A DNA stretch of 64,000 nt, taken from Nematocida parisii ERTm1. Taxonomy: Eukaryota; Microsporidia. Positions 1 to 64,000 of the stretch are shown piece after piece (the first letter of the stretch is position 1; every line of letters starts with the position of its first letter). The notes under the pieces were generated by a model that did no database searches, was not told the origin of the DNA, and worked only from the letters and a program-made list of their open reading frames with translations. The DNA lies in contig NW_013524649.1 in NCBI RefSeq assembly GCF_000250985.1, forward strand, positions 390,065 to 454,064, given 5' to 3'. The position numbers were made by a program, and so were the translations under genes.

Positions 1-605
1 TCTTTATACCCAAAAATGGATCTGTTTCCTATTTAAATATATTTGCTCCTACTAATGCAAATTACTGTGAGAATTCATTTAAAAAAGGATTATCTTTACT
101 ACAAGACTGTGCTGATAAAAACAATCTCTATTTCAATATTTCTAATCATGGCATTAACACTTTAACCCGAATTGATGGATTTGATTTACATAATTTCATT
201 AAGATAGTTGGTAGTAATTATACAAGAATGTTTACTGAGCACATAAGTTCTCTTTTTAGTTCACATATTGATATAATGAAGAATTATCATGCATGTGATA
301 AAGTAGTTCCTAATCTTAATTATATAGTAAACCATAACACACATAATCTGCCCATGTTACACATAGAAAAAGAACAAAAACCAGCTAAAGACTCATCTAA
401 ATTAAAGTCTTGGCTATCTATATTATCTGTTTCAGGGATATTATTAATTCTACTAATAATTGCTACTACCATATATATACATTATCGCAGTAGATTAAGT
501 ACTAATGCAGATAAGTTATGCAAATCATTTAGTACTAATAATTCTAAATTTAAATATAAAGAATTAACAGATTCTATCCGCAAGTATAATAATATATATA
601 GGTAA
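1..605 (+). CDS. 3' part of a membrane protein, 5' end outside window
   Basis: The reading frame is open from base 3 to the stop at 603-605, so the gene begins before the window and the ATG at 228 is probably internal. About 200 residues are visible. The N-terminal visible part is Asn/Ser/Tyr-rich and soluble-looking. It is followed by a Lys-rich stretch and one strong hydrophobic segment (bases about 410-485, LSVSGILLILLIIATTIYIH) and a short basic tail of about 40 residues. That is the layout of a type I membrane protein with a small cytosolic tail. I do not recognise a family. A single family-A half repeat (ttaacccgaatt, about 161-172) lies in the frame. The protein is probably lineage-specific. 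Confidence 0.7.
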   Translation, partial: FIPKNGSVSYLNIFAPTNANYCENSFKKGLSLLQDCADKNNLYFNISNHGINTLTRIDGFDLHNFIKIVGSNYTRMFTEHISSLFSSHIDIMKNYHACDKVVPNLNYIVNHNTHNLPMLHIEKEQKPAKDSSKLKSWLSILSVSGILLILLIIATTIYIHYRSRLSTNADKLCKSFSTNNSKFKYKELTDSIRKYNNIYR

Positions 606-994
606 TTAACACATATACTTGGATATACCTAGAGATTCAATCTAATTAATAAATATATTTTATTAAACTAACTATTTTACATTCTATAATAAATATGTAC
701 AGGTTTAAAATAAAAAAATAAAAAGGAAATAAAAAGAATAATAAAGAGGGATAAATAATAGAAGAGGAGAAGAATGGGCGTGTATACGAGCGGGGTGTAC
801 ATGAATAATTATTATACAATTTAGTACACTTTTAATGATTTTTACAGTATATTATACGTATACAGGAGTATTTAAATAGTAATTTATATTATAAGTAGTT
901 TAATAATAGAATATAAAATGATTTGTTTATAATACAGTTAAAGTGACCAATTAATACAACAAATAATATATATTGTAGACTGATTAGAAGTATA
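606..994. other. AT-rich intergenic region
   Basis: No gene is visible. A purine-rich stretch (about 705-775) is followed by a slightly GC-richer patch (775-800). The last 150 bases are T/A-rich and presumably hold the promoter of the next gene. Confidence 0.5.
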
Positions 995-2185
995 ATGAAG
1001 AGATCAAGTATATTTATACTTATACTTATATTAACAGCAGGGATAGGAGTACCAGCTGCTTTTTTATTTATAAGAGGGGCAAAGAAAAGAAGTAATAATA
1101 GAAAAAGTGAAAATGCAGTAAATAGTAATACAGTATTAAAAGCAGAAGAAGCAGTGACAGAACAAGAAGAAGCAAAGCAAGAAAGGGTAATGGATGAGCA
1201 AGTAAAGAAAGAGCAAGAAAGAGCAAAAGATGAACAAGAAAAGAAAGAGCAAGAAAAAGCAGAAGAAGTACCATACATAGTAGATGACATGGGGTTTGTT
1301 CGTTTTAATTCATTATTATCATCTGAAAGCAGTGTACATAACAATGTAGAACAAGAAGATGAACATGTATCAGCACACCACAGTAGCACAGAACAAGAAG
1401 ATGAACATGTATCAGCACACCACAGCAACACAGAACAAGAAGATGAACATGTATCAGCACACCACAGTAACACAGAACAAGACGTAGATGGAACTAGTAA
1501 TAAAACCACATATGATGTAGAGTATGTAAGCAGTATATTTACTAAACCATCTGAAGAACCAGTAAATGAACAATCACCAGCAGTGACAGAAGATAATTTA
1601 GACAATCCACCACTGGTAAACAAAAAGGGAATTAAGCCAGAAAGTGTAAACACACAAGTAGAGAACGAAAATACTTCAGTAGAAGATAATGCTAAATCTG
1701 GAGGACTCTTTAGTCGTTTATCCAATACATTCTTAAGAAAGCCAGAAGAACTGAAAGAAGAGCCAATAACCAAAAAACCAGAAAATTCACCAACGGGAGA
1801 AGTAAAACCAGAGAATAGTCCAAATCCAGATGAAGTCAAGAAGAATGAACCAGCTACAGAACCGGAACCCGAAAATATGAATACTGCCATTGCAGAAGAA
1901 GGCAGTACTAAACCATCTTCATTTATGGGGTATATAACGAGTTTCTTTAATACATCGAATGTATCACCAGATGAGAAAGAGTCTCGTCAACTAAACTCAG
2001 TCACTCCCAGTTATACAGAGGACAATGAATCAGACAAGTTTATAAGCCATGAGGATTCAAGTATATCATCTGAAATTGTAAATAACTATGAACCATCTGA
2101 TAATAACAATGAAGCAGAGACAATATATGAGCAAAGCATTGAATCCAACAGTGGATTTGATTATGGTAATTCTATGCCATTCTAA
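995..2185 (+). CDS. Signal-anchored acidic repeat protein, lineage-specific
   Basis: The 396-residue product starts at a clear ATG with a basic-hydrophobic N-terminus (MKRSSIFILILILTAGIGVP...), which reads as a signal peptide or type II anchor. The rest is hydrophilic, rich in Glu, Asn, Ser and Pro. A Glu/Lys/Gln heptad-like stretch (residues about 45-90) could form a coiled coil. Next come three 14-residue tandem repeats (EQEDEHVSAHHSxT, residues 119-160) and a long Ser/Pro/Glu-rich tail. There is no second membrane segment. I do not recognise a family. Secretion to the parasite surface or host cell is inferred from the N-terminus and the repeats only. The gene is codirectional with NTT, 630 bases downstream. 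Confidence 0.8.
   Translation: MKRSSIFILILILTAGIGVPAAFLFIRGAKKRSNNRKSENAVNSNTVLKAEEAVTEQEEAKQERVMDEQVKKEQERAKDEQEKKEQEKAEEVPYIVDDMGFVRFNSLLSSESSVHNNVEQEDEHVSAHHSSTEQEDEHVSAHHSNTEQEDEHVSAHHSNTEQDVDGTSNKTTYDVEYVSSIFTKPSEEPVNEQSPAVTEDNLDNPPLVNKKGIKPESVNTQVENENTSVEDNAKSGGLFSRLSNTFLRKPEELKEEPITKKPENSPTGEVKPENSPNPDEVKKNEPATEPEPENMNTAIAEEGSTKPSSFMGYITSFFNTSNVSPDEKESRQLNSVTPSYTEDNESDKFISHEDSSISSEIVNNYEPSDNNNEAETIYEQSIESNSGFDYGNSMPF
1349..1474 (+). repeat. Three 42-bp in-frame tandem repeats
   Basis: Units at 1349-1390, 1391-1432 and 1433-1474 are almost identical, differing by single bases in the Ser-Ser/Asn-Thr codons. A fourth partial unit begins at 1475. The 42-bp period keeps the frame and encodes 14 residues with a His-His pair. 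Near-identity suggests recent expansion and likely copy-number polymorphism. Confidence 0.95.
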
Positions 2186-2813
2186 AATATATTACACAAT
2201 GTATTATTAAAACTATATAACTTATTGCACAGTGTATTATTAATTTTGTATATATGTCTACTATAACTTATTACATAATGTATTATTAAAACTATATAAC
2301 TTATTACGCAATGTATTATTAATTTTGTATATATGTCTACTATAACTTATTACATAATGTATTAAATAAAGTAAGCAAACAAGCACTTATGATATATTAC
2401 TATTTGTTTATAATTTATTGTACAATGTGTAATAATTTCTATTATATAAACAAATTCATATAAAGAGCCATTCATTTAATATGGTTTGTTTATTTTTTAC
2501 ACAATGTACAATAAATTATAAACAAATACCAATATAATTAGCACATATCACACAATGTACAATAAATTATAAACAGCCCACACAAACTTCACTCTATAAT
2601 ATACTACACAATACATAATAAATTATATAACCACTTATTATTTTATACACATACACTTATATATTATAATTTTTCTTTTTATTACACTATTATCAATAAG
2701 TCTTACTATACGTTTTTATTACAACGCTTTCTTTCATTAACATTGAAATATTTTGGCAGAATTTTCACTGATGAATTTTTCAAACTATTTATTTATTTTT
2801 TTATTACCTGCCC
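2186..2813. repeat. Intergenic repeats: 79-bp tandem duplication and 28-bp inverted arms
   Basis: A 79-bp unit starting near 2199 is repeated from 2278 to about 2356 with a few mismatches. Farther on, a 28-bp arm at 2403-2430 recurs in inverted orientation at 2499-2526 with one mismatch. A further copy in the second orientation lies near 2550-2577. All contain the family-B core (acacaatgta...ttattgtac). The last 100 bases before NTT are T-rich and end with cctgccc next to the ATG. Confidence 0.85.
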
Positions 2814-4505
2814 ATGCAAACAACAGGACTGAACAACTACTATAGAAACTCGTCCCTTCCCACAGAAGAAGCACACGAGGAACAAGCAGACCAGTGCAGT
2901 AAGTTCTTTAAAGTACTCAAAGTAGAGTACCCAAAGTTCTTCACAATGGCATTCCTTTACTACTGCATTGTCTTAGCATACTCCATCCTTAGAGACACAA
3001 AAGATGCCGTGGTACTTGACAGAATGTTACCAGCATCCATCCAGTACCTTAAGTCATTCATTGTAATGGGCGTAACCATGGGATTCGCAATCCTATTCCA
3101 GCTACTCCTAGCACGGGGTGTCACACTAGAGAGACTTATGTTTATATTCAATGCAGGATTCGGAATATTCTTCTTTGTGTACGCTCTGGTCCTATTACCA
3201 AGCATAGATTACATAGAACCGTACAAGTTCTGGATCCATGACATATTCGCAGACAAGAAGATGTTCATTAATGGGCTTGAGTTCTTACAGGGCTTATTCC
3301 TTACGATTAATTTCTGGACGGGTACGCTTATTTACATAACAGCTGAATTATGGGGCAATGTGATGGCTTCACTGATGTTCTTCGCAGTGGCTAATGAAAT
3401 ATGTCCATTAAAGCAGGCCCTCCGGTTCTATCCGTTATTCATTATTGCTGCTAATTTAGGCCTGGTCACATCGGGTGGGTCTATGATACTGAACTATTAC
3501 GTGCTTACGGCATTCCCTGAGTACAAGACAAAGATAATCGGTGGGTTTATTGCATTTGTATCTGCACTGTGCGCCATGAACATATTCACGTACAGGCACT
3601 TAGTCAAGAACATCATACCGTACCCTATCTACATCATATCTGAAGGTGCCCCCAGGAGGAGTGGTGGCAAGGAGAAGGTGGGCATCCTTGATGGGTTTAA
3701 GATTATGCTGAAGACCCCGATCGTATTCCACTTGTCAATTACTGTGCTTGGGTACGGGTTATGCACTAACTTAACAGAAGCCGCATTCAAGTCTGCGTTA
3801 AGGAGTGCTTCTAAGTCAAGTGGTTCTGATGTCATGACGAGTGTAGTGCTCGTACAGGGATCCCAGCAGATAACGATCGGGTTAGTGGTCATTGCGATCC
3901 TCCTGTCCCCGATTAAGTCATTAATCCAGAGGAAGGGGTGGCTCGCCCTGGGCATGATTACGCCCGTGTGTACGCTGATCAGTGCGATGTCATTCCTGCT
4001 GCTCGTATGGGCGAATGCTTCAGTGACTGTCACTGGCAAGGAGGCAGAGAATCTTCTTAACAGAGTCAGTAAGCGGCTGTTCACTGCCGTAGGGTGGGTT
4101 AATAACCCAGAATTAGAGTCACGGGTAGGCTTCTACGCCGTAAATGCCATAAAGATCTTGAAGTACGCTGCATTCGACATAGGCAAGGAGGCGATCGGTA
4201 TAAAGATCCCGAAGGAGTACAAGGCCCGGTTCAAGGGGGTGTACGACGGTGTCTGTGGTAAGCTAGGCAAGTCACTTTCATCGAACTTACAGATCCTTAT
4301 GCTTGGGATGCTGAACCTGTCTGATATCCGGACGGCCGCGTTCCTTCTGGCCGTGTCGGTCCTTGGGGTGTCCCTGGTGTGGAACTTCTCCACGCTGTAT
4401 TTAGGCCGGAAGTACGACGAGTCCGTCCGGGAGGGCCGTGACTTATACATTGGTGAGATATCCAGCAAGAAGCAGGTCAACAAGGAAAGCAAGTTAGTTC
4501 AATAA
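2814..4505 (+). CDS. NTT: ATP/ADP carrier protein (NTT family)
   Basis: The 563-residue multi-spanning protein has about 12 hydrophobic segments. It matches the plastid/Chlamydia/Rickettsia-type nucleotide transporter family. Recognisable landmarks are SILRDTKDAVVLD near residue 57, the ELWGNVMASLMFFAVANEI segment, and the YPLFIIAANLGLVTSG segment. In microsporidia these carriers import host ATP in exchange for ADP; the family was acquired from bacteria. The start is the first ATG after a T-rich tract and a CCC motif directly upstream, a signal reported for microsporidian genes. GC content rises visibly from the 5' to the 3' half. The gene is followed by the ORC4-like gene on the same strand. 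Confidence 0.95.
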   Translation: MQTTGLNNYYRNSSLPTEEAHEEQADQCSKFFKVLKVEYPKFFTMAFLYYCIVLAYSILRDTKDAVVLDRMLPASIQYLKSFIVMGVTMGFAILFQLLLARGVTLERLMFIFNAGFGIFFFVYALVLLPSIDYIEPYKFWIHDIFADKKMFINGLEFLQGLFLTINFWTGTLIYITAELWGNVMASLMFFAVANEICPLKQALRFYPLFIIAANLGLVTSGGSMILNYYVLTAFPEYKTKIIGGFIAFVSALCAMNIFTYRHLVKNIIPYPIYIISEGAPRRSGGKEKVGILDGFKIMLKTPIVFHLSITVLGYGLCTNLTEAAFKSALRSASKSSGSDVMTSVVLVQGSQQITIGLVVIAILLSPIKSLIQRKGWLALGMITPVCTLISAMSFLLLVWANASVTVTGKEAENLLNRVSKRLFTAVGWVNNPELESRVGFYAVNAIKILKYAAFDIGKEAIGIKIPKEYKARFKGVYDGVCGKLGKSLSSNLQILMLGMLNLSDIRTAAFLLAVSVLGVSLVWNFSTLYLGRKYDESVREGRDLYIGEISSKKQVNKESKLVQ

Positions 4506-4762
4506 ACCACCACTAATATTACCGTTTACTCCCACGCGTACTACCGCATGATTATGCAGTGGGCCCTGTACGGTGGGTCAGAATTATTCAATCATTGCGC
4601 ATAAAGAATTAATAATTATTACGCTTAGACTACAAATACTTGGAACCCGGTTATATTTACGGTTAAAACAGAATATATCACACATTATATCATATATTTC
4701 ATTATTTTTTACGCTTACCCCCGTAAGTTTTGCTCTTTTTTTCAAATTTTAATTTATTTCCC

Positions 4763-5752
4763 ATGAGCATACGCCCGATTAAGAAAATAAAAATATCCCA
4801 GGAGAAAGAGGAGTTAGACCCGTTCTCAGCCGCATCAACCATCCCGGAGTACTTAAGCATAGCGTACACCCAGGAAATAGAAACCCGGTACATCTCGCTA
4901 ATTGAAACCCTCATCCTAAGGATAAGCTCTGAGGAGAGCCAGAAGATATGGATATACGGCCCAAAAAGGATCACCGACCACATCATAAAGATACTTGCCG
5001 TATCAAGTGCCAAGAGCGTAGAGCCCCTGCTTAAGAAGCACATATTCGACACCTCCAATATTTACTTACTAGACCTATCGAATAATTCCGTACGTGCCTC
5101 ACGGACTGTCCTGTACAGGATATTAGAGAAGGCTTCACCACTAAGCCTACTCAACAACAAGTTCATATTCCAGATACCCCGTGTGGCAGATATGCTTACG
5201 TTAGACAAAAGGATAGTCAGCAGAATGGACGGCGTAAAGGCGTATGTTAAGGAATTATCACAGAATGAGTACTTTAAGATATTCAGTCGTGTGATAGAGA
5301 TAATCAAGGCACGGAGTGACATCCCAGATATAAACCGGGTTAGTTCGGGTTTACATGACTTTATAAAGTATTCGTATATGGTGGACAATACGTATGAAGG
5401 ACTTTCTATTAAGTTCTATAAGTACTTATACTGTGTACAGGAGCCTAATCCGTATAAGTTATTAAGTTCAGTGCATTTGATTATTCTGATGGCTGCGTCT
5501 GTTAAGCGGGTCACTTTATGCAGTGTGTTTGAGGAGTTTGAGAGGCGTATTTCGTACGTGCCTCATTTCAAGAAGGTTTCCAAGGACTGTGTGTTCAGGC
5601 GGCTTACGGACTTAATGAGCTTAAACTTAATTGCGCGCGGGTACTTCACGAGCGACCGGATCGAGTTAGAGTCGGAGATACTTTCACGGGACGAGATATA
5701 TTTAAAGGTCATGCTAGAGCGGGTCAAGAAGTTCTGGACGAACAAAGTGTAA
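4763..5752 (+). CDS. ORC4: ORC4-like origin recognition complex subunit
   Basis: I start at the ATG at 4763 (MSIRPIKKIK), preceded by tttccc, rather than the in-frame ATG at 4730 inside the T-rich leader. The 329-residue protein has a degenerate P-loop region (IWIYGPKRITDHIIKIL, about residue 68). A sensor region reading DMLTLDKRIVSRMDG resembles the ORC4 LEKRVKSRF motif. The C-terminal winged-helix part (HLIILMAASVKRVTLCSVFEEFERRI...) is aligned as in ORC4. ORC4 is part of the complex that marks replication origins and loads MCM. The P-loop lacks the usual GKS/T, so ATP binding is doubtful. The call rests on pattern recognition, and another Orc/Cdc6-type AAA+ protein is possible. Confidence 0.65.
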   Translation: MSIRPIKKIKISQEKEELDPFSAASTIPEYLSIAYTQEIETRYISLIETLILRISSEESQKIWIYGPKRITDHIIKILAVSSAKSVEPLLKKHIFDTSNIYLLDLSNNSVRASRTVLYRILEKASPLSLLNNKFIFQIPRVADMLTLDKRIVSRMDGVKAYVKELSQNEYFKIFSRVIEIIKARSDIPDINRVSSGLHDFIKYSYMVDNTYEGLSIKFYKYLYCVQEPNPYKLLSSVHLIILMAASVKRVTLCSVFEEFERRISYVPHFKKVSKDCVFRRLTDLMSLNLIARGYFTSDRIELESEILSRDEIYLKVMLERVKKFWTNKV

Positions 5753-6461
5753 TAAGTAATGATTAATACACAATACATAGTACACACTATATAATAAATA
5801 ATGATTACACTATTACTAATAATACATAGCATAATAAATACTACATAGTACACACTGTACAATATATAATACTTATTACACACAGTACATTATATAATAC
5901 ATAGTACATTATATAATACTTATTACATACTATACATTATATAATACATAGTGCATTATATAACACACTATAACAATACTTATTACATACTATACATTAT
6001 ATACTATTACATATCACACACAGTACAATAAATAATACACTATAACAATACTAATAGCACACAGCATAATAAATAATAATACATAGTACACTACTTATTA
6101 CACACTGTACATTATATACTACTTATTATATACTACTTATTACACATAGTACATTATATACTATTACATAGTACACACTGCACATTATATAATACATAGT
6201 ACAACTTATTACACATAGTACTACTTATTACACACTACTAATTATATAATACATAGTACACACTGTACATTATATACTATTACACTTATTACACATAGTA
6301 CATTATATAATACTTAGTACAACTTATTACACATAGTACTACTTATTACACACTACTCATTATATACTACTTATTACACATAGTACATTATATACTATTA
6401 CATATCACACACTGTACAATAAGTTTTATACTAGAGTGGTCTCTCTAAAAAATTCTAAAAA
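5753..6461. repeat. Family-B low-complexity array
   Basis: About 700 bases consist of irregular copies of acttattacacatagtacattatatact and variants, each near 30-40 bases. No reading frame of gene-like composition is present. The array ends in a T-rich leader before BDP1. Confidence 0.9.
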
Positions 6462-6923
6462 ATGAACGAGAAGCAGACACTCGCACACTTTCTTGAGAAC
6501 AAGAACTTTACAGCGACCAAGAAGTACCAAAAGAAGAAGAAAGAAGACAAAGAAGAAGTAAAAGACAGTTTAATAATAGTAAATGGAGAAGTAGTAATAA
6601 ATAATGGACTAAAGAATGAATCAGAAGACAGAACTGTCATAGAAGACAGGATGACAGCCTTCTCATACGGCCGAGCCACCAGCAAAGGCAGGTGGTCAAA
6701 GGAGGAGACTATTTTATATTATAAGGGGCTATCTTTATGTGGGACTGATTTCACTCTCCTTGAGAAGATATTCACGGACAAGACGCGTAGACAGATAAAG
6801 AATAAGTTCAGCATAGAAGAGAAGAAGTATCCAGAGCGGGTTAGTCATGCCCTATCATCACACAGGATATTCAAGAAGGAAGAATTAGATGCACTTAGGA
6901 AGGAGTATACAGAGATAAAATAA
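6462..6923 (+). CDS. BDP1: Minimal TFIIIB subunit Bdp1 (B'')
   Basis: The 153-residue protein has a Lys/Glu-rich N-terminus and then the extended SANT domain of Bdp1. The domain runs KGRWSKEETILYYKGLSLCG, then TDFTLLEKIF, RRQIKNKFSIEEKKYPERV and SHAL (residues about 74-131). The order W...E..LFY..L...GTDF..I...F..R.R.Q.K.KF..EE...P.R...AL is diagnostic for Bdp1. With TBP and Brf1 it forms TFIIIB, which recruits RNA polymerase III to tRNA and 5S genes. The protein is far shorter than the yeast form (about 590 residues), leaving little beyond the SANT domain and a short C-terminal helix. It lies between two repeat arrays. Confidence 0.92.
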   Translation: MNEKQTLAHFLENKNFTATKKYQKKKKEDKEEVKDSLIIVNGEVVINNGLKNESEDRTVIEDRMTAFSYGRATSKGRWSKEETILYYKGLSLCGTDFTLLEKIFTDKTRRQIKNKFSIEEKKYPERVSHALSSHRIFKKEELDALRKEYTEIK

Positions 6924-7415
6924 GTGTAAAACAAAAATTATTAAAAATAACGGTTATTAAAAATTTTATACATAATACATAGTGATAATAGTGTAATAAG
7001 TAATACATAATAAGTAATAAATAGTACACAATAAGTAATAAGTAGTACATAATAAGTAATAAGTAGTACACAATAAGTAATAAGTAATAAGTAGTACACA
7101 TATTACTCACTTATTACACATAGTATATATAGTATTACTTATTCTATTACTTATTACACATAGTACTACTTATTACACATAGTACATATATTACTACTTA
7201 TTCTATTACTTATTACACACAGCCCATATATTACTACTTACTATACATAGTATATATATTACTGCTTATTCTATTAATTATTACACATAGTACATATATT
7301 ACTACTTATTACACACTACTCATTATATACTACTTATTACACATTGTATATTTAATATTCCTATTTTGTATAATATAAATTATAAGTATAAATATAATAT
7401 TAATTATTACACAAT
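6924..7415. repeat. Family-B array with short tandem units
   Basis: About 6980-7100 is a tandem run of agtaataagtagtacacaat-type units. From 7100 to 7340 irregular family-B copies follow (ttattacacatagtacatatattacta). No gene is visible. Confidence 0.9.
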
Positions 7416-8999
7416 ATGTTAGAAGTAGTAGACATACAGAATATTTTACAAAAACAAATTACACATGATGTAATAAGTAATGTACAGTATATAAATAATA
7501 TTAATATTATATATTATTATATATTAATGAATATTAATATTAATGAAATATTACCAAATAAGGATAATACGTTATTTAGTAAAATTATTGGATATATTTA
7601 CAGTAAAGATATAAAGAATACATATTTAGATATAAATAAGACTAACTTAGATAATACTACAGTAACAAATGAGATACTTAATAAGATATCTAAATATATA
7701 CATAAAGAACTTAATGTATACAGTACTAATAACACAATAAGTGACAAGTTATACAATAGTACAGAATATAATACACATAGTACAGTAAGTAATGATAATA
7801 GCACAGAATATAATATGTATAGTACAACAAGTACTATTAATAATACAATGTGTGATAATAGTACAGGATATAATACACATAGTACAGTAAGTAATGATAT
7901 ATTAAGTAATAGTAAGTATTTAGTCTTATATGATACTGTAATAGACACTTATACTTACAATATCTTACACATCCTATTAAGTTATACTTGCTCATTGCTT
8001 AAAAACAACCAATATTATCAGAGTGTAGACGTACTTCCATTCGATGCATTATATAATGATATATTACCAGTAAGTTTACACAACTATATAATCAATGAGT
8101 TAAATATTCTGTATACATTATTAAGGCATGATACAGCAGAAGAGGACTTACACGATATATTTCAGAACATAAAGAGCTTATACTATTACTACAACAGGAT
8201 AATGAATATACAAAGTATATATAATATAAAAAAAAGCAGTTATATAATTAATTATATAAACAATAACTGTAAAAACATTCCCAATAAGGAAATAGATAAA
8301 TTTTTAAATAACAAAAATTTACTATACGAAAATTTAAACAAATTTTATAACGAATTCCAGTATGACACAATAATTGCACTAATTCAGACCAGGACAGGCT
8401 CAGGCACGCCAATATTTGACAGAATCCATAAAGATGACTTTTTATGTAATGTATTGCATAAGGTTAATGCAAAACACACCATAACTTATTACACATACTA
8501 CATTATGTATTCGATATGTATATCAGTATTAATTGGTATAGGTGTAATAATTCTATTAAATAATACACTATGTGTAAAATATTCTAGTAATTATAACACA
8601 TTGTATATAAATAAGTATATGAGTATATTACTTATTGCTAGTACCATAATAAGTTCTGTACAATTACAAACCCATCTGCTTAACTATAAAAAGAGTATTT
8701 TATCATTATTAGAAAATGAATATGATAAATTATTTATGAGTGTATGTGTAATAAGTATTATATCTATATCAATTTTTTATATTAATCCGTTAATTATTAC
8801 AAATAATTTATTTAAATTAATTATTACTATATTTAGTATATTTAACGGTATTTTTTGTTTTTTTAACAATTATATCAAAAAAGGAAATATATTTAATTAT
8901 AAAAATATTATTTATACAGTAATTTACATCATAAATATATTATTTATAACATATTTATTATATAATTATAATATAATCTACACATTTAACGGATTATAG
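7416..8999 (+). CDS. Lineage-specific five-span membrane protein with family-B repeats
   Basis: The 527-residue protein begins at the first ATG after an array, and its N-terminus (KQITHDVISNVQY) is itself read from a family-B element. Residues about 110-165 are Ser/Thr/Asn repeats (STEYNTHSTVSND, STEYNMYSTTST, STGYNTHSTVSND), again encoded by repeat DNA. A helical soluble middle follows (residues about 190-345). The C-terminal 180 residues hold about five hydrophobic segments. The middle shares a loose pattern (K-I-P-x-K-E...TRxGSGT) with the gene at 14489, and the C-terminus shares topology with the gene at 16472. A family relationship is therefore possible but unproven. I do not recognise a known domain. 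Confidence 0.75.
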   Translation: MLEVVDIQNILQKQITHDVISNVQYINNINIIYYYILMNININEILPNKDNTLFSKIIGYIYSKDIKNTYLDINKTNLDNTTVTNEILNKISKYIHKELNVYSTNNTISDKLYNSTEYNTHSTVSNDNSTEYNMYSTTSTINNTMCDNSTGYNTHSTVSNDILSNSKYLVLYDTVIDTYTYNILHILLSYTCSLLKNNQYYQSVDVLPFDALYNDILPVSLHNYIINELNILYTLLRHDTAEEDLHDIFQNIKSLYYYYNRIMNIQSIYNIKKSSYIINYINNNCKNIPNKEIDKFLNNKNLLYENLNKFYNEFQYDTIIALIQTRTGSGTPIFDRIHKDDFLCNVLHKVNAKHTITYYTYYIMYSICISVLIGIGVIILLNNTLCVKYSSNYNTLYINKYMSILLIASTIISSVQLQTHLLNYKKSILSLLENEYDKLFMSVCVISIISISIFYINPLIITNNLFKLIITIFSIFNGIFCFFNNYIKKGNIFNYKNIIYTVIYIINILFITYLLYNYNIIYTFNGL

Positions 9000-9228
9000 T
9001 ATTATAACGTATTATAACGTAGTATAATGGATATAATAAAGTTTTATTTTTATAATCTATATATTTAACGGGTTTATCAGTACTATATAGTATATGTATA
9101 AGTATATATAATGGGTTATAATCTATATATTTAACTGTATTATATGGTATACGCAGTGTATGTGCTATATATGGGTTATATGGTATATAATCTATATATT
9201 TAACCGTTTTTTATTTTATTTTTATTTT

Positions 9229-9308
9229 ATAATCTATATATTTAACTGCTTTATATCTTATAATCTATATATTTAACTGCTTTATATCTTATAATCTATA
9301 TATTTACT
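9229..9308. repeat. 31-bp tandem repeat at a gene 3' end
   Basis: The unit ataatctatatatttaactg plus an 11-base tail recurs at 9229, 9260 and 9291 (period 31). Related single copies lie near 9050, 9118 and 9188 in the same 296-base intergenic stretch. The last copy runs into the stop codon of the minus-strand gene ending at 9296. Confidence 0.9.
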
Positions 9309-10468
9309 GTATGTACTGTGTTTACTGACATATTTAATAGTAATAATACTATTATCTTATATATAATCAGTGTAGCTGTAATTGCTGTTATAATTACTAA
9401 TATAATATTAATTATACTAATTATACTATCACAATATGATTCAATCCCATTTCTCATTATATCCTCATACAACTGTAATAATTTATTCTTTAGTGCTTTA
9501 TTAATCATATAAATAACTGAAAATAAAATTATAACAGTAAATGCACCTGATATTAAATTAATTAAAACCGTTAAAATTTTTAAATTATCAAAAATTGAAT
9601 AAATCCAAAAATTTTCAGATAATTTTATCAGAATATTAATTATAAAAATAACTGAAAAATATCCCAATATAGAAATAAAATACGTACTATTCCTGTAATA
9701 AACAACCCCCTTTGTGGATGTAAATGTAAACCTGTCGTATATAACTGCCATTAATGGGATAACCCGTAATAATAAATTATAAATAAATCCAGAAGCAATG
9801 GGCAGTGTTATACTGTCAGTGACTAACTTAACACCAATTATACTAAAATGTATATATGTCAAAACAGAAATACCTGAAAATATCAAAGATATCCATATAA
9901 GGATAGATCTAAATTTTTCAAAATAACCGTTTAAATACTTCTCTGTATCATAAACCATTTGCTTTACTGTTTCTATACCGATTGATTCTGGCTTGACGCG
10001 TACATATAACCAATTAAGTCCCATATACCCGAAGGATATATTATCTACATTATCTACATTATTAAGGTTTGACTCTAACAGTTTATCAGTTAAATCAAAA
10101 AATGCTTCAGTTAGTGCTAACCCTATTTGTTTGAAATAACCGTTTTCTATAAAAATTTTATGTGCTAATGATAATGAAAGTGCTATTATAACAGTAAACA
10201 CGTTTAAGTATGCTAATATTCCGTATTTCATTAGTGATATACTGAATAGTTTAAATGGGAATATTGCACTCTTACTTATATTTATATCCAAATTTAATAT
10301 TATACAGATTATTAAAAATATCATAATTATAACGGTATTTTTGTTTTTTAATAAAAATTGTTTCTTTTCATTTTGTATTTCTTGTTTTTTTATAGTTTTT
10401 TTCTCTTTTGCTGTATTAATCAGTGCTTTTGTTTTTCTTGATTCTCTTCCTCCTAATTTATATTTCAT
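9296..10468 (-). CDS. Multi-pass membrane protein, unknown
   Basis: The 390-residue protein has a basic N-terminus (MKYKLGGRESRKTKALINTAKEKKTIKKQE). It is followed by about 7-8 hydrophobic segments separated by a central soluble loop (residues about 120-185, with a DNVDNVDN direct repeat). Ile, Leu, Asn and Tyr dominate, reflecting the AT-rich local composition. I recognise no family. The position between two repeat arrays and beside the AIG1-like genes suggests an accessory membrane gene. The convergent gene ends at 8999. Confidence 0.75.
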   Translation of the reverse strand: MKYKLGGRESRKTKALINTAKEKKTIKKQEIQNEKKQFLLKNKNTVIIMIFLIICIILNLDINISKSAIFPFKLFSISLMKYGILAYLNVFTVIIALSLSLAHKIFIENGYFKQIGLALTEAFFDLTDKLLESNLNNVDNVDNISFGYMGLNWLYVRVKPESIGIETVKQMVYDTEKYLNGYFEKFRSILIWISLIFSGISVLTYIHFSIIGVKLVTDSITLPIASGFIYNLLLRVIPLMAVIYDRFTFTSTKGVVYYRNSTYFISILGYFSVIFIINILIKLSENFWIYSIFDNLKILTVLINLISGAFTVIILFSVIYMINKALKNKLLQLYEDIMRNGIESYCDSIISIINIILVIITAITATLIIYKIIVLLLLNMSVNTVHTVNI

Positions 10469-10914
10469 AATAAAAATTTATGTTTGATATTTATATTTTT
10501 ATAAGTCCAATACGTAATAAGAATAAATAACCAATTATATAACCCGACATAACCCGATATAATACAAGCATATAATACAAGCATATAATCAGATACACCA
10601 ATCAGATATACCAGTACACATATAAACATATATATACTTATACACATATACTTATACTTATACCATATACCAGTACATATACTATATCCTATATACTTAT
10701 ACCAGTGCATATATGCACCTATTCTATATCTTATACTTATACCATATACCAATCAGATACATCAGCACATATACTTATATCTTATGTTCTTTTATTATAT
10801 TCGGGTTATATATCCCTATCCTATATACATTACCAGTGCTTGTCCTATATACTATATACATACACATATTATATCCTATATACATATACTATTACATACA
10901 CATATCCTGTATTT
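10469..10914. repeat. Low-complexity tata/cata region with one family-A doublet
   Basis: Irregular repeats of atacttataccatatacca fill this stretch. It is open in several frames only because of its composition. A family-A doublet (ataacccgacataacccgat) lies at about 10539-10559 and a single unit near 10800. Tyr/Ile-rich open frames here are not believable genes. Confidence 0.8.
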
Positions 10915-11607
10915 CTATTCATATACCCTTATACTCTTATTTATATACTGTCTTACTCTTATTTTTACTATGTATATTATACTGTTTATCATGTATATCA
11001 TTATATATGATATGATTGGTACTATTATTATATATTTATTATACTTATTTAGTATATTATATCTGTAATACCCATTTATATACTTATATATACATGATAT
11101 AATAATAGTATATGCTGTATAATATAGTATATAAGTATAACCAGGCGTAATAAGTGTATTATTAAGTATATAAGATATAAATAATAATAAGCATGGGAAT
11201 GCATGCATACACAAATTAGAGAATAAAGTGATTTTAGTGTCACCGTATAAGGAACTTTTAGGGAATACTAAATTAGGGTTATACACGAATATAGGCCAGA
11301 ATATCAAGAATATTAATATTTCAGATGATAATACAGTTGATGTAATATGTGCAGATATAACCCGAATATTGAATTTGTCAGTGTACTGCGTGATGAGTGT
11401 CATAAGGAATGATATAAAACTGAATAACAGTGTAGAATTAGTTATAAAAAAGAACTTCTTTATGGAGATGTTCATTTTTACATTAAAATAATTAGTGTGT
11501 GATATATCTAATAATCCGTATATACTGATACACATCCCTATAATACAAATTATATTATTCAACCAGAATATTCTTGTACTGTTTCCTATATCATGCAATC
11601 CATTCAT
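10915..11607 (-). CDS. AIG1/FAR-17a-like membrane hydrolase, diverged paralogue
   Basis: The 230-residue six-span protein is recognisably related to its upstream neighbour at 12291-13049. Both have YGxLDI near residue 33, a FxxLxHxG/FFITNS helix, FWxxxxxxxxLVxxxS, and LFxNLCMHxFPxxLLxxxY. AIG1 and ADTRP, the animal members, are membrane threonine hydrolases that cleave fatty-acid esters of hydroxy fatty acids. The conserved Thr (FFITNS) and His (NLCMHAF) positions appear kept. The copy is more AT-rich and has drifted toward Ile/Asn/Tyr. It is transcribed in the same direction as the other copy, 680 bases downstream. Confidence 0.75.
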   Translation of the reverse strand: MNGLHDIGNSTRIFWLNNIICIIGMCISIYGLLDISHTNYFNVKMNISIKKFFFITNSTLLFSFISFLMTLITQYTDKFNIRVISAHITSTVLSSEILIFLIFWPIFVYNPNLVFPKSSLYGDTKITLFSNLCMHAFPCLLLFISYILNNTLITPGYTYILYYTAYTIIISCIYKYINGYYRYNILNKYNKYIIIVPIISYIMIYMINSIIYIVKIRVRQYINKSIRVYE

Positions 11608-12290
11608 TAATAAAATTCATAAAAAATTAATTAATTATATAACGGATTTAAAGTATTTTGGTATAATTGGTTTAGTATCCTATTTGTTATTATAATATGA
11701 TTATGATTGGTATGATTATGCTGTGAATTATAGGTTTATTACAATTAGTATAAGATACACACATGGCATACTTATGACATATGGTATATGCTAAGTATAT
11801 GCTAAGTGTATGGTATACAGTGGTATATGCTAAGTGTATGGTACACAGTGGTATATGCTAAGTATATGGTATATATGGTATATATGGTGTACAGTGGTAT
11901 ATGCTAAGTATATGGTATATATGGTATATATGGTGTACAGTGGTATATGCTAAGTATATGGTGTATATGCTAAGTGTATGGTATATAGTGGTATATGCTA
12001 AGTATATGGTATATATGCTAAGTATATGCTAAGTATATGCTAAGTATATGCTAAGTGTATGGTGTACAGTGGTATATGCTAAGTACACAGTGATGTATAT
12101 TAATTGGTGTATATTATATACTCTTCTTGTACTGTGATATACATGTACTATTCTAATTATGGTATGCTTATATAGTATATGTATACTATAGGCATATGTG
12201 ACATATGTGATATAGACATACTTATGCCTATTCGGATTATATCATGATATACTTCTGTTACTCCTATTATACTCATGCCTTCTTCTTCTT
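11608..12290. repeat. Tandem array of ggtatatgctaagtatat units
   Basis: From about 11775 to 12085 a unit close to gtatatgctaagtatatggt (18-22 bases) repeats many times. Higher-order copies of roughly 60 bases include tatggtgtacagtgg. The flanks are AT-rich without a gene. The array separates the two AIG1-like paralogues. Confidence 0.9.
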
Positions 12291-13049
12291 TTACTTTACT
12301 TTTTCTTGTTCTGTGGTTCTTTTTTCCTTTTTGTTATTTGTGCTTATGTGTGCTCTTGTCCAGATGTATTTATTTATTACTGTAAGCATATAATACACTG
12401 TACATATGGATAAATAACACACACAGAAGAATAATACACGGTATGTGCCAGTGAGGGTTTTAATCACACCGTACGGCCAGTACCCATTCAATTCATAACA
12501 AACATGCATAAGAATGATATAACCAATGAAGAACAAGAAAAGTAACCCATAACTTGCCAGTGTGTTCAACAACTCTATGTAAAAGAATTCCACCAATAAG
12601 AATACGGTTGGAAACCCGTGCATGCACAGATTAAAGAAGAGTGAGATACCGTCATCACCATCATAATAAGAAGGGTTTACTACGAGTGACTTATCTATAT
12701 GCCACATAACCCAGAATGAAACAGGGATGAATAACTCCACAGTAATAGTCAGTGCGAATAAGTTCGGGTATATTTTATACATAAAATTATCAACGCGTTC
12801 CTTTTGTGTGTTAGATGTACACCTGCCCCTGTACATTATACACATCCCCAGTGTAATAGCTGTAAGGATTAGTCCAATATGCGTCAAGTGGTAGAACCTG
12901 TTTAAAAATGAAAATAGATCAGGGGATCTTAATCTGTACGGTTTACCTATGTCTAAATTACCGTATAAGGAAGTTATAATTCCTAAGGAGGCAACTGCAT
13001 TCTGTGCCACTTTGTTTTTTACTGCCACTGGGACTCCGAGTATTTTCAT
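12291..13049 (-). CDS. AIG1/FAR-17a-like membrane hydrolase
   Basis: The 252-residue protein has about six membrane spans, close to the usual length of the AIG1/ADTRP family. Landmarks are FLNRFYHLTHIGLILTAIT (the conserved Thr helix), PVSFWVMWHIDKSLVVNP, and LFFNLCMHGFPTVFLLVEFF (the conserved His). Animal AIG1 uses a Thr/His pair for hydrolysis of hydroxy-fatty-acid esters in the membrane; the substrate here is unknown. The tail is Lys/Glu-rich. It is divergently arranged with 14-3-3, whose ATG is only 60 bases away, so the two share a very short promoter. Family assignment is fairly sure; function is inferred. Confidence 0.82.
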   Translation of the reverse strand: MKILGVPVAVKNKVAQNAVASLGIITSLYGNLDIGKPYRLRSPDLFSFLNRFYHLTHIGLILTAITLGMCIMYRGRCTSNTQKERVDNFMYKIYPNLFALTITVELFIPVSFWVMWHIDKSLVVNPSYYDGDDGISLFFNLCMHGFPTVFLLVEFFYIELLNTLASYGLLFLFFIGYIILMHVCYELNGYWPYGVIKTLTGTYRVLFFCVCYLSICTVYYMLTVINKYIWTRAHISTNNKKEKRTTEQEKVK

Positions 13050-13109
13050 TTCCGGCTATTATTTTTTAAACATTTAAATTTCGAATGGAAATTAATTTTT
13101 ACTTATTGA

Positions 13110-13865
13110 ATGGAGACATATGAAGAGTGCGTATACAAAGCAAAGCTAAGTGAAAAAGCAGAAAGGTTCAAACAAATGGTAGAATGCATGAAAACAGCAG
13201 TAAAACAAGCCAGTTCCATAGGAAAGAGTATAGGGATAGAGGAGAGAAATATGCTCTCTGTTGCGTATAAGAACCAGGTGGGGGTAAGAAGAACTTCCTG
13301 GAGAATACTCACAAAATCATTACAGGAGTGTAAGCTGGCAGAGCAGAATTCCAGTGGAGCAGTGAATGAAAAGCACATTCAAATAATTATGGATTACATA
13401 AAAACAGTAGAGAGTGAATTAAATGGGATATGCGATGACTTACTCTCACTACTGGACTCGTATTTAATTCAAGAGACAGCCAAGGACTCACAGGTATTCT
13501 TCTTAAAGATGAAAGGAGACTATCTCAGATATAAAGCAGAAATAGCGAATAATGAATATTTAGCAGAAGTATCACAGCAGGCACACGATGCATACCAGAA
13601 AGCAATGGAAATAGCAAATGCAAACCTGCCCCCCACAAACCCCACCAGGCTTGGTTTATATTTGAACTACTCCGTGTTCTGCTTTGAGATCCTGAATGAG
13701 CGGACCCGTGCGATAGAAATGGGCAAGAAAGCCTTTGATGAAGCAATTTCTGAGTTAGACTCTTTGACAGAAGAAAGCTACAAGGACTCTACGCTTATTA
13801 TGCAATTATTGCGGGATAATCTTTCCTTGTGGACGACTGAGTATGCGGAGGAGGTTGCTTATTAA
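13110..13865 (+). CDS. 14-3-3 phosphopeptide-binding protein
   Basis: The 251-residue product covers the whole 14-3-3 fold. It starts with YEECVYKAKLSEKAERFKQM, continues with EERNMLSVAYKNQVGVRRTSWRIL, includes FFLKMKGDYLRYKAEI, and ends with TLIMQLLRDNLSLWTTE. Lys, Arg, Arg and Tyr residues of the phosphoserine pocket are at their usual motif positions (RNMLSVAYKN; KGDYLRY). The dimeric protein binds phosphorylated clients in signalling and cell-cycle control. It is one of the best-conserved proteins in the window. Length equals the family norm except for a short acidic tail (TEYAEEVAY). Confidence 0.98.
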   Translation: METYEECVYKAKLSEKAERFKQMVECMKTAVKQASSIGKSIGIEERNMLSVAYKNQVGVRRTSWRILTKSLQECKLAEQNSSGAVNEKHIQIIMDYIKTVESELNGICDDLLSLLDSYLIQETAKDSQVFFLKMKGDYLRYKAEIANNEYLAEVSQQAHDAYQKAMEIANANLPPTNPTRLGLYLNYSVFCFEILNERTRAIEMGKKAFDEAISELDSLTEESYKDSTLIMQLLRDNLSLWTTEYAEEVAY

Positions 13866-14488
13866 GTGTTGATTGTGCCTTTATTATGTGATTTGGACTA
13901 TTTAAGGTGCCTGTGCATTTGAATTTCGGGTTATTAGCTTGTTTGACATTTTCCAATAAATACAATATTATAAATTTAGGGTTATATCGGGTTATACGGG
14001 ATTGTTTCTGCATAATCATATGTTATGTATAATATAACTGTAATAAATAAGTATTTTATATTTAGGGTTATTCGGGTTATATCATTATTTATTTCTTATG
14101 GTATTTTATTACAGTGCACTATAAATATTTATTCATAAAATATTTTATATTTATACTTTTATCTTTTATATATAAATTATGCCCTGTTATCAAAATGATA
14201 CTTATTCAATAAAATAAGGACTGCATATAATATATATAGCACATTGTGTATAAAATAATACTATACACTGTACTACTAATTATAACACATTGTGTATAAA
14301 ATAATACTATAATGCACTAATTATAACACATTGTGTATAATATTTAAATTTAACTATTTTATTTTTTTATTTATAACACACTATGTATAAAGTAGTACTA
14401 TACTGCACTAATTATAACACATTGTGTATAATATTAAAATTTTTTAATTTATCCGTTATTTATATATAAAATTTTACTTTTTTTTATT
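13866..14488. other. Intergenic region with family-A and family-B copies
   Basis: Family-A units lie at about 13927, 13979-14000 and 14059-14083. From 14215 to 14440 there are direct repeats of actaattataacacattgtgtataaaataatacta (family-B like), at least four copies. No gene is visible. Confidence 0.8.
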
Positions 14489-16387
14489 ATGAACAGTAAC
14501 AACAAAGAATACTTAATACAAGAACTAAAAGATACACTTGCTAATAGAAGTATAACACCCAATAAGTGTGATACAGTAACAAAAGTACTCCCAATAATAC
14601 TAGAAATATTCACAAGAGAAAGAATAACGGACAGATCCCATAAGTCACTAGAACTTATTACATATAACACACTATGTTATATGCTAGACAAGTATATACT
14701 AGAAATAAGCAACTGCACTGATGATAATATAATAACAGCAGTAGAAGCAGCCGTTAATAAAACAGAAGAGGTAATTAATATAATTAAAAATACAGAAAAG
14801 GAAATACCCGAAAAGGAAAAAGTGAAATTTTTTAACTTAATAAACAATAATCATTTATTCCTGTTCCAGGGAGTATTATTAAGGCAAATTATACAGTCAG
14901 ATATAAGGAAAGCACTAAAACCCGAATTAACCCGAAAATTAAAACCCGTGGATAAATCCACTGCAATAAAAAAACTATTCAGCAAGACGCGCTCAGGACA
15001 GACAAAACTACAAAGACTTATAGAACTATTAACAGAAAATAATGGCAAGTTTACAGAATATATTGGTAATGTAGAAAAAGTATTAAAACATAATACACAA
15101 TGTGCAATAAGTAATGAAGATATAGAAATATTAAATTTATTTTTATATGTAGATATGAGTGCATTATATAATAGTATATGTGTAATAAGAAATGCATACA
15201 TATTTAAAAATTTTAATGGCAAATCAAATCAAAAATTTTTATCATTTTTTGATAATTTATTTTTCTTTTGGAGCAACCCGATGACAGAAGGCAAAGAAGA
15301 AGAAATAACCCGATATAACCCGAATTTCTTATATGATATTATTAATAATACCACAGGAACCATTTACATTAAAGAAATAAGCAAGCAGATAGCAAATGAC
15401 TGTCTAAGCACAGGCGTATCACAAGATAAATTTAATAATACAATTAATACGTATAAGAATAGTATTATAACACTATTAAATACACAATCACCAGTAAGTA
15501 ATAAACTTAGTACACAATCAGTAGTAAGTAATGCACAAGAACCATTAAATACAGAACAATCAGTAGTAAGTAATGCACAAGAACCATTAAATACAGAACA
15601 ATCACCAGGAAGTAATAAACTTAGTACACAATCAGTAGTAAGTACTAGTAAGGGAGCACTTAATAGAATTAAAAGGGGCGTATCATTCATAACCCGAGCC
15701 CAAGATAAAATTGAGGATAAGATAATAGGTCTTACAGTAACAGCAGTCAAAACAGCAACACAAGCAAAAGCACTACTAAAAGAAGCAAAAAAGGCAAAAG
15801 CACAGCCAGTCCAGCCAGTAGTCCAGTCAGTAGAAGCAGTACAAGTACAGCCAGTAGTACAAGCAGTGGTAGAGGAAGAAGAAATAGAAGTGGCAGAGGA
15901 AGCAATTGATCCAGTCGCAGAAGCAGCAGATACAGTTGCAGAAGCACTTACACCAAATATATTAATAGAAGCACAAGCAGAAGCAGTCAAGCCAGTACAA
16001 GTACAGCCAGTCAAGCCAGTACAAGCAGAGGCAGTCCAGGCAGTACAAGCAGAGGCAGTCCAGCCAGTCCAAGCAGAGGCAGTCCAGCCAGTATATTCTG
16101 AAGCATATTCAGCTGCGTATTCAGTTGACCAGGCGTATGTATCTATTAAGAATAAGTTAAGAAATATTATACTATGTGTAATAAGTATTATAATAATAAT
16201 AATTATTTCTGTACTGTGTGTAATATATTCTGGTGGTATATCAAGATATATTACACAGTGTATTAAATATTTTAGTAATATTATATATAAAGTAGGTAAT
16301 AAGATTAATAACACAGTGGGTATTAAATCATCACTAGAAAAAATAATAGAAGATATCGGTGGTGGAGTGAGTAATTTATTTAATTAA
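14489..16387 (+). CDS. Lineage-specific tail-anchored repeat protein
   Basis: The 632-residue protein has a helical N-terminal half, then a composite repeat region and one strong hydrophobic segment near the C-terminus (LCVISIIIIIIISVLCVIY, about residues 565-585). The middle holds a 14-residue tandem repeat (VVSNAQEPLNTEQS) and an Ala/Val/Gln/Pro region of VQPVQAEA-type repeats (residues about 430-545). A family-A doublet in the frame (15304-15327) encodes TRYNPN. Family-B elements encode TQCAISN and LCVISI, the latter inside the membrane segment. The N-terminal half loosely resembles the middle of the protein at 7416. No known domain is recognised. The next gene follows 85 bases downstream in the same direction. 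Confidence 0.75.
   Translation: MNSNNKEYLIQELKDTLANRSITPNKCDTVTKVLPIILEIFTRERITDRSHKSLELITYNTLCYMLDKYILEISNCTDDNIITAVEAAVNKTEEVINIIKNTEKEIPEKEKVKFFNLINNNHLFLFQGVLLRQIIQSDIRKALKPELTRKLKPVDKSTAIKKLFSKTRSGQTKLQRLIELLTENNGKFTEYIGNVEKVLKHNTQCAISNEDIEILNLFLYVDMSALYNSICVIRNAYIFKNFNGKSNQKFLSFFDNLFFFWSNPMTEGKEEEITRYNPNFLYDIINNTTGTIYIKEISKQIANDCLSTGVSQDKFNNTINTYKNSIITLLNTQSPVSNKLSTQSVVSNAQEPLNTEQSVVSNAQEPLNTEQSPGSNKLSTQSVVSTSKGALNRIKRGVSFITRAQDKIEDKIIGLTVTAVKTATQAKALLKEAKKAKAQPVQPVVQSVEAVQVQPVVQAVVEEEEIEVAEEAIDPVAEAADTVAEALTPNILIEAQAEAVKPVQVQPVKPVQAEAVQAVQAEAVQPVQAEAVQPVYSEAYSAAYSVDQAYVSIKNKLRNIILCVISIIIIIIISVLCVIYSGGISRYITQCIKYFSNIIYKVGNKINNTVGIKSSLEKIIEDIGGGVSNLFN
15483..15650 (+). repeat. 42-bp in-frame repeats in a lineage-specific gene
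   Basis: Two adjacent 42-bp units encode VVSNAQEPLNTEQS. They are flanked on both sides by copies of agtaataaacttagtacacaatca, giving an A-B-B-A layout. A second repeat block of about 18-24 bp units (caagcagaggcagtccagcc) spans about 15975-16095. Confidence 0.9.
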
Positions 16388-16471
16388 TAAAATATAACTG
16401 ATTTCCTTATATGGTAATAATATATTTATAGAAGTATAAATATTTTTAATTTTTAATAATTTTTATTTTAT

Positions 16472-17233
16472 ATGAGAGAAAAAAAGGCCACTGCGAGTGC
16501 ATTAGATACAGAAAATTCATCAGAAATCAAAGGAGAATCTCTTATTATTAAAACCACCAGCACGGGATCTGATAATAATTTGGCAGCAGGTGGTTTATTA
16601 AGTAATATTAAAGATGTGCACGTAAGTGAGAATATGGCAGAATTTATTACACATAGCACAGAAAGTTCTCTTATTTTTCATATATTGTATTCAATATTTT
16701 ACAGTACAGTACTATTAATTATTACACAATATGGCATAAGTACTGCACACTACACCACCAGATCAATTATTACACAGTATAATTATTTACTACTCACTGT
16801 GTATTATATATTCAATATATTACTACAATTTATTACACTATATGTAATAAGTAAGGATAGTACACTAATATTTACTAAAAATTTTCCAAGTAATAAAAAT
16901 AAAATAATTAGTATTTTTATACTAATTATATCTGTAATACTCACAGGCATATTTATAGGCTTATTTAGTACAGATATATTTATTAGTATAACAATAAGTA
17001 TTTATACAGGAATTAGTCTATCATACAGTATAATTATACTAATAGACATAATATTATACACAATATGTAATAAGTACGAGTGCATGTATAATTATAAGCA
17101 TATGTGTAATAAGAAATTATCACTTATTTATTACATAAACATAATTATAAGTATAATTATAACAGTGTACACAGCATACATAATAAAAGACACATTATAT
17201 CCAAATACAGTAAGTAATAGCCAAATAGGGTAA
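16472..17233 (+). CDS. Lineage-specific multi-span membrane protein with repeat-encoded segments
   Basis: The 253-residue protein has a soluble N-terminal third (Ser/Thr/Asn-rich) and about five hydrophobic segments. Family-B DNA is read in frame four times: EFITHSTE at about 16640, LLIITQYGIS at 16725, IITQYN at 16767, and QFITLYVISK at 16829-16855. In the last one the DNA is an inverted repeat (TTATTACA...TGTAATAA). Membrane segments are thus encoded partly by the dispersed repeat. Topology resembles the C-terminal part of the protein at 7416. No known domain. It follows the gene at 14489 in the same direction. Confidence 0.7.
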   Translation: MREKKATASALDTENSSEIKGESLIIKTTSTGSDNNLAAGGLLSNIKDVHVSENMAEFITHSTESSLIFHILYSIFYSTVLLIITQYGISTAHYTTRSIITQYNYLLLTVYYIFNILLQFITLYVISKDSTLIFTKNFPSNKNKIISIFILIISVILTGIFIGLFSTDIFISITISIYTGISLSYSIIILIDIILYTICNKYECMYNYKHMCNKKLSLIYYINIIISIIITVYTAYIIKDTLYPNTVSNSQIG

Positions 17234-17527
17234 TAGATAACCAAATAGGGTAATAATAATTAAGAATCCGTTATGTCCATATATAGTAATAATTAAGAAT
17301 GACCAGATAAAGTAAATAGATAACCATATATAGTAATAATTAATTAAGAATACGTTATGTCCATATATAGTATTAATTAATTAATAGTGTGTTATATCCA
17401 TATATAGTAATAATTAATTAAGAATACGTTATGTCCATATATAGTAATAGTGTCCATATATAGTAATAATTAATAAACCGTTATTTATTATTATTATTTT
17501 ATTATTATTATTATTATTATTTTCCTT
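17234..17527. repeat. Tandem ccatatatagtaataattaattaagaata array
   Basis: At least five imperfect units of 30-45 bases (gttatgtccatatatagtaa core) run from about 17265 to 17475. Two shorter copies of aaccaaatagggtaata precede them at 17218-17255. The stretch separates two convergent genes. Confidence 0.9.
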
Positions 17528-18901
17528 TTATAAATTATTTATCATGCATAATTTATCAGGATTTAATGATTCTTTTAATTTATACCGGACAGTTTCTTTT
17601 ATTTTTTTTAAATATTTGTTATTTTCGTTATTTCCTTTTTTGGTATTCTTTCCTTTTATAGTAATCCCATACGCCTTACTTAATATATTCTTATATATCT
17701 CTATCTTAAATATAACCCCATCATTAACACAAAAATACTCCCCAGATGTAACCTCATACACTATCCCCATCTCCTTGATTATCTCCTCTAGCCGTATTAT
17801 TAGTACATCTACACCAGCCCGTATCCCCTTCATATGCTTTATATAACTATTCCTTATCTTTACTTTCTTATCGCATATAAAGTCCACTATACTGTCAACC
17901 CTGTCCGTATATATATTACCCTTATACTTATACTTTATTAATGAATATACTTTATGTATACTATTACAGTATAAACCATCCTTCTTTATAAATTGATTAT
18001 TAAACAAATGGTTTATATACGTACATATACTATTATCTAATACTTCTAAATTCGGGTTATATCGGGTTATATCAGACTGGGTTATATCCGGGTTATCATT
18101 AACCCATGGATGATTAAGTATCTGCTGTACACTTATCCTTGTATTCCTATCCGGGTTAAGCATCTGTAGTAATAATGACTTTAACTCCTCAGATACTCCG
18201 TCCGTTAGAATATTACTATTAGTTATCTTATGGTATAACAATTGCAGGTTCTTATCATCAAATGGCACTTTACCACATACCATTACGTACAGCACCACGC
18301 CTAAACTCCAAATGTCCACTTCTGGTCCTTTATATAAATTACCGGATAATAATTCAGGTGCTGCAAAATAAAGAGATCCACAGAAGGTCCCTAAAAAACC
18401 TTCATTTTCAAAAAAATTTGATAGTCCAAAATCTATTAAAATTGCATTATCATCCTTATTAATTAAAATATTTTCAATTTTTATATCTCTATGTACTATA
18501 TTATGATTATGGCAGTATTGTATTGCATCAAGTATTTGTATAAAATACTTTTTAGCCGTTATTTCTGATAATTTTTTATTTTTGACAATTTTTTTTAACA
18601 ATTGTTCACCTGAAATATAATTAAATATCAGATAGAAGCATTCTTTTGTGTAGAAGAATTCTTTTAGTTTTAGTATATGTTTATGTGATAGTATGTATGA
18701 TATGAGCACTTCTCTTAGTACTCTATTCTCTCTTGACTGTTTCTTTTCTATTCCTATGTAATTTATTCTGCTGATTATTTTAATTGCGACTGTTTCATTA
18801 TTTCTTATGTCTATACCTTTATATACGTAACTAGTTGTACCTGTCTCTATTACTTCTTTAAGTATATAATTATTCATTCTTTCGTGTTTCTTCTCATGCA
18901 T
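17528..18901 (-). CDS. MARK/Kin1-like Ser/Thr protein kinase
   Basis: I start at the ATG at 18901 (MHEKKHERMNNYILKEVIETG). The frame is open farther upstream, but that part is repeat DNA. All kinase motifs are present: ETGTTSYVYKG, VAIKII, HRDIKIEN, DFGLSNFF, APELL and DIWSLGVVLYVMVCG. The CAMK/AMPK-type sequence after HRD and the C-terminal FKIEIYKN...GITIKGK...KKIKETV region, which resembles a KA1 domain, point to the Kin1/MARK group. A linker between the two is encoded by three family-A units (18051-18097), giving NPDITQSDITRYNPN. The product is 457 residues. The substrate is unknown; MARK kinases act in polarity and the cytoskeleton. Confidence 0.88.
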   Translation of the reverse strand: MHEKKHERMNNYILKEVIETGTTSYVYKGIDIRNNETVAIKIISRINYIGIEKKQSRENRVLREVLISYILSHKHILKLKEFFYTKECFYLIFNYISGEQLLKKIVKNKKLSEITAKKYFIQILDAIQYCHNHNIVHRDIKIENILINKDDNAILIDFGLSNFFENEGFLGTFCGSLYFAAPELLSGNLYKGPEVDIWSLGVVLYVMVCGKVPFDDKNLQLLYHKITNSNILTDGVSEELKSLLLQMLNPDRNTRISVQQILNHPWVNDNPDITQSDITRYNPNLEVLDNSICTYINHLFNNQFIKKDGLYCNSIHKVYSLIKYKYKGNIYTDRVDSIVDFICDKKVKIRNSYIKHMKGIRAGVDVLIIRLEEIIKEMGIVYEVTSGEYFCVNDGVIFKIEIYKNILSKAYGITIKGKNTKKGNNENNKYLKKIKETVRYKLKESLNPDKLCMINNL

Positions 18902-19525
18902 GGATTTAGAAATTTTTATTGTATTTATTCTCTTCCCCTTATCTCCTACGGGGTATGATGATACATAGTGATAATAGTGCAATAAGTAATACATAGTGAT
19001 AATAGTGCAATAAGTAATAAATAAAATATATATAAAATAAGTATAAGACATAATAACCAATGAGTAATAAATAGTAAATACCACACAATATGCAATAAGT
19101 TATATTAAGTTATATTAAGTAGTAATAAGTAGTAGTATATGTGTAATAAGTTATATTATTTATTCTATATTGTGTAATAAGTTATAATATATGTGTAATA
19201 AGTTATATTATCTTGTGTTATTTACTGTGTATTGTGTAAGAAGTAATGTGCATTGTGTAATAAGTAGTAATAAATGTGTATTATATTGTATTATTTATTC
19301 TATATTGTGTAATAAGTTATAATATATGTGTAATAAGTTATTCTATATTATGTACATTGTGTAATAAGTTATATTATTTATTCTATATTGCGTAATAAGT
19401 TGTATTATATTATTATATTATTATTTATTATATTATTATATTATTTATTATACTATGTGTATTATCTTATATTATTTATTATGTATAGTGTACTATTTAT
19501 TATTTATTATACTATGTGTACTATA
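18902..19525. repeat. Family-B array (gtgtaataagttatat units)
   Basis: The array is made of irregular units of ttattctatattgtgtaataagttataatat. It is mostly in the orientation reading GTGTAATAAG on the plus strand, opposite to the arrays at 5.8 kb and 20.7 kb. No gene is visible. Confidence 0.9.
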
Positions 19526-20623
19526 TTACTCCGTTTTCTCCTCATTTTTTTCTTTTATATTAAGTCTCTCCTTTACTTGTCCTCCTTGCTCCTTTTCTGT
19601 TGGTGTACTGCAATCACTCCTTATAACAGCAGGATATCTCACTGGCTTATTAAGGCACTTACTCATCCTGTACTTAACTAAGTCAGGGATACTTCTACAC
19701 TCCCCTTTTGTTTTATCTAAGCATGTGCTGTGTGATGAGTGCATTGAATTACTCTTCTTACTGGGTGGTATTGTATAACGGACACTGCTCTTATTAGACT
19801 TCATCATAGAGAACAGACTAAGAACCCTTTTATACTCAACAGAAGCAGAAGAAGAAGTAGAGGGATAAGCAGGTGTATGTGTAGAGTGTGAACCAGTGGG
19901 TGTACTGCTTATATGCCCCTGGTTACTATTAGTATGTGTACCACTGCTTGTACTGCTTATACCTGTACTAGTACTGCTTATATGCCCCTGGTTACTGCTT
20001 ATACTGCTTGTACTGTCCATTATTATCGTATCCAGAATATTTGATATATTGCTTAATAAGTCTGTGCTCCCTAATGGACTTATTACACTTTGTGTATTAT
20101 ATTTATTACTTATTACACTTTGTATATTATATTTTACATTACTTATTACGCTTTGTGTATTATATTTTGCATAGATTATTTCTCTTCTTTTTTTTTCTAC
20201 CCCTGTAAAAATTCCTTTCGTTTTCTCTTCCAGCAATAACTTATTACACAATAACTCTTTAATCTTGTTGTACTTCACTAAGTACTCCCTCTCTATATAA
20301 GACAAGTACCATTCTTTAGTTAATACTATCTTATTAGACTGTAATAGAATATACTCTAACGGTAGATTGCTTATATTATGTATAAATACTTCTAATGAGG
20401 AGATCTTCTCTGGTGTGATATTACTTTGTATGCTATGTGTATTATATTCTGTATCTTCTGTTATTAAGTACCTTCTGCTCTGCCTTGTCTTTATTTTTGT
20501 CTCTAATTCTAGCATTACGTTAGAATTCATCTCCTTCTCTTGTTCCAGTAAGGAGATCTCTTTATTTAACTGTTTTAATCTTCTTTTGTTTCTTTCTCTT
20601 GTTTCTTCCTGTGTACGCTTCAT
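19526..20623 (-). CDS. Coiled-coil protein with repeat-derived insert, unknown
   Basis: The 365-residue protein opens with a charged coiled coil (MKRTQEETRERNKRRLKQLN..., residues 1-50). A helical section follows, then three copies of YNTQSVISN-type peptide (residues about 153-178) encoded by family-B DNA. After them come a Ser/Thr/Gly/His-rich stretch with SNQGHISST repeats (about 200-255) and a basic C-terminus. No membrane segment or known domain is recognised. The conserved-looking parts are the coiled coil and the last 90 residues (VEYKRVLSLFSMMKSNKSSVRYTI...). It is divergent from the array that leads to the zinc-finger gene. Confidence 0.7.
   Translation of the reverse strand: MKRTQEETRERNKRRLKQLNKEISLLEQEKEMNSNVMLELETKIKTRQSRRYLITEDTEYNTHSIQSNITPEKISSLEVFIHNISNLPLEYILLQSNKIVLTKEWYLSYIEREYLVKYNKIKELLCNKLLLEEKTKGIFTGVEKKRREIIYAKYNTQSVISNVKYNIQSVISNKYNTQSVISPLGSTDLLSNISNILDTIIMDSTSSISSNQGHISSTSTGISSTSSGTHTNSNQGHISSTPTGSHSTHTPAYPSTSSSASVEYKRVLSLFSMMKSNKSSVRYTIPPSKKSNSMHSSHSTCLDKTKGECRSIPDLVKYRMSKCLNKPVRYPAVIRSDCSTPTEKEQGGQVKERLNIKEKNEEKTE
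20089..20168 (-). repeat. Three family-B copies inside a coding region
   Basis: On the plus strand cttattacactttgtgtatt recurs three times with a spacing near 30-35 bases. Read on the minus strand in frame these give YNTQSV(I)SN each time. They look like insertions that have kept the frame. Confidence 0.9.
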
Positions 20624-21230
20624 AAAAATAAAAGTATAATATAATACACTATATATAATAAATAGTATACACTTATTACACTATACATAATAAATAGTAT
20701 ATATAGTACATAACTTATTACACAATATAACATAACTTATTACACAATATATAATAAATAGCATACAATATAATATAACTTATTACACAATGTACATTAT
20801 ATACTATATACTACTCACTTACACATTACTTACTACACATAATACATTATATACTACACAATGTATAATAAATAGTACTATCATTCATAATTTATTACAT
20901 AATATGCACTATATACTACATACTACTTATTACACAATATAACATAATATACTACTTATTACATAATATAACATAACTTACTACACAATATACATAATAT
21001 ACTACTTATTACACAATGTACATTATATAGTACTCTATCATTCATAATTTATTACACATATACTATTATATACTACACATACACCATTATTTATTACACA
21101 TATACTATTATTTATTACACATATACTATTATTTATTACACATAGTATATTATATACTTATATACTCCACAGATATATTCTCCTATTTAATCATACTTAT
21201 ATTATTACACACTGTATCATATATTTTATT
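20624..21230. repeat. Family-B array (ttattacacaatgtacattatatact units)
   Basis: About 550 bases of imperfect 30-60-base units ending near 21150 precede an AT-rich promoter-like stretch. No gene is visible. Confidence 0.9.
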
Positions 21231-21263
21231 CTCCTATGAATTTATTTAAATAAATTCAAGGAG
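21231..21263. promoter_or_regulatory. 33-bp imperfect palindrome at the SFP1-like start
   Basis: The core GAATTTATTTAAATAAATTC (21238-21257) is a perfect 20-base palindrome. It is flanked by CTCCT on the left and AGGAG on the right, extending the dyad to about 33 bases with 1-2 bases of asymmetry. It ends seven bases before the ATG at 21271. It could be a protein-binding operator or an mRNA hairpin over the start. The structure is seen; the role is inferred. Confidence 0.6.
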
Positions 21264-21270
21264 TAAATTC

Positions 21271-22041
21271 ATGTCAGAAGACAAAGAGAACAGAAAAGAA
21301 AGAAGAAAACCAATCCCACTGGATTACGAATCAATACAAAAAACAATCGAATCAACACTAACACCACAGAATATACCAGACATATCACTGAAAATCCCAA
21401 ATACACTAATAACACACCCACCAAATACGTCACCATTCACATTCAAAGAGTCCCCACAGGAAGAGTTATCAGAGAGTAATTACCAATGCTGTGGTAAATC
21501 ATTACCAACACTGCATGACTTAGTATCACACTATGAGAATACACACTATACATTTATATCACAGGATACAGATATAAATAGACTAAATGACAGCAGAGTG
21601 ACTAATATGTATGTGAAGTGGTACGGTGGTAATGTACATAATGAAGTAGTACAAGTACCCACTGTTGTATTTAATGATAATATGACGTATGATTATTCTA
21701 AGCCAACTGCTTTTTATAACACTATATTACAGTCAGAGTCATTATCACTTGGTGTACTGCTGCCTCCTGTTGTAGTGAAGGACTTCAATATGGATGCAGA
21801 GGTTGAGATGATCGGTGAGTCACATTATGAGGATGAGGACAAGAAGCGGCCATTTAAGTGCAGTCATATTGGGTGTAATAAGAAGTATACGTCAGCGTAT
21901 GGGTTAAAGTATCACATGAGCAAGGGGCACACTGGTGGTGGCATGGAGAGTGAGAAGCCGTATGCGTGTGATGTGCCTGGGTGTGGGAAGCGGTATAAGA
22001 ATGCGAATGGGTTAAAGTATCACTTTAATAATGGACATTAG
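21271..22041 (+). CDS. SFP1-like C2H2 zinc-finger transcription factor
   Basis: The 256-residue protein has a split set of C2H2 fingers. The first (CCGKSLPTLHDLVSHYENTH, residues about 71-91) has the CC...H...H spacing of the Sfp1 N-terminal finger. The pair at the C-terminus is FKCSHIGCNKKYTSAYGLKYHMSKGH and YACDVPGCGKRYKNANGLKYHFNNGH. GCxKxYKNxNGLKYH is characteristic of the Sfp1/JAZF1 group. Yeast Sfp1 activates ribosomal-protein and ribosome-biogenesis genes. The N-terminus is Pro/Thr-rich. The last His is three residues from the C-terminal end. A notable palindrome sits directly before the start. Confidence 0.85.
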   Translation: MSEDKENRKERRKPIPLDYESIQKTIESTLTPQNIPDISLKIPNTLITHPPNTSPFTFKESPQEELSESNYQCCGKSLPTLHDLVSHYENTHYTFISQDTDINRLNDSRVTNMYVKWYGGNVHNEVVQVPTVVFNDNMTYDYSKPTAFYNTILQSESLSLGVLLPPVVVKDFNMDAEVEMIGESHYEDEDKKRPFKCSHIGCNKKYTSAYGLKYHMSKGHTGGGMESEKPYACDVPGCGKRYKNANGLKYHFNNGH

Positions 22042-22243
22042 TTTATTATATAATATATAATATATAATAAGTAATACTTATTACTGTATGTGTTAGATAA
22101 AATATTATTTAATGCATTTTGTGCAGTAATAAGTGTTAAATAATTATTTGGTATTCTTATAAGAGTATTCAGTACATACATAATAAATAATGGACTATTT
22201 AAATATTTATTACACATTGCATAGTATATAGTACACATAGTAT

Positions 22244-22740
22244 NNNNNNNNNNNNNNNNNNNNNNNNNNNNNNNNNNNNNNNNNNNNNNNNNNNNNNNNN
22301 NNNNNNNNNNNNNNNNNNNNNNNNNNNNNNNNNNNNNNNNNNNNNNNNNNNNNNNNNNNNNNNNNNNNNNNNNNNNNNNNNNNNNNNNNNNNNNNNNNNN
22401 NNNNNNNNNNNNNNNNNNNNNNNNNNNNNNNNNNNNNNNNNNNNNNNNNNNNNNNNNNNNNNNNNNNNNNNNNNNNNNNNNNNNNNNNNNNNNNNNNNNN
22501 NNNNNNNNNNNNNNNNNNNNNNNNNNNNNNNNNNNNNNNNNNNNNNNNNNNNNNNNNNNNNNNNNNNNNNNNNNNNNNNNNNNNNNNNNNNNNNNNNNNN
22601 NNNNNNNNNNNNNNNNNNNNNNNNNNNNNNNNNNNNNNNNNNNNNNNNNNNNNNNNNNNNNNNNNNNNNNNNNNNNNNNNNNNNNNNNNNNNNNNNNNNN
22701 NNNNNNNNNNNNNNNNNNNNNNNNNNNNNNNNNNNNNNNN
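22244..22740. other. Assembly gap (497 N)
   Basis: A run of N flanked on both sides by family-B array sequence (ttattacacatag...). The gap probably reflects failure to assemble a longer array. The true length is unknown. Confidence 0.99.
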
Positions 22741-22823
22741 TACTACTTATTACACATATACTACTACTTATTACACATAGCATACTATATACTATTACTT
22801 ATTACACATAGTGTACTATCTCT

Positions 22824-23135
22824 TTATAATCCATAGAATCCTTTCTTATTTATGCCTGGTGGTGGTAATTCGTCATTGTCTGGTTCTTCTGGTTTATAAG
22901 GAATATTCTTAGTGAAGTACTCTGGTTGTACGTACATGTCCCCTTCTTCGTATATGTCTCCTGTGTGTGGTGCATCTCCTGCTGTATTTACTCTACTTAC
23001 TTTTACTTCTGCTGTGTGTGTATTACTTATGATGTATTGTCCAGTAAGTTCTTTGTTTATTATTTTATTTATTTCTTTAAGGACAGCAGATTTATTCTCT
23101 TTATAAGCAGACTCAGTCACTTTTATTATTATCAT
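22824..23135 (-). CDS. Small protein, unknown
   Basis: The ATG at 23135 gives 103 residues (MIIIKVTESAYKENKSAVLKE...). An amphipathic N-terminal half (residues 1-40) is followed by an acidic, Pro-rich tail ending PPPGINKKGFYGL. The segment THTAEVKVSRVN is partly encoded by repeat-like DNA, but the overall composition is gene-like compared with its flanks. There is no membrane segment and no recognised family. It is isolated between the assembly gap and a tandem array. Confidence 0.55.
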   Translation of the reverse strand: MIIIKVTESAYKENKSAVLKEINKIINKELTGQYIISNTHTAEVKVSRVNTAGDAPHTGDIYEEGDMYVQPEYFTKNIPYKPEEPDNDELPPPGINKKGFYGL

Positions 23136-23585
23136 AAAAAAATACACAATGTGTAATAAATAATAAAATATAATAGTAATAGAGTAATAAATAAAATATA
23201 ATGGTAATAGAGTAATAAATAGAATATAATAGTAATAGAGTAATAAATAAAATATAATGGTAATAGAGTAATAAATAATATATAATAGTAATAGAGTAAT
23301 AAATAGAATATAATGATAATAAGTAAAATATAATAGTAATAGAGTAATAAATAATATATAATAGTAATAGAGTAATAAATAGAATATAATAGGAATAGTG
23401 TAATAAGTAATATATAATGATAATATAGTAATAAGTTATGATAAACAGCATAATATAATGTATAGTGTAATAAGTTATAATAGTAATACTGTAATAAATA
23501 AAATATAATGATAATAGTGTAATAAGTATTATATAATATACATTGTGTAATAAGTTATAGTATAGAAATTTCGGGTTGTTTTATT
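23136..23585. repeat. 28-bp tandem repeat array
   Basis: A unit close to gtaatagagtaataaataaa plus atataatg (28 bases) starts near 23176 and repeats about ten times to 23440. Family-B-like copies follow to 23560. A single family-A unit sits at 23570. Confidence 0.92.
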
Positions 23586-25208
23586 TCATACATTGTTCAT
23601 GCTGTGCGTGATTCGAATAATTCCATCTAAACAGGAATTTATCTTTTTACTCCAGTCCTCTACACTTTCTGATTTACCAGAACAGACTCTTGGTACAGCT
23701 GAAGAAGAATCTTCATCTACTGATATCTCCATAAGTTCCATTCCTGATGAAATTCTCTTTTTTTCTTTTTCTGATAGGAACCTCTCCGGCTGGTTCTTGC
23801 TGAACTCTACAATCCCGGCATTCTCAATTATCCTGCTGTGCACACTCCCCTTACGGATCATGTCCTCTAAAATTGAAAGAGCCGCTGACTCATCTAATGT
23901 AGAACTTCTTGCACTAAGCGTGGAAAGTAGTGATCCTAATGAAATTTTTGAAAAATATTTTGAAAAAACAAAAATATTGTAAATTACGCAAATTTTTTCA
24001 AAATCTAACTGAAATGCATGTAAAAATTGTAAATTGTACTTCTCACCCACTTGATACAGTAATTTCTGTAATAATTCTGGGTTAACCTGAATATTCTCAA
24101 GGAAATACTTCCCAAAAAGGACATCTTCCTCCTGAGCCATCTTGGAATTAACGGATAATCGGATTAAATAACGACTTTTTTCAAAATTTTCCTGAATGCT
24201 CAAAATTGAAAAAATAACCGTCAAAACAGGATACACAGAAGATACACGAGCACCCTCATCAACCACACGTAAAGCATTGCACACAGCAGCAGCAGATGAA
24301 GTGTCCCCAGACTGGACATGCAAGAAAAGCATCCGGCGCCAAAAGGGAACCGTATACCCACAGGCAATCAACTGCTTCCGGCTGATCTTTAGTGCAACCA
24401 GCCGGGCCCGGTGATAGTCCCTGGCTAACAGTGCCAGTCGCATCTGCTCTAATTGGTACGCAAGGACGTGCTCCTGGGGAAGGGACGAGAACGTCTCGGC
24501 ATTTACGTTGTATATAAGTATAAATGCTTCATGGACGTACCCTGCACTTACGTACATCTGCTTAACAGAGTCCGTCAGGAACAGGCGTAAATCTTCCATC
24601 TCGATCGATCCTTCAACCACTTCAAGCACCGACAGTATAAACCTTAGAAATACCGAATCACCATCACTGCTTAGCTTGACCGTATCCGTACTCACTGGCC
24701 CACTCTCATTCACTGCCGATCCTGTGGCACTCTTAGACACTCGGTTACTTACTGAAGGATTCTCACGATCGGATCCTGGCGTGTCCTTAGGGTGTACACG
24801 GTCACTTTCTGTATGTTTATGGGTGGTCTTGCTTATACTTGTACTAGTAGGCTTATTTACTGTACTGCCCGTACGTGTACTTCGGGTTATATTCGGGTTA
24901 TCCGTGGGTGGGGTGGTCTCTTCTTGGAGTATATCCGGTGTGATAGTATTTATATCTATATCCTGTGGAGTCCTGTACGAATTGTCCTGTACGCTTATGT
25001 TATACGCCTTCTCGTACTTCCTGTACGCATGGAGTATCATCTCCTGTAAGGATGCTTTAATTTGCCCTTTTTTCTTGCTCATTTCCCGTATGATTTTATA
25101 TGCTTCCTCGGGCGTACTTGCAGTGTCTGCTAGTTTAATCAGGACAGATTTACTCCCTTCCTTGTCCGAATTCAGCCTGGCCCTCTTCTCCTCAGCGTAT
25201 AAGTCCAT
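23586..25208 (-). CDS. RPN5: 26S proteasome lid subunit Rpn5 (PSMD12)
   Basis: The 540-residue protein matches Rpn5 at both ends. The N-terminal helix pair has EMSKKKGQIKASLQEMI, the counterpart of LSKKRGQLKQAVTKMVQ. The C-terminal PCI domain ends in DWSKKINSCLDGIIRITHSM, like [20 protein letters not shown]. Rpn5 is a scaffold of the 19S lid. The protein is longer than its relatives because of an insert of roughly 110 residues after the first helices (residues about 80-190). That insert is Thr/Ser/Pro-rich and includes a family-A-encoded NPNITRST. The gene lies 90 bases downstream of E1, in the same direction. Confidence 0.95.
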   Translation of the reverse strand: MDLYAEEKRARLNSDKEGSKSVLIKLADTASTPEEAYKIIREMSKKKGQIKASLQEMILHAYRKYEKAYNISVQDNSYRTPQDIDINTITPDILQEETTPPTDNPNITRSTRTGSTVNKPTSTSISKTTHKHTESDRVHPKDTPGSDRENPSVSNRVSKSATGSAVNESGPVSTDTVKLSSDGDSVFLRFILSVLEVVEGSIEMEDLRLFLTDSVKQMYVSAGYVHEAFILIYNVNAETFSSLPQEHVLAYQLEQMRLALLARDYHRARLVALKISRKQLIACGYTVPFWRRMLFLHVQSGDTSSAAAVCNALRVVDEGARVSSVYPVLTVIFSILSIQENFEKSRYLIRLSVNSKMAQEEDVLFGKYFLENIQVNPELLQKLLYQVGEKYNLQFLHAFQLDFEKICVIYNIFVFSKYFSKISLGSLLSTLSARSSTLDESAALSILEDMIRKGSVHSRIIENAGIVEFSKNQPERFLSEKEKKRISSGMELMEISVDEDSSSAVPRVCSGKSESVEDWSKKINSCLDGIIRITHSMNNV

Positions 25209-25278
25209 AAATAAAGAAAAAATAAATGAAATATTTATGCATAATCGGACTAGCCCATAAATATCTAAGAATGGTAAA

Positions 25279-25298
25279 ATCGGGTTATATCGGGTTAT
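25279..25298. repeat. Family-A doublet between E1 and RPN5
   Basis: atcgggttatatcgggttat ends right at the E1 stop codon. It is a perfect two-unit copy on the minus-strand reading. The position is a 3' end of one gene and the upstream region of the next. Confidence 0.9.
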
Positions 25299-28273
25299 TT
25301 ATTCCTGTGCCGTATTTTCACCCACAGCGAAAATCACTTTAACAAACGGAACGGGAAGGTCGTCCCCGTCCTCACCCTCCACGACCATGTCGATCCTGGC
25401 AGAGCGGACACCCACAGGAACACCCATCGGATAAAGAATCTCTGAAGGGGTTTTAGAAAGGTTCTCCTTGAACTTGGCTGCATTATAAAAGGAACAGTAC
25501 AGGACAGTTAAGTCGCTCATTACAGTGTGTATATCTACACCCCACTCCGCCCCTAATTTATGCATTATCTCTGACAGGGGAATGTCCCGTACTTCCACTA
25601 AATCCCACGGACTCACGAATATTTCTTTATTTGGCAGGGCGACCTTCTCCTTATACGGAGGGATCGGCTCGCTCTGCATGAGCACAGAAAGTGCCAGGGA
25701 CACGAAACTGTTCCTGAAAATAGAATCACCGGTGACTCACCCGCCGACTCACCGGGCGTACCCGTGGGTTTAGTGACTAAGTACTTTATCCCCTCAAGGA
25801 CAGCCAGGCCAGAGACGACTGAAGTGGTCGTGGCAATTGCTGGGATGATCCGGCCGGATATTCTCTTCACTTCAAGGACATCTAATGAAGGTATCCCGTA
25901 CACCCTGGCACGAATATTCGATGCGAATGCGACGTACTCCACGTGCGAATTAGTGGCCGAGTCCTTCTCAAACTCCTCCTCTGTGAGGGTGACGGTGGGT
26001 CTGTCTGAGTCCTGTGGTGGAGTGCGTGCGGTGGGGGACGTCTCTGGGTGCTGGTACATCTGCAGGGCATCGTCATAGGGTACGTCACCCGGTACACCGA
26101 GTGTGCGGCATATCAAGTAGTACGTGCTCCTTAAATACCCCGCGTGTAATGGATCAGTGAATGAAAGGGTCTCTGGGACTGGCATCCTCTTTGGAGGGAC
26201 CCAGAAGGGCGTGCCCTCCTCAGTCACATGGTCCCTAGGGAAGGAGTCACAGAGTTTCTCAGGGCCCTCAGTGAACCGCTCCTGGAATAAGCGCACGGCT
26301 TCTTTTACTGCATCAGAAGGAGTCCGTGGGGCACTGAACAAAAGGGTCTGCATGGACTCTGCGAGGGGTTCTACACCGAGTGTACTAAGGGCCTCTTTGC
26401 CCTCAAGGATCCGCTCGTAGAAAAGTGCCTTAAAATCAGCAAGGGCCCATTCGACGCAGTGCACAGGGAGGTACGGGAAGTTCCTGATCGTACATAAAGG
26501 GATCGACTTCTCCTGTGGGTCATTACTATTACCGTAATGCTCTGTTATATACGGGATGATCGTCTGTGTGTGCCCCTTTGACCCAAGCGTACCTGCATCT
26601 ATAACGGGCACTCTGTGGTACACTGCCCTGTTGTCCATGTACAGCCTGGCATCTACATTATCCAGGGCGTTCAGGACGAGGTCTATACGCCCGAAGAACT
26701 CATCATTAAAAAGGTGCTCGGCCTCCTTCCCCACACGGGTCGTGTACGCTTGTATGTTCTGAGGGGCACCTGGGTTCAGTGCGTCACCTTCCCGTGCAGC
26801 CACTACCGATTTCATTGCGGATATGTCATGGGCACGGAATAAGAACTGCCTGTTCAGGTTTGACTTCTCGATCGCATCCATGTCCGTAATGACACGTGTC
26901 CCCAATCGGCCCATGCCGAGCATCGAAATATTCTTAATGTGCTCACACCCGATCGCACCTGCCCCCACTATAAATACGCCGGCACTCTGTATCTTATACA
27001 GGGCCTCCTCGCCAAATATTTGTTCAAGTGGCGTATACCGCACGGACGGACTGTCCCCCACCGATCCACTTGATGGATTTACAGATTTATTATCCTGGGC
27101 ACCTGTGCTTGTACGGTCCTCTCCGTGTGATGGCCCTTCACGTGGAGGACTCCTCCCCTTGTCCGATCCGGGCGTATTTGGTTTCCGCAGGGCATTCAGT
27201 AACTCCATGGCGTGGAAGTACATGAACTGATGGATTGGTGTGAATTTACCACTGCATGCTTTAAGCACTTCATGTGCAGCTATCCCACCGGCAACTGATG
27301 CAATTGGTGCTATTGTTATGGCAGGTGCCCTGAAGTACTCCTCTACCACAGGGATGTCTTCTATCTCCGTGGGGTGTGCCTGTAAGTACGCATCCATTCC
27401 CTGTGAGACATGCTCGTACATAAAACACTTGTGAAGTACACTCGCTTCCCTGCCTTCTGTTTGTATCACAGGGTGTGCGACGGAGTCCTTTAATGACTTG
27501 CATGAGATAACCTTCTTCTTCTTGATCTGGTCGAATGACATCCCGGACAAGTCCTCTCCTGAATACCCGCACAGTGAAAATGTGAATGCCTTTGTGTCGG
27601 TTACCGTATACCTGGCACTGACTGATTTTATTTCTATCTCATCCCCGTCCTCTAGGGAGTGCCTCTCCTCCTCTACTAGACTGACCATCCCAGTGGGTGT
27701 AACGCACTTAATGGTGCCTGTATAAGGTGCCTCCCCGTTCGTGTCAGAGGTAATGAACCCATCACCAAAGTCACAGAACACTTGGAAGAACAGTCCCCGG
27801 CACTGTACAGATATAAATGGAATGTTATGGACCCGGCACTGGTCGTTTATACGAACCTGGTCAGGTACTGATTTATCATTCACTACAACAGCACTGTACA
27901 CCCGAATATCTTCAGGTACGCTTTCAAGTACTTCTATCTTTACGTGTGTGTTTAACTCCTTCAGCTTATACTCGGCACTTTTATCTATTCTGTCTCCTAT
28001 GTCTGACTCAGTGCAGTAGAATAGCGTACTCAGGTGCTCTGCCTTTAATGCGACTGGGTCGTATATTGAGATGGTCTTTATCCCTGCCAGTGAGATGTTT
28101 TTGACTATCTCTAGGCCTGCATTGCATAGTCCCAGCACGAGTACGTGTGATGAAAGCATTCTCTTCATGGCTTCATTTCCCATTACGTATATTTGCCTTG
28201 AGTACAGGGATTCATCTACTTTTGGTGAGAATATTTTATCTCCTGGGCTTGTCTCTGCGTGTGTCTCCTTCAT
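25299..28273 (-). CDS. UBA1: Ubiquitin-activating enzyme E1, with one frameshift
   Basis: The gene encodes about 990 residues. A first ThiF-like half (VLVLGLCNAGLEIVKNISLA, near residue 45) is followed by the active adenylation half (VFIVGAGAIGCEHIKNISML; DMDAIEKSNLNRQFLFR). The catalytic cysteine is Cys594 (SIPLCTIRNFP, codon 26494-26492). The ubiquitin-fold domain is in the last 135 codons. The frame is broken at the T-run 25717-25720 (AAAA on the plus strand): upstream codes to there, and the next frame continues with FRNSFVSLALSVL. One missing base explains it. E1 is normally essential, so sequencing or assembly error is likely. Ser/Pro-rich linkers are inserted between domains (near residues 365-410 and 770). 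Confidence 0.95.
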
Positions 28274-28762
28274 AAATAAAATAATAAAAAGTGGATTAAT
28301 ATATTTGAAATTAAAAATAATTCGGGTTATATCGGGTTATGATTATGTATATGTACTGGGGTTGAAGTTCGGGTTATGAGTACTTATAGTGTATAGTGTG
28401 ATAATTAATAAATATAGTATAATGTGTAATATATTATGGATAAAAAATATTTAATATTATACGCATACTGTTTAAAATTAAATACACAATGGTTAGTAAT
28501 AAATGTATATTTTATAAATAAATTGTACACTTTGTTTTATTTAATGCACATTGTGTAAATTATAACAATTAATGCACAAACCATCATAAATAGTATAAAT
28601 TAAAGAGTGCAGAATATAATACACAAATACTTTATAATAATGTATGTATAACCCGAATAACCCGAAAATGTAAATTATAGCCAAATTTAATAACCCGATA
28701 TAACCCGAAATATTTCTGTAATAATTTACTTCGCATATAAAAAAGTAATAAATTTTTTATGT
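28274..28762. promoter_or_regulatory. Divergent promoter region with four family-A sites
   Basis: Between E1 (minus) and SWI3 (plus), family-A doublets lie at 28320-28341, 28650-28670 and 28690-28712. A single unit is at 28368. The first two blocks flank about 250 bases of AT-rich sequence with family-B copies. This is the clearest promoter-type clustering of family A in the window. Regulatory function is inferred. Confidence 0.5.
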
Positions 28763-30421
28763 ATGAATGAGTGGTCATATACAGTAGATAAAGTGACTGC
28801 ACAGAGTAAGACAAAAACATTGTCGGATATTGATAAGAAAGTAGTAAATATATCTAATCAGGTAGATAAGGAAGAAAATCAATCTAGCACAGTGGAGACA
28901 AACTACCCAGAACTATTCAAGGAAATAGAAAGTAGAAATGAAGGGCGTCACCCAGTTCTTGTTCCAATGCACTCTTCTTGGTTTAGCACAGAAGGGGTGC
29001 ATCCAATTGAAAGAAGATTCTTTTCTGCCTTACTCACGGGGCAGGAAGAGGTACAGAAGTACATGTTCACTAGAAATACCATATTTAAACTGTACCAAAA
29101 GAATACATCAACATATTTAAGCATAACACAGTGCAGGAAGTGCGTATCTGAAGATATTTCCACTCTCATCAGGATATACTCATTCCTGGAGCACTGGGGA
29201 CTGATAAACTATAAGGTGGGTGTAAAGAGAGACGTAACTAAAATGCTAGAAAAGATAAAGCATAAGGATCTGTTTAACATAGAAAAAGGAAGTGCTGCTA
29301 TAAATACAACATTGCATACACTGGAACAGACAGAAGGTAAAATGAACAGTGCAGCAGATAATAGAGTTAACGAACAGATGAACAGCCAGATCCATGGCCA
29401 GATGTACTCTAAAGGCACAGAAGATAAGAAGTTTGTGACAGTTGGGGAATCCACTATTCCCACACCTGCTGGGTCTGCTAGTCTGCACAAAGGGCCCACT
29501 GATATGCTAAGAGACCTGTCTAAACACTTCAGTCTACAGACCAATGGAGTGACTCCGGTGCAAGTACCAGTTGAGATAGAATGCACATCTTGTGGAAAGA
29601 GTATGCACGTGCTCTCTGTGGATGAGAAAATATATTTCTCAGAAAAGGGGAAATTAATCCTCTGCCAGGAGTGCTTTAATCTGGGAAGGTATCCATCCGA
29701 GCAGGCATATTCTAGCTTTCACATATTAGAAGCGGGGCTGGTACGACAAATATGGACAGAAAAAGAGGAAATGCTCTTAGTGGAGGGCATTGAAATGTAC
29801 AAAGATGACTGGAAGGCTGTCTCAGAGTACGTAAAGACAAAGACTCTGGAGCAGTGCGTACTCCACTTTTTAAAACTGGGCATACAAGATCCATTTCTAG
29901 AGATGGAAGCTATTTCCTTCAGCGAGTCTAAAATGCCATTTAATTATACACTTAACCCGGTTATGTCAACTGTTGCATTCCTTGCAAGTACTGTGCACCC
30001 GGGGGTGGCATCTGCTGCAGCCAAAGCAGCCATGCACGAAATACGCAGGCAGGCAGAAGAGAATAAAGACAGGCCGAATGATACATGGTTAAATGACAGA
30101 TTAAATGAAATAGCTGCCATTGCACTGAGCTCATCTCTAGGGCGAGCACAGGAGCAGAAAGTGCTTGAGGAGGGAAAGAAAGAAAGGCTGCTAGAGCTTC
30201 TTGTAGAGAGTGAAATGAAGCGGATTGACTTAAAAGTGAATGAGTTCACTGATCTAGCACGTACTCTCAGAAAGGAAAGAGAAGACTTGGAGAAAATGCG
30301 AGAGACGTACAGAAAAGCACATGTTGAGACAAGAAAGGAAATAGCAGATATTGTTATAAAGGTTAAGAAAATATGTGACGAAACAGGAAAAAACTTCGAA
30401 GAGATTTTTTTTAAGGAGTAA
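28763..30421 (+). CDS. Swi3/Rsc8/SMARCC chromatin-remodelling subunit
   Basis: The 552-residue protein has the full Swi3 domain order. SWIRM (residues about 55-155: HPVLVPMHSSWFSTEGVHPIE, then ISTLIRIYSFLEHWGLINY) is followed by a ZZ-like zinc ribbon (CTSCGKSMHV...CQECFNLGRYP, about 272-307). SANT comes next (WTEKEEMLLVEGIEMYKDDW...YVKTKTLEQCVLHFL, about 330-375). The C-terminal coiled coil is Glu/Lys-rich. SWI/SNF and RSC use this dimeric subunit as core scaffold. Yeast Rsc8 has a similar length. An ATG four bases upstream opens a three-codon upstream frame that overlaps the start. A family-A-rich region separates it from E1. Confidence 0.95.
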   Translation: MNEWSYTVDKVTAQSKTKTLSDIDKKVVNISNQVDKEENQSSTVETNYPELFKEIESRNEGRHPVLVPMHSSWFSTEGVHPIERRFFSALLTGQEEVQKYMFTRNTIFKLYQKNTSTYLSITQCRKCVSEDISTLIRIYSFLEHWGLINYKVGVKRDVTKMLEKIKHKDLFNIEKGSAAINTTLHTLEQTEGKMNSAADNRVNEQMNSQIHGQMYSKGTEDKKFVTVGESTIPTPAGSASLHKGPTDMLRDLSKHFSLQTNGVTPVQVPVEIECTSCGKSMHVLSVDEKIYFSEKGKLILCQECFNLGRYPSEQAYSSFHILEAGLVRQIWTEKEEMLLVEGIEMYKDDWKAVSEYVKTKTLEQCVLHFLKLGIQDPFLEMEAISFSESKMPFNYTLNPVMSTVAFLASTVHPGVASAAAKAAMHEIRRQAEENKDRPNDTWLNDRLNEIAAIALSSSLGRAQEQKVLEEGKKERLLELLVESEMKRIDLKVNEFTDLARTLRKEREDLEKMRETYRKAHVETRKEIADIVIKVKKICDETGKNFEEIFFKE

Positions 30422-30604
30422 AATAAACAGAAAAATAAACGGAAATTCGTTAAAAAGTTAATAATCCTTGCAGGGAATAAGTAAAAATAAACAATTCCTG
30501 AATTTATCATGATAATTATTTGGCTAATGATTTAATACACAGTGATAACCCGAAATGTGCACGTATACAGATTTAGTACAGACAAAATAGGCTTGTCAGG
30601 CAGA

Positions 30605-32275
30605 TTATGCAATTTCATCGATCTGTGCCATGAAAGAGTTCGCTGAAAATATTTCAGTACTGCCGTATGTCACTTCTATCTTATGCGCTTTTCCGTATTC
30701 TAAAACTGCTGTGTACTCGTCATATGTGCCCCCGCCCAGGATGAATATGTTCAGAGAGGAGAAATCTTCTGTCTTCCCTGACCAAACTTCATCCACCCGT
30801 TTTATAATGCCATCTTTCTGCACACCAATCATTTTCTTTATGTTATGCAGGATCTTCTTTCTGGTGCTGTGCTGCACCGTGTTATTTTCTATGTACTTTA
30901 GTACTTTGCTGTTTTTAATCCTCTTCCCTGCAAGGGCTGAGACTTCTGCATAGTGCTTGTTGAACTTACTGAATACAACAGCACACAGTCTTATAAGATC
31001 ATTTAACTCTACTTTATTGATGATCTCTTCTACCTCTGGCATATCCAGTGCATTGCCATCCTCAACTGCAAATAGCTCATCTAAGTGTTTCTGTTGTATG
31101 ATTTTTATTGCATTCAGCACAATGTTCATGTGATTATAGAGCAACCGGTTCTTCCCCAGAAGGTCTGGCAGCTGGATAAGTGACCGTACCATATCGTCAT
31201 TACCCGTCGCCATATTTATTGATGCACTCTGTGATAACTCTTTGTATGCCTGCAAATCCTCATTCACTCGATCTACTACTGTTGTAAATGGCTCGTGAAT
31301 ATTGTCGTTGTAGAGTGTATCATATCTGTTAAGATTGTACGTCTCTTTCTCTTTCTTCTCCTGTGGTTTGCTTATGGGATTGTGAATGACAAGCTTATTC
31401 AAAGAAAAGTCAAATATCTCATTTAGCATTGCACCGTACGTGTTTGTATGATAAAGAGGAGTGACCAAGTCTTCCCCCCGCGTGAGAATGACAAGAAGGG
31501 GTCTTTTCATTTTTTTTGGTTTATTAGGCCGCTGCTTCTCCATAACCTCTGAAATATCTGATAGCCTATCAAGTAGCTCAGAAGATACTTTCTTGGCTAT
31601 CGGATGGTTATAAAACACAGCAGGCGCTAGCCCGTTCTTAAACACAGAAGAAAGACCCATCACAATCTTGTCAAAGTACTCTCCGTGCTCATTCATTACC
31701 TCCTCCTTTGACAGAGTTAGTGAATCATCTATTGAATTATTTGACAGTGCACGGTAGTGCTCTTCCATTGCCCTCTCGGCACAAGAATCCTTTCCAGTTG
31801 TAATGTACTTCTGTGCTAATTGCACGGTCTCAACAAATGACTTTGTCATATTCATTGTATAAATACTCTCATGAAGAAGTGAAATATTCGTAATTGCATC
31901 AGTAATTCTTACTATTCTACTGGCCTCTTTCAGTGCGGCTGCTTTAAAAGCTAAATCCTTCAATAAAGAAGTGCTAATTATTCCCGTAAAAAGTATTTCT
32001 ATCTTGCTGTATAGCTGCATCTTTACATCTTCTAAGATCCTGCTTATGTTTTCTTCAGTTTCCTTTATTAAATACACAGCACGCGTCTCTAGATTCTGCT
32101 CACGAATGTCCTCCATCTTTAAACACTGCACAATACCCATTTCCATCAAGTCTGTCATTATGAATAAAGGAGAAATCACATCCTGCCCATCCTTGTCCAG
32201 TATTAGCACAGACCATTCAAATGACTCTCCCTTCAAAAGCCCCGATAGTTCTTGCGCCTGTCTCTCTCTAAGCAT
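30605..32275 (-). CDS. SLY1: Sly1 (Sec1/Munc18 family) vesicle-fusion protein
   Basis: The 556-residue protein covers the whole SM fold. The N-terminus has WSVLILDKDGQDVISPLF and the ETRAVYLIKETEENI motif. Domain 2 has LTRGEDLVTPLYHTNTYGAM, matching the conserved R.xDxxTPLxHxxTY of Sly1. The C-terminus has NIFILGGGTYDEYTAVLEY and YGSTEIFSANSFMAQI, again Sly1-like rather than Sec1 or Vps45. SM proteins chaperone SNARE assembly. Sly1 serves ER-Golgi transport and binds the N-terminal peptides of Sed5 and Ufe1. A Ufe1-like syntaxin lies at 42.3 kb in this window. It is shorter than yeast Sly1 (666 residues). Confidence 0.93.
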   Translation of the reverse strand: MLRERQAQELSGLLKGESFEWSVLILDKDGQDVISPLFIMTDLMEMGIVQCLKMEDIREQNLETRAVYLIKETEENISRILEDVKMQLYSKIEILFTGIISTSLLKDLAFKAAALKEASRIVRITDAITNISLLHESIYTMNMTKSFVETVQLAQKYITTGKDSCAERAMEEHYRALSNNSIDDSLTLSKEEVMNEHGEYFDKIVMGLSSVFKNGLAPAVFYNHPIAKKVSSELLDRLSDISEVMEKQRPNKPKKMKRPLLVILTRGEDLVTPLYHTNTYGAMLNEIFDFSLNKLVIHNPISKPQEKKEKETYNLNRYDTLYNDNIHEPFTTVVDRVNEDLQAYKELSQSASINMATGNDDMVRSLIQLPDLLGKNRLLYNHMNIVLNAIKIIQQKHLDELFAVEDGNALDMPEVEEIINKVELNDLIRLCAVVFSKFNKHYAEVSALAGKRIKNSKVLKYIENNTVQHSTRKKILHNIKKMIGVQKDGIIKRVDEVWSGKTEDFSSLNIFILGGGTYDEYTAVLEYGKAHKIEVTYGSTEIFSANSFMAQIDEIA

Positions 32276-32386
32276 ATACTTTTTAAAATATTTTGAATTT
32301 ATTATTAGCCCGAAATAAATTATTTCCTAATAATAATCATCAGAACACATAAAAACACCCAGAAATAGCACCAGCAGTAAGACACA

Positions 32387-32400
32387 TCGCACATGTGCGA
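32387..32400. promoter_or_regulatory. 14-bp perfect palindrome with an E-box core
   Basis: TCGCACATGTGCGA is its own reverse complement. It contains CACATGTG and sits in the 359-base divergent region between SLY1 (minus) and casein kinase 1 (plus). It is much more GC-rich than its surroundings. A bHLH or other dimeric protein site is plausible. Confidence 0.45.
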
Positions 32401-32634
32401 ATACCCCGAATTTAAATAGTAAAACTTTTTAGAATATGCAATAAATTTTATTAAAAGCCGTTATAACCCAGAATTTTTAAACCACCAAGAAATTCCTTTA
32501 ATGGAATAACCTTAATAATTGAATTTATCGCATAATAAATTTAGATATAACAACTCTGTCCAGTTACTCATGCATTACTTGAATTTTCCATCAGATCTGT
32601 TTGTTTATTTTTCTATTCTTTTTTATTTTCATGC

Positions 32635-33615
32635 ATGAACTTAAAGAGTGTCCACATTGGAAAGTATAAAATACTTGGGAAAATAGGTTCGGGCGCATTC
32701 GGGGATATTTATGAAGGAGAGTGCCAGGAGACGTATAAGAAAGTTGCTATAAAAATAGAAAAAAAGCCAGGATCATCTCAGCTCACATATGAAAAATGTA
32801 TATATAAAATGCTCAAGACAGAGAATAACTATATTCCAACGATCTACCAATCTGGTGCACTAAACATGGGGGATTTAAAAAGATCTTTTCTTGTAATGGA
32901 TTTATTGGGGCCTTCATTAGAATCTCTCTTTAACTACTGTGGAAGAAAGTTTAGTTTAAAGACGGTTCTTATGCTAGCAGAAATGCTAATAACCCGAGTT
33001 GAGTATCTTCATTATAAGCATATAGTGCATAGAGACATAAAACCAGACAATTTCTTATTTGGGGTAAGCAGCGGAAGTAAAAACATTGCAGAAGTTCTTG
33101 CTAAAAATGCCTTTTACATTCTAGATTTTGGCTTGGCGTATGTGTACCGTACGTCCAATTACACACACAAGCCAATGACTACAAAAAATAAGTTACTGGG
33201 CACTGTAAGATACGTCTCTTTAAATACGCATAATGGAATAAACCAAAGCAGGAGAGATGATTTAGAATCCCTTGCGTATATGCTGATATATTTTGTAAAA
33301 GGAAAACTTCCCTGGCAAAGTATTAAAGCAGAAACAAAAGAAATGCGATACAAGCTGATTGGTGAGATAAAAGCATCTACACCCATTAGTGAATTATGTG
33401 CTGGTATTGATCATTCATTCAGAGAATTTTTAGAGTACACTAGAAGACTTAAATATGATGAAATGCCTGACTATCTGTACATTAAGCGCATATTTGGTTC
33501 CGCAATGGTATATAATAACTTTATATATGATTTTAATTTTGATTGGTATATAAAGTATATAGAGACAAATGAACCTATAAAAAGATGTATGAAGAACACT
33601 AAGATTCAGCAGTAG
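32635..33615 (+). CDS. Casein kinase 1
   Basis: The 326-residue protein is almost all kinase domain. It has IGSGAFGDIYEGE (residues 17-29), the catalytic Lys at 40 (VAIKIE), VHRDIKPDNFL (121-131) and LDFGLAYVY (153-161). The CK1-specific sequence after the activation loop (TVRYVSLNTHNGINQSRRDDLESLAYMLIYFVKGKLPWQ) replaces the APE motif of other kinases. CK1 acts in DNA repair, vesicle traffic and morphogenesis. No C-terminal palmitoylation Cys pair is seen. An ATG four bases upstream (32631) opens a 12-codon overlapping frame. One family-A unit (about 32989-32998) is read in frame as ITRV. Confidence 0.96.
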   Translation: MNLKSVHIGKYKILGKIGSGAFGDIYEGECQETYKKVAIKIEKKPGSSQLTYEKCIYKMLKTENNYIPTIYQSGALNMGDLKRSFLVMDLLGPSLESLFNYCGRKFSLKTVLMLAEMLITRVEYLHYKHIVHRDIKPDNFLFGVSSGSKNIAEVLAKNAFYILDFGLAYVYRTSNYTHKPMTTKNKLLGTVRYVSLNTHNGINQSRRDDLESLAYMLIYFVKGKLPWQSIKAETKEMRYKLIGEIKASTPISELCAGIDHSFREFLEYTRRLKYDEMPDYLYIKRIFGSAMVYNNFIYDFNFDWYIKYIETNEPIKRCMKNTKIQQ

Positions 33616-33996
33616 AATAAATAATAGAAGGTAATCCCTTTACACTATTTTATGTATAATAACAAGTATTTCAGGGCATTCAAATGTAAAAATAACGATT
33701 TTTACTATAATTTCAAATCAGATTAATTCAAATTATTACAAAACCAAAAATACCAAATTCTGTTATAATTAGTCTATCAGATAGTATATAAGTAATATTA
33801 GGCAGTCTGTGCTAACTCTGCCATAATCAGTAAATGTAATAAGTCAACCAATCAGTTAGTTTATCTACTTAACCAATCAATTCTGTTACAATTAGTCTAT
33901 TCGTCCATTATTCTGTTGACTCCTCTATAATTAGTCTATTGGTTATACTAAGTAATAGAATATTTATGTGGTATGCTCATTTTATTTTTTAGTTAA
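33616..33996. other. Intergenic region with short direct repeats
   Basis: Copies of ctgttataattagtctat lie near 33762, 33881 and 33920 with small changes. Copies of aaccaatcagt/aatcaatt lie between them. No gene is visible. Confidence 0.7.
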
Positions 33997-35091
33997 ATGT
34001 GTGATAGACCAATTACTTCAGAGAAATTCAGTCTGACTGACTGTCTGTCATGTGCTGGATGTGTTTCTATCACAGAAGACACAGAAGATTATAAAGATAC
34101 AATTGAGCTCATAAAAAAAGGAGGAGTAAATATTATTATAACGCCACAAGCAAAAATGTCTTTGTATACGGTTTATAATAAAACCAGCAAAAGAACATTC
34201 AGAGAATTTGAATATTCTCTTATAAAAGTGCTTAGTAGTAATAATAATAAAGTAATTGATAGTAGCATAGGCACTAAATTATTGCTAAAACAGGAAATAG
34301 ATCTATTAAAAAGTAAAAATACTCTTATAAGTACAATATGCCCAGGCACTGTATTATACGTATATAATACACTGGATGGAATAGATGCAAATTTAAGTAA
34401 TAATTTATCACCAGTAGAATTATCTGCTAAGTACATAAATGCATATAATAATAATGTAAATATATCTATAGTTATGTGTAAGGATAAGAGAGTAGAAGCC
34501 AAAAATAATTCTTGTATAAAATATTGCATTACAGCAAAAGAAATATATTCTTATTTTCTTAATACAACGGAATTATTCCAGCAGAATACTCCCCTGGATA
34601 CTAATTCTAATGAAACCTCTGAAAATTTCAAATATTCAGAATTTGAATATAAGCATAGTATATCAAGAATATTAAATGGGTCTACATCTGGCGGTATATT
34701 TGAAGGTGTAACAGAATACTTATCCAGTCAATCAGGGCATAATACACAAATTATTAAGAAGAATCCTAAGCACATAGAATTATTACCAGGAGAAAAAAAA
34801 ACACTTCAATTATTTGGTAGCAGTAGAATAATTTCATTCATTACAAAAATAAAAAAAGAAAGGGCGCTTCTATCAGAATATGCTTATATAGAAATGAACA
34901 TGTGCCTAGGTGGGTGTTTATTCGGTCCATCACAGAGTGCAATTCCCGATTCTCAACTGTACACAGAATTAATACAAGATAGATTCTCACAAGAAAGTAT
35001 AGAAATAAATACATTAGAAACAAGGCCCATTAGAAGGTTTTTTAAGTACAAGAAGCCAAAGGATAAAAAGAATTATTTAGTTGAGTGGTAA
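33997..35091 (+). CDS. NAR1: Nar1 / IOP1-type Fe-S assembly protein
   Basis: The 364-residue protein keeps both Fe-S cluster sites of Nar1. The N-terminal site is Cys2 with DCLSCAGC (Cys16, 19, 22). The C-terminal site is TICPGTVLY, SIVMCKDKRVEAKN and MNMCLGGCLFG, the counterparts of the four hydrogenase-like Cys. Nar1 acts in the cytosolic Fe-S assembly pathway, passing clusters to the Cia1-Met18 targeting stage. It is one of the essential pathways kept with the mitosome. The N-terminus is short: only 14 residues separate the first Cys from the CxxCxxC, against about 38 in yeast. The C-terminal tail is basic. Gene composition is AT-rich. Confidence 0.88.
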   Translation: MCDRPITSEKFSLTDCLSCAGCVSITEDTEDYKDTIELIKKGGVNIIITPQAKMSLYTVYNKTSKRTFREFEYSLIKVLSSNNNKVIDSSIGTKLLLKQEIDLLKSKNTLISTICPGTVLYVYNTLDGIDANLSNNLSPVELSAKYINAYNNNVNISIVMCKDKRVEAKNNSCIKYCITAKEIYSYFLNTTELFQQNTPLDTNSNETSENFKYSEFEYKHSISRILNGSTSGGIFEGVTEYLSSQSGHNTQIIKKNPKHIELLPGEKKTLQLFGSSRIISFITKIKKERALLSEYAYIEMNMCLGGCLFGPSQSAIPDSQLYTELIQDRFSQESIEINTLETRPIRRFFKYKKPKDKKNYLVEW

Positions 35092-35221
35092 GAAAATACT
35101 TGTAATAAAATACTTTATGTGAATTTTTAATTATTTCCTTTATAGGGTGCTAATTTCAGTTAAATTTTAAATAACTACTACCTCTATAATCTAAATTTAT
35201 TTTGAGCTCTGTCAAGATATA

Positions 35222-36016
35222 TTACACAGTACCATATATATTACTAATACCCCCAATGGAATATAAATTAATAGCATATATAATGCCTATAGCGTATATA
35301 ATACCTATCAAAGCCCCGTACATAATAATAGCCATCTCATATATAGTGAACGCTCGGGTTATATTTCTGTAATATGTATTATGAAGTATTTTACACATGT
35401 ATATCCATATGGGTATGGGATGCAATGTCATTACTACATTCTTTAATATTGGATAATTCCCTATAAACTCGGATAGAATAGGCAGAATTTTTATAATTCC
35501 ATTAAGTATACAACCCGGAATTACAAAAATACAGAAAAATATAGCCAACTGGTTCATAGTATAACTGTGATCACGATATTTAGCATGCACATCTATGGAT
35601 AACACTGATATATAAAAACTATTAATAATATTTAAAACAATATATATCATGGGTGTAGCTATAATAATATAACTACCACTATATATCAATTTAAAACTGA
35701 CTAACTTAGTAAATCTTCCTATATTATATGGGAAAAATTCAGAAGAAATTGTAGTAGCATATACGCCATAAAAAATGAATAATATTCCTGTGGCTAATAG
35801 TGAAAGTATTATAATAGATTTAACTATCTCAATAATATATTTGCGTAATTGATCGGGTGAAATAATTTCTTCTTCTTGCAGTTGTTCTTCTTCATTTTGA
35901 TTTCTGACACACATACCTGTAATTCTTATAATACAATCTGTAATTTTGAACATATTATATTTTATAGCGCATATATCCTCCGCAGCCAATATTGGTTGTA
36001 GTATTCTATTATTCAT
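35222..36016 (-). CDS. Multi-span membrane protein, unknown
   Basis: The 264-residue protein has an acidic loop (EEEQLQEEEIISPDQLRKYI, residues about 42-61) and about six hydrophobic segments. The sequence is Ile/Tyr-rich like other lineage-specific genes here. One family-A unit (about 35355-35365) is read in frame as NITRA. No family is recognised. It is downstream of NAR1 in the convergent orientation. A role in membrane traffic or transport cannot be told from the sequence. Confidence 0.7.
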   Translation of the reverse strand: MNNRILQPILAAEDICAIKYNMFKITDCIIRITGMCVRNQNEEEQLQEEEIISPDQLRKYIIEIVKSIIILSLLATGILFIFYGVYATTISSEFFPYNIGRFTKLVSFKLIYSGSYIIIATPMIYIVLNIINSFYISVLSIDVHAKYRDHSYTMNQLAIFFCIFVIPGCILNGIIKILPILSEFIGNYPILKNVVMTLHPIPIWIYMCKILHNTYYRNITRAFTIYEMAIIMYGALIGIIYAIGIIYAINLYSIGGISNIYGTV

Positions 36017-36186
36017 TTATTTTTTACAAAAAAGTATTTCTTAAAACCAGTAAAAAAATCATTTTAGAAAAAAATGAAAAATGATTTAAAATCGGATTGG
36101 CTGATTGAATCAAAAGATTACTTTATTAAACTAATTATAAATATTAGGATCGAAATAGAATTGAACTAACCGAACTTTAAATTATT

Positions 36187-37581
36187 TTAGTTATTATTAC
36201 TAGAACATGCTGCTTTTGGTGCATGTTCATACTCTATTTCTTGATTTATGTACTCCCACAGCGTATATCCAGCAAATGTGTTTTTGTTAATATAGTCCTT
36301 TTGCATAGTCTTTGCATCATTGTATTTAACTTTGCACAATCCGGATTTTTGGCTTTTATATGAAGTTATAGCATGGCCATCTCTGCATGATATGGTTATA
36401 CTTGCTGAAATATCATCGTATGTGTAAGTTATTGTGAGATCCCCATAAATTTCAATGCTTGGAATGCTTGAAAATTGGTTTTCTATATTACTCAGTTTTA
36501 CTGAAATATTTACTTTTTTTAGTGGAATTTTATTCTTGCTGTACTTTTGGTGACTGCAGTTAAAAAGAGGTATAAATATCCTTTCTATGTACTTTTCAAG
36601 TAAATCGTACAGATTTTGTAATATAGGCGGGGACTTTAGGCATTCTACGAACATAGCTATTTCTTTTAATTCTTTATTGCCACTCTTTGTTAGGTGTATA
36701 ATGACACGAAGCATATTTAAGATCCCTAGTGAAATTCCGTATTTTCCTTCTTTTTTATACCAAATCCCTGCGTCATCTATATTCGAGACTATTTTTACCC
36801 AGTGGTTGAAGGCATTTGTCGCAGCCTTCTCTGAATCGCTTTCTAAATCGTCTTCAAGTATCGACTGCCTTATATCTTCACTGAAGTTTTCGCGCATAAA
36901 ATCATTAGGAATCTCTGCTGTTCTATTACGTTCTGGATTTGCATTCCTATTATTGTTATCATTATTGCCTATTTCTTGCCATAAATGATCATCTGTGTTT
37001 GATGATAGTAAATTACTATTTGAAGGCAGTTCTGGTACAAGTTGCAAACCATTTTCACTCGGCTGGTTGTAATTAAAGAGTCTGACATTGTTAAATGCAG
37101 AAGGCCCTATATATTCTAAATCCCCATCTTCACTCATAGATGATACGTGTGAGTCTGTATAATCCTCGCTTGTACTATAATTTACTGATCCACTCGCATC
37201 CTCCACATCTTCTTTTTCATTTACTTTCTTGGGTGTGGTGTACACTTTAAAAAATGCCATAAGATCTGAATTGGCATTTTCAATATGGCTTATATCATAT
37301 ACCCCCGTGCGCACATCAAATGCAAAGCACAAAAACAGATTAAGCAGTGCAGACTCTATACAACTGTGTATTTTCTCTGGCCCTAATCTATTGTGCATGC
37401 TATTCCTCGAATTGGGTATCTGTATGCATGAAAATACACTTACGTCTCTCTTTGTTCTGAAAGGCAGTAACTGGACTCTGTGATTATCCAATAGAATTTC
37501 AAACTTACTAAGACAGATAAAATTATACATAACTTCCTGATAAGAATGAACTGTTACAAAACAATTGCTTAGCACTGTCAT
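36187..37581 (-). CDS. Lineage-specific acidic protein; probable 3' part of a split gene
   Basis: The 464-residue frame starts at an ATG that overlaps the stop of the upstream frame (ATGA, 37578-37581). Upstream of that ATG the frame stays open for eight more codons and covers a run of six A. Residues about 125-230 are acidic and Asn/Ser-rich. The C-terminal half is globular with several Cys and ends in Ser-Asn-Asn-Asn. It has no signal peptide of its own, while the upstream frame has one. That supports a single protein of about 815 residues interrupted by a -1 shift. No known family is recognised. Confidence 0.65.
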   Translation of the reverse strand: MTVLSNCFVTVHSYQEVMYNFICLSKFEILLDNHRVQLLPFRTKRDVSVFSCIQIPNSRNSMHNRLGPEKIHSCIESALLNLFLCFAFDVRTGVYDISHIENANSDLMAFFKVYTTPKKVNEKEDVEDASGSVNYSTSEDYTDSHVSSMSEDGDLEYIGPSAFNNVRLFNYNQPSENGLQLVPELPSNSNLLSSNTDDHLWQEIGNNDNNNRNANPERNRTAEIPNDFMRENFSEDIRQSILEDDLESDSEKAATNAFNHWVKIVSNIDDAGIWYKKEGKYGISLGILNMLRVIIHLTKSGNKELKEIAMFVECLKSPPILQNLYDLLEKYIERIFIPLFNCSHQKYSKNKIPLKKVNISVKLSNIENQFSSIPSIEIYGDLTITYTYDDISASITISCRDGHAITSYKSQKSGLCKVKYNDAKTMQKDYINKNTFAGYTLWEYINQEIEYEHAPKAACSSNNN

Positions 37582-38636
37582 AATAACACTGTTATGTTTT
37601 TTAAATCAACAAGTTCAGAATTCTTTGCTATCTCAATAAGTATACAATAAACATTCCTGATGATTTTAAGGAGTTCTTCCCCACTGCTTATATAATTCCA
37701 TATGTAATTCTGAATATGCCACCGTTGGCTGTTTATAAACTTGTTTATATCAAATGGTTCTGTTAACTGTGCGTTGGGCTTCTCCTCACCGTGCTGCTTT
37801 TCTCCTTGCATAAAAAATTTAATGTATTTAACTGCCCCTTTTTTGTACACAGCATTCCTTGCTTTTTTATTTGGATTTGTGTGTGCCACCGAAGATTGGA
37901 CAATAGACATGTTAATTCTAAATATTATTTTTTTCTCTTCCATATTGTTAAATAAAACTAAATAGGAATCCTCATTTTCAAATCTTAATGGAATATCCAG
38001 CCCCTCTGACAATATTAGTAAAATAGCAATAATACTATAAGATATCTCATTTGTATTTTTATAATATTCTAAAAACTGTGTAAATGAGTTTATACTTAAA
38101 TTATCTGGTGGTGGTACTACTTCTGTTGTTTTTACTCTCTCTGGTATATGCTTATTAGATGTTGTTTCTTGTGTATTATCAACTACGTCCATATCCGGCA
38201 CCAAACAGTCTTCTACAGTACTCATTTTTCTATTCTCTTCTATTTTCTGAGTATTCACGGTTTCTATGCTTGATAATGCATTTTTATCCAATGGTCTTTT
38301 AAGTATATGTTTGTTCATATGCACTCCTAATAAACTTAATGGACCATCCGGATTTATCAATATCATCTTGCCATTCTGAAAGTGTTTAATTATAGTGCGC
38401 TGTACTTCATTTAATTCCTTCATAGATATATCACAGTGTACTTCTGAAATTATAAAAAATATAACTGCTGCATATGCCATATATAAGAATATTCTTGTTG
38501 TTTTAATACTTATCCTCATATATTTGCATATATTCACATATCTATATAACACTTGATTATTCTCTTTTAAATAAGAAATATCTCTACTCCCTCTACCGTT
38601 CTCTTTTATACTACTGTATCCGTTGTACATTTTCAT
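37578..38636 (-). CDS. Lineage-specific signal-anchored protein; probable 5' part of a split gene
   Basis: The 352-residue frame has a basic N-terminus and a hydrophobic segment ending SEVHCD (residues about 48-70), compatible with signal-peptide cleavage or an anchor. A conserved-looking stretch follows (IIKHFQNGKMILINPDGPLS, about residues 84-103). A Thr/Glu/Val-rich linker and a helical C-terminal half come next. It ends at a TGA that overlaps the ATG of the next frame. Together the two parts would form a large secreted or membrane protein. Microsporidia often carry such proteins in expanded families, but I cannot identify one. Confidence 0.65.
   Translation of the reverse strand: MKMYNGYSSIKENGRGSRDISYLKENNQVLYRYVNICKYMRISIKTTRIFLYMAYAAVIFFIISEVHCDISMKELNEVQRTIIKHFQNGKMILINPDGPLSLLGVHMNKHILKRPLDKNALSSIETVNTQKIEENRKMSTVEDCLVPDMDVVDNTQETTSNKHIPERVKTTEVVPPPDNLSINSFTQFLEYYKNTNEISYSIIAILLILSEGLDIPLRFENEDSYLVLFNNMEEKKIIFRINMSIVQSSVAHTNPNKKARNAVYKKGAVKYIKFFMQGEKQHGEEKPNAQLTEPFDINKFINSQRWHIQNYIWNYISSGEELLKIIRNVYCILIEIAKNSELVDLKNITVLL
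37596..37602 (-). promoter_or_regulatory. Candidate -1 slippery heptamer A AAA AAC
   Basis: In the 0 frame of the upstream gene the codons read TTA AAA AAC, giving the canonical X XXY YYZ arrangement. The 0-frame stop is 15 bases downstream and the -1 frame is open across the site. A short inverted repeat, ATAAC-AGT-GTTAT, follows immediately. A simple one-base error in the six-A run explains the data equally well or better. Confidence 0.3.
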
Positions 38637-38930
38637 AATTTTACATTTTTATTTTAACAATACATTATATACTTATATTAATTGAGTTATTTCGGGCATA
38701 TTCTCATTTTATTCGTTTATTCTGTATATTGCCCCCTTCCAATATTATTGCACTTACTCCTTTATACTTAAATATAGCCCAATTTTTTAATTTTCTAAAT
38801 ATGCCGGGGGTATATCTTAATTTAGAACGTGCTAATAATAAATATTTTATGATCTTGTCATTTATTATAATAAATTAATAAAATGTCATAATTTTAAAAC
38901 TATAAATACTGAAAATATTCAAAAATTTAT

Positions 38931-41359
38931 ATGCAGATAGAGAATAAAGAAAATAAAGTAAATCTGAATGATTCAGAAATAAAAACAGCAAAAGAAGAAA
39001 GTGTATTTAATGAAACACTTAATACTATTATTAAGTTAGAGAAATATGAAGTACTTTCAAAGAAAAATGAATGTATTCTTAAGAGTGATACACTATCTAT
39101 ACCAGAAGGAAAACTCATAGGGATTATTGGGGTGAATGAGCATGAGAAATTAAATTTAATGGATAGTTTAGCAGGAAAGTGTAAATCTGCGCATACAATA
39201 TATGGGCATGTTTATACTAAAAACAAGGCGGGCGGTCTTTCTATGAGACGGTCTGGTGATTGGTTTAATAGAGTTAATTACATATCCCAGTCTGCAGTTG
39301 ATTATGAAAATGTTCCTGCTAGGAGTATATTAGTTTCCATTGCAAAATGTAATGGCATGGCAGAAGCAGACGTAGACAATTATATGAATACATTTGGGAT
39401 AGAAAGAGCAAAAAAGTGTTATTTTTAAGAATCTGTCACATGAAGAGAAGAAAATACTTTCAGTTATTGGGGGAATGCTTTCTATAAAAGAGATGAATAT
39501 ATGGGGAGAACCATTGAATGGACTTAATGCAGAATTAACTAGAAATATACTTTCTCATATAAAGAAATTTAGTAATACAAATGTAGTTGCATTAAACCAT
39601 GTACCAAAAATACTACTGGATGTATTTGACTATGTTATTGTTATGTATAACTCTGCTATTATATATTCTGGCCCTGTGTCTGAAGCAGATGAGTATTTCG
39701 TGGAGATGGGCGTAGAGTTTCCTAAGGATGTTTTTTATGCCGACTATCTTATGCAGCTCATTGCAGGTAGAGTCACTAATGAAAAAGACAAAAATAATAT
39801 TGCTGTGCTTAGAAAGATGTGGAATAAAATATCAAAAGTTCCACGCGGACCTAGAAGAAGTTCAAGCAGTAGTTGCTGGTTATCGCAGGCAAAAATATCC
39901 TTTACCCGTGTTAGAGAAATAATTGGCTTGTCTTTATACTCAAACAAACTATTTAGAGGGTCGTCTTTTCTGATTACTACGCTGCTTATAGTTGTTCTAT
40001 GCAGTATTGTACTGTTTAATACATTTTATATACTGTGCGAGTATCTTGCAGCTGATTCTAATGGTTTAAATCCAAATTATAAATACGCAACGACACACAT
40101 CACACTATTCTATCCGCACTTATTATACTGTTTCTTACAGGAAATAAAGGGAAAAATACATTATATCGATCAACAATATAATTATTTTTCATTAAAAAAT
40201 ATAAATAAGGTTAAAATAATCAGCACTTTAATAGGCAAAATGAATGAGTATTATAAAGTAATCAATAATATAAGTTGGGTCTCTATTCTTAGTCAGACAT
40301 TTAATCTATTCTTCCTATTTGTTGGATCTCTAGTCTGTATGTGGTCTTCAAATGGATTCCATAGCCCTTCTTTCTACAAAACAAGCAAATTCAATATAAA
40401 AGAAAAACGCTTTACAGCGGGTGACTATACATGTGCGCTGATAATTAATTCATTGCTTCAAAAAACATTAGTACTTTGGAGTGTATCTATAATTGTATAC
40501 TGGGGTCTTTACTTGACTGTAAATTGCAAAATAGTCGAATCAGCCACTAATTCTATTGGCCACCTTATTCCGATTACTTTATTACTATGCGCATCTTTCT
40601 TAATAGGTGTATATTCACTTTTAATAGAATTCGCTCCCATTCCAATACGATGGCTTACTTTCACCGGGGTACTATATGTATTAATTTGTCAATTACTTCC
40701 AGTATTATTAGTCGATTTTATTCTAATGGATGTTGATTCAGAATTTATCGGTCTATACACCCCATTTTCTCGCATAATAAGCATATTTTATTCAGAGTCA
40801 GAATATTCTGATAAAAAATCTATATTAAAAGCGTTTAATATATCACCTTCAGATGGTTATTATAATAGTCCACTCTTAGACTGGATTATCACAATATACA
40901 AAACTACTATGAGATATAACCCGAATTTCTTCTTCTCACATATGCTAGCTAAAATTTCTTATTACCTTGAAGATATAAAGGTAAATAAAGAAATAACCAA
41001 TTCTGGATTCTCGTTTAATGAAAATGACCTGATATATGAAATAGCAAAATGTACCTGGGGTCGTGATAGTACTGATCTATTGGATCTGCCTACGGATGTG
41101 TTCAACATATTATTTAAATATAAATCTAATCGTAAAATGTATGGAGCCTTCGATTGTCATAAGGAATTAAATCGAATTCTAAAGAAATTGTGAATCCATT
41201 TGCCCAGTAGAAGTATTCAACCCGGAACATTCACTTGTTGATATGTCATTTTCACATATTTTATGGAGTGCTTTCTGTTTCTGGGCGGTTCCTACTAGTT
41301 TATTATTATTATTTATATTATATGCGTATAAGAAATTATTATTCAGAGTCAGAAATTAG
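38931..41359 (+). pseudogene. ABCG-like half transporter, degenerate and frameshifted
   Basis: Three consecutive frames make one ABCG-type protein with the ATPase domain first and the membrane domain after. Part one (38931 to about 39415) has a P-loop region reading GVNEHEKLN, without the GxGKS/T. Part two resumes before 39436 with LSHEEKKIL in place of LSGGQ, then NIWGEPLNGLN in place of the Walker B DEPTSGLD, the switch His (ALNHVP), and six or so membrane segments. The last segment (SFSHILWSAFCFWAVPTSLL) lies in the third frame, ending at TAG 41359. Breaks are at 39402-39419 (six A / five T runs) and 41181-41190 (AAA). Both need removal of one base. A family-A unit is read in frame as RYNPNF. 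Confidence 0.75.
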
Positions 41360-41639
41360 AATTATCTGTTCTTTATAGATTATACTACATAATCTCTCAA
41401 TACTATAAACTAGTAATAAACTTAATCTAATCTATATAATATTAATTATTAATAACCGTATGTTAATATTCTCTCTCCCCCTCTTCCCTGCCCTTTCATT
41501 CTACTCTTCTCTTCCTTTTTTCTATTTTTATTTCTATTGCATTCAATAATTAACTGATAGTTATACTATAAGCTGTTTTTCCTCTCTGTCTCTAAAGTGT
41601 AAACTGGATCTACTCGTGTAAACTGTGTCTTTATTTATT

Positions 41640-41790
41640 CTCCATCGTCCTTATATAGTTTCCCGGTGTTGTGGCATCAACTGCCACAGCTTAATTAAAT
41701 CAGGGTCTGTCAAGAGACAGCCACACAGGGCCAATGGCACTCAAAGGCAATTATGGGATCTATATGTCCATGGAAACCACCACTGTATAT
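41640..41790. ncRNA. Candidate structured RNA or conserved element
   Basis: This is a GC-richer island in the 590-base gap after the ABC gene. It has two strong hairpins: TGTGGCA/TGCCACA with a five-base loop (41670-41688), and CTGTC/GACAG with an AAGA tetraloop (41707-41720). A third weak pair (GGCCAATGGC) follows. The 3' part, CCACACAGGGCCA, recurs near 52500. The reading frame across it does not look like protein. No known RNA class is recognised, and strand is undetermined. Confidence 0.35.
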
Positions 41791-41951
41791 TATTTATTGG
41801 TAATAGGGTAATAAATATTATTATTTATACATATACTCATATTTAATGCACACACACATACTTATAACATATTACACATTGTGCACTAATTACAATTATT
41901 TACACATTGTGTATTATATTTAATAAACCCCATTTTTATTTTTATTCTTAA

Positions 41952-42188
41952 ATGGAGAAATGGATCCCCCCAAAAAGACTCACAGGATCTTCTGCTGCTC
42001 AACTGAATATTCTCTCTTCTTATCCTGTTAATATTTCTAATAATATTCATAATATAACGCATAATGTTCCATTAATTAACACAACAAGACATAATTTTAT
42101 ACCAAACATAAATTATAAAGCATTATTAGATAATGAAATAGTAGCAGAAATCTCTCACCTCATAAATAACTTAGAAGAAATAAAATGA
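41952..42188 (+). CDS. Small protein, unknown
   Basis: The 78-residue frame starts at an ATG after a T-rich leader typical of the window. The N-terminus is MEKWIPPKRLTGSSAAQL, the middle is Asn/Ile-rich, and the C-terminus is an amphipathic helix (EIVAEISHLINNLEEIK). Composition differs from the flanking repeats. A family-A doublet (42199-42218) follows the stop and precedes the next gene. No family is recognised. Confidence 0.5.
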   Translation: MEKWIPPKRLTGSSAAQLNILSSYPVNISNNIHNITHNVPLINTTRHNFIPNINYKALLDNEIVAEISHLINNLEEIK

Positions 42189-42297
42189 ATTTTATTATTC
42201 GGGTTATATCGGGTTATTATAAATAAATATTAGAATATTTTAGTTATAATTGGTTAAGAATATATTATTATTATTGGAGCAAAATAAAATTTAGAGG

Positions 42298-43020
42298 ATG
42301 GATAGAACACAAGAATTTAAAAAAGACGTGGCAGCCACTGGTATTACTCAATTAAGCAATACCATCGAAGAGAGCAGTATAACAGGGTTCTTAAGTATAA
42401 CAAAGGAATTAAGAATATCTTTAAATTCTTGTTATACTTCACTAATAAACAGGAGGGCGTATGACTACACAGAGATAGAAAATATGATTAAGAGTCTAGT
42501 AAAGGAAAGCACAAAGGCAACAGAATTAATAGAACCAGAGAACGAGTGTAAGTATACAAATGGGATAATTTCAAATATTAAAGCAATAGTAAAAAGAACA
42601 GAAATTAAACTAGAAGAAAGGAAGAGTAAGAAGATCCAATCTTCACTTAATATTGCACTAGAACCAGAGAAATCATCATCTGTTGTAAGACCAAAACCAG
42701 TGATGCTACAAGTACTACATGAAGAAAATGAAAGGATTCTTGAGCGAGTAAGGTGCACAGAAAGAGAAGTAGCACAAATCAGAAGAAGAGTATCAGAGAT
42801 TGATACATTACAAAGGTTAATAACCCAAGAATTATATGTTCAAGATGAAAGAATAGATGTAATATTACATAATACAGCAGCTGCATCTGTAGATGTAAAA
42901 ATAAGCAGGACATACATAAGAAATGCAGGTGCAAAAAAGAAAGTAGCAAAAAGGTTCATTTCATTACTTATAATGATATTATCATTTGTTCTATTAATGC
43001 TTCATTATTTAAATAAATAA
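42298..43020 (+). CDS. Qa-SNARE, syntaxin-18/Ufe1-like
   Basis: The 240-residue protein has an N-terminal helical domain, a SNARE motif (residues about 145-205) and a C-terminal anchor (RFISLLIMILSFVLLMLHYL) with three residues after it. The N-terminus starts with TQEFKKDVAATG, which resembles the start of Ufe1/syntaxin-18 (D.T..FK..V). The SNARE heptads (VLHEENERILERV...TLQRLITQELYVQDERIDVI) have the VQxERID pattern of the Ufe1/syntaxin-18 group. Ufe1 is the ER Qa-SNARE for Golgi-to-ER retrograde fusion and works with Sly1, which is also in this window. Sed5/syntaxin-5 is the alternative. Confidence 0.75.
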   Translation: MDRTQEFKKDVAATGITQLSNTIEESSITGFLSITKELRISLNSCYTSLINRRAYDYTEIENMIKSLVKESTKATELIEPENECKYTNGIISNIKAIVKRTEIKLEERKSKKIQSSLNIALEPEKSSSVVRPKPVMLQVLHEENERILERVRCTEREVAQIRRRVSEIDTLQRLITQELYVQDERIDVILHNTAAASVDVKISRTYIRNAGAKKKVAKRFISLLIMILSFVLLMLHYLNK

Positions 43021-43618
43021 TAAATAGATTTGTATATATGTGTATATGATATGTATATGTATATGATTGGTATGTGTATATGATTAGTATATGATATGTG
43101 TATATGTATATGATATGTGTATATGATTAGTATATGTGTATATGATATGTATATGATTGGTATGTGCATATGATATGTGAATGTGTATTATTAGTATATG
43201 TGTATTATTGGTGTATTTGTATGTATATGTATACGCATATATCAGTAATAATATATACTGTATATATATGTGTTGTATGTGTATTGTATGACTAGTCTAT
43301 GCTGTATATTTATTTATTTTAAATTTAAATAAACCTTTCACATTATAAATTATTCTGAATAATTATGAACACTTTTTAGAAATACTATTAATAGATATAA
43401 CCAGTTATAATAAGATATAACCAGAAATATCCAGTGGAGTAGAAGAGTACGTATACTTTATGATCAGAACATAAATCATCATAAGATCATGTGCCGCTCT
43501 CTGAAATATTTGATTTTAAGTATAATAAGTAATTAACACACAGGAATAAAAGAATACACTTATAATAATATTATTTATGCTATTTATATAACCAGATATA
43601 ACCAACTTCATAAATATT
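43021..43618. repeat. tgtatatgatatgtatatg array and AT-rich spacer
   Basis: From 43030 to about 43330 units of tgtatatgattggtatgtgta (11-22 bases) repeat irregularly. The remainder includes ccagttata/ataagatataaccag copies near 43400 and no gene. Confidence 0.85.
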
Positions 43619-43906
43619 TCACTTCTGTATACGATTAATTATATACTGACTGAGTTTATTAGTTATACCAACACTAACACCAGAAATACCACCACGTACA
43701 CTCCGTGCTATACAAGGATTATCACCAATAAAATATCCTGAGATCAATCCACTCTTAAATGGAGAATATCCTTTATTTATACAATAAGTAAATATCCCAT
43801 TCCACATAACAGGAGTTCTACTTATCTTTATATTTGTGTATAATAAACATTCATCCATAAGGAATATTCTCCCCATTTCTTCAATACTTTTAATTATAGC
43901 ATACAT
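43619..43906 (-). CDS. Possible Tim17/22/23-family mitosomal import protein
   Basis: I start at the ATG at 43906 (MYAIIKSIEEMGRIF), giving 95 residues; the frame upstream lacks an ATG. Gly-spaced hydrophobic stretches (PFKSGLISGYFIGDNPCIARSVRGG, then ISGVSVGITNKLSQYI) recall the G..SG...G and RGG patterns of Tim17/22/23. Microsporidia retain one such channel for their mitosomes. The protein is short and the match is weak. An unrelated lineage-specific small membrane protein is possible. The evidence is the pattern only. Confidence 0.4.
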   Translation of the reverse strand: MYAIIKSIEEMGRIFLMDECLLYTNIKISRTPVMWNGIFTYCINKGYSPFKSGLISGYFIGDNPCIARSVRGGISGVSVGITNKLSQYIINRIQK

Positions 43907-44354
43907 AAGAAATAATTTATAAAAAAGTAAAGAATATTTATACAGACATACAAATATATAATAATATACACAGATATATACAGACAGATTAAATTTAGTA
44001 CTATACAAATATTAATATGTATAAATATATTCAAATACTCTATTACTAATTATAATAATAAAATATGCTATACACTGTATATTATTAATTATAGCTACTC
44101 CTGTATAAAATATGGCTTATTTTAATTTTTTATTACTTTATTCTGTATACTTATACATCCATATAGTACAGTATTAGATGACTTTATACTTCTATAGTAT
44201 ATGACTCACATATACTGTATTATATACAGTGTTAGTCTGTATTATACTGTAATACTAATGAATATTCTTATACCACAGGAAATTTATTTTAATTATTCAA
44301 CAGAAACTGTTTATTTTCTATTATTATAGATATTATTTTTTTATTTTTCTTTGG
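43907..44354. other. AT-rich divergent intergenic region
   Basis: No repeat array or gene is visible. Ttatacagtg/atatactgtattatatacagtg motifs near 44210-44240 form weak dyads. The last 70 bases are T-rich before the next ATG. Confidence 0.5.
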
Positions 44355-46397
44355 ATGAATCTTGACGAGTTTATTGATTCTCATGTACTAAACAATACGT
44401 TATTGGATAGTATCAGTGATTTAGTAGGCATTGCAGGGAGTACTGACATAAAAAGAATAATTCATAAATTGAAGGTTAGGGAGCAGAAAAGTATAAATTA
44501 TACAGCAGAGTTTATTACACAGTATGTAAAGAGCATTGAATCAAGTGAGTCTGTGTCTTATAAGAATTGTAATATGTTAAGTGGGAAGAGCTGTGAGTGT
44601 AAAATTACTTTAGACAGTGTAAATACACAGAAAACCAGGAATTTACTTGAAATATTGGGCATACACAGAAAGAACACTTCTGTTGTAAGGAGTGTACTGT
44701 TAAAACTACTTTCTGTGTTTACCGTGGATGTTGATTGTAGTGCAATAGTAGTACACTTACACACACTAGAAATGGACAATGACATGCCTGCATTATTAAT
44801 TGACTATGCGCACGTGTTCTATATTTTAGGGTACCACTATGAGTCATATCAAGTATTATCACTATTAAGCAGACACCCCAGTAGCAGTACAAAAGTGAAC
44901 ATAATGAAGTTAATGATGATTACTAAATACTTAATCAGCACTAATTACAGAACACATGTGAACAGTATTAAAATACTGCAGGGAATGGACATTCAAATAT
45001 CTCCGGATAAAAATGTGTGTAAGTACATGAAGTATCAGAAGATCATAACAGATTATGATAGAATAATAGGGCATACAAGTAAAAACAAGAAAGATGCTCT
45101 GATGAATTATGAAGTATTAGATACATTATCAGAAGAAGAGGTTAAACACTGGGCGTGGTATACACAGGAGATTAAGAACATAGCCAGTGCACAGGATGCA
45201 GTAAAGGAAGAAGCAGAGGATAACAAAGATAAATCCGATTCAGATGTAATTAATGATTTAATCCATAAAATATCATTCCTCCGGCTGAACAGGTTAAACT
45301 ACAGCTTAGTAGATGGAAAGATATATTTAGAAGAGGGTAACAGCAGAAATACATTTATTGATTATGTTGACCAATTAGATAATGCACAACCAAAGAATGC
45401 ATTACCTACCACAGGAAATTCTATAAGATCAGATAAAGCACAAAATAGAATGGAGGGAGTCGTATCAAGTATATCTACGAATAATGAAAATTCAAAGGAG
45501 TCTTCACAGCCAGCAATTCCTAAAAAAAGGTACAAAGATAAAGTTACAGTATTATTTGAGAGGAAGGAGTATATGCTAAGAAATACAATTAAGCACTACA
45601 GGAATACAGTCTTAGCAGAGAAACAAGCAGACCAAAATTCATCAAGACTTGCAGAATTAGCAGTTATAAACAACAGATTTAAATTAGCTAAGAAAAAGCA
45701 GTTAGATATGCTAGAAGTAATAGTCAATGCATATTCAGCTGTTTTAGATATTTCTGATGTACTTAGTAAAGCACTGGCTGAGAAGGAGAGGATTGAAAAA
45801 GAAGAGTTAAAGAAAATTAAAGAAGAACCCATTGAACAAGAAAAGGAAACAGTACAGCAAACCACCACAAGCACATCAGAAATGAACTGGGATAAGAGTA
45901 AATCTGAGGCGTACACATACGTACCACCCATTAGACCAACTAGAACATACCAGTCAGTATGGAATCCAGGCCATGATGAATCTACTCCTCGTGAGGAGAG
46001 AGAGCCCATCAGAAGATCACAGTGGAGGAGTAGGGAAGAGACAGAATGTACTTCAGAATTAGTAAATAATGATAATTCTTCTGGTATTTATAAAGCACCA
46101 GACAGACCATCCACTTTTATTAACCTGTCTAGTATATCTAGTGCCATGAATAAGTCTGAAACCACTGCGCCCAGAGAAGAGTCCTCTACTGCCAGAGTCT
46201 GGAATAAAGGAAAAAGTGAAAATACAACTGAAAAGAGCACTGCACATTTTGTGAAGGACACTGCAGACAAGTCATACAAAGAGTTTAAAGCACCAAGAAA
46301 GCAGACTGAAAAGAGTGAATTTACAGGGAATAGACGGGAGAAGAGCAAACCAAATGATTCATCAAGTACTTCTACCATTACGTGGAAAAAACAGTAA
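44355..46397 (+). CDS. PCI-domain eIF3 subunit-like protein (eIF3e/eIF3a type)
   Basis: The 680-residue protein has two halves. Residues 1-345 are a helical solenoid. The start resembles eIF3e (EFIDSHVLNNTLLDSI, then a KSINYTAEFITQYVKSI helix), and LLIDYAHVFYILGYHYESYQVLSLL matches the TPR-like part. DVINDLIHKISFLRLNRLNY...GKIYLEEG looks like the end of a PCI winged helix. The second half is charged. A long Lys/Glu helix (residues about 395-495) and repeats of VWNPGHDE, VWNKGKSE and ITWKKQ recall the C-terminal tail of eIF3a. Assignment to eIF3 is inferred. A PCI protein of another complex is possible. Confidence 0.42.
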   Translation: MNLDEFIDSHVLNNTLLDSISDLVGIAGSTDIKRIIHKLKVREQKSINYTAEFITQYVKSIESSESVSYKNCNMLSGKSCECKITLDSVNTQKTRNLLEILGIHRKNTSVVRSVLLKLLSVFTVDVDCSAIVVHLHTLEMDNDMPALLIDYAHVFYILGYHYESYQVLSLLSRHPSSSTKVNIMKLMMITKYLISTNYRTHVNSIKILQGMDIQISPDKNVCKYMKYQKIITDYDRIIGHTSKNKKDALMNYEVLDTLSEEEVKHWAWYTQEIKNIASAQDAVKEEAEDNKDKSDSDVINDLIHKISFLRLNRLNYSLVDGKIYLEEGNSRNTFIDYVDQLDNAQPKNALPTTGNSIRSDKAQNRMEGVVSSISTNNENSKESSQPAIPKKRYKDKVTVLFERKEYMLRNTIKHYRNTVLAEKQADQNSSRLAELAVINNRFKLAKKKQLDMLEVIVNAYSAVLDISDVLSKALAEKERIEKEELKKIKEEPIEQEKETVQQTTTSTSEMNWDKSKSEAYTYVPPIRPTRTYQSVWNPGHDESTPREEREPIRRSQWRSREETECTSELVNNDNSSGIYKAPDRPSTFINLSSISSAMNKSETTAPREESSTARVWNKGKSENTTEKSTAHFVKDTADKSYKEFKAPRKQTEKSEFTGNRREKSKPNDSSSTSTITWKKQ

Positions 46398-47228
46398 GAA
46401 TAAAGACCAATATTAGTTTACATATTCCTATCCAGCCATAATGAAATCTTCTGTGGGCTCTGGTTAGACTTATTGAATTATTCAAGTGAGTGAATACCCC
46501 CAGAGAACACAATTAATCGATTCTACTTGGGCTTTAATGAAATGCAATGTATCCGGATTGGGATATGTGAAAGGGCGGGACCAATATGTCCATTTAAGGT
46601 AATCTCCTAATTAGGCCAGGCCCAATTTGGCCATCCCCAAAGGGAGCTAATTAATTACTAAATGGGAAGTAGTGTCCCAATTAGGAAGATTGGGCGGGAA
46701 TTATCTCCCGCCATTATGCATACTTCCCGCCATATTTGATATATTTATGTGCGTGTGCACCAGCTTCTTTTTTAAAATTTTAAAGAAGATTTCCGCATAC
46801 AGCAATGCCCGAAATTCTGCAAGGAATGTCCAGGAACTATTTGATAAGACCTTCCTATGCATGAAAGCACACTTTGTACAGTATTTATAATACGTAATTC
46901 TACTGTATAATAAGACTAATTAAATATATTTAATGAATAACCCGATATAACCCGAAATATAAAAACAGATACCACATAATAATAAAATCTGTAAATTTAC
47001 TAATTCAATAATAACCAGAAATAGTGCGCTTATCAAGTATAATGAAGATTTCTAATAATTTTATATAACCCGATATAACCCGAATCATAAAAATATCTTA
47101 AAGTACGCATAGTACACCGGAGAGTGTGAAGTATAATCAGAAGATATAACCCGAATTTATACTGTTTATGCATAAAACAGCCGATACTTTGAATATTCCA
47201 TAATTTAAACTGCGTGCTATTTTTATTC
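46398..47228. other. Intergenic region with a GC-richer hairpin and family-A sites
   Basis: From 46430 to 46745 the sequence is clearly less AT-rich than other spacers. It holds a perfect hairpin GGCGGGA-ATTATC-TCCCGCC (46693-46712) and a second CCCGCC copy at 46726. Inverted GGCC/TTGGCC words lie near 46612-46634. No coding pattern is convincing. Family-A doublets lie at 46938-46959 and 47064-47084 and a single unit at 47147, all upstream of the LSm gene. Confidence 0.5.
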
Positions 47229-47438
47229 ATGTGTATTAGATGGGTGTATGAGGCCATAGACACAGAAATACTTGTGGAGATGAAGCAAGGAACTCGAATA
47301 AAAGGGATACTCCGTGGAATAGATAAAAGAGAGAATGTACAGCTAGAAACAGAAGGTAAACTTACTATTATATCCAGTACTGCAATTAGTCTATTTATTC
47401 TCTCACAGGAGGTAGGATACATTCTGTCTAAGAAATAA
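47229..47438 (+). CDS. LSm/Sm-like RNA-binding protein
   Basis: The ATG at 47229 gives 69 residues; the upstream GTG at 47214 is less likely. The Sm1 motif is EILVEMKQGTRIKGILRGIDKRENVQLE (residues about 13-40), with the G.L...D..N pattern of the Sm fold. The Sm2 strand is degenerate (LTIISSTAISLFIL). LSm and Sm rings bind U-rich RNA in mRNA decay and splicing. The specific paralogue cannot be told. Three family-A sites lie within 300 bases upstream. Confidence 0.75.
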   Translation: MCIRWVYEAIDTEILVEMKQGTRIKGILRGIDKRENVQLETEGKLTIISSTAISLFILSQEVGYILSKK

Positions 47439-47486
47439 CCAATAACATAGCATAAGGAGAGTATTGGTCTATTGGAGTGAATTGGG

Positions 47487-48065
47487 CTATTTCAAATGCT
47501 TTTTTATCGGGTCTATCAGTTTATTAGTATGCATTAGTGTGTAAATGCATGAGAGGAAAATAATGCAGAGAATAATAAATGAAATACCTATTAGGACAAG
47601 AGGTTTCTTCCCAAGCCTACTGGGTGTCTTATCCTTAAATAAGAAATTAATGCTTAATGAGTCAAAAGGGTCATTTCTATTGAATATTCTAGACCTAAAT
47701 CCACTTGATGCTAAGAAATCCTTCTGGTCACCAATGAATACCCCATCAAGTCCATCCTGGCTGTTCACGGGGATTTCATAGAAGAAAATATCCTTGATTA
47801 TTTTGTCGTCTATTGGATCGGATACTTTCTTTAGTCGTACAGTACGCCCTTCTCTTGATATGACTAGTTCAAATAGATACTTACACAGCGTCCTTGCATC
47901 GTATACGGTGGGCTTATCCACATTCTTCACAAACACTTTTGCTAATACGTGCGGGAGTTGTTTCTCCTTGGACTCTTTCATTATTTCAGCAAATGGTCGC
48001 TGTGTGAATGGCTCTACCTCCAGTGCTAAAAAGTTTATAGGGGCTCTCTTATCCTGGGTATTCAT
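47487..48065 (-). CDS. Tail-anchored protein, unknown
   Basis: I start at the ATG at 48065 (MNTQDKRAPINF), giving 192 residues; the frame continues 27 codons upstream without an ATG. The body is soluble (residues 1-150). One hydrophobic segment near the C-terminus (PLVLIGISFIILCIIFLSCIY) is followed by about 17 residues. No family is recognised. The gene ends 48 bases from the convergent LSm gene. It is divergent from the small gene at 48157. Confidence 0.65.
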   Translation of the reverse strand: MNTQDKRAPINFLALEVEPFTQRPFAEIMKESKEKQLPHVLAKVFVKNVDKPTVYDARTLCKYLFELVISREGRTVRLKKVSDPIDDKIIKDIFFYEIPVNSQDGLDGVFIGDQKDFLASSGFRSRIFNRNDPFDSLSINFLFKDKTPSRLGKKPLVLIGISFIILCIIFLSCIYTLMHTNKLIDPIKKHLK

Positions 48066-48156
48066 AATAATCCCGCGGTTTCTGGCTAAATACAAACCAG
48101 TCAGACATTGTTTGAGAAAATCACACAGAAAAGTTTTACCATCCAAGTGGTTTTAC

Positions 48157-48430
48157 ATGAACAACAAAGAATACGCAGAAATCCTTCAAAAAGTAGTGGA
48201 CACTCTTCAATTAAAAGAAAGAAAGAATGGGAATTGAAAGAGAGTGTTACTTAGTCAGTCTATTCACACGCTTAGACATCCTTATGGATAAACACAATAA
48301 ATCATCTAAAGAGTTCACAGACATGTCAAACCATATTAAAGTGATCAAAAGACTGTCAGAGATTATTCTAAGAGGGGATAACACAGAAAAAGTACCCTTC
48401 CTGCTTTCTATTATAAATAGTCCATTTTAG
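48157..48430 (+). CDS. Small coiled-coil protein, probably frameshifted
   Basis: Two overlapping frames look like one protein of about 90 residues. The first is MNNKEYAEILQKVVDTLQLK (48157 onward, stop at 48235-48237). The second starts at 48227 with IERECYLVSLFTRLDILMDK and ends with a helix (SNHIKVIKRLSEII). The heptad pattern continues across the junction. A one-base excess in the A/G-rich stretch 48215-48230 would explain the split. Alternatively the 67-residue second frame alone is the gene. No family is recognised. Confidence 0.4.
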
Positions 48431-49332
48431 CACTATACCCCACAATATATAAATATCCCCTTTAATACCCCCTTCAGATACTCTTAAATGGTCTAAATTC
48501 AATAAATATCCCGGAGTGTCTTATACTAAGTCTACTCTTATCCAATAAATTATTACTTCTAATGCCCACATGATTTATACTTCATTAATATGTCTACTAC
48601 AGGAACTCTCTTATTCATATTTATACTCTGTATACACAGAAGCAGTATATACATAAGATTCAATTATATGCATAACCCGAATTATTCTACTATCCAATAT
48701 ATTCCTTATTGCTAATCATATTTATACTCTGTATACCCAGCCATACACTCTATTTAATATACTCATACACTATACGTACTTCTACTATAAATATCCAATA
48801 TTCAGTTATACCCTATATAATCAAATATATTCGTACGTTTAAGTGTGTTATACTTGAATATTCCACTGGTTCACTCTTTCATTATAATATTATACACTTA
48901 TTCCCATAAATTACCTCATAATTTACTTTATTTACCATAAGGAATGAGTAATTAAAGCACAGGGATATTATTAAATGAAGATTCTTACTGATATATTCTA
49001 GTGATATTACAGTAATTTAAGTATATAAAGTGCCCAGTAGACTATTTATACTATTATACTCATATAAAAGGATCTTTTTTAGTTCTGTATAAGGAATACC
49101 CCTGTAATAGAATTTCGTCCTTTTTATTTTTTGCATTTTTTATAGACAGACTCATTCCATTTTATAGACCAGAATCTATTTATATAATTACCAAAAATGA
49201 AAGGATAATTTTGACATAAACTGTAATAGGTCCAAATTAAGTAATATGTCCAATTATGGTAAAAAGTCAAATTTGGTCATTTTACAAATATAAATACAAG
49301 ATTAATTATTAACCAGAAAGGAGAACAAATAA
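48431..49332. other. AT-rich intergenic region, about 900 bases
   Basis: A 23-base direct repeat around tcatatttatactctgtatac lies near 48615 and 48717, and a family-A unit at 48671. No tRNA or coding pattern is seen. Pyrimidine/purine runs before 49333 form a probable promoter with aaccagaaaggaga next to the ATG. Confidence 0.6.
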
Positions 49333-49920
49333 ATGTGCACAAATCCTGAGTCATACTTCGATAGTTTCCACAAAACATCCCAAGGGGAGTTTAAGAACAC
49401 ATACTACAACCCATTCCATGTCAAGCCAAGAAAGAGAACTAGCAAAGAGCAACTAGAAGTTCTTGAGAAGACATTTGAGACAAACATAAAGCCAGATGCC
49501 GCATTAAGAAAGGCCCTTGCCACTAAATTAAGAATGACACCACGCAGTGTACAAGTATGGTTCCAGAACAAAAGAGCCAAGGTAAAAAACAGCAAGACGC
49601 AAAATGAGAAGAAAGAGACAGATAAAGAAATAGAACTGGAATCACTTTTCATAAAAAAGGAGAACAAGAAAGAAGACTACGAATGCTTCTTATCTAATTA
49701 CTCCGGGTACAATAGAGAGTTTGGAAATATCCCACATAAACACTTTTTAGAAGAGACGCACCACCAATTCAAGGACGAAGACTTAGAAACACTTGATAAA
49801 CTAGTTCTAGGAGAAGAGAACATAGAAAAGAACAAGAAAAACAAAAAGAAGGACGACTACTGCTCCTTCTACTCAATGGCAAATACATTGCACTTTGACC
49901 CTAGCAATTATCTTAATTAA
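49333..49920 (+). CDS. Homeodomain transcription factor
   Basis: The 195-residue protein has a typical homeodomain at residues about 31-90. Helix 1 is KEQLEVLEKTFETN, helix 2 DAALRKALATKLRM, and helix 3 RSVQVWFQNKRAKVK with the invariant Trp, Phe, Asn and Arg. It has 60 residues without a TALE insertion. Microsporidia keep a small set of homeobox genes. The C-terminal half is Lys/Glu-rich with a KKNKKKDDY run and no other domain. The target is unknown. The gene stands alone between two repeat-rich spacers. Confidence 0.97.
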   Translation: MCTNPESYFDSFHKTSQGEFKNTYYNPFHVKPRKRTSKEQLEVLEKTFETNIKPDAALRKALATKLRMTPRSVQVWFQNKRAKVKNSKTQNEKKETDKEIELESLFIKKENKKEDYECFLSNYSGYNREFGNIPHKHFLEETHHQFKDEDLETLDKLVLGEENIEKNKKNKKKDDYCSFYSMANTLHFDPSNYLN

Positions 49921-51138
49921 CCAATAAAATACATAGCACAGTATATTCCGTATTATTCAGCTTATTAATCAGTCATTATATTAGTCAGTGTATTAGACAT
50001 ATACAGGCGTACACAGCCTATTCAGTGTATTAGTCGGTGTATTAGACATAGCTATACAGTCATACACAGGCATAGATAATATGCTATATGCTATGTGTAT
50101 TATACACAGCCTATTAGTCATACACTGCCTATTAGTCAGATATACTTCTACTCAGTCATACACTGCTTATACATCCTATTAATCATATTTAATCATATAC
50201 TGCTTATACAGCCTATTAGTCAGACATACTTGTACTCAGTCATATACTGCTTATACAGCCTATTAGACATAGTTACACTGCTTATACAGCCTATTAGTCA
50301 GACATACTTCTACTCAGTCATACACTGCCTATACAGCCTATTAGACATAGTTACACTGCTTATACAGCCTATTACTCCTACTTAATTATACACAGCCTAT
50401 TAGACATAGTTACACTGCTTATACAGCCTATTAGTCAGACATACTTGTACTCAGTCATACACTGCTTATACTGCTTATACACCACATGCTGCCTATTACT
50501 CATACACTGCTTATACTGCTTATACACCCCTTCAGCCTATTGGTCTGCTCTGTGTATCAGTCATACTTGGTCACACTTGGCCTGTGCTGTATAATTAGAA
50601 ATGTAATGTGTTTGGTCTATTTATAGGTTATTCTTTAATTACTATACCTATTATCGTGTTTATTGTGTAATTAATATAATGATATTAAATTATTGATTAA
50701 CAGAAATTTCCTTTTATGTAATATTATAATTATAATATTATTATATTAATTACACATGACATATAATAGAATATTCTGTATTATAATACATTAATAATAA
50801 TTTATTATTATTTCGGGTTATGTCGGGTTATTATAATATTTAAATTTCTTATTTTAATTCGTATGCATTTTCTATTTATACTTTTAAATTTAATAAATGA
50901 ACTGGTGATATTAATTAGTGCCATCTATGTGATTAACTAGAGTATAAATTAGGGTTATATCGGGTTATTATACATAAATAGCCATAAATACTTATTATGC
51001 TTAGTAATATAAATATTGATTAGCTTATGGTTATAGATATAATTGGGCGTATTTATGGGTAATTTATAATAATTTGGATTTGGGCTGTGCTGTGGTGCAA
51101 AGCCTTTTCTTCTTTTTTTTTCTGTTTTTTTAGTAAAA
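49921..51138. repeat. 78-bp tandem repeats and family-A sites
   Basis: From about 50095 to 50540 a 78-base unit (gcctattagtcagacatact...gacatagttacactgcttat) recurs at 50211, 50289 and, with a partial copy between, at 50426. Because 78 is divisible by three the array is open in one frame, but this is not a believable gene. Family-A doublets follow at 50812-50834 and 50950-50970 before the next gene. Confidence 0.88.
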
Positions 51139-52428
51139 ATGAAGTATCATAGCTTAACCATTAGACCAAACAATATTTATGTGCAAGAAAGCATGGAAAA
51201 TGACACAATTATAAAGTCAGTCTCTCTCACACCGTGTGTAGCCAAGGATAGTATTAGATCCAGTCTTATTGCTGCAATCGATGGAGAAGAGGCAACTATT
51301 TGTAATCTGCTGACGAATAAGATGGAGAGTAAGACATTGAACTTGCCACTAACAAAAGGTGTCCGTGTAGAGTTAAGAACTGAAGGAGAGAATGAGGTAG
51401 ATGTTCTTTTCTTAGAAATGGATGAGGCTGAAGGAGTTACAGATGATGAAAATGCAGTGTACAAGACCATACAGATCGCAGGGAGTACGAAGCAAATAAT
51501 AAATGAGTCTAAGCAAGTCAGGGTACTTAATGTATCCATTGCTGACTCAGACACGCGTACAGGGCAGGAACCAACAAGAGTTGTAATGAGGCGCAAGGGA
51601 GAGGAAGTAACCATTGCAGATTTAGAGGTTGGAATAAAAGAGTGTGAAGTTGTAGACATTCAAATAGATGATGAAGTAGAAATAGAAGTAATTGGACTAA
51701 ACACAGTAGATCTATTAGTACTAATAAGTGAGAGGAGAGAAGATGAAGAGTGTAATGCAGAACACTGTGGTATAGAAGAGTGCGAAGGGAGTAAAGCAGT
51801 AGAAGAGAATACAAGCTGCCATGCAGTACAGCACACAGAAGAAAGAGTTCCTGCTGATTCTATAACCTCATCAATCGATGAATCCTGCACATGCGGTACC
51901 GGCCAGTGCAAGAACTGCACGTGCAAAATAAATTCATCCGAGAGGAAGAGAAAGTGCTCTGATCTGCCGAGTGAAGCAACCGAACAGACAGAATCTTTAG
52001 AGACCAGCGAGCTCCCCAGTAAAAAGACTAAATTATCCGAGGACGTAAATGTACCAAATACTGAGCAGACACCCACCACAGCATCTAATGAGAGTGAGTG
52101 CAGTAAGAAACAACTAGAAGAAATCCCAGAAAATGAAGACTTGTCTAATGCACAGATTGACATAAAAACCATCTCTGATGGAATTGGCAGGCTAGTGGGA
52201 AAGAAAAGCTTTATTTCTTCAGAATACACGGTTTCAGGAAGTGGCACTGCAAAAGAAAGCTTTAATGAAGTGGTTTTAGTAAGAAGATTCCCTGAGCACA
52301 GCCACCTCAAGTACTTCTCAAATGTAGTAAAAGGTTCACGAGAGGGTGCTGTTTTTAAGGCAACAGTGAAAACAGACAAGTCCATAAAGGAAGTTGTTCT
52401 GAATGTCGGCAAAATTAAAACAGGCTAA
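51139..52428 (+). CDS. Nucleoplasmin-like protein with Cys cluster
   Basis: The 429-residue protein starts with a domain resembling the nucleoplasmin-like (NPL) domain of nuclear FKBPs. It has IIKSVSLTP, an acidic turn, ATICNLLTNKMESKTLNLPL, VRVELRTEGENEVDVLFLE and an acidic tail. A second similar domain follows (residues about 110-200). Next come an acidic section, a Cys-rich knot (CTCGTGQCKNCTC, residues about 251-263), a basic RKRKC stretch, and a C-terminal domain of about 85 residues. No FKBP catalytic core is recognisable. A histone-chaperone role is inferred. The tandem domain and the Cys knot are unusual. Confidence 0.5.
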   Translation: MKYHSLTIRPNNIYVQESMENDTIIKSVSLTPCVAKDSIRSSLIAAIDGEEATICNLLTNKMESKTLNLPLTKGVRVELRTEGENEVDVLFLEMDEAEGVTDDENAVYKTIQIAGSTKQIINESKQVRVLNVSIADSDTRTGQEPTRVVMRRKGEEVTIADLEVGIKECEVVDIQIDDEVEIEVIGLNTVDLLVLISERREDEECNAEHCGIEECEGSKAVEENTSCHAVQHTEERVPADSITSSIDESCTCGTGQCKNCTCKINSSERKRKCSDLPSEATEQTESLETSELPSKKTKLSEDVNVPNTEQTPTTASNESECSKKQLEEIPENEDLSNAQIDIKTISDGIGRLVGKKSFISSEYTVSGSGTAKESFNEVVLVRRFPEHSHLKYFSNVVKGSREGAVFKATVKTDKSIKEVVLNVGKIKTG

Positions 52429-52568
52429 TAAATATTTATCTCTAAAATTTACCATTTATGTGGCCCATCAGAATTGATTTACACGTCAAATATAAAGGGG
52501 CCACACAGGGCCATCAAATAGATGGGTGCACAGCATATAACCCGAATAATATTTAAAAATGTGAGAAT

Positions 52569-53762
52569 ATGAGATGGAACAGTATCTTAGAAAGCCAGAA
52601 GCAAGAACTTACTCCAGTCTTTGCATCGTATGAGAGTAAGTTAGAATTCTTCCCTGAGAATGGGCATATAAAAGCCAGCGTAATTGAGCTAAACTGTCTG
52701 TGGAATAATTACCTGGCCCTGTGGGAGGAGCTGCAAAAAAATGAGGGTGAAAGAGAATTAGTGTGTAACTCGTTACAGAACCACTTTACACAAATTAGTT
52801 GTAAGATATCAGAGATAGGCGGCATACTGTTTGCTCTTATTGATGAATTAGAGTCTATCCAGTTCCAGCGGAAGTTTGCAGAGTTTAACAAAATGCAGGA
52901 GAAGATTTGCATGACTGCATGTTCAATTCTTTCTCTGAACAGGAAGTCACTGACTGTGGACTTACTTGGGTCACTCAGTGATGTTGAATACTCACTGTAT
53001 AAGTGTCTTACAGAGGGACAGAAAGTATCAAAAACAAAGTCTATCCAGCAGACTAACTGGATAGATCCAAAGCAGTATGGGATACTTAAATACCTCTACA
53101 GGTTCTGTAAATACAGTATAAAAGACTATTTGACTGTGCATAAAATTGTCACACAGAGCATGCACCAGCAGAGAAGTGTACTATTCACTATACATATGGT
53201 GCAGCAGATGTACACATCATTTGTAAAGGAAACCACCAACCACTTCATGCCAGGGAATTTAATTGACACACACACGAACATCTATAACGAGCTGTCAATT
53301 GAGGAGAAGATACACCACCATGAGTCATCAATCGCCCGCAGAAAGGCCACCATAGACATAATCATAGAGTATCACAGGAGGATAATCCATGATGTTGACA
53401 CAATTAACTGGAATGTCGGCAAAGAAGCAAAGAATATTGTTAACATGGAAAAGTCCATTCACGGCAAGTCTGACCTGTCCATGAAAAAGCTCTTCTCACT
53501 TTTTGAGAATGCCAGTGTAAAGTTAAAAGAGTACGAGGTAACCCTGTTTAAGTATGCAAAACTAACCATGGCATCAAAGAAATCCGACTCGTACAGTAAT
53601 CGGCTAATTCAGATAAAGGCACTGGACTTTAACTATCTAATAATTGAAGGCCGCTTAAAAGAGCTTAAAGGTGATGTGCATCTGCTCTACACAGCATCTA
53701 AGGAAATATACAACAGAAGAAATCAAACATCTGGTAAGAATAGTTCAGAGAATCAGCAATAA
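52569..53762 (+). CDS. Helical protein, unknown
   Basis: The 397-residue protein is hydrophilic and helical throughout, with Gln, Lys and His-rich segments and no membrane span. Conserved-looking parts are the N-terminus (SILESQKQELTPVFASYESK) and a middle segment around MPGNLIDTHTNIYNELSIEEK. The C-terminal helix is LIQIKALDFNYLIIEGRLKE. It resembles a large tethering or structural subunit but no family is recognised. The ATG follows the stop of the NPL gene by 140 bases, in the same direction. A region with CCACACAGGGCCA (like the one at 41.7 kb) lies between. Confidence 0.75.
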   Translation: MRWNSILESQKQELTPVFASYESKLEFFPENGHIKASVIELNCLWNNYLALWEELQKNEGERELVCNSLQNHFTQISCKISEIGGILFALIDELESIQFQRKFAEFNKMQEKICMTACSILSLNRKSLTVDLLGSLSDVEYSLYKCLTEGQKVSKTKSIQQTNWIDPKQYGILKYLYRFCKYSIKDYLTVHKIVTQSMHQQRSVLFTIHMVQQMYTSFVKETTNHFMPGNLIDTHTNIYNELSIEEKIHHHESSIARRKATIDIIIEYHRRIIHDVDTINWNVGKEAKNIVNMEKSIHGKSDLSMKKLFSLFENASVKLKEYEVTLFKYAKLTMASKKSDSYSNRLIQIKALDFNYLIIEGRLKELKGDVHLLYTASKEIYNRRNQTSGKNSSENQQ

Positions 53763-54201
53763 CTGAAATAAATTAGTGCTTTACACTCATTTCTACTACT
53801 TTACGTATTTACTCTATTTTATATAACCCGATATAACCTGATTTTCTAATATTTTGTATACTAAATCAGATTTCTATGCCTGTCCCAGTGGATTATTTAA
53901 TATTTAAAATTCTCCTCCTGAATTTATAAAAAATAAAAGTGTCCGCAGATATTTATAATTTAAATTTCCATGGAAGCCTGCTTAATAATGCATAAATACA
54001 GAAATATTTTTATTAGAGAGAAAATTAAAGAGAGAAATAGCCCGAATAACCCGAAACCAAGAGAAATCAAGAGAAACCAATAAGAAATTAGTACATTATT
54101 AGGATTTATGAGTATATTATTAGGATTTATGAGTATATTAAGCCAATATTAGTATAAATAGACGTATAATTAACCAAAATTATCCAAGGTATAAGATAAA
54201 C
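53763..54201. other. Convergent spacer with family-A copies
   Basis: Family-A doublets lie at 53823-53843 (one unit diverged) and 54037-54056. Direct repeats of attattaggatttatgagtat sit at 54094-54135. No gene is visible. Confidence 0.75.
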
Positions 54202-55128
54202 TTAGCCAGGATTAGAGGGTGGATTAGAATTATTCAGTCCAAGAGAGTCACCAATGGTTTGTGTAAGTGTACTACCAAAAGTATTCTGGGAGGAATCTGC
54301 ACCCGGCCCATCTGACCCATCCGTACCCGACGCACGGCTTGGCCTGGATGCCTTATAGTTTAAATATGCAATAATTACGAAGAAAATGAACCCACCGAAT
54401 AGGACAAATACGAACAGTACTATAAGGAATATTATAATGGAGTATACGGCCATCCTGCCCATTCGAGACCATTTCTGGTACTTCTCTGCTGCTTTTAAGT
54501 CGCTGTCTGCTCTTTTAGCCTTTTCTTCTGCGTGTGTGGTTTGTATTGCGATTTTATCTACGTCTCTGTCTTTCTCATGCACTAGCAGGTTTAAGTCCTG
54601 GGTCATTTTCATTACATTCTGGATTCCTTCTGATATGTGCTTAACACTCTTCTTCCTTTCATCAGCTGCACTTTTCCCTGAAGACTTTAGGAAGGGTATT
54701 TTCGGGGACTCGCTGTACTCCACTGACTCAAGTTCTTCTTTTGTGGCAGTGGGCTTGGCTATGATGTACTGTGACTTGAGTCTTTCTCTTTCCTCTGCGC
54801 TGAATTCACTTTGCGTTGTGCTGAACTCTTCTATGATCCTTTTGGTTCTTTCTACAAGAGACTTTACTTGCTGCTGTTTAGTGTACGACTCATGCCGTGT
54901 ACTCCCTGAGGACTTTCTTTTTATTTGTGTTATGGCCTCTTTCACTTCAGAGATGTTCTGTATGAAGTCATTCCGAAGAACTTCAAGTTTATTCCTTAGC
55001 TTCTGTGAGTCTTTTTCTTCTGAAGCACCGCTTACCCTTCGGGTTAGATCGTTCATTCTTGCTAAGTCGTCTTTGCAGGCTTCTATTTTAGCACTTGCTG
55101 TGTCCACCTTATCCAGAAACCTTTGCAT
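54202..55128 (-). CDS. Syntaxin (Sso1-like Qa-SNARE) with long C-terminal tail
   Basis: The 308-residue protein has the syntaxin order. N-terminal helices have heptads (FLDKVDTASAKIEACKDDLA, KSLVERTKRIIEEF). A SNARE motif follows (residues about 165-225, VKHISEGIQNVMKMTQDLNL), with Gln in the zero layer. An uninterrupted hydrophobic segment of about 30 residues (AVYSIIIFLIVLFVFVLFGG...) is next. The tail then continues for about 50 residues, rich in Ser, Gly, Asp and Asn, where syntaxins normally end. Plasma-membrane or polar-tube vesicle fusion is inferred. The tail is the odd feature. Confidence 0.85.
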   Translation of the reverse strand: MQRFLDKVDTASAKIEACKDDLARMNDLTRRVSGASEEKDSQKLRNKLEVLRNDFIQNISEVKEAITQIKRKSSGSTRHESYTKQQQVKSLVERTKRIIEEFSTTQSEFSAEERERLKSQYIIAKPTATKEELESVEYSESPKIPFLKSSGKSAADERKKSVKHISEGIQNVMKMTQDLNLLVHEKDRDVDKIAIQTTHAEEKAKRADSDLKAAEKYQKWSRMGRMAVYSIIIFLIVLFVFVLFGGFIFFVIIAYLNYKASRPSRASGTDGSDGPGADSSQNTFGSTLTQTIGDSLGLNNSNPPSNPG

Positions 55129-55605
55129 TGTTTGTTTACACTCCTAGCACGAAAAACATTCGCACTCGCACACTCCCCGTCAAACTCCGTGCATACTGAA
55201 TAATTTCATACCTCTGCCATTATTACACACGGGTGTACACCAGAAGTACCGGGCACAAAAACATTCAAACCCGAATAACCCGAATTTCATTACATAGTTT
55301 ATGTACACGGCATATAATGCACTATTAGACCAGTCTGAGTACATTATAAACTCATCCCCACTGTAAAATATTGTATAACCCGAATAACCCGATTTGGAAC
55401 ATAAATTTTTATTTCAAGTACATAGCCACACACACCCACAGCAGTGGTTTATGCTGTAATAAGCGTATATACGGCTAGACTTCTGTGTAGCTCACAAAAC
55501 TGTTCAGTACTATTATTAGTACGGTTTATTCCTTATATTACATAAAGAATCTATTTGATAATAACTGTGTACATTATATACTCAGTTAGTAATAGTACAC
55601 CCATT
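55129..55605. other. Intergenic region between two minus-strand genes
   Basis: Family-A doublets lie at 55267-55287 and 55376-55396, 109 bases apart and in the same orientation. No array or gene is visible. Confidence 0.7.
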
Positions 55606-56334
55606 TTATCCACTTTCTATACTGGGCGCACTCTCTTCTATAATTTTATTCAGATGCTTCTTTTTTCCCCTGACTAATAGTATTCTACTAACTATAAATG
55701 GAACAAATACGCCCAGAGCAGCACCCGTGCCCACATCAATTTGATCATGTCTATTGTCAAATATTCGGCTGACACACACGAATAACCCGACTGTTATGGG
55801 CACAAGAACCCCGACGTACACTAAAATACTTCTGGTCACTAACTGCCGAGTATTTTTAATGGACAGAATTGTTTCATATACCAAATAAAAGACCAGTGCC
55901 ATGACAGTCGAACTATGCCCAGATGGAAACGATCTTCTCCCTTCTAAAACAGCCGGCACCAATAAATTTTGTGCGAGTCTGTCGTGGTAGTCCGGCCTTT
56001 CCTTCCCAACTAGCCATTTAATCACAGCCGTAATTAAAAATGTAATAATACACCCCAAATACGCATCTAGAACCGGACCAGCACCCCCTAACTTTCTACT
56101 CCCGGCTCTGCTGACTATAAACATAAACCCAGGAAGTAAAAACACAACGGACAGTAGAATGTATTTAAACTCAACGGTCTCAGATGGGTGGTAAGCCATA
56201 TTAGGCCGTACACTTTTGAATTCTGCCAGTGACAACGGTGGAATCCGTGAAAATAATATTCCGATCGTGCTTAGCACAGCCAGAGAAATAATTTTTATCA
56301 TATTCTGTTTTCTTCTCTTCGTTAGCATAACCAT
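55606..56334 (-). CDS. PAP2-family lipid phosphatase
   Basis: I start at the ATG at 56334, as the frame upstream has no ATG. The 242-residue protein has six hydrophobic segments and the three PAP2 motifs: KWLVGKERPD (KxxxxxxRP), RRSFPSGHSS (PSGH) and SRIFDNRHDQIDV (SRxxxxxHxxxD). This is the Dpp1/Lpp1 type that removes phosphate from phosphatidate and diacylglycerol pyrophosphate. Its membrane arrangement puts the active site on the luminal or outer face. The gene is divergent from the cyclin gene with only 64 bases between ATGs. Confidence 0.95.
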   Translation of the reverse strand: MVMLTKRRKQNMIKIISLAVLSTIGILFSRIPPLSLAEFKSVRPNMAYHPSETVEFKYILLSVVFLLPGFMFIVSRAGSRKLGGAGPVLDAYLGCIITFLITAVIKWLVGKERPDYHDRLAQNLLVPAVLEGRRSFPSGHSSTVMALVFYLVYETILSIKNTRQLVTRSILVYVGVLVPITVGLFVCVSRIFDNRHDQIDVGTGAALGVFVPFIVSRILLVRGKKKHLNKIIEESAPSIESG

Positions 56335-56398
56335 GAAAAAATGAAACAATTTGCCGCCATTTTATCGCAAGTATATAACCAAGCAAAGAATTTAAAGC

Positions 56399-57586
56399 AT
56401 GCTAAAAAGAGTTCTGGAGGACATCACAAACATATGCCACACAAACATACGGGTGACAATTAAAAAAGAGGAAAAGCCGATTCGGAGGGAAATATTAGCA
56501 GCGTACTTAGAATATGCAGAGACGTATTATAAGCACCTAAACAGAGTTTTATCGCATACAAAGGAAATAGGCCGGAAGTATGAGGAAGTAGAGGGGATGA
56601 CTCTTTATGCGGAAGTAGAGGACCGTATCATGCGGGAGAATAAATCTTCCATAAAGGAGATACGCGGAATATTCACATCCACGGATAAGCCAGCGCCATC
56701 TGCCGTGAATTCTTCCCTAATAAACCGACTGTACTGTAACAGAAAGAGCGAGAGATTCCCGGAGGATGCCCTCTTTTCGATTCCGGTACAGGACATCTTC
56801 AAAGCCCATAATATAACAGGAGAGAAAGGGTCCTCCATAAAAAGAAGAAAGTATGAGGAGTATCCAAGAGAAGCAACAAAGATATCTGCTGTGAAGAGGC
56901 CGTGCAGAGCAAGCGAGAGTTCTTCTGATGAGATTGACATTAGCACAGAGGAGTATAAGGACAGAGGAGAGTGTTCACAGAGCATGCAAGTGGGCATAAA
57001 AAGCAGAAAGTCACAAATAACAATGAAAATGCGGCAGACCCTTCTAGAGTGGATGTACGATGTAAAGGTAGACTATAAACTAGCCAGTTCAATATATCAA
57101 GTGGCAGTAAGAATAACAGACAAGTACTTCCTGATCACAGCACTCCCTAAAGAAAAGTATCAGTTAGTTGGGGCAGTCAGCTTATTTATTGCGAATAAGT
57201 TAATGGCGTGCAAGTCCAGGAGTCTCATGGCGTACGTGGACGTATGCGATGGTGCGTACAGTAAAGAAGAATTCCTCGTCTGTGAAAGGGATATTTTAAT
57301 GCGAATGGGCGGATGCCTGAACTTCCTGCTCCCACAGCATATTATAACAGAGGATAAGTACTTGGTTGGTAATGCACTGTGTGAGTATGCAAGTGAATCT
57401 GTCCTTCTGGATGCATCGTACGCCTGCCTGGCCCCTAAAGAACTCTCCCATTTCATTGAGTCTAATATTTCTGCGTGCTTGAATGGGGAGACGCCTTCGC
57501 CCAGGTTTGCCTCTCTTTTGAAGAAGTCCGCAGTTCTCCTTGACCAGCAGATAAAACAAGTTAGGGAATTGGTTAAGAAATTGTAA
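56399..57586 (+). CDS. B-type cyclin
   Basis: The 395-residue protein has an N-terminal charged half with Ser-rich RSV-like stretches. The cyclin box follows (residues about 210-305: MRQTLLEWMYDVKVDYKL, then YQVAVRITDKYF, YQLVGAVSLFIANKL, YSKEEFLVCERDILMRMG). The MRxxLxxWxxxV motif is that of cyclin B/A. The second cyclin fold is at the C-terminus. It would activate the Cdk1 homologue for mitosis. No obvious RxxLxxxxN destruction box is seen. The start overlaps a very short spacer shared with PAP2. The MFS carrier follows 84 bases downstream. Confidence 0.92.
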   Translation: MLKRVLEDITNICHTNIRVTIKKEEKPIRREILAAYLEYAETYYKHLNRVLSHTKEIGRKYEEVEGMTLYAEVEDRIMRENKSSIKEIRGIFTSTDKPAPSAVNSSLINRLYCNRKSERFPEDALFSIPVQDIFKAHNITGEKGSSIKRRKYEEYPREATKISAVKRPCRASESSSDEIDISTEEYKDRGECSQSMQVGIKSRKSQITMKMRQTLLEWMYDVKVDYKLASSIYQVAVRITDKYFLITALPKEKYQLVGAVSLFIANKLMACKSRSLMAYVDVCDGAYSKEEFLVCERDILMRMGGCLNFLLPQHIITEDKYLVGNALCEYASESVLLDASYACLAPKELSHFIESNISACLNGETPSPRFASLLKKSAVLLDQQIKQVRELVKKL

Positions 57587-57670
57587 GAGAATAATTAAAG
57601 TAATAAGAGTACATAAAACATAAATAGGTTTGGGATTTTTAAGAATATATTCGGGAATTTCTGGTGTTTC

Positions 57671-58909
57671 ATGAAGAATTTAAAGGGAGTCATCTCTGCC
57701 AGATTTGCATTTTTTATACTTTCATCGGCTTCTCTGTTTTTCTTCTTTTTTGCGTATGACAGTCCCTCGCCGATGTATACGGGGTTAGAGGAGATATTTG
57801 GACCGGGATATGCCAGGTACCACAGTTTATTATACTCAGCGTATGCCCTTCCCAATCTGCTTCTACCACTGCTGTTTAATCTATCTGGGAAGCCGGAGCA
57901 GCATACTTTACTGTATACGTACTCACTCATTGTGCTGGGGCAGACTGTGACGACCATTGGTGTGGGCATGAAGACATTTGAGTGGATCCTAGCGGGAAGG
58001 TTTATTATTGGACTGGGTGGAGAGAGTTTTACAATTGTGCAGAGTAAAGTTCTTGCATCTATATTCCATACGCACGAACACGGCCGCATATTCGGCATAA
58101 ACCTAGCAATAGGCCGGCTTGGATCTATTCTAGTATACTTTTTATTTGGGTCGGTTATTGAGCAGTGGGGTATATTTAAGTGCTCTCTCTTCTCTACCGC
58201 ATTCATTTGGATTGGTGGCCTGCTAATCTTCTACATATATAAAACATGGGACTTAGAGTGGGATACGTCTACAGAACTCTCTGGTGATGATGAAGTACAC
58301 CACTTACTCCCATTCTTTATTCTGATGGGGATACTTCTGGCGTGCTCTGTATCGATATTCTCCAGTAATAACTCTGCAATTCTACAGGTACGGCTTGGCA
58401 TTGATTCAAGGCGGGCCACTAAAATGCTTGCCCTACAGGAACTGGTCACTTTAGTATCTGCGATAGCCATAAGCATAATAACGGACAAGTGCGGTCATAG
58501 ACTTACGTCTATATGCCTGGGGTGTATTTTTCTTATATCCGGGCACAGTTTGATATTCTTCTCTGTATCTGTGTACTATATCCCTGCAGTACTCCTGGGA
58601 ATTGCTGCAGGATTACAGGCCTGTCACTGGCCGTGTTTTCCCCTGCTCCTGTCCCCGAATAAGTTGGGTATAGGTCTGTCCCTGCTCTCGTGTTTTATTA
58701 ACATGGCGTATACCGTATGCCCACCTGTAATTAGTAAATTAACGGACAGGCAGTTCAAAACATCTGAGTACTGCAGTATTCTGTTCGCAGGATTTGCTGG
58801 TCTTATCTCCATATACATCATCCTAAAGAATACTGCAATGGGCTACGGCCTGAATGGGACAAAGCACTACATAACGAATAAGACAAGGAGACTTAGTAGT
58901 GCGGTATAA
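57671..58909 (+). CDS. MFS transporter, MFSD1-like
   Basis: The 412-residue protein has about 12 membrane segments and the MFS pattern. Segment 1 holds FFFFFAYDSPSPMYTGLEE. Segment 4 holds GRFIIGLGGESFTIVQSKVLAS, a close match to the GRFIFGLGGESL motif of MFSD1. A central hydrophilic loop with Gly/Asp/Asp-Glu lies between segments 6 and 7. MFSD1 is a lysosomal dipeptide carrier. In a microsporidian, uptake of host nutrients is inferred. The start is the first ATG 84 bases after the cyclin stop. Confidence 0.9.
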   Translation: MKNLKGVISARFAFFILSSASLFFFFFAYDSPSPMYTGLEEIFGPGYARYHSLLYSAYALPNLLLPLLFNLSGKPEQHTLLYTYSLIVLGQTVTTIGVGMKTFEWILAGRFIIGLGGESFTIVQSKVLASIFHTHEHGRIFGINLAIGRLGSILVYFLFGSVIEQWGIFKCSLFSTAFIWIGGLLIFYIYKTWDLEWDTSTELSGDDEVHHLLPFFILMGILLACSVSIFSSNNSAILQVRLGIDSRRATKMLALQELVTLVSAIAISIITDKCGHRLTSICLGCIFLISGHSLIFFSVSVYYIPAVLLGIAAGLQACHWPCFPLLLSPNKLGIGLSLLSCFINMAYTVCPPVISKLTDRQFKTSEYCSILFAGFAGLISIYIILKNTAMGYGLNGTKHYITNKTRRLSSAV

Positions 58910-59041
58910 TCATCAGGCATAACCCGACATAACCCGAATTCAGAGCACGCTTACACACCCACTAAACCCATAAATAATTGTACAGTATACCACGCCCGTA
59001 ATTGGCCTTTATTTCCAGTGCCCCCAAAAAATTTACACGCC

Positions 59042-59263
59042 ATGGATAAGAAGAAAGAGTACGAAGAAGAAATCAGTGACATCCTCAGAAAGGTCATGGA
59101 AACAAGTTATCAAAGAAAAAGGAATTCTGAGAAGATCATTTCTTTACTTAAAACCATACGGCAGGAGGGAGAACCAGAAGAGCTCAGTGAGAGTCTTATA
59201 AATGAGTATGCAGAATTAAAGAGAAGAGTACTGAATAATCTAGGAATACAAGAGAAGGACTAA
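59042..59263 (+). CDS. Small coiled-coil protein, unknown
   Basis: The ATG at 59042 gives 73 residues; the GTG upstream at 59018 is less likely. The whole sequence is one charged helical region (MDKKKEYEEEISDILRKVME...INEYAELKRRVLNNLGI) with heptad spacing. The size suits a small subunit of a complex. A family-A doublet (58919-58939) lies 100 bases upstream. It converges with the ArfGAP gene, ending 13 bases from its stop. No family is recognised. Confidence 0.65.
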   Translation: MDKKKEYEEEISDILRKVMETSYQRKRNSEKIISLLKTIRQEGEPEELSESLINEYAELKRRVLNNLGIQEKD

Positions 59264-59275
59264 GGAAATCATGGT

Positions 59276-60123
59276 TTATTTCTTAAATGTATTTAAAAGA
59301 GACTTCTTGCCCTTTTCTAAGCTATTCTTCAGGCGGTCTGTGACTGTTTCTTTTGGTGTTGAAGCACTCCCAATAAAATTTTTACCTTTTATTATTTCGG
59401 TCTGTGCAGATGCCTCCCGGTCGCCCTCTCCCGTTATGACCCGTGAATAGTTCCTGCTGGATGTTTTATGTATGGAAGGTGTCCCTGGGTGTGTGTGTGC
59501 TACGTCTCCTGCTGTGTCCTTTCCCTTTACATTCTTAAACATCCCCAGCCTGGAAATCGCATTTGGGTCGTCTGTTAATATTTTCCCTGGGACTCGCCGG
59601 ATGGTTGTTTTTTTTTCGAAACCTCTTTTTCCTTCTCCGTTGAAATTTCTTCTTCTTGTTCTTCCCCTGCACTTTCTTCGTCCTCTTCAGTGACAAATCT
59701 TAACTTGGACTTTTTTTGGGTCTTCTTCTGCGAATTCTTTGGTGCTGAAATGTTTCCTGGTGTAATCGCAGGGGCACTTGATGCAGTCTTCTCCTTTACT
59801 TTGCCTTGTTTCAACTCTTTCGCGTACTCTTTTGCCAGGGATGTTTTAAAAAAGGCTGCAGAAAGGTCTTCTCTGGACTTTTTACTGTACCAGTCGAGGA
59901 ATACTGCATTGTTTCCCGTGGTGAATGGCTCTAAGAATTTGTCATCTACTGTATCCAGCAGGAGTGACTTAACACTGCACACGTCCGTGCCAAGCTCCCT
60001 TATTCCACCAGCACACTTTGTGCACGTTAGAACACCAAATGGGAAACAGCCCCAGCTAGGGTTTTTACCCCCGCATAATACGCAGTTCTTATTTCCACTC
60101 TTATTTATTATGCTTTCATTCAT
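59276..60123 (-). CDS. ArfGAP (Glo3/ArfGAP2-like), with one frameshift
   Basis: About 280 residues result if the two frames are joined. The first frame (60123 to 59575) has the ArfGAP zinc finger: CVLCGGKNPSWGCFPFGVLTC, then CAGGIRELGTDVCSVKSLLLD with the arginine finger. It continues with FLDWYSKKSREDLSAAF and a Lys/Glu-rich tail. It stops at 59575. The other frame continues from there with DDPNAISRLGMFKN, a motif seen in Glo3/ArfGAP2 tails. The break lies in GGGAAAA (59581-59587). ArfGAPs stimulate Arf GTPase in COPI traffic. The C-terminal stretch has Thr/Pro-rich and Lys-rich segments. Confidence 0.88.
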
Positions 60124-60707
60124 ATAAAATTATTATTCTGTAAATATAAATAGTAAACTGTGATGGGAGACCTTTTACAGTGGAAGTATGCCCTGGGACT
60201 GATTTTATGTACAAGTATTTATGTCTATTTATACTGCACGGCATGGATACATTCCGGGTTATTCGGGTTATGCAAAATGCCTTTCTGAATATTTTTAAAT
60301 ACGTAGCAGGGTACGCCATGAGTGTACTGTAAAATAAAAACCGTTATTAGTTTCCTTATTTAGATATTTAATCTATATTTAGTAAATTTCCACATTGGGT
60401 AATCTATAATTAAGTTATTCCAGATTTATTTAGATGCAATTTCTATTTATACGCCATCCCGGCCGTGCACAGTCCATAAGCCCACTCGAATTATTCAGGC
60501 ATGCCTGAAATACGCCCGGATTATGGTATACGTGGTATACAAGCACTTAATAACCTGAGTACCACCAGAACTGTCGTACTAACCCAGCAATACGAACTCC
60601 CTCTGAATTTAGGCTATAATAAGCATACGATCAGTGCACTGTAATACGCCCACTCAGTCGCAGGCGTACATTATTATAATAAGCATACAGTGCGATCGTG
60701 CACTACT
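60124..60707. other. Intergenic region between ArfGAP and MTR4
   Basis: A family-A doublet (cgggttattcgggttatgc) lies at 60258-60276, upstream of ArfGAP. Near the MTR4 end, ataataagcatac recurs at about 60607 and 60677, each followed by agtgc/gcact words that can pair. No gene is visible. Confidence 0.7.
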
Positions 60708-63638
60708 TCACAAGTAAAGGGAGTTAGCAAAGACAATGTCCCTCTTAACCAGTGAAATAGCCGCAGAGAACTTGTTCTCCATCTCCACATTGCCAATAAC
60801 CTTTGAAGCCCGGGACATTTCCTTAAGGACTTCTTCAAGCCGTCTGAAGCACCGGATGATACTCCCTTCGAATACTTCTGTGGTCTCACAGATTTCTGCG
60901 AAACTGTACCCTTCTGTCCATCTGTACACTACATCCATTAGATTACAGCAGAACTTCTCTGTGTACTCCTTTGCCTTGAAGTTCATGTCCAGCCGCTCAA
61001 ACTCAGTGACCAGCCTGTCAACTGTCTGTGTGAGTATTTTCAGGGCACTTTCTGATTCTGGGGTGAGTGTTATCTTATCTGACTTATCATCAAACACCAC
61101 ACAGCTGAGCAGAGAGCAAATACGCCCTGGGGAGAGTTTACTGAACTCGTTGTTGAAGAGCATTTCTGTGAGGAGGAGTTCATCACCACTGCTTATTTCA
61201 CTGGCTACTTTCCCTTTAATCAGCACTTCCTTCTGTGAGAGGTAAAAGAGTGCCTGGAGGATCTTTCTCTTATTATTGTACTCCTCTATCATGACCAGTC
61301 TAGTCTGCTCCTTCTCCTTGGCCAGGGACTCTATCTTCCTTCTGAGTTCGTGTGTGTAGAATAGCATATCCATGAGCTTAAAGACCCTGTCCTTATCCAG
61401 TGGGTTAAGTGGGCGTATGTACCCGTCGTATATGTACTCTGCTGCTTTCTCTAACTTATCTGCGATGGCTGCCATTTCTTCAGGGATTCCCAATTCCACT
61501 GGTGTGTAGAATGCGAGTGTTTCCAGCAGCTGCTTGTTCTTCTTCTTTGACTCGTTGAAGAACTCCCGGAAGAATCTACTCTTTGACTTCTTTGCCTTTA
61601 TCTCCAGAGAGGTCTTTGCGATGTTTCGTATACAGGACACTTCTGCTTCAATAATACTCTCCTCCTCTGTCATAAGAACAAGGTTATCGTCTGCTCGCTC
61701 CATGATTATGGCAAGAATTTTACTTCCCCCCATAACTACATCTGGGTACTCCACGGTTATTTCTCTCCCTATCTCTCTCACTTTTGGTCTTCTGACTTCA
61801 ACCTCCACAATCTTCCCTGGCACTAGCACCCTGTTAAGAGTTGCCTGTGGGGGCGTGCAGTCTTTCCTGCAGTTGATTTCCTGCTGCTTTATATCGCAGT
61901 ATTTTTTAATGTGCTCAGTGTTCTTCATTCCCACTGTCTCCTGGTCAAATATTCGTGTGACTCTGCCTAGCTCATCGATGTACTTGTGCATGAGCAAGTA
62001 TAGGGCCTTCCCCCTCATCTCGTACCTAAACTGCAGGAATGAGTGTTTTATCACGTGGTCTTCATCCATCCCGTCGAGTCTAAGGATGTTTAGGATTGTG
62101 TTGTATGAAAGCTTGAATGCACTGTCCAGGGTGTTTGATGGGCCGTGGAGTACTTTCTTGATTTCCTTCTCACTGAGGGTGAGCGTAGACTCAAGCGCCA
62201 GAATTACATTTCCAATCTTATCGGTGCCTCTCCTCCCTGCACGGCCACTCATTTGAATGTACTCACCACTCGTGATGAATCTTGTCTGGACTCCGTCGAA
62301 CTTCTTAATACTCGTGAAAATAACCGACTTAGCCGGCATGTTCAGCCCAATTGAGAAGGTTTCCGTTGCAAACAGCACTTTAAGAAGGTTTTCCTGGAAG
62401 AGGATTTCAATGATTTCCTTAACAATCGGCATGAGCCCCGAGTGGTGCACGCCTATCCCCCGAAGGAGAAGGGCCTTTAAACCAAGGATCTGTGGAAGCT
62501 TTCTGTCCTCCTCTCTTAAAGTGGTCAGGGCATTTGTGAATATCGTGTCAATCATCTCCTTGTCCTCTTCTGTGTTGAAGTCGAACTCTTTCTCTGCCAC
62601 CATGGCGTACACCTCGCACTCCTTTCTTCTGAATGAGAAGATGATCGTTGGCAGGTTGTTTGTGCTCTTCAGTATACGCAGTATATCCACAACATTAATC
62701 ATCTCCCTCCTCCTGGTGTATCCCGTACTCCCAGCCGGTCTCTGCTGTATCCGTGCAATGTTTTTTGACTGGAAGGCCCCGTCCTTATCCACCATAACAA
62801 ACAGCTGGTCGCTAATACTCTTCAACTGCCCGCCTGGTTTAATAACACTCGCTTTCCCAGGGGCATTTACGTATACGTAATGCTCCAGTGGGGTGGGCCT
62901 CTTCTCCGTGTATATCACATGGCACGGCTGTTTGTGTATGGAAACAATCCACCGTGCAAACTCCTCTGCATTCGGAATGGTTGCACTCAGGAATATAAAC
63001 CGTATAGTAGACGGCAGGAGAATAATTGTCTCCTCCCAGACCACTCCCCTTTCTCTGTCTCTCATGTAGTGCACCTCATCAAAAACAACAAAGTGCGTCT
63101 CCCGCAGGATCTCAGTCCCCCGGTAAATCATATTCCGCAATATTTCTGTGGTCATCACGATGCACGTACTGTCCGGGTTCAGGGTTACGTCTCCTGTCAT
63201 AAGCCCTACATCCCCAAACTTCTCATTCAACTCTCGGTACTTCTGATTAGAGAGTGCCTTAATCGGGGAGGTGTATATAACACGCTGCTTCCTCTGGATT
63301 GACAGGTGTATCGCATACTCTGCCACTAATGTCTTACCTGCACTCGTATGCGCACTCACCAGCAGGCTTTCATCCCGCTCCAAGCACTGCAGTGCTAGTT
63401 CCTGGAACTTGTCTAGTTTGAATGGGTACGTGCACTGCACCGGAATATTCGAGTCTGCCAGTGTGCTATACGCAAAGTCTTCTGGTATAATGGCCGTATG
63501 CCGTACTGTATTGTATCCGTCATTTGATTCTACGAATGAGTCCACCTCAATCGCCGTGTCTAAAAATATCTCCTGTTTAGGCTGGTCTACAGCCGTAAGG
63601 TTCTGTGCTAGCTCCAGCAGGCTACTTGACGTGTGCAT
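60708..63638 (-). CDS. MTR4: Mtr4-type exosome RNA helicase
   Basis: The 976-residue protein is a DExH Ski2-like helicase. It has the Q-type motif FKLDKFQELALQCLER (residues 73-88), AHTSAGKT (96-103), TSPIKALSNQKYRE, DEVH (187-190), SATIPNAEEFA and QMSGRAGRRGTDKIG. The DSHCT domain is at the C-terminus (HELRRKIESLAKE..., WTEGYSFAEICETTEVFEGSIIRCFRRLEE). Mtr4 unwinds RNA for the nuclear exosome. The N-terminus is short compared with yeast (1073 residues). The arch region (residues about 580-780) is present in reduced form. It is upstream of tRNA-Leu, in the same strand. Confidence 0.96.
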   Translation of the reverse strand: MHTSSSLLELAQNLTAVDQPKQEIFLDTAIEVDSFVESNDGYNTVRHTAIIPEDFAYSTLADSNIPVQCTYPFKLDKFQELALQCLERDESLLVSAHTSAGKTLVAEYAIHLSIQRKQRVIYTSPIKALSNQKYRELNEKFGDVGLMTGDVTLNPDSTCIVMTTEILRNMIYRGTEILRETHFVVFDEVHYMRDRERGVVWEETIILLPSTIRFIFLSATIPNAEEFARWIVSIHKQPCHVIYTEKRPTPLEHYVYVNAPGKASVIKPGGQLKSISDQLFVMVDKDGAFQSKNIARIQQRPAGSTGYTRRREMINVVDILRILKSTNNLPTIIFSFRRKECEVYAMVAEKEFDFNTEEDKEMIDTIFTNALTTLREEDRKLPQILGLKALLLRGIGVHHSGLMPIVKEIIEILFQENLLKVLFATETFSIGLNMPAKSVIFTSIKKFDGVQTRFITSGEYIQMSGRAGRRGTDKIGNVILALESTLTLSEKEIKKVLHGPSNTLDSAFKLSYNTILNILRLDGMDEDHVIKHSFLQFRYEMRGKALYLLMHKYIDELGRVTRIFDQETVGMKNTEHIKKYCDIKQQEINCRKDCTPPQATLNRVLVPGKIVEVEVRRPKVREIGREITVEYPDVVMGGSKILAIIMERADDNLVLMTEEESIIEAEVSCIRNIAKTSLEIKAKKSKSRFFREFFNESKKKNKQLLETLAFYTPVELGIPEEMAAIADKLEKAAEYIYDGYIRPLNPLDKDRVFKLMDMLFYTHELRRKIESLAKEKEQTRLVMIEEYNNKRKILQALFYLSQKEVLIKGKVASEISSGDELLLTEMLFNNEFSKLSPGRICSLLSCVVFDDKSDKITLTPESESALKILTQTVDRLVTEFERLDMNFKAKEYTEKFCCNLMDVVYRWTEGYSFAEICETTEVFEGSIIRCFRRLEEVLKEMSRASKVIGNVEMENKFSAAISLVKRDIVFANSLYL

Positions 63639-63702
63639 TTATTTTACTGCCCAGCAAAAAATTATTCATTTTATTTCTTTCGCATGAGAAGTTTAAAAAT
63701 AT

Positions 63703-63783
63703 GATCAGAGCGGGATTCGAACCCGCGCCTCCGAAGAGACTAGAGCCTTAATCTAGCGCCTTAGACCGCTCGGCCATCTGATC
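63703..63783 (-). tRNA. tRNA-Leu (anticodon AAG)
   Basis: The 81-base cloverleaf has acceptor arms GATCAGA/TCTGATC. The anticodon stem-loop is CTAGA-TTAAGGC-TCTAG with anticodon AAG. It has a long variable arm (class II, with a TCTCTTCGGAGG-type hairpin) and the GGTTCGAAT-type T-arm. Class II structure and AAG identify Leu. A/B-box promoter words for TFIIIC are internal. No intron is seen. Confidence 0.95.
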
Positions 63784-63863
63784 CCACACTTTTATTGCCT
63801 TTTATCCCATCGAGTGCCCTTTATTGTATACGCATAAATAAAATTCATTATTTCTATTTATTT

Positions 63864-64000
63864 ATGAGCGAAGAAGAATCCTTGAGGACCCTCCAGGAGA
63901 CGCACCCGGAAATATTCACGGAGAGTGTTGAAGGCATAAAAAGTAAAACAAGAATGATAGAAAATGAGATAAGGATGTTAAAAAGCCATTTAACCGCAGT
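63864..64000 (+). CDS. Proteasome ATPase (Rpt5-like), 5' end only
   Basis: The frame starts at the ATG at 63864 and is open to the window end. The 45 residues read MSEEESLRTLQETHPEIF and then IKSKTRMIENEIRMLKSHLT. The second part matches the N-terminal coiled coil of Rpt5 (PSMC3), RTRLLDSEIKIMKSEV. Rpt5 is one of six AAA+ ATPases that unfold proteasome substrates. The AAA+ domain lies outside the window, so other Rpt subunits remain possible. Confidence 0.6.
   Translation, partial: MSEEESLRTLQETHPEIFTESVEGIKSKTRMIENEIRMLKSHLTA

Follow-up and report, generated by a model that had tools for sequence, protein, structure and literature searches.

Rickettsia palindromic elements (RPEs) are units of about 100–150 bp with defined ends, and these and similar protein-coding palindromic repeats have reportedly been described by Ogata and others. 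RPEs and the similar repeats of Wolbachia and Methanocaldococcus are palindromic and protein-coding, and in bacteria they insert into housekeeping genes, according to PMC2996958. Family B, the repeat analyzed here, resembles the RPEs in being repeated, dyad-symmetric DNA that proteins without a common origin carry in frame, for the most part in regions lacking structure. It differs in being a degenerate heptamer minisatellite of 21–27 nt, arrayed and in a eukaryote, and in lying in AT-rich genes without known domains rather than in the housekeeping genes of that account (PMC2996958).

PARCEL, compared by its published description, also consists of tandem dyad-symmetric coding repeats of variable copy number, partly in membrane-targeted proteins of small-genome parasites. 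It is, however, one 25-residue amphipathic motif thought to have spread horizontally, whereas a family-B copy can be translated in any of several frames, and the repeat builds extensive non-coding arrays as well. In yeast de novo membrane proteins, as in our system, a T-rich strand reads hydrophobic (PMC7005711, in part); there whole proteins arise from non-genic DNA, whereas here short pieces lie in longer genes predating the species split. NemLGF3 and NemLGF4, likened by their description in part of PMC5423893, form expanded paralogous families with a C-terminal membrane segment. ORF 14489 resembles them: it belongs to a family of many members, has its N-terminal region in common with three full-length paralogues and, like each of these, carries a single hydrophobic stretch toward the C-terminus. 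Within the Nematocida literature covered, including portions of PMC10393165 and PMC5423893, no description of the repeat was found.

Family B in the spacers

The window is a stretch of 64,000 nucleotides from Nematocida parisii ERTm1, a microsporidian and thus a tiny fungus-like parasite, here of nematodes. Family B was taken as the ACTTATTACACA..TGTGTAATAAGT repeat of the window's intergenic arrays (Table 1). ORFs were called mechanically from ATG to stop, with overlaps resolved by length, and do not represent gene annotations.

Table 1. ORFs, intergenic arrays and in-frame repeat copies, by position in the window
Feature	Position	Strand	Remark
Intergenic family-B array, ACTTATTACACA.. orientation, 5' of ORF 6462	5753..6435	+	12-mer source for shuffle test
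Intergenic family-B array immediately 5' of ORF 7416	6925..7415	+	
ORF 7416, 527 aa, 12 B-like stretches	7416..8999	+	Relatives: N. parisii NEPAR06 99%, AWRm79 90%
B module YNTHSTVSN, residues 118–126 of ORF 7416	7767..7793	+	
B module YNTHSTVSN, residues 152–160 of ORF 7416	7869..7895	+	
B stretch TITYYTY in ORF 7416, antisense frame	8480..8497	+	
B stretch VCVISI within hydrophobic stretch of ORF 7416	8743..8759	+	
ORF 14489, 632 aa	14489..16387	+	N-terminal part common to expanded gene family
Family-A copy ATAACCCGATATAACCCGAAT read ITRYNPN in ORF 14489	15305..15325	+	
B-derived linker tract, NTQSPVSN..QSVVSN repeats, ORF 14489	15479..15660	+	TRF unit 42 nt
B stretches NIILCVISI and SVLCVI in hydrophobic stretch 553–589, ORF 14489	16165..16225	+	
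ORF 16472, 253 aa, hydrophobic	16472..17233	+	Orthologues: ERTm5 77%, AWRm78 73%
B stretch LIITQY, end of hydrophobic stretch 65–86, ORF 16472	16716..16732	+	
40-nt B stretch read NILLQFITLYVISK, overlaps hydrophobic stretch 105–126, ORF 16472	16815..16854	+	
Hydrophobic N-terminus FITYCTIITMYYLLHYYHYVS of kinase ORF 17528–19051, read from a B array	18961..19019	-	
Family-B array in the spacer separating ORF 19526 from kinase ORF 17528, core on - strand	19085..19525	-	
ORF 19526, 365 aa	19526..20623	-	No hydrophobic stretch
Three near-tandem B modules KYNTQSVISN, KYNIQSVISN, KYNTQSVIS, ORF 19526	20078..20166	-	
Intergenic family-B array between divergent ORFs 19526 and 21271	20624..21240	+	
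Intergenic family-B array, sequence partly N	22042..22820	+	
Intergenic family-B-like array, overlapping open frame 23113–23451 (-)	23150..23570	-	

The repeat is a dyad-symmetric minisatellite built on a degenerate heptamer. Self-matches of the arrays peak at lags of 28, 7 and 21, a heptad structure; non-coding copies sit in arrays with a spacing peak of 21 nt, and the profile of the flanks keeps a heptad spacing and tapers off without sharp ends. The unit is about 21–27 nt, and no discrete unit with fixed ends was found. The family-B 27-mer, with up to three mismatches, occurs at 135 genomic places, spread over at least seven contigs among the matches listed, and TTATTACACANNGT occurs at 302; the dyad form TTATTACACANTGTGTAATAA, with at most one mismatch, occurs at 27, most copies being imperfect. 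The reversed control gave none in each case. Two motifs are strongly over-represented, CTTATTACAC (251 observed versus 3.4 expected) and ATAACCCGAA (74 versus 1.1).

One explanation would be a mobile palindromic element that inserts whole, in the manner of the RPEs. Dispersal over contigs and dyad symmetry would fit it, as would the in-frame copies in unrelated proteins and the single presence–absence site, in ORF 14489, described below. An element of this type is nevertheless very improbable, as the repeat has no fixed ends, lies in arrays with 21-nt spacing and has so short a unit.

For 143 of 216 non-coding cores, the orientation is TTATTACACA when read along the coding strand of the nearest ORF downstream, and copies within genes mostly take the opposite orientation (58 of 82), with a commonest spacing of 42 nt, or 14 codons. 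Because of these opposite orientations, extension of a neighboring array into a gene is not the usual route, and exon growth of this type, which we had considered, was set back. In the kinase ORF 17528, by way of exception, an array may have extended into the gene; the true start of this ORF may lie further in.

In-frame copies and the test against chance

To what extent in-frame copies exceed chance was judged from 12-mers, with at least two G/C, shared with the window's arrays, the null being 300 synonymous-codon shuffles per ORF. ORFs 7416, 14489, 16472 and 19526 hold 47, 41, 29 and 27 such 12-mers, against shuffle means of 17.5, 9.2, 8.6 and 7.4, and none of the 300 shuffles reached the observed count in any of the four. 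A reading of the sequence only had proposed that these four genes carry the repeat in frame, and this holds. The peptides it quoted are also present: YNTHSTVSN twice in 7416, YNTQSVISN in 19526 (residues 154–162), and LLIITQY and ITLYVIS in 16472. The restriction to four genes was too narrow, as family B also lies in frame in the kinase ORF 17528 and in ORFs at other loci. Among 28 other ORFs, that kinase ORF is the only one also at 0/300 (30 versus 4.6); ORF 10915 ranks next (6 versus 1.3, reached by 4 of 300), and ORF 9296, at 24% GC, has no array 12-mers.

Beyond the window we used a sample of 20 genome stretches (L018–L037, on two contigs), most of them chosen at listed family-B places; L034 was chosen for a match, and L018, L025, L036 and L037 are without a place among the matches listed. 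With 12-mers drawn from non-coding DNA elsewhere in this sample, all four genes exceed 200 of 200 shuffles. This version is less specific: 38 of 145 ORFs, the four included, stand at 0/200, and it flags ORFs without obvious family B (ORF 21271, 0/200; ORF 9296, 1/200) and 6 of 65 ORFs above 36% GC. Strict family-B patterns gave 59 matches in 24 of 167 ORFs, versus 14.2 from synonymous shuffles, and in ORFs of at least 100 aa they use five of the six frames. All strict matches fall in ORFs below 35% GC, with none in the 84 sampled ORFs at or above it. At up to five mismatches the 27-mer has 63 coding and 86 non-coding copies, and at up to six, 24 of 80 AT-rich ORFs carry one, a share that is not a genome-wide rate because the stretches were chosen mostly at family-B places. 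Spacers thus hold the same repeat that unrelated proteins carry in frame.

AT-rich low-complexity proteins could, in principle, come to resemble AT-rich spacers through base composition and codon bias. Such convergence would agree with the restriction of strict matches to ORFs of low GC, and at six mismatches shuffles recover about half of the matches in the main frame (see below). Synonymous shuffles, however, preserve both composition and protein and yet lose most exact matches; ORF 9296, of equal GC, shares no 12-mer with the arrays; and six shuffled consensus sequences gave no match each, versus 151 for the real one. Convergence is largely refuted by the array 12-mer test, and we regard it as extremely improbable.

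Reading frames, hydropathy and conservation

One sense frame of family B reads YNTHSVISN, with a mean hydropathy of -0.81, and the three antisense frames are more hydrophobic (0.05, 0.42 and 1.19), which agrees with the earlier proposal of one hydrophilic frame and others more hydrophobic. By eye, the modules are 9–14 residues long and hydrophilic in the main frame, which does not resemble the PARCEL motif as published. With up to six mismatches the YNTHSVISN frame gave 56 matches in 18 ORFs, of which synonymous shuffles give 30.2; the peptide itself therefore makes much of the loose match. The three antisense frames gave 21 matches versus 3.0 from shuffles (five per ORF). Codon choice tracks the repeat: among modules selected on their peptide alone, ACA accounts for 40 of 42 Thr codons, AGT for 66 of 75 Ser codons and GTA for 21 of 21 Val codons, the shares elsewhere in these 17 genes being 55%, 46% and 57%. 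Counting only the first module per gene, where the loose pattern admits chance matches, weakens the codon test, with p = 2e-4 for Thr, 0.04–0.05 for Asn, Tyr and His, and 0.15, 0.57 and 0.93 for Ser, Val and Ile.

The claim that the repeat supplies membrane segments can be kept in part. Family B encodes 17%, 41% and 23% of the hydrophobic-stretch residues of 7416 (where these lie in the C-terminal third), 14489 and 16472, and 0% in 19526; it contributes fragments of predicted membrane segments, not entire ones. In the lineage-limited genes that carry it, the repeat mostly supplies flexible linkers and only at times a piece of a membrane segment.

Families A and B might also be functional DNA motifs, binding or structural signals selected everywhere and tolerated in genes. 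Bacterial uptake sequences are tolerated in frame within genes. Over-representation, dyad symmetry, the orientation bias toward the next downstream ORF and the use of five frames would be expected of such signals. Residues encoded by family B, however, do not differ detectably in conservation from the remaining protein (seven pairwise comparisons, Fisher p = 0.11–1.0, gaps omitted), strict copies are absent from the sampled ORFs of higher GC, and copies are degenerate and arrayed, not uniform and single. On balance a selected signal seems improbable.

Gene ages and the origin of in-frame copies

The sequence-only reading had suggested gene birth or exon growth in a lineage-limited set of genes. 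The limitation to the lineage stands for three of them: 7416, 14489 and 16472 match only N. parisii and N. ironsii-type strains, in a search that needs shared 5-residue words and in two of three cases scored only the best ~7990 candidates. Matches at 97–99% to N. parisii entries were obtained for two of the four proteins, and none of the four has a Pfam match above the cut-offs (14489 has one below threshold, E = 0.092).

Could entire genes have arisen from AT-rich family-B DNA that gives long frames with membrane segments and linkers? The narrow distribution just described would accord with this, as would the lack of a second match to 16472 or 19526 in the genome. A C-rich array strand can hold an open frame of more than 100 codons, and yeast membrane proteins can arise de novo from thymine-rich intergenic DNA (PMC7005711, in part). 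On 10 of 12 array strands, however, open frames are not longer than in Markov-1 shuffles, the frame at 23113–23451 (-) among them; the array at 6925–7415 has longer ones on both strands (4/200 and 8/200 shuffles). Residues encoded by family B are a minority, 43–70 in proteins of 253–632 aa. For 7416, 14489 and 16472, orthologues spanning the full length occur in N. ironsii-type strains (62–90% identity), and 14489 is one member of an expanded family. The birth of these three within this lineage is not supported, and gene birth as a general origin we consider unlikely.

The orthologue of 7416 (526 aa, 90% identity) aligns gap-free over the YNTHSTVSN block and retains 65 of 71 family-B-encoded residues; its identity exceeds the N. 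parisii/N. ironsii average of 84.7% (PMC5423893, in part). Another N. parisii sequence has YNTHSAISN at residues 152–160. The orthologues of 16472 (250–251 aa, 73–77%) retain LLIIT(Q/K)Y and F(I/S)TLYVIS and 46–47 of 55 family-B-encoded residues, and their locus tags adjoin those of the 14489 orthologues. Neither 7416 nor 16472 bears out the idea that such frames are chance openings in repeats: when neutral evolution was simulated in a simple way up to the divergence seen between the proteins, 4 of 400 frames per gene remained open. Structure models of 14489 and 16472 (mean pLDDT 35.8 and 40.5) were set aside.

Exon growth fared better in one gene. ORF 14489 consists of the family N-terminal part, a long low-complexity linker and a C-terminal hydrophobic segment, in which residues 559–567 are invariant in four aligned sequences. 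Its N-terminal part recurs at 16 further genome places (23–30% identity, E <= 0.001). Of 11 paralogue loci, five were read out: three full-length ORFs (426–461 aa) each carry a single hydrophobic region close to the C-terminus, and two shorter ones (244 and 282 aa) have none. The three aligned paralogues are without the family-B linker, and 14489 is about 170–200 residues longer than they are, mainly within its long linker. The QSVVSN linker is missing from both N. ironsii-type orthologues (P0003 and P0004), where the surrounding protein differs too, and N. parisii sequences show a difference of 10 residues in it; this difference and a 76-residue gap elsewhere in the alignment of this protein could in part be assembly collapse. 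Two species do not settle gain in N. parisii versus loss in N. ironsii. The linker looks like repeat-driven lengthening, so that growth is supported once; a clear presence–absence difference was seen in this gene only, and 7416 and 16472 keep most of their family-B-encoded residues.

The same linker of 14489 has family-B-encoded QSVVSN repeats in N. parisii and an A-like ITRYNPK in the sister species, and family A (ATAACCCGA), which reads ITRxNP, and family B (QSVxSN/YNTHSVISN) both recur in frame in unrelated proteins, which are possibly host-exposed. The two families might be exchangeable coding cassettes, with conversion between coding and non-coding copies continuing to remodel the linkers and membrane segments of genes that are not homologous, a proposal we hold as doubtful but conceivable.

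Overall, we think it probable that family B is a spacer minisatellite that enters existing genes and is tolerated there in frame. DNA is shared between arrays and modules, in several unrelated ORFs, and one linker is absent in the sisters. Family B would fill the AT-rich gaps between N. parisii genes, and whole or partial copies would enter genes of the same AT-rich stretches. We infer the mode of entry, either replication slippage or recombination/conversion between copies, the direction from array to gene, which is not proven, and the lack of a positive role. Copies would be retained where the frame stays open and the protein tolerates them. A sense-frame copy, reading YNTHSVISN, would form a hydrophilic linker; in the antisense orientation three frames are open and more hydrophobic, and a copy can therefore join a membrane segment. 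Units within genes would then multiply in frame, giving longer linkers. Family B seems to lengthen existing genes rather than to create new ones.

In a compact eukaryotic genome, repeats of the spacers seem to supply genes with coding sequence, read in several frames, one DNA motif giving either a hydrophilic linker or a more hydrophobic piece, by orientation. For annotators, YNTHSVISN or ITRxNP recurring in unrelated proteins may be footprints of DNA, not common domains. The contribution of repeat DNA versus point substitution to the fast evolution of lineage-limited microsporidian proteins becomes testable.

Sequence and organization of the repeats

We took family B, which the sequence-only reading had left undefined, as the motif ACTTATTACACA..TGTGTAATAAGT. 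Across 264 kb (the window plus 20 sampled genome stretches outside it, L018–L037), there are 251 occurrences of CTTATTACAC where a Markov-3 model predicts 3.4. Because TA steps in the flank profile fall, in our reading, at alternating distances of 3 and 4, and because array self-match peaks at lags 28, 7 and 21, family B is a degenerate heptamer minisatellite. Its core is one half of an inverted repeat. TTATTACACANTGTGTAATAA lies at 27 places with at most one mismatch (reversed control, 0), TTATTACACANNGT at 302 (control, 0) and the 27-mer TATAATACACATAGTGTAATAAGTAAT at 135 with at most three mismatches (control, 0). Relative to the ORF next downstream, non-coding cores in the same 264 kb show TTATTACACA in sense orientation in 143 of 216 cases, opposite to the orientation of most in-gene copies. 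About 500 bases (22244-22740) within the 22042-22820 array are withheld and read N.

A second repeat, family A (ATAACCCGAA), occurs 74 times versus 1.1 expected, and has 34 coding matches versus 1.6. Where it is read as ITRxNP, the ITR codons are ATA ACC CGA in all six instances; CGA makes up 5% of Arg codons.

Repeat-related features of the window and of sampled stretches
Feature	Position	Strand	Remark
Family-B intergenic array	5753-6435		
Family-B intergenic array	6925-7415		
Family-B intergenic array	19085-19525		
Family-B intergenic array	20624-21240		
Family-B intergenic array	22042-22820		partly N
Family-B intergenic array	23150-23570		
AT-rich tandem array unlike B	11780-12103		unit GTATATGCTAA
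AT-rich tandem array unlike B	17324-17449		unit 37 nt
Family A in frame as ITRxNP	15305-15325		
Family A in frame as ITRxNP	kinase ORF 17528, residues 328-334		
Family A in frame as ITRxNP	L022		
Family A in frame as ITRxNP	L024		
24-nt repeat (QAEAVQPV) near 14489 B tract	15973-16093		sister orthologues differ; 76 residues missing here in P0002
Start of kinase ORF 17528 inside B array	18961-19051	-	hydrophobic N-terminus, ~30 residues
Hydrophobic array ORF	23113-23451	-	108-122 aa
Hydrophobic array ORF	L019:7626-7952	-	108-122 aa
Hydrophobic array ORF	L021:3866-4234	-	108-122 aa

Family B within genes

The sequence-only reading placed family B in frame in four genes, named here by start coordinate, and this holds for all four. 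We counted 12-mers with at least two G/C shared between each gene and the window arrays, and compared them with 300 synonymous-codon shuffles, which preserve protein and codon use. No shuffle reached the observed count for 7416 (47 versus 17.5), 14489 (41 versus 9.2), 16472 (29 versus 8.6) or 19526 (27 versus 7.4). Among 28 other ORFs, only kinase ORF 17528 was likewise unreached (30 versus 4.6); ORFs 10915 (6 versus 1.3; 4/300) and 33997 (5 versus 1.6; 17/300) followed, and the remaining 25 held just 0–2 12-mers from these arrays. With 12-mers taken only from non-coding DNA of other places, a less specific test that also catches other repeats such as family A, the four genes exceeded 200/200 shuffles, as did 38 of 145 ORFs (≥140 aa) overall; flagged too were ORF 21271 (0/200), nearly ORF 9296 (1/200) and 6 of 65 ORFs above 36% GC.

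The original observation is correct, and the phenomenon is wider than first described. Strict B patterns gave 59 matches in 24 of 167 ORFs (≥100 aa), against 14.2 from synonymous shuffles, and 197 in the non-coding remainder. One sampled stretch (L034, contig C2) holds 882-aa and 367-aa ORFs with many modules (EYNTHSVISN, EYNTHSTISN, STVCNKL), and L024, L027 and L031 contain further B-module ORFs. Family-B presence in genes therefore reaches beyond the original four; the share of genes with B is not a genome rate, because the sample was mostly picked at B-rich places.

The codons of the B modules carry the repeat. For modules picked by peptide pattern alone and compared with the other codons of the 17 genes that hold them, Thr is ACA in 40/42 (55% elsewhere), Ser AGT in 66/75 (46%), Val GTA in 21/21 (57%) and Ile ATA in 38/45 (62%), with a loose pattern that admits chance peptides and within-gene copies that are non-independent. 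When only the first module per gene is used, the Thr bias stays clear (ACA 14/14, p 2e-4); Asn, Tyr and His fall at the margin (p 0.04-0.05), and no significance is reached for Ser (10/16), Ile (5/11) or Val (1/1).

Linkers and membrane pieces from one repeat

One sense frame of the 27-mer reads YNTHSVISN and the other two hold stops; all three antisense frames are open (ITYYTMCII, YLLHYVYY, LLITLCVL). At up to six mismatches, 24 of 80 ORFs (≥140 aa, <36% GC) contain a copy. The YNTHSVISN frame accounts for 56 copies in 18 ORFs, against 30.2 expected from five synonymous shuffles per ORF, so that at this threshold the peptide alone explains much. Antisense frames hold 21 copies versus 3.0 by the same shuffling, and the stop-bearing frames one each. 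Mean local hydropathy (145 ORFs, palindromic double counts included) is -0.81 in the YNTHSVISN frame; the antisense frames have means of 0.05, 0.42 and 1.19. The proposal that one repeat supplies both linkers and membrane pieces is thus right, and copy orientation accounts for it. Use in linkers predominates by a wide margin. Hydropathy above 1.6 is frequent just in the 1.19 frame (4/10), with one further case in another. Family B encodes 17% (7416), 41% (14489), 23% (16472) and 0% (19526) of hydrophobic-stretch residues.

The three hydrophobic array ORFs are likely not genes; for 23113-23451, the one to which shuffling was applied, frames equally long arose in 65 of 200 Markov-1 shuffles of its array. 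Kinase ORF 17528 may truly start at a later Met.

Gene age and probable linker growth

Orthologues exist for three genes. Entries from N. parisii (NEPAR04, NEPAR06, NEPAR08) match 14489 at 97% over 72% and 7416 at 99% over full length. In ERTm5, which is N. ironsii (PMC5423893), and in AWRm78 and AWRm79, which from their NEIRO tags we infer to be the same species, 14489 has orthologues at 62% (ERTm5) and 64% over 77% (AWRm78), 7416 at 90% over full length (AWRm79) and 16472 at 77% (ERTm5) and 73% (AWRm78); the ERTm5 tags for 14489 and 16472 are consecutive (NEIG_01295, NEIG_01296). At the sensitivity of a word-based search, the matches listed for these three genes include no further species. 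Because mean amino acid identity between the two species is given as 84.7% (PMC5423893), 7416 is conserved above average and 14489 and 16472 below. The N. parisii matches are the basis for assigning the window to that species; its other genes, among them those for a TLC-type ATP/ADP carrier, an E1-like enzyme, an Mtr4-like helicase and 14-3-3, indicate a microsporidian, given a genome of 3.98 Mb.

Within its own genome, 14489 has 18 additional matches (E ≤ 0.001), 16 through its N-terminal part (23-30% identity) and two through its low-complexity part (44%). The five paralogues resolved among 11 loci comprise three full-length ORFs (426-461 aa), each with a single hydrophobic region close to the C-terminus, and two shorter ones (244 and 282 aa) without. 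In that C-terminal region the family resembles, by published description, NemLGF3 and NemLGF4, families reported to have C-terminal membrane segments (PMC5423893).

B-encoded residues are identical in the orthologue at 65/71 positions in 7416 and at 46 and 47 of 55 in 16472, and in seven comparisons they showed no detectable rate difference from other residues. In 16472, SIITQ is altered in orthologues and LIITQY becomes LIITKY in one. Where one sequence has STVSN, others may have STISN, SAISN or SIISN. Between 7416 and its N. parisii relative P0005, two of three differences turn STVSN into SAISN, a form also found in other copies (AGT GCA ATA AGT AAT), and conversion between copies is a possible cause. 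In a simple neutral simulation without indels, 4 of 400 frames were still open at 90% (7416) or 77% (16472) protein identity; at half the path, 34 (7416) and 56 (16472) of 400 were.

Repeat-driven growth, also proposed from the sequence, probably occurred in at least one gene. The QSVVSN tract of 14489 (~residues 331-392) is missing from both N. ironsii-type orthologues and from three aligned paralogues, and P0002, a second N. parisii 14489 sequence, has one 10-residue unit more. At the start of this site, N. parisii has IITLLNTQS and the sister orthologues have IITRYNPKS. Family A codes for ITRYNPN elsewhere in N. parisii, and judging from the peptide, A-type DNA may occupy this site in the sister species. 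The absence from P0002 of 76 residues of the neighboring repeat-rich part could be an assembly collapse.

Whole-gene birth from the repeat, as the sequence-only reading suggested, is thus unsupported for 7416, 14489 and 16472, three of the four genes, given their orthologues and the paralogues of 14489. The best reading is that minisatellite copies would enter existing genes, be retained where tolerated and, in at least one gene, lengthen a linker.
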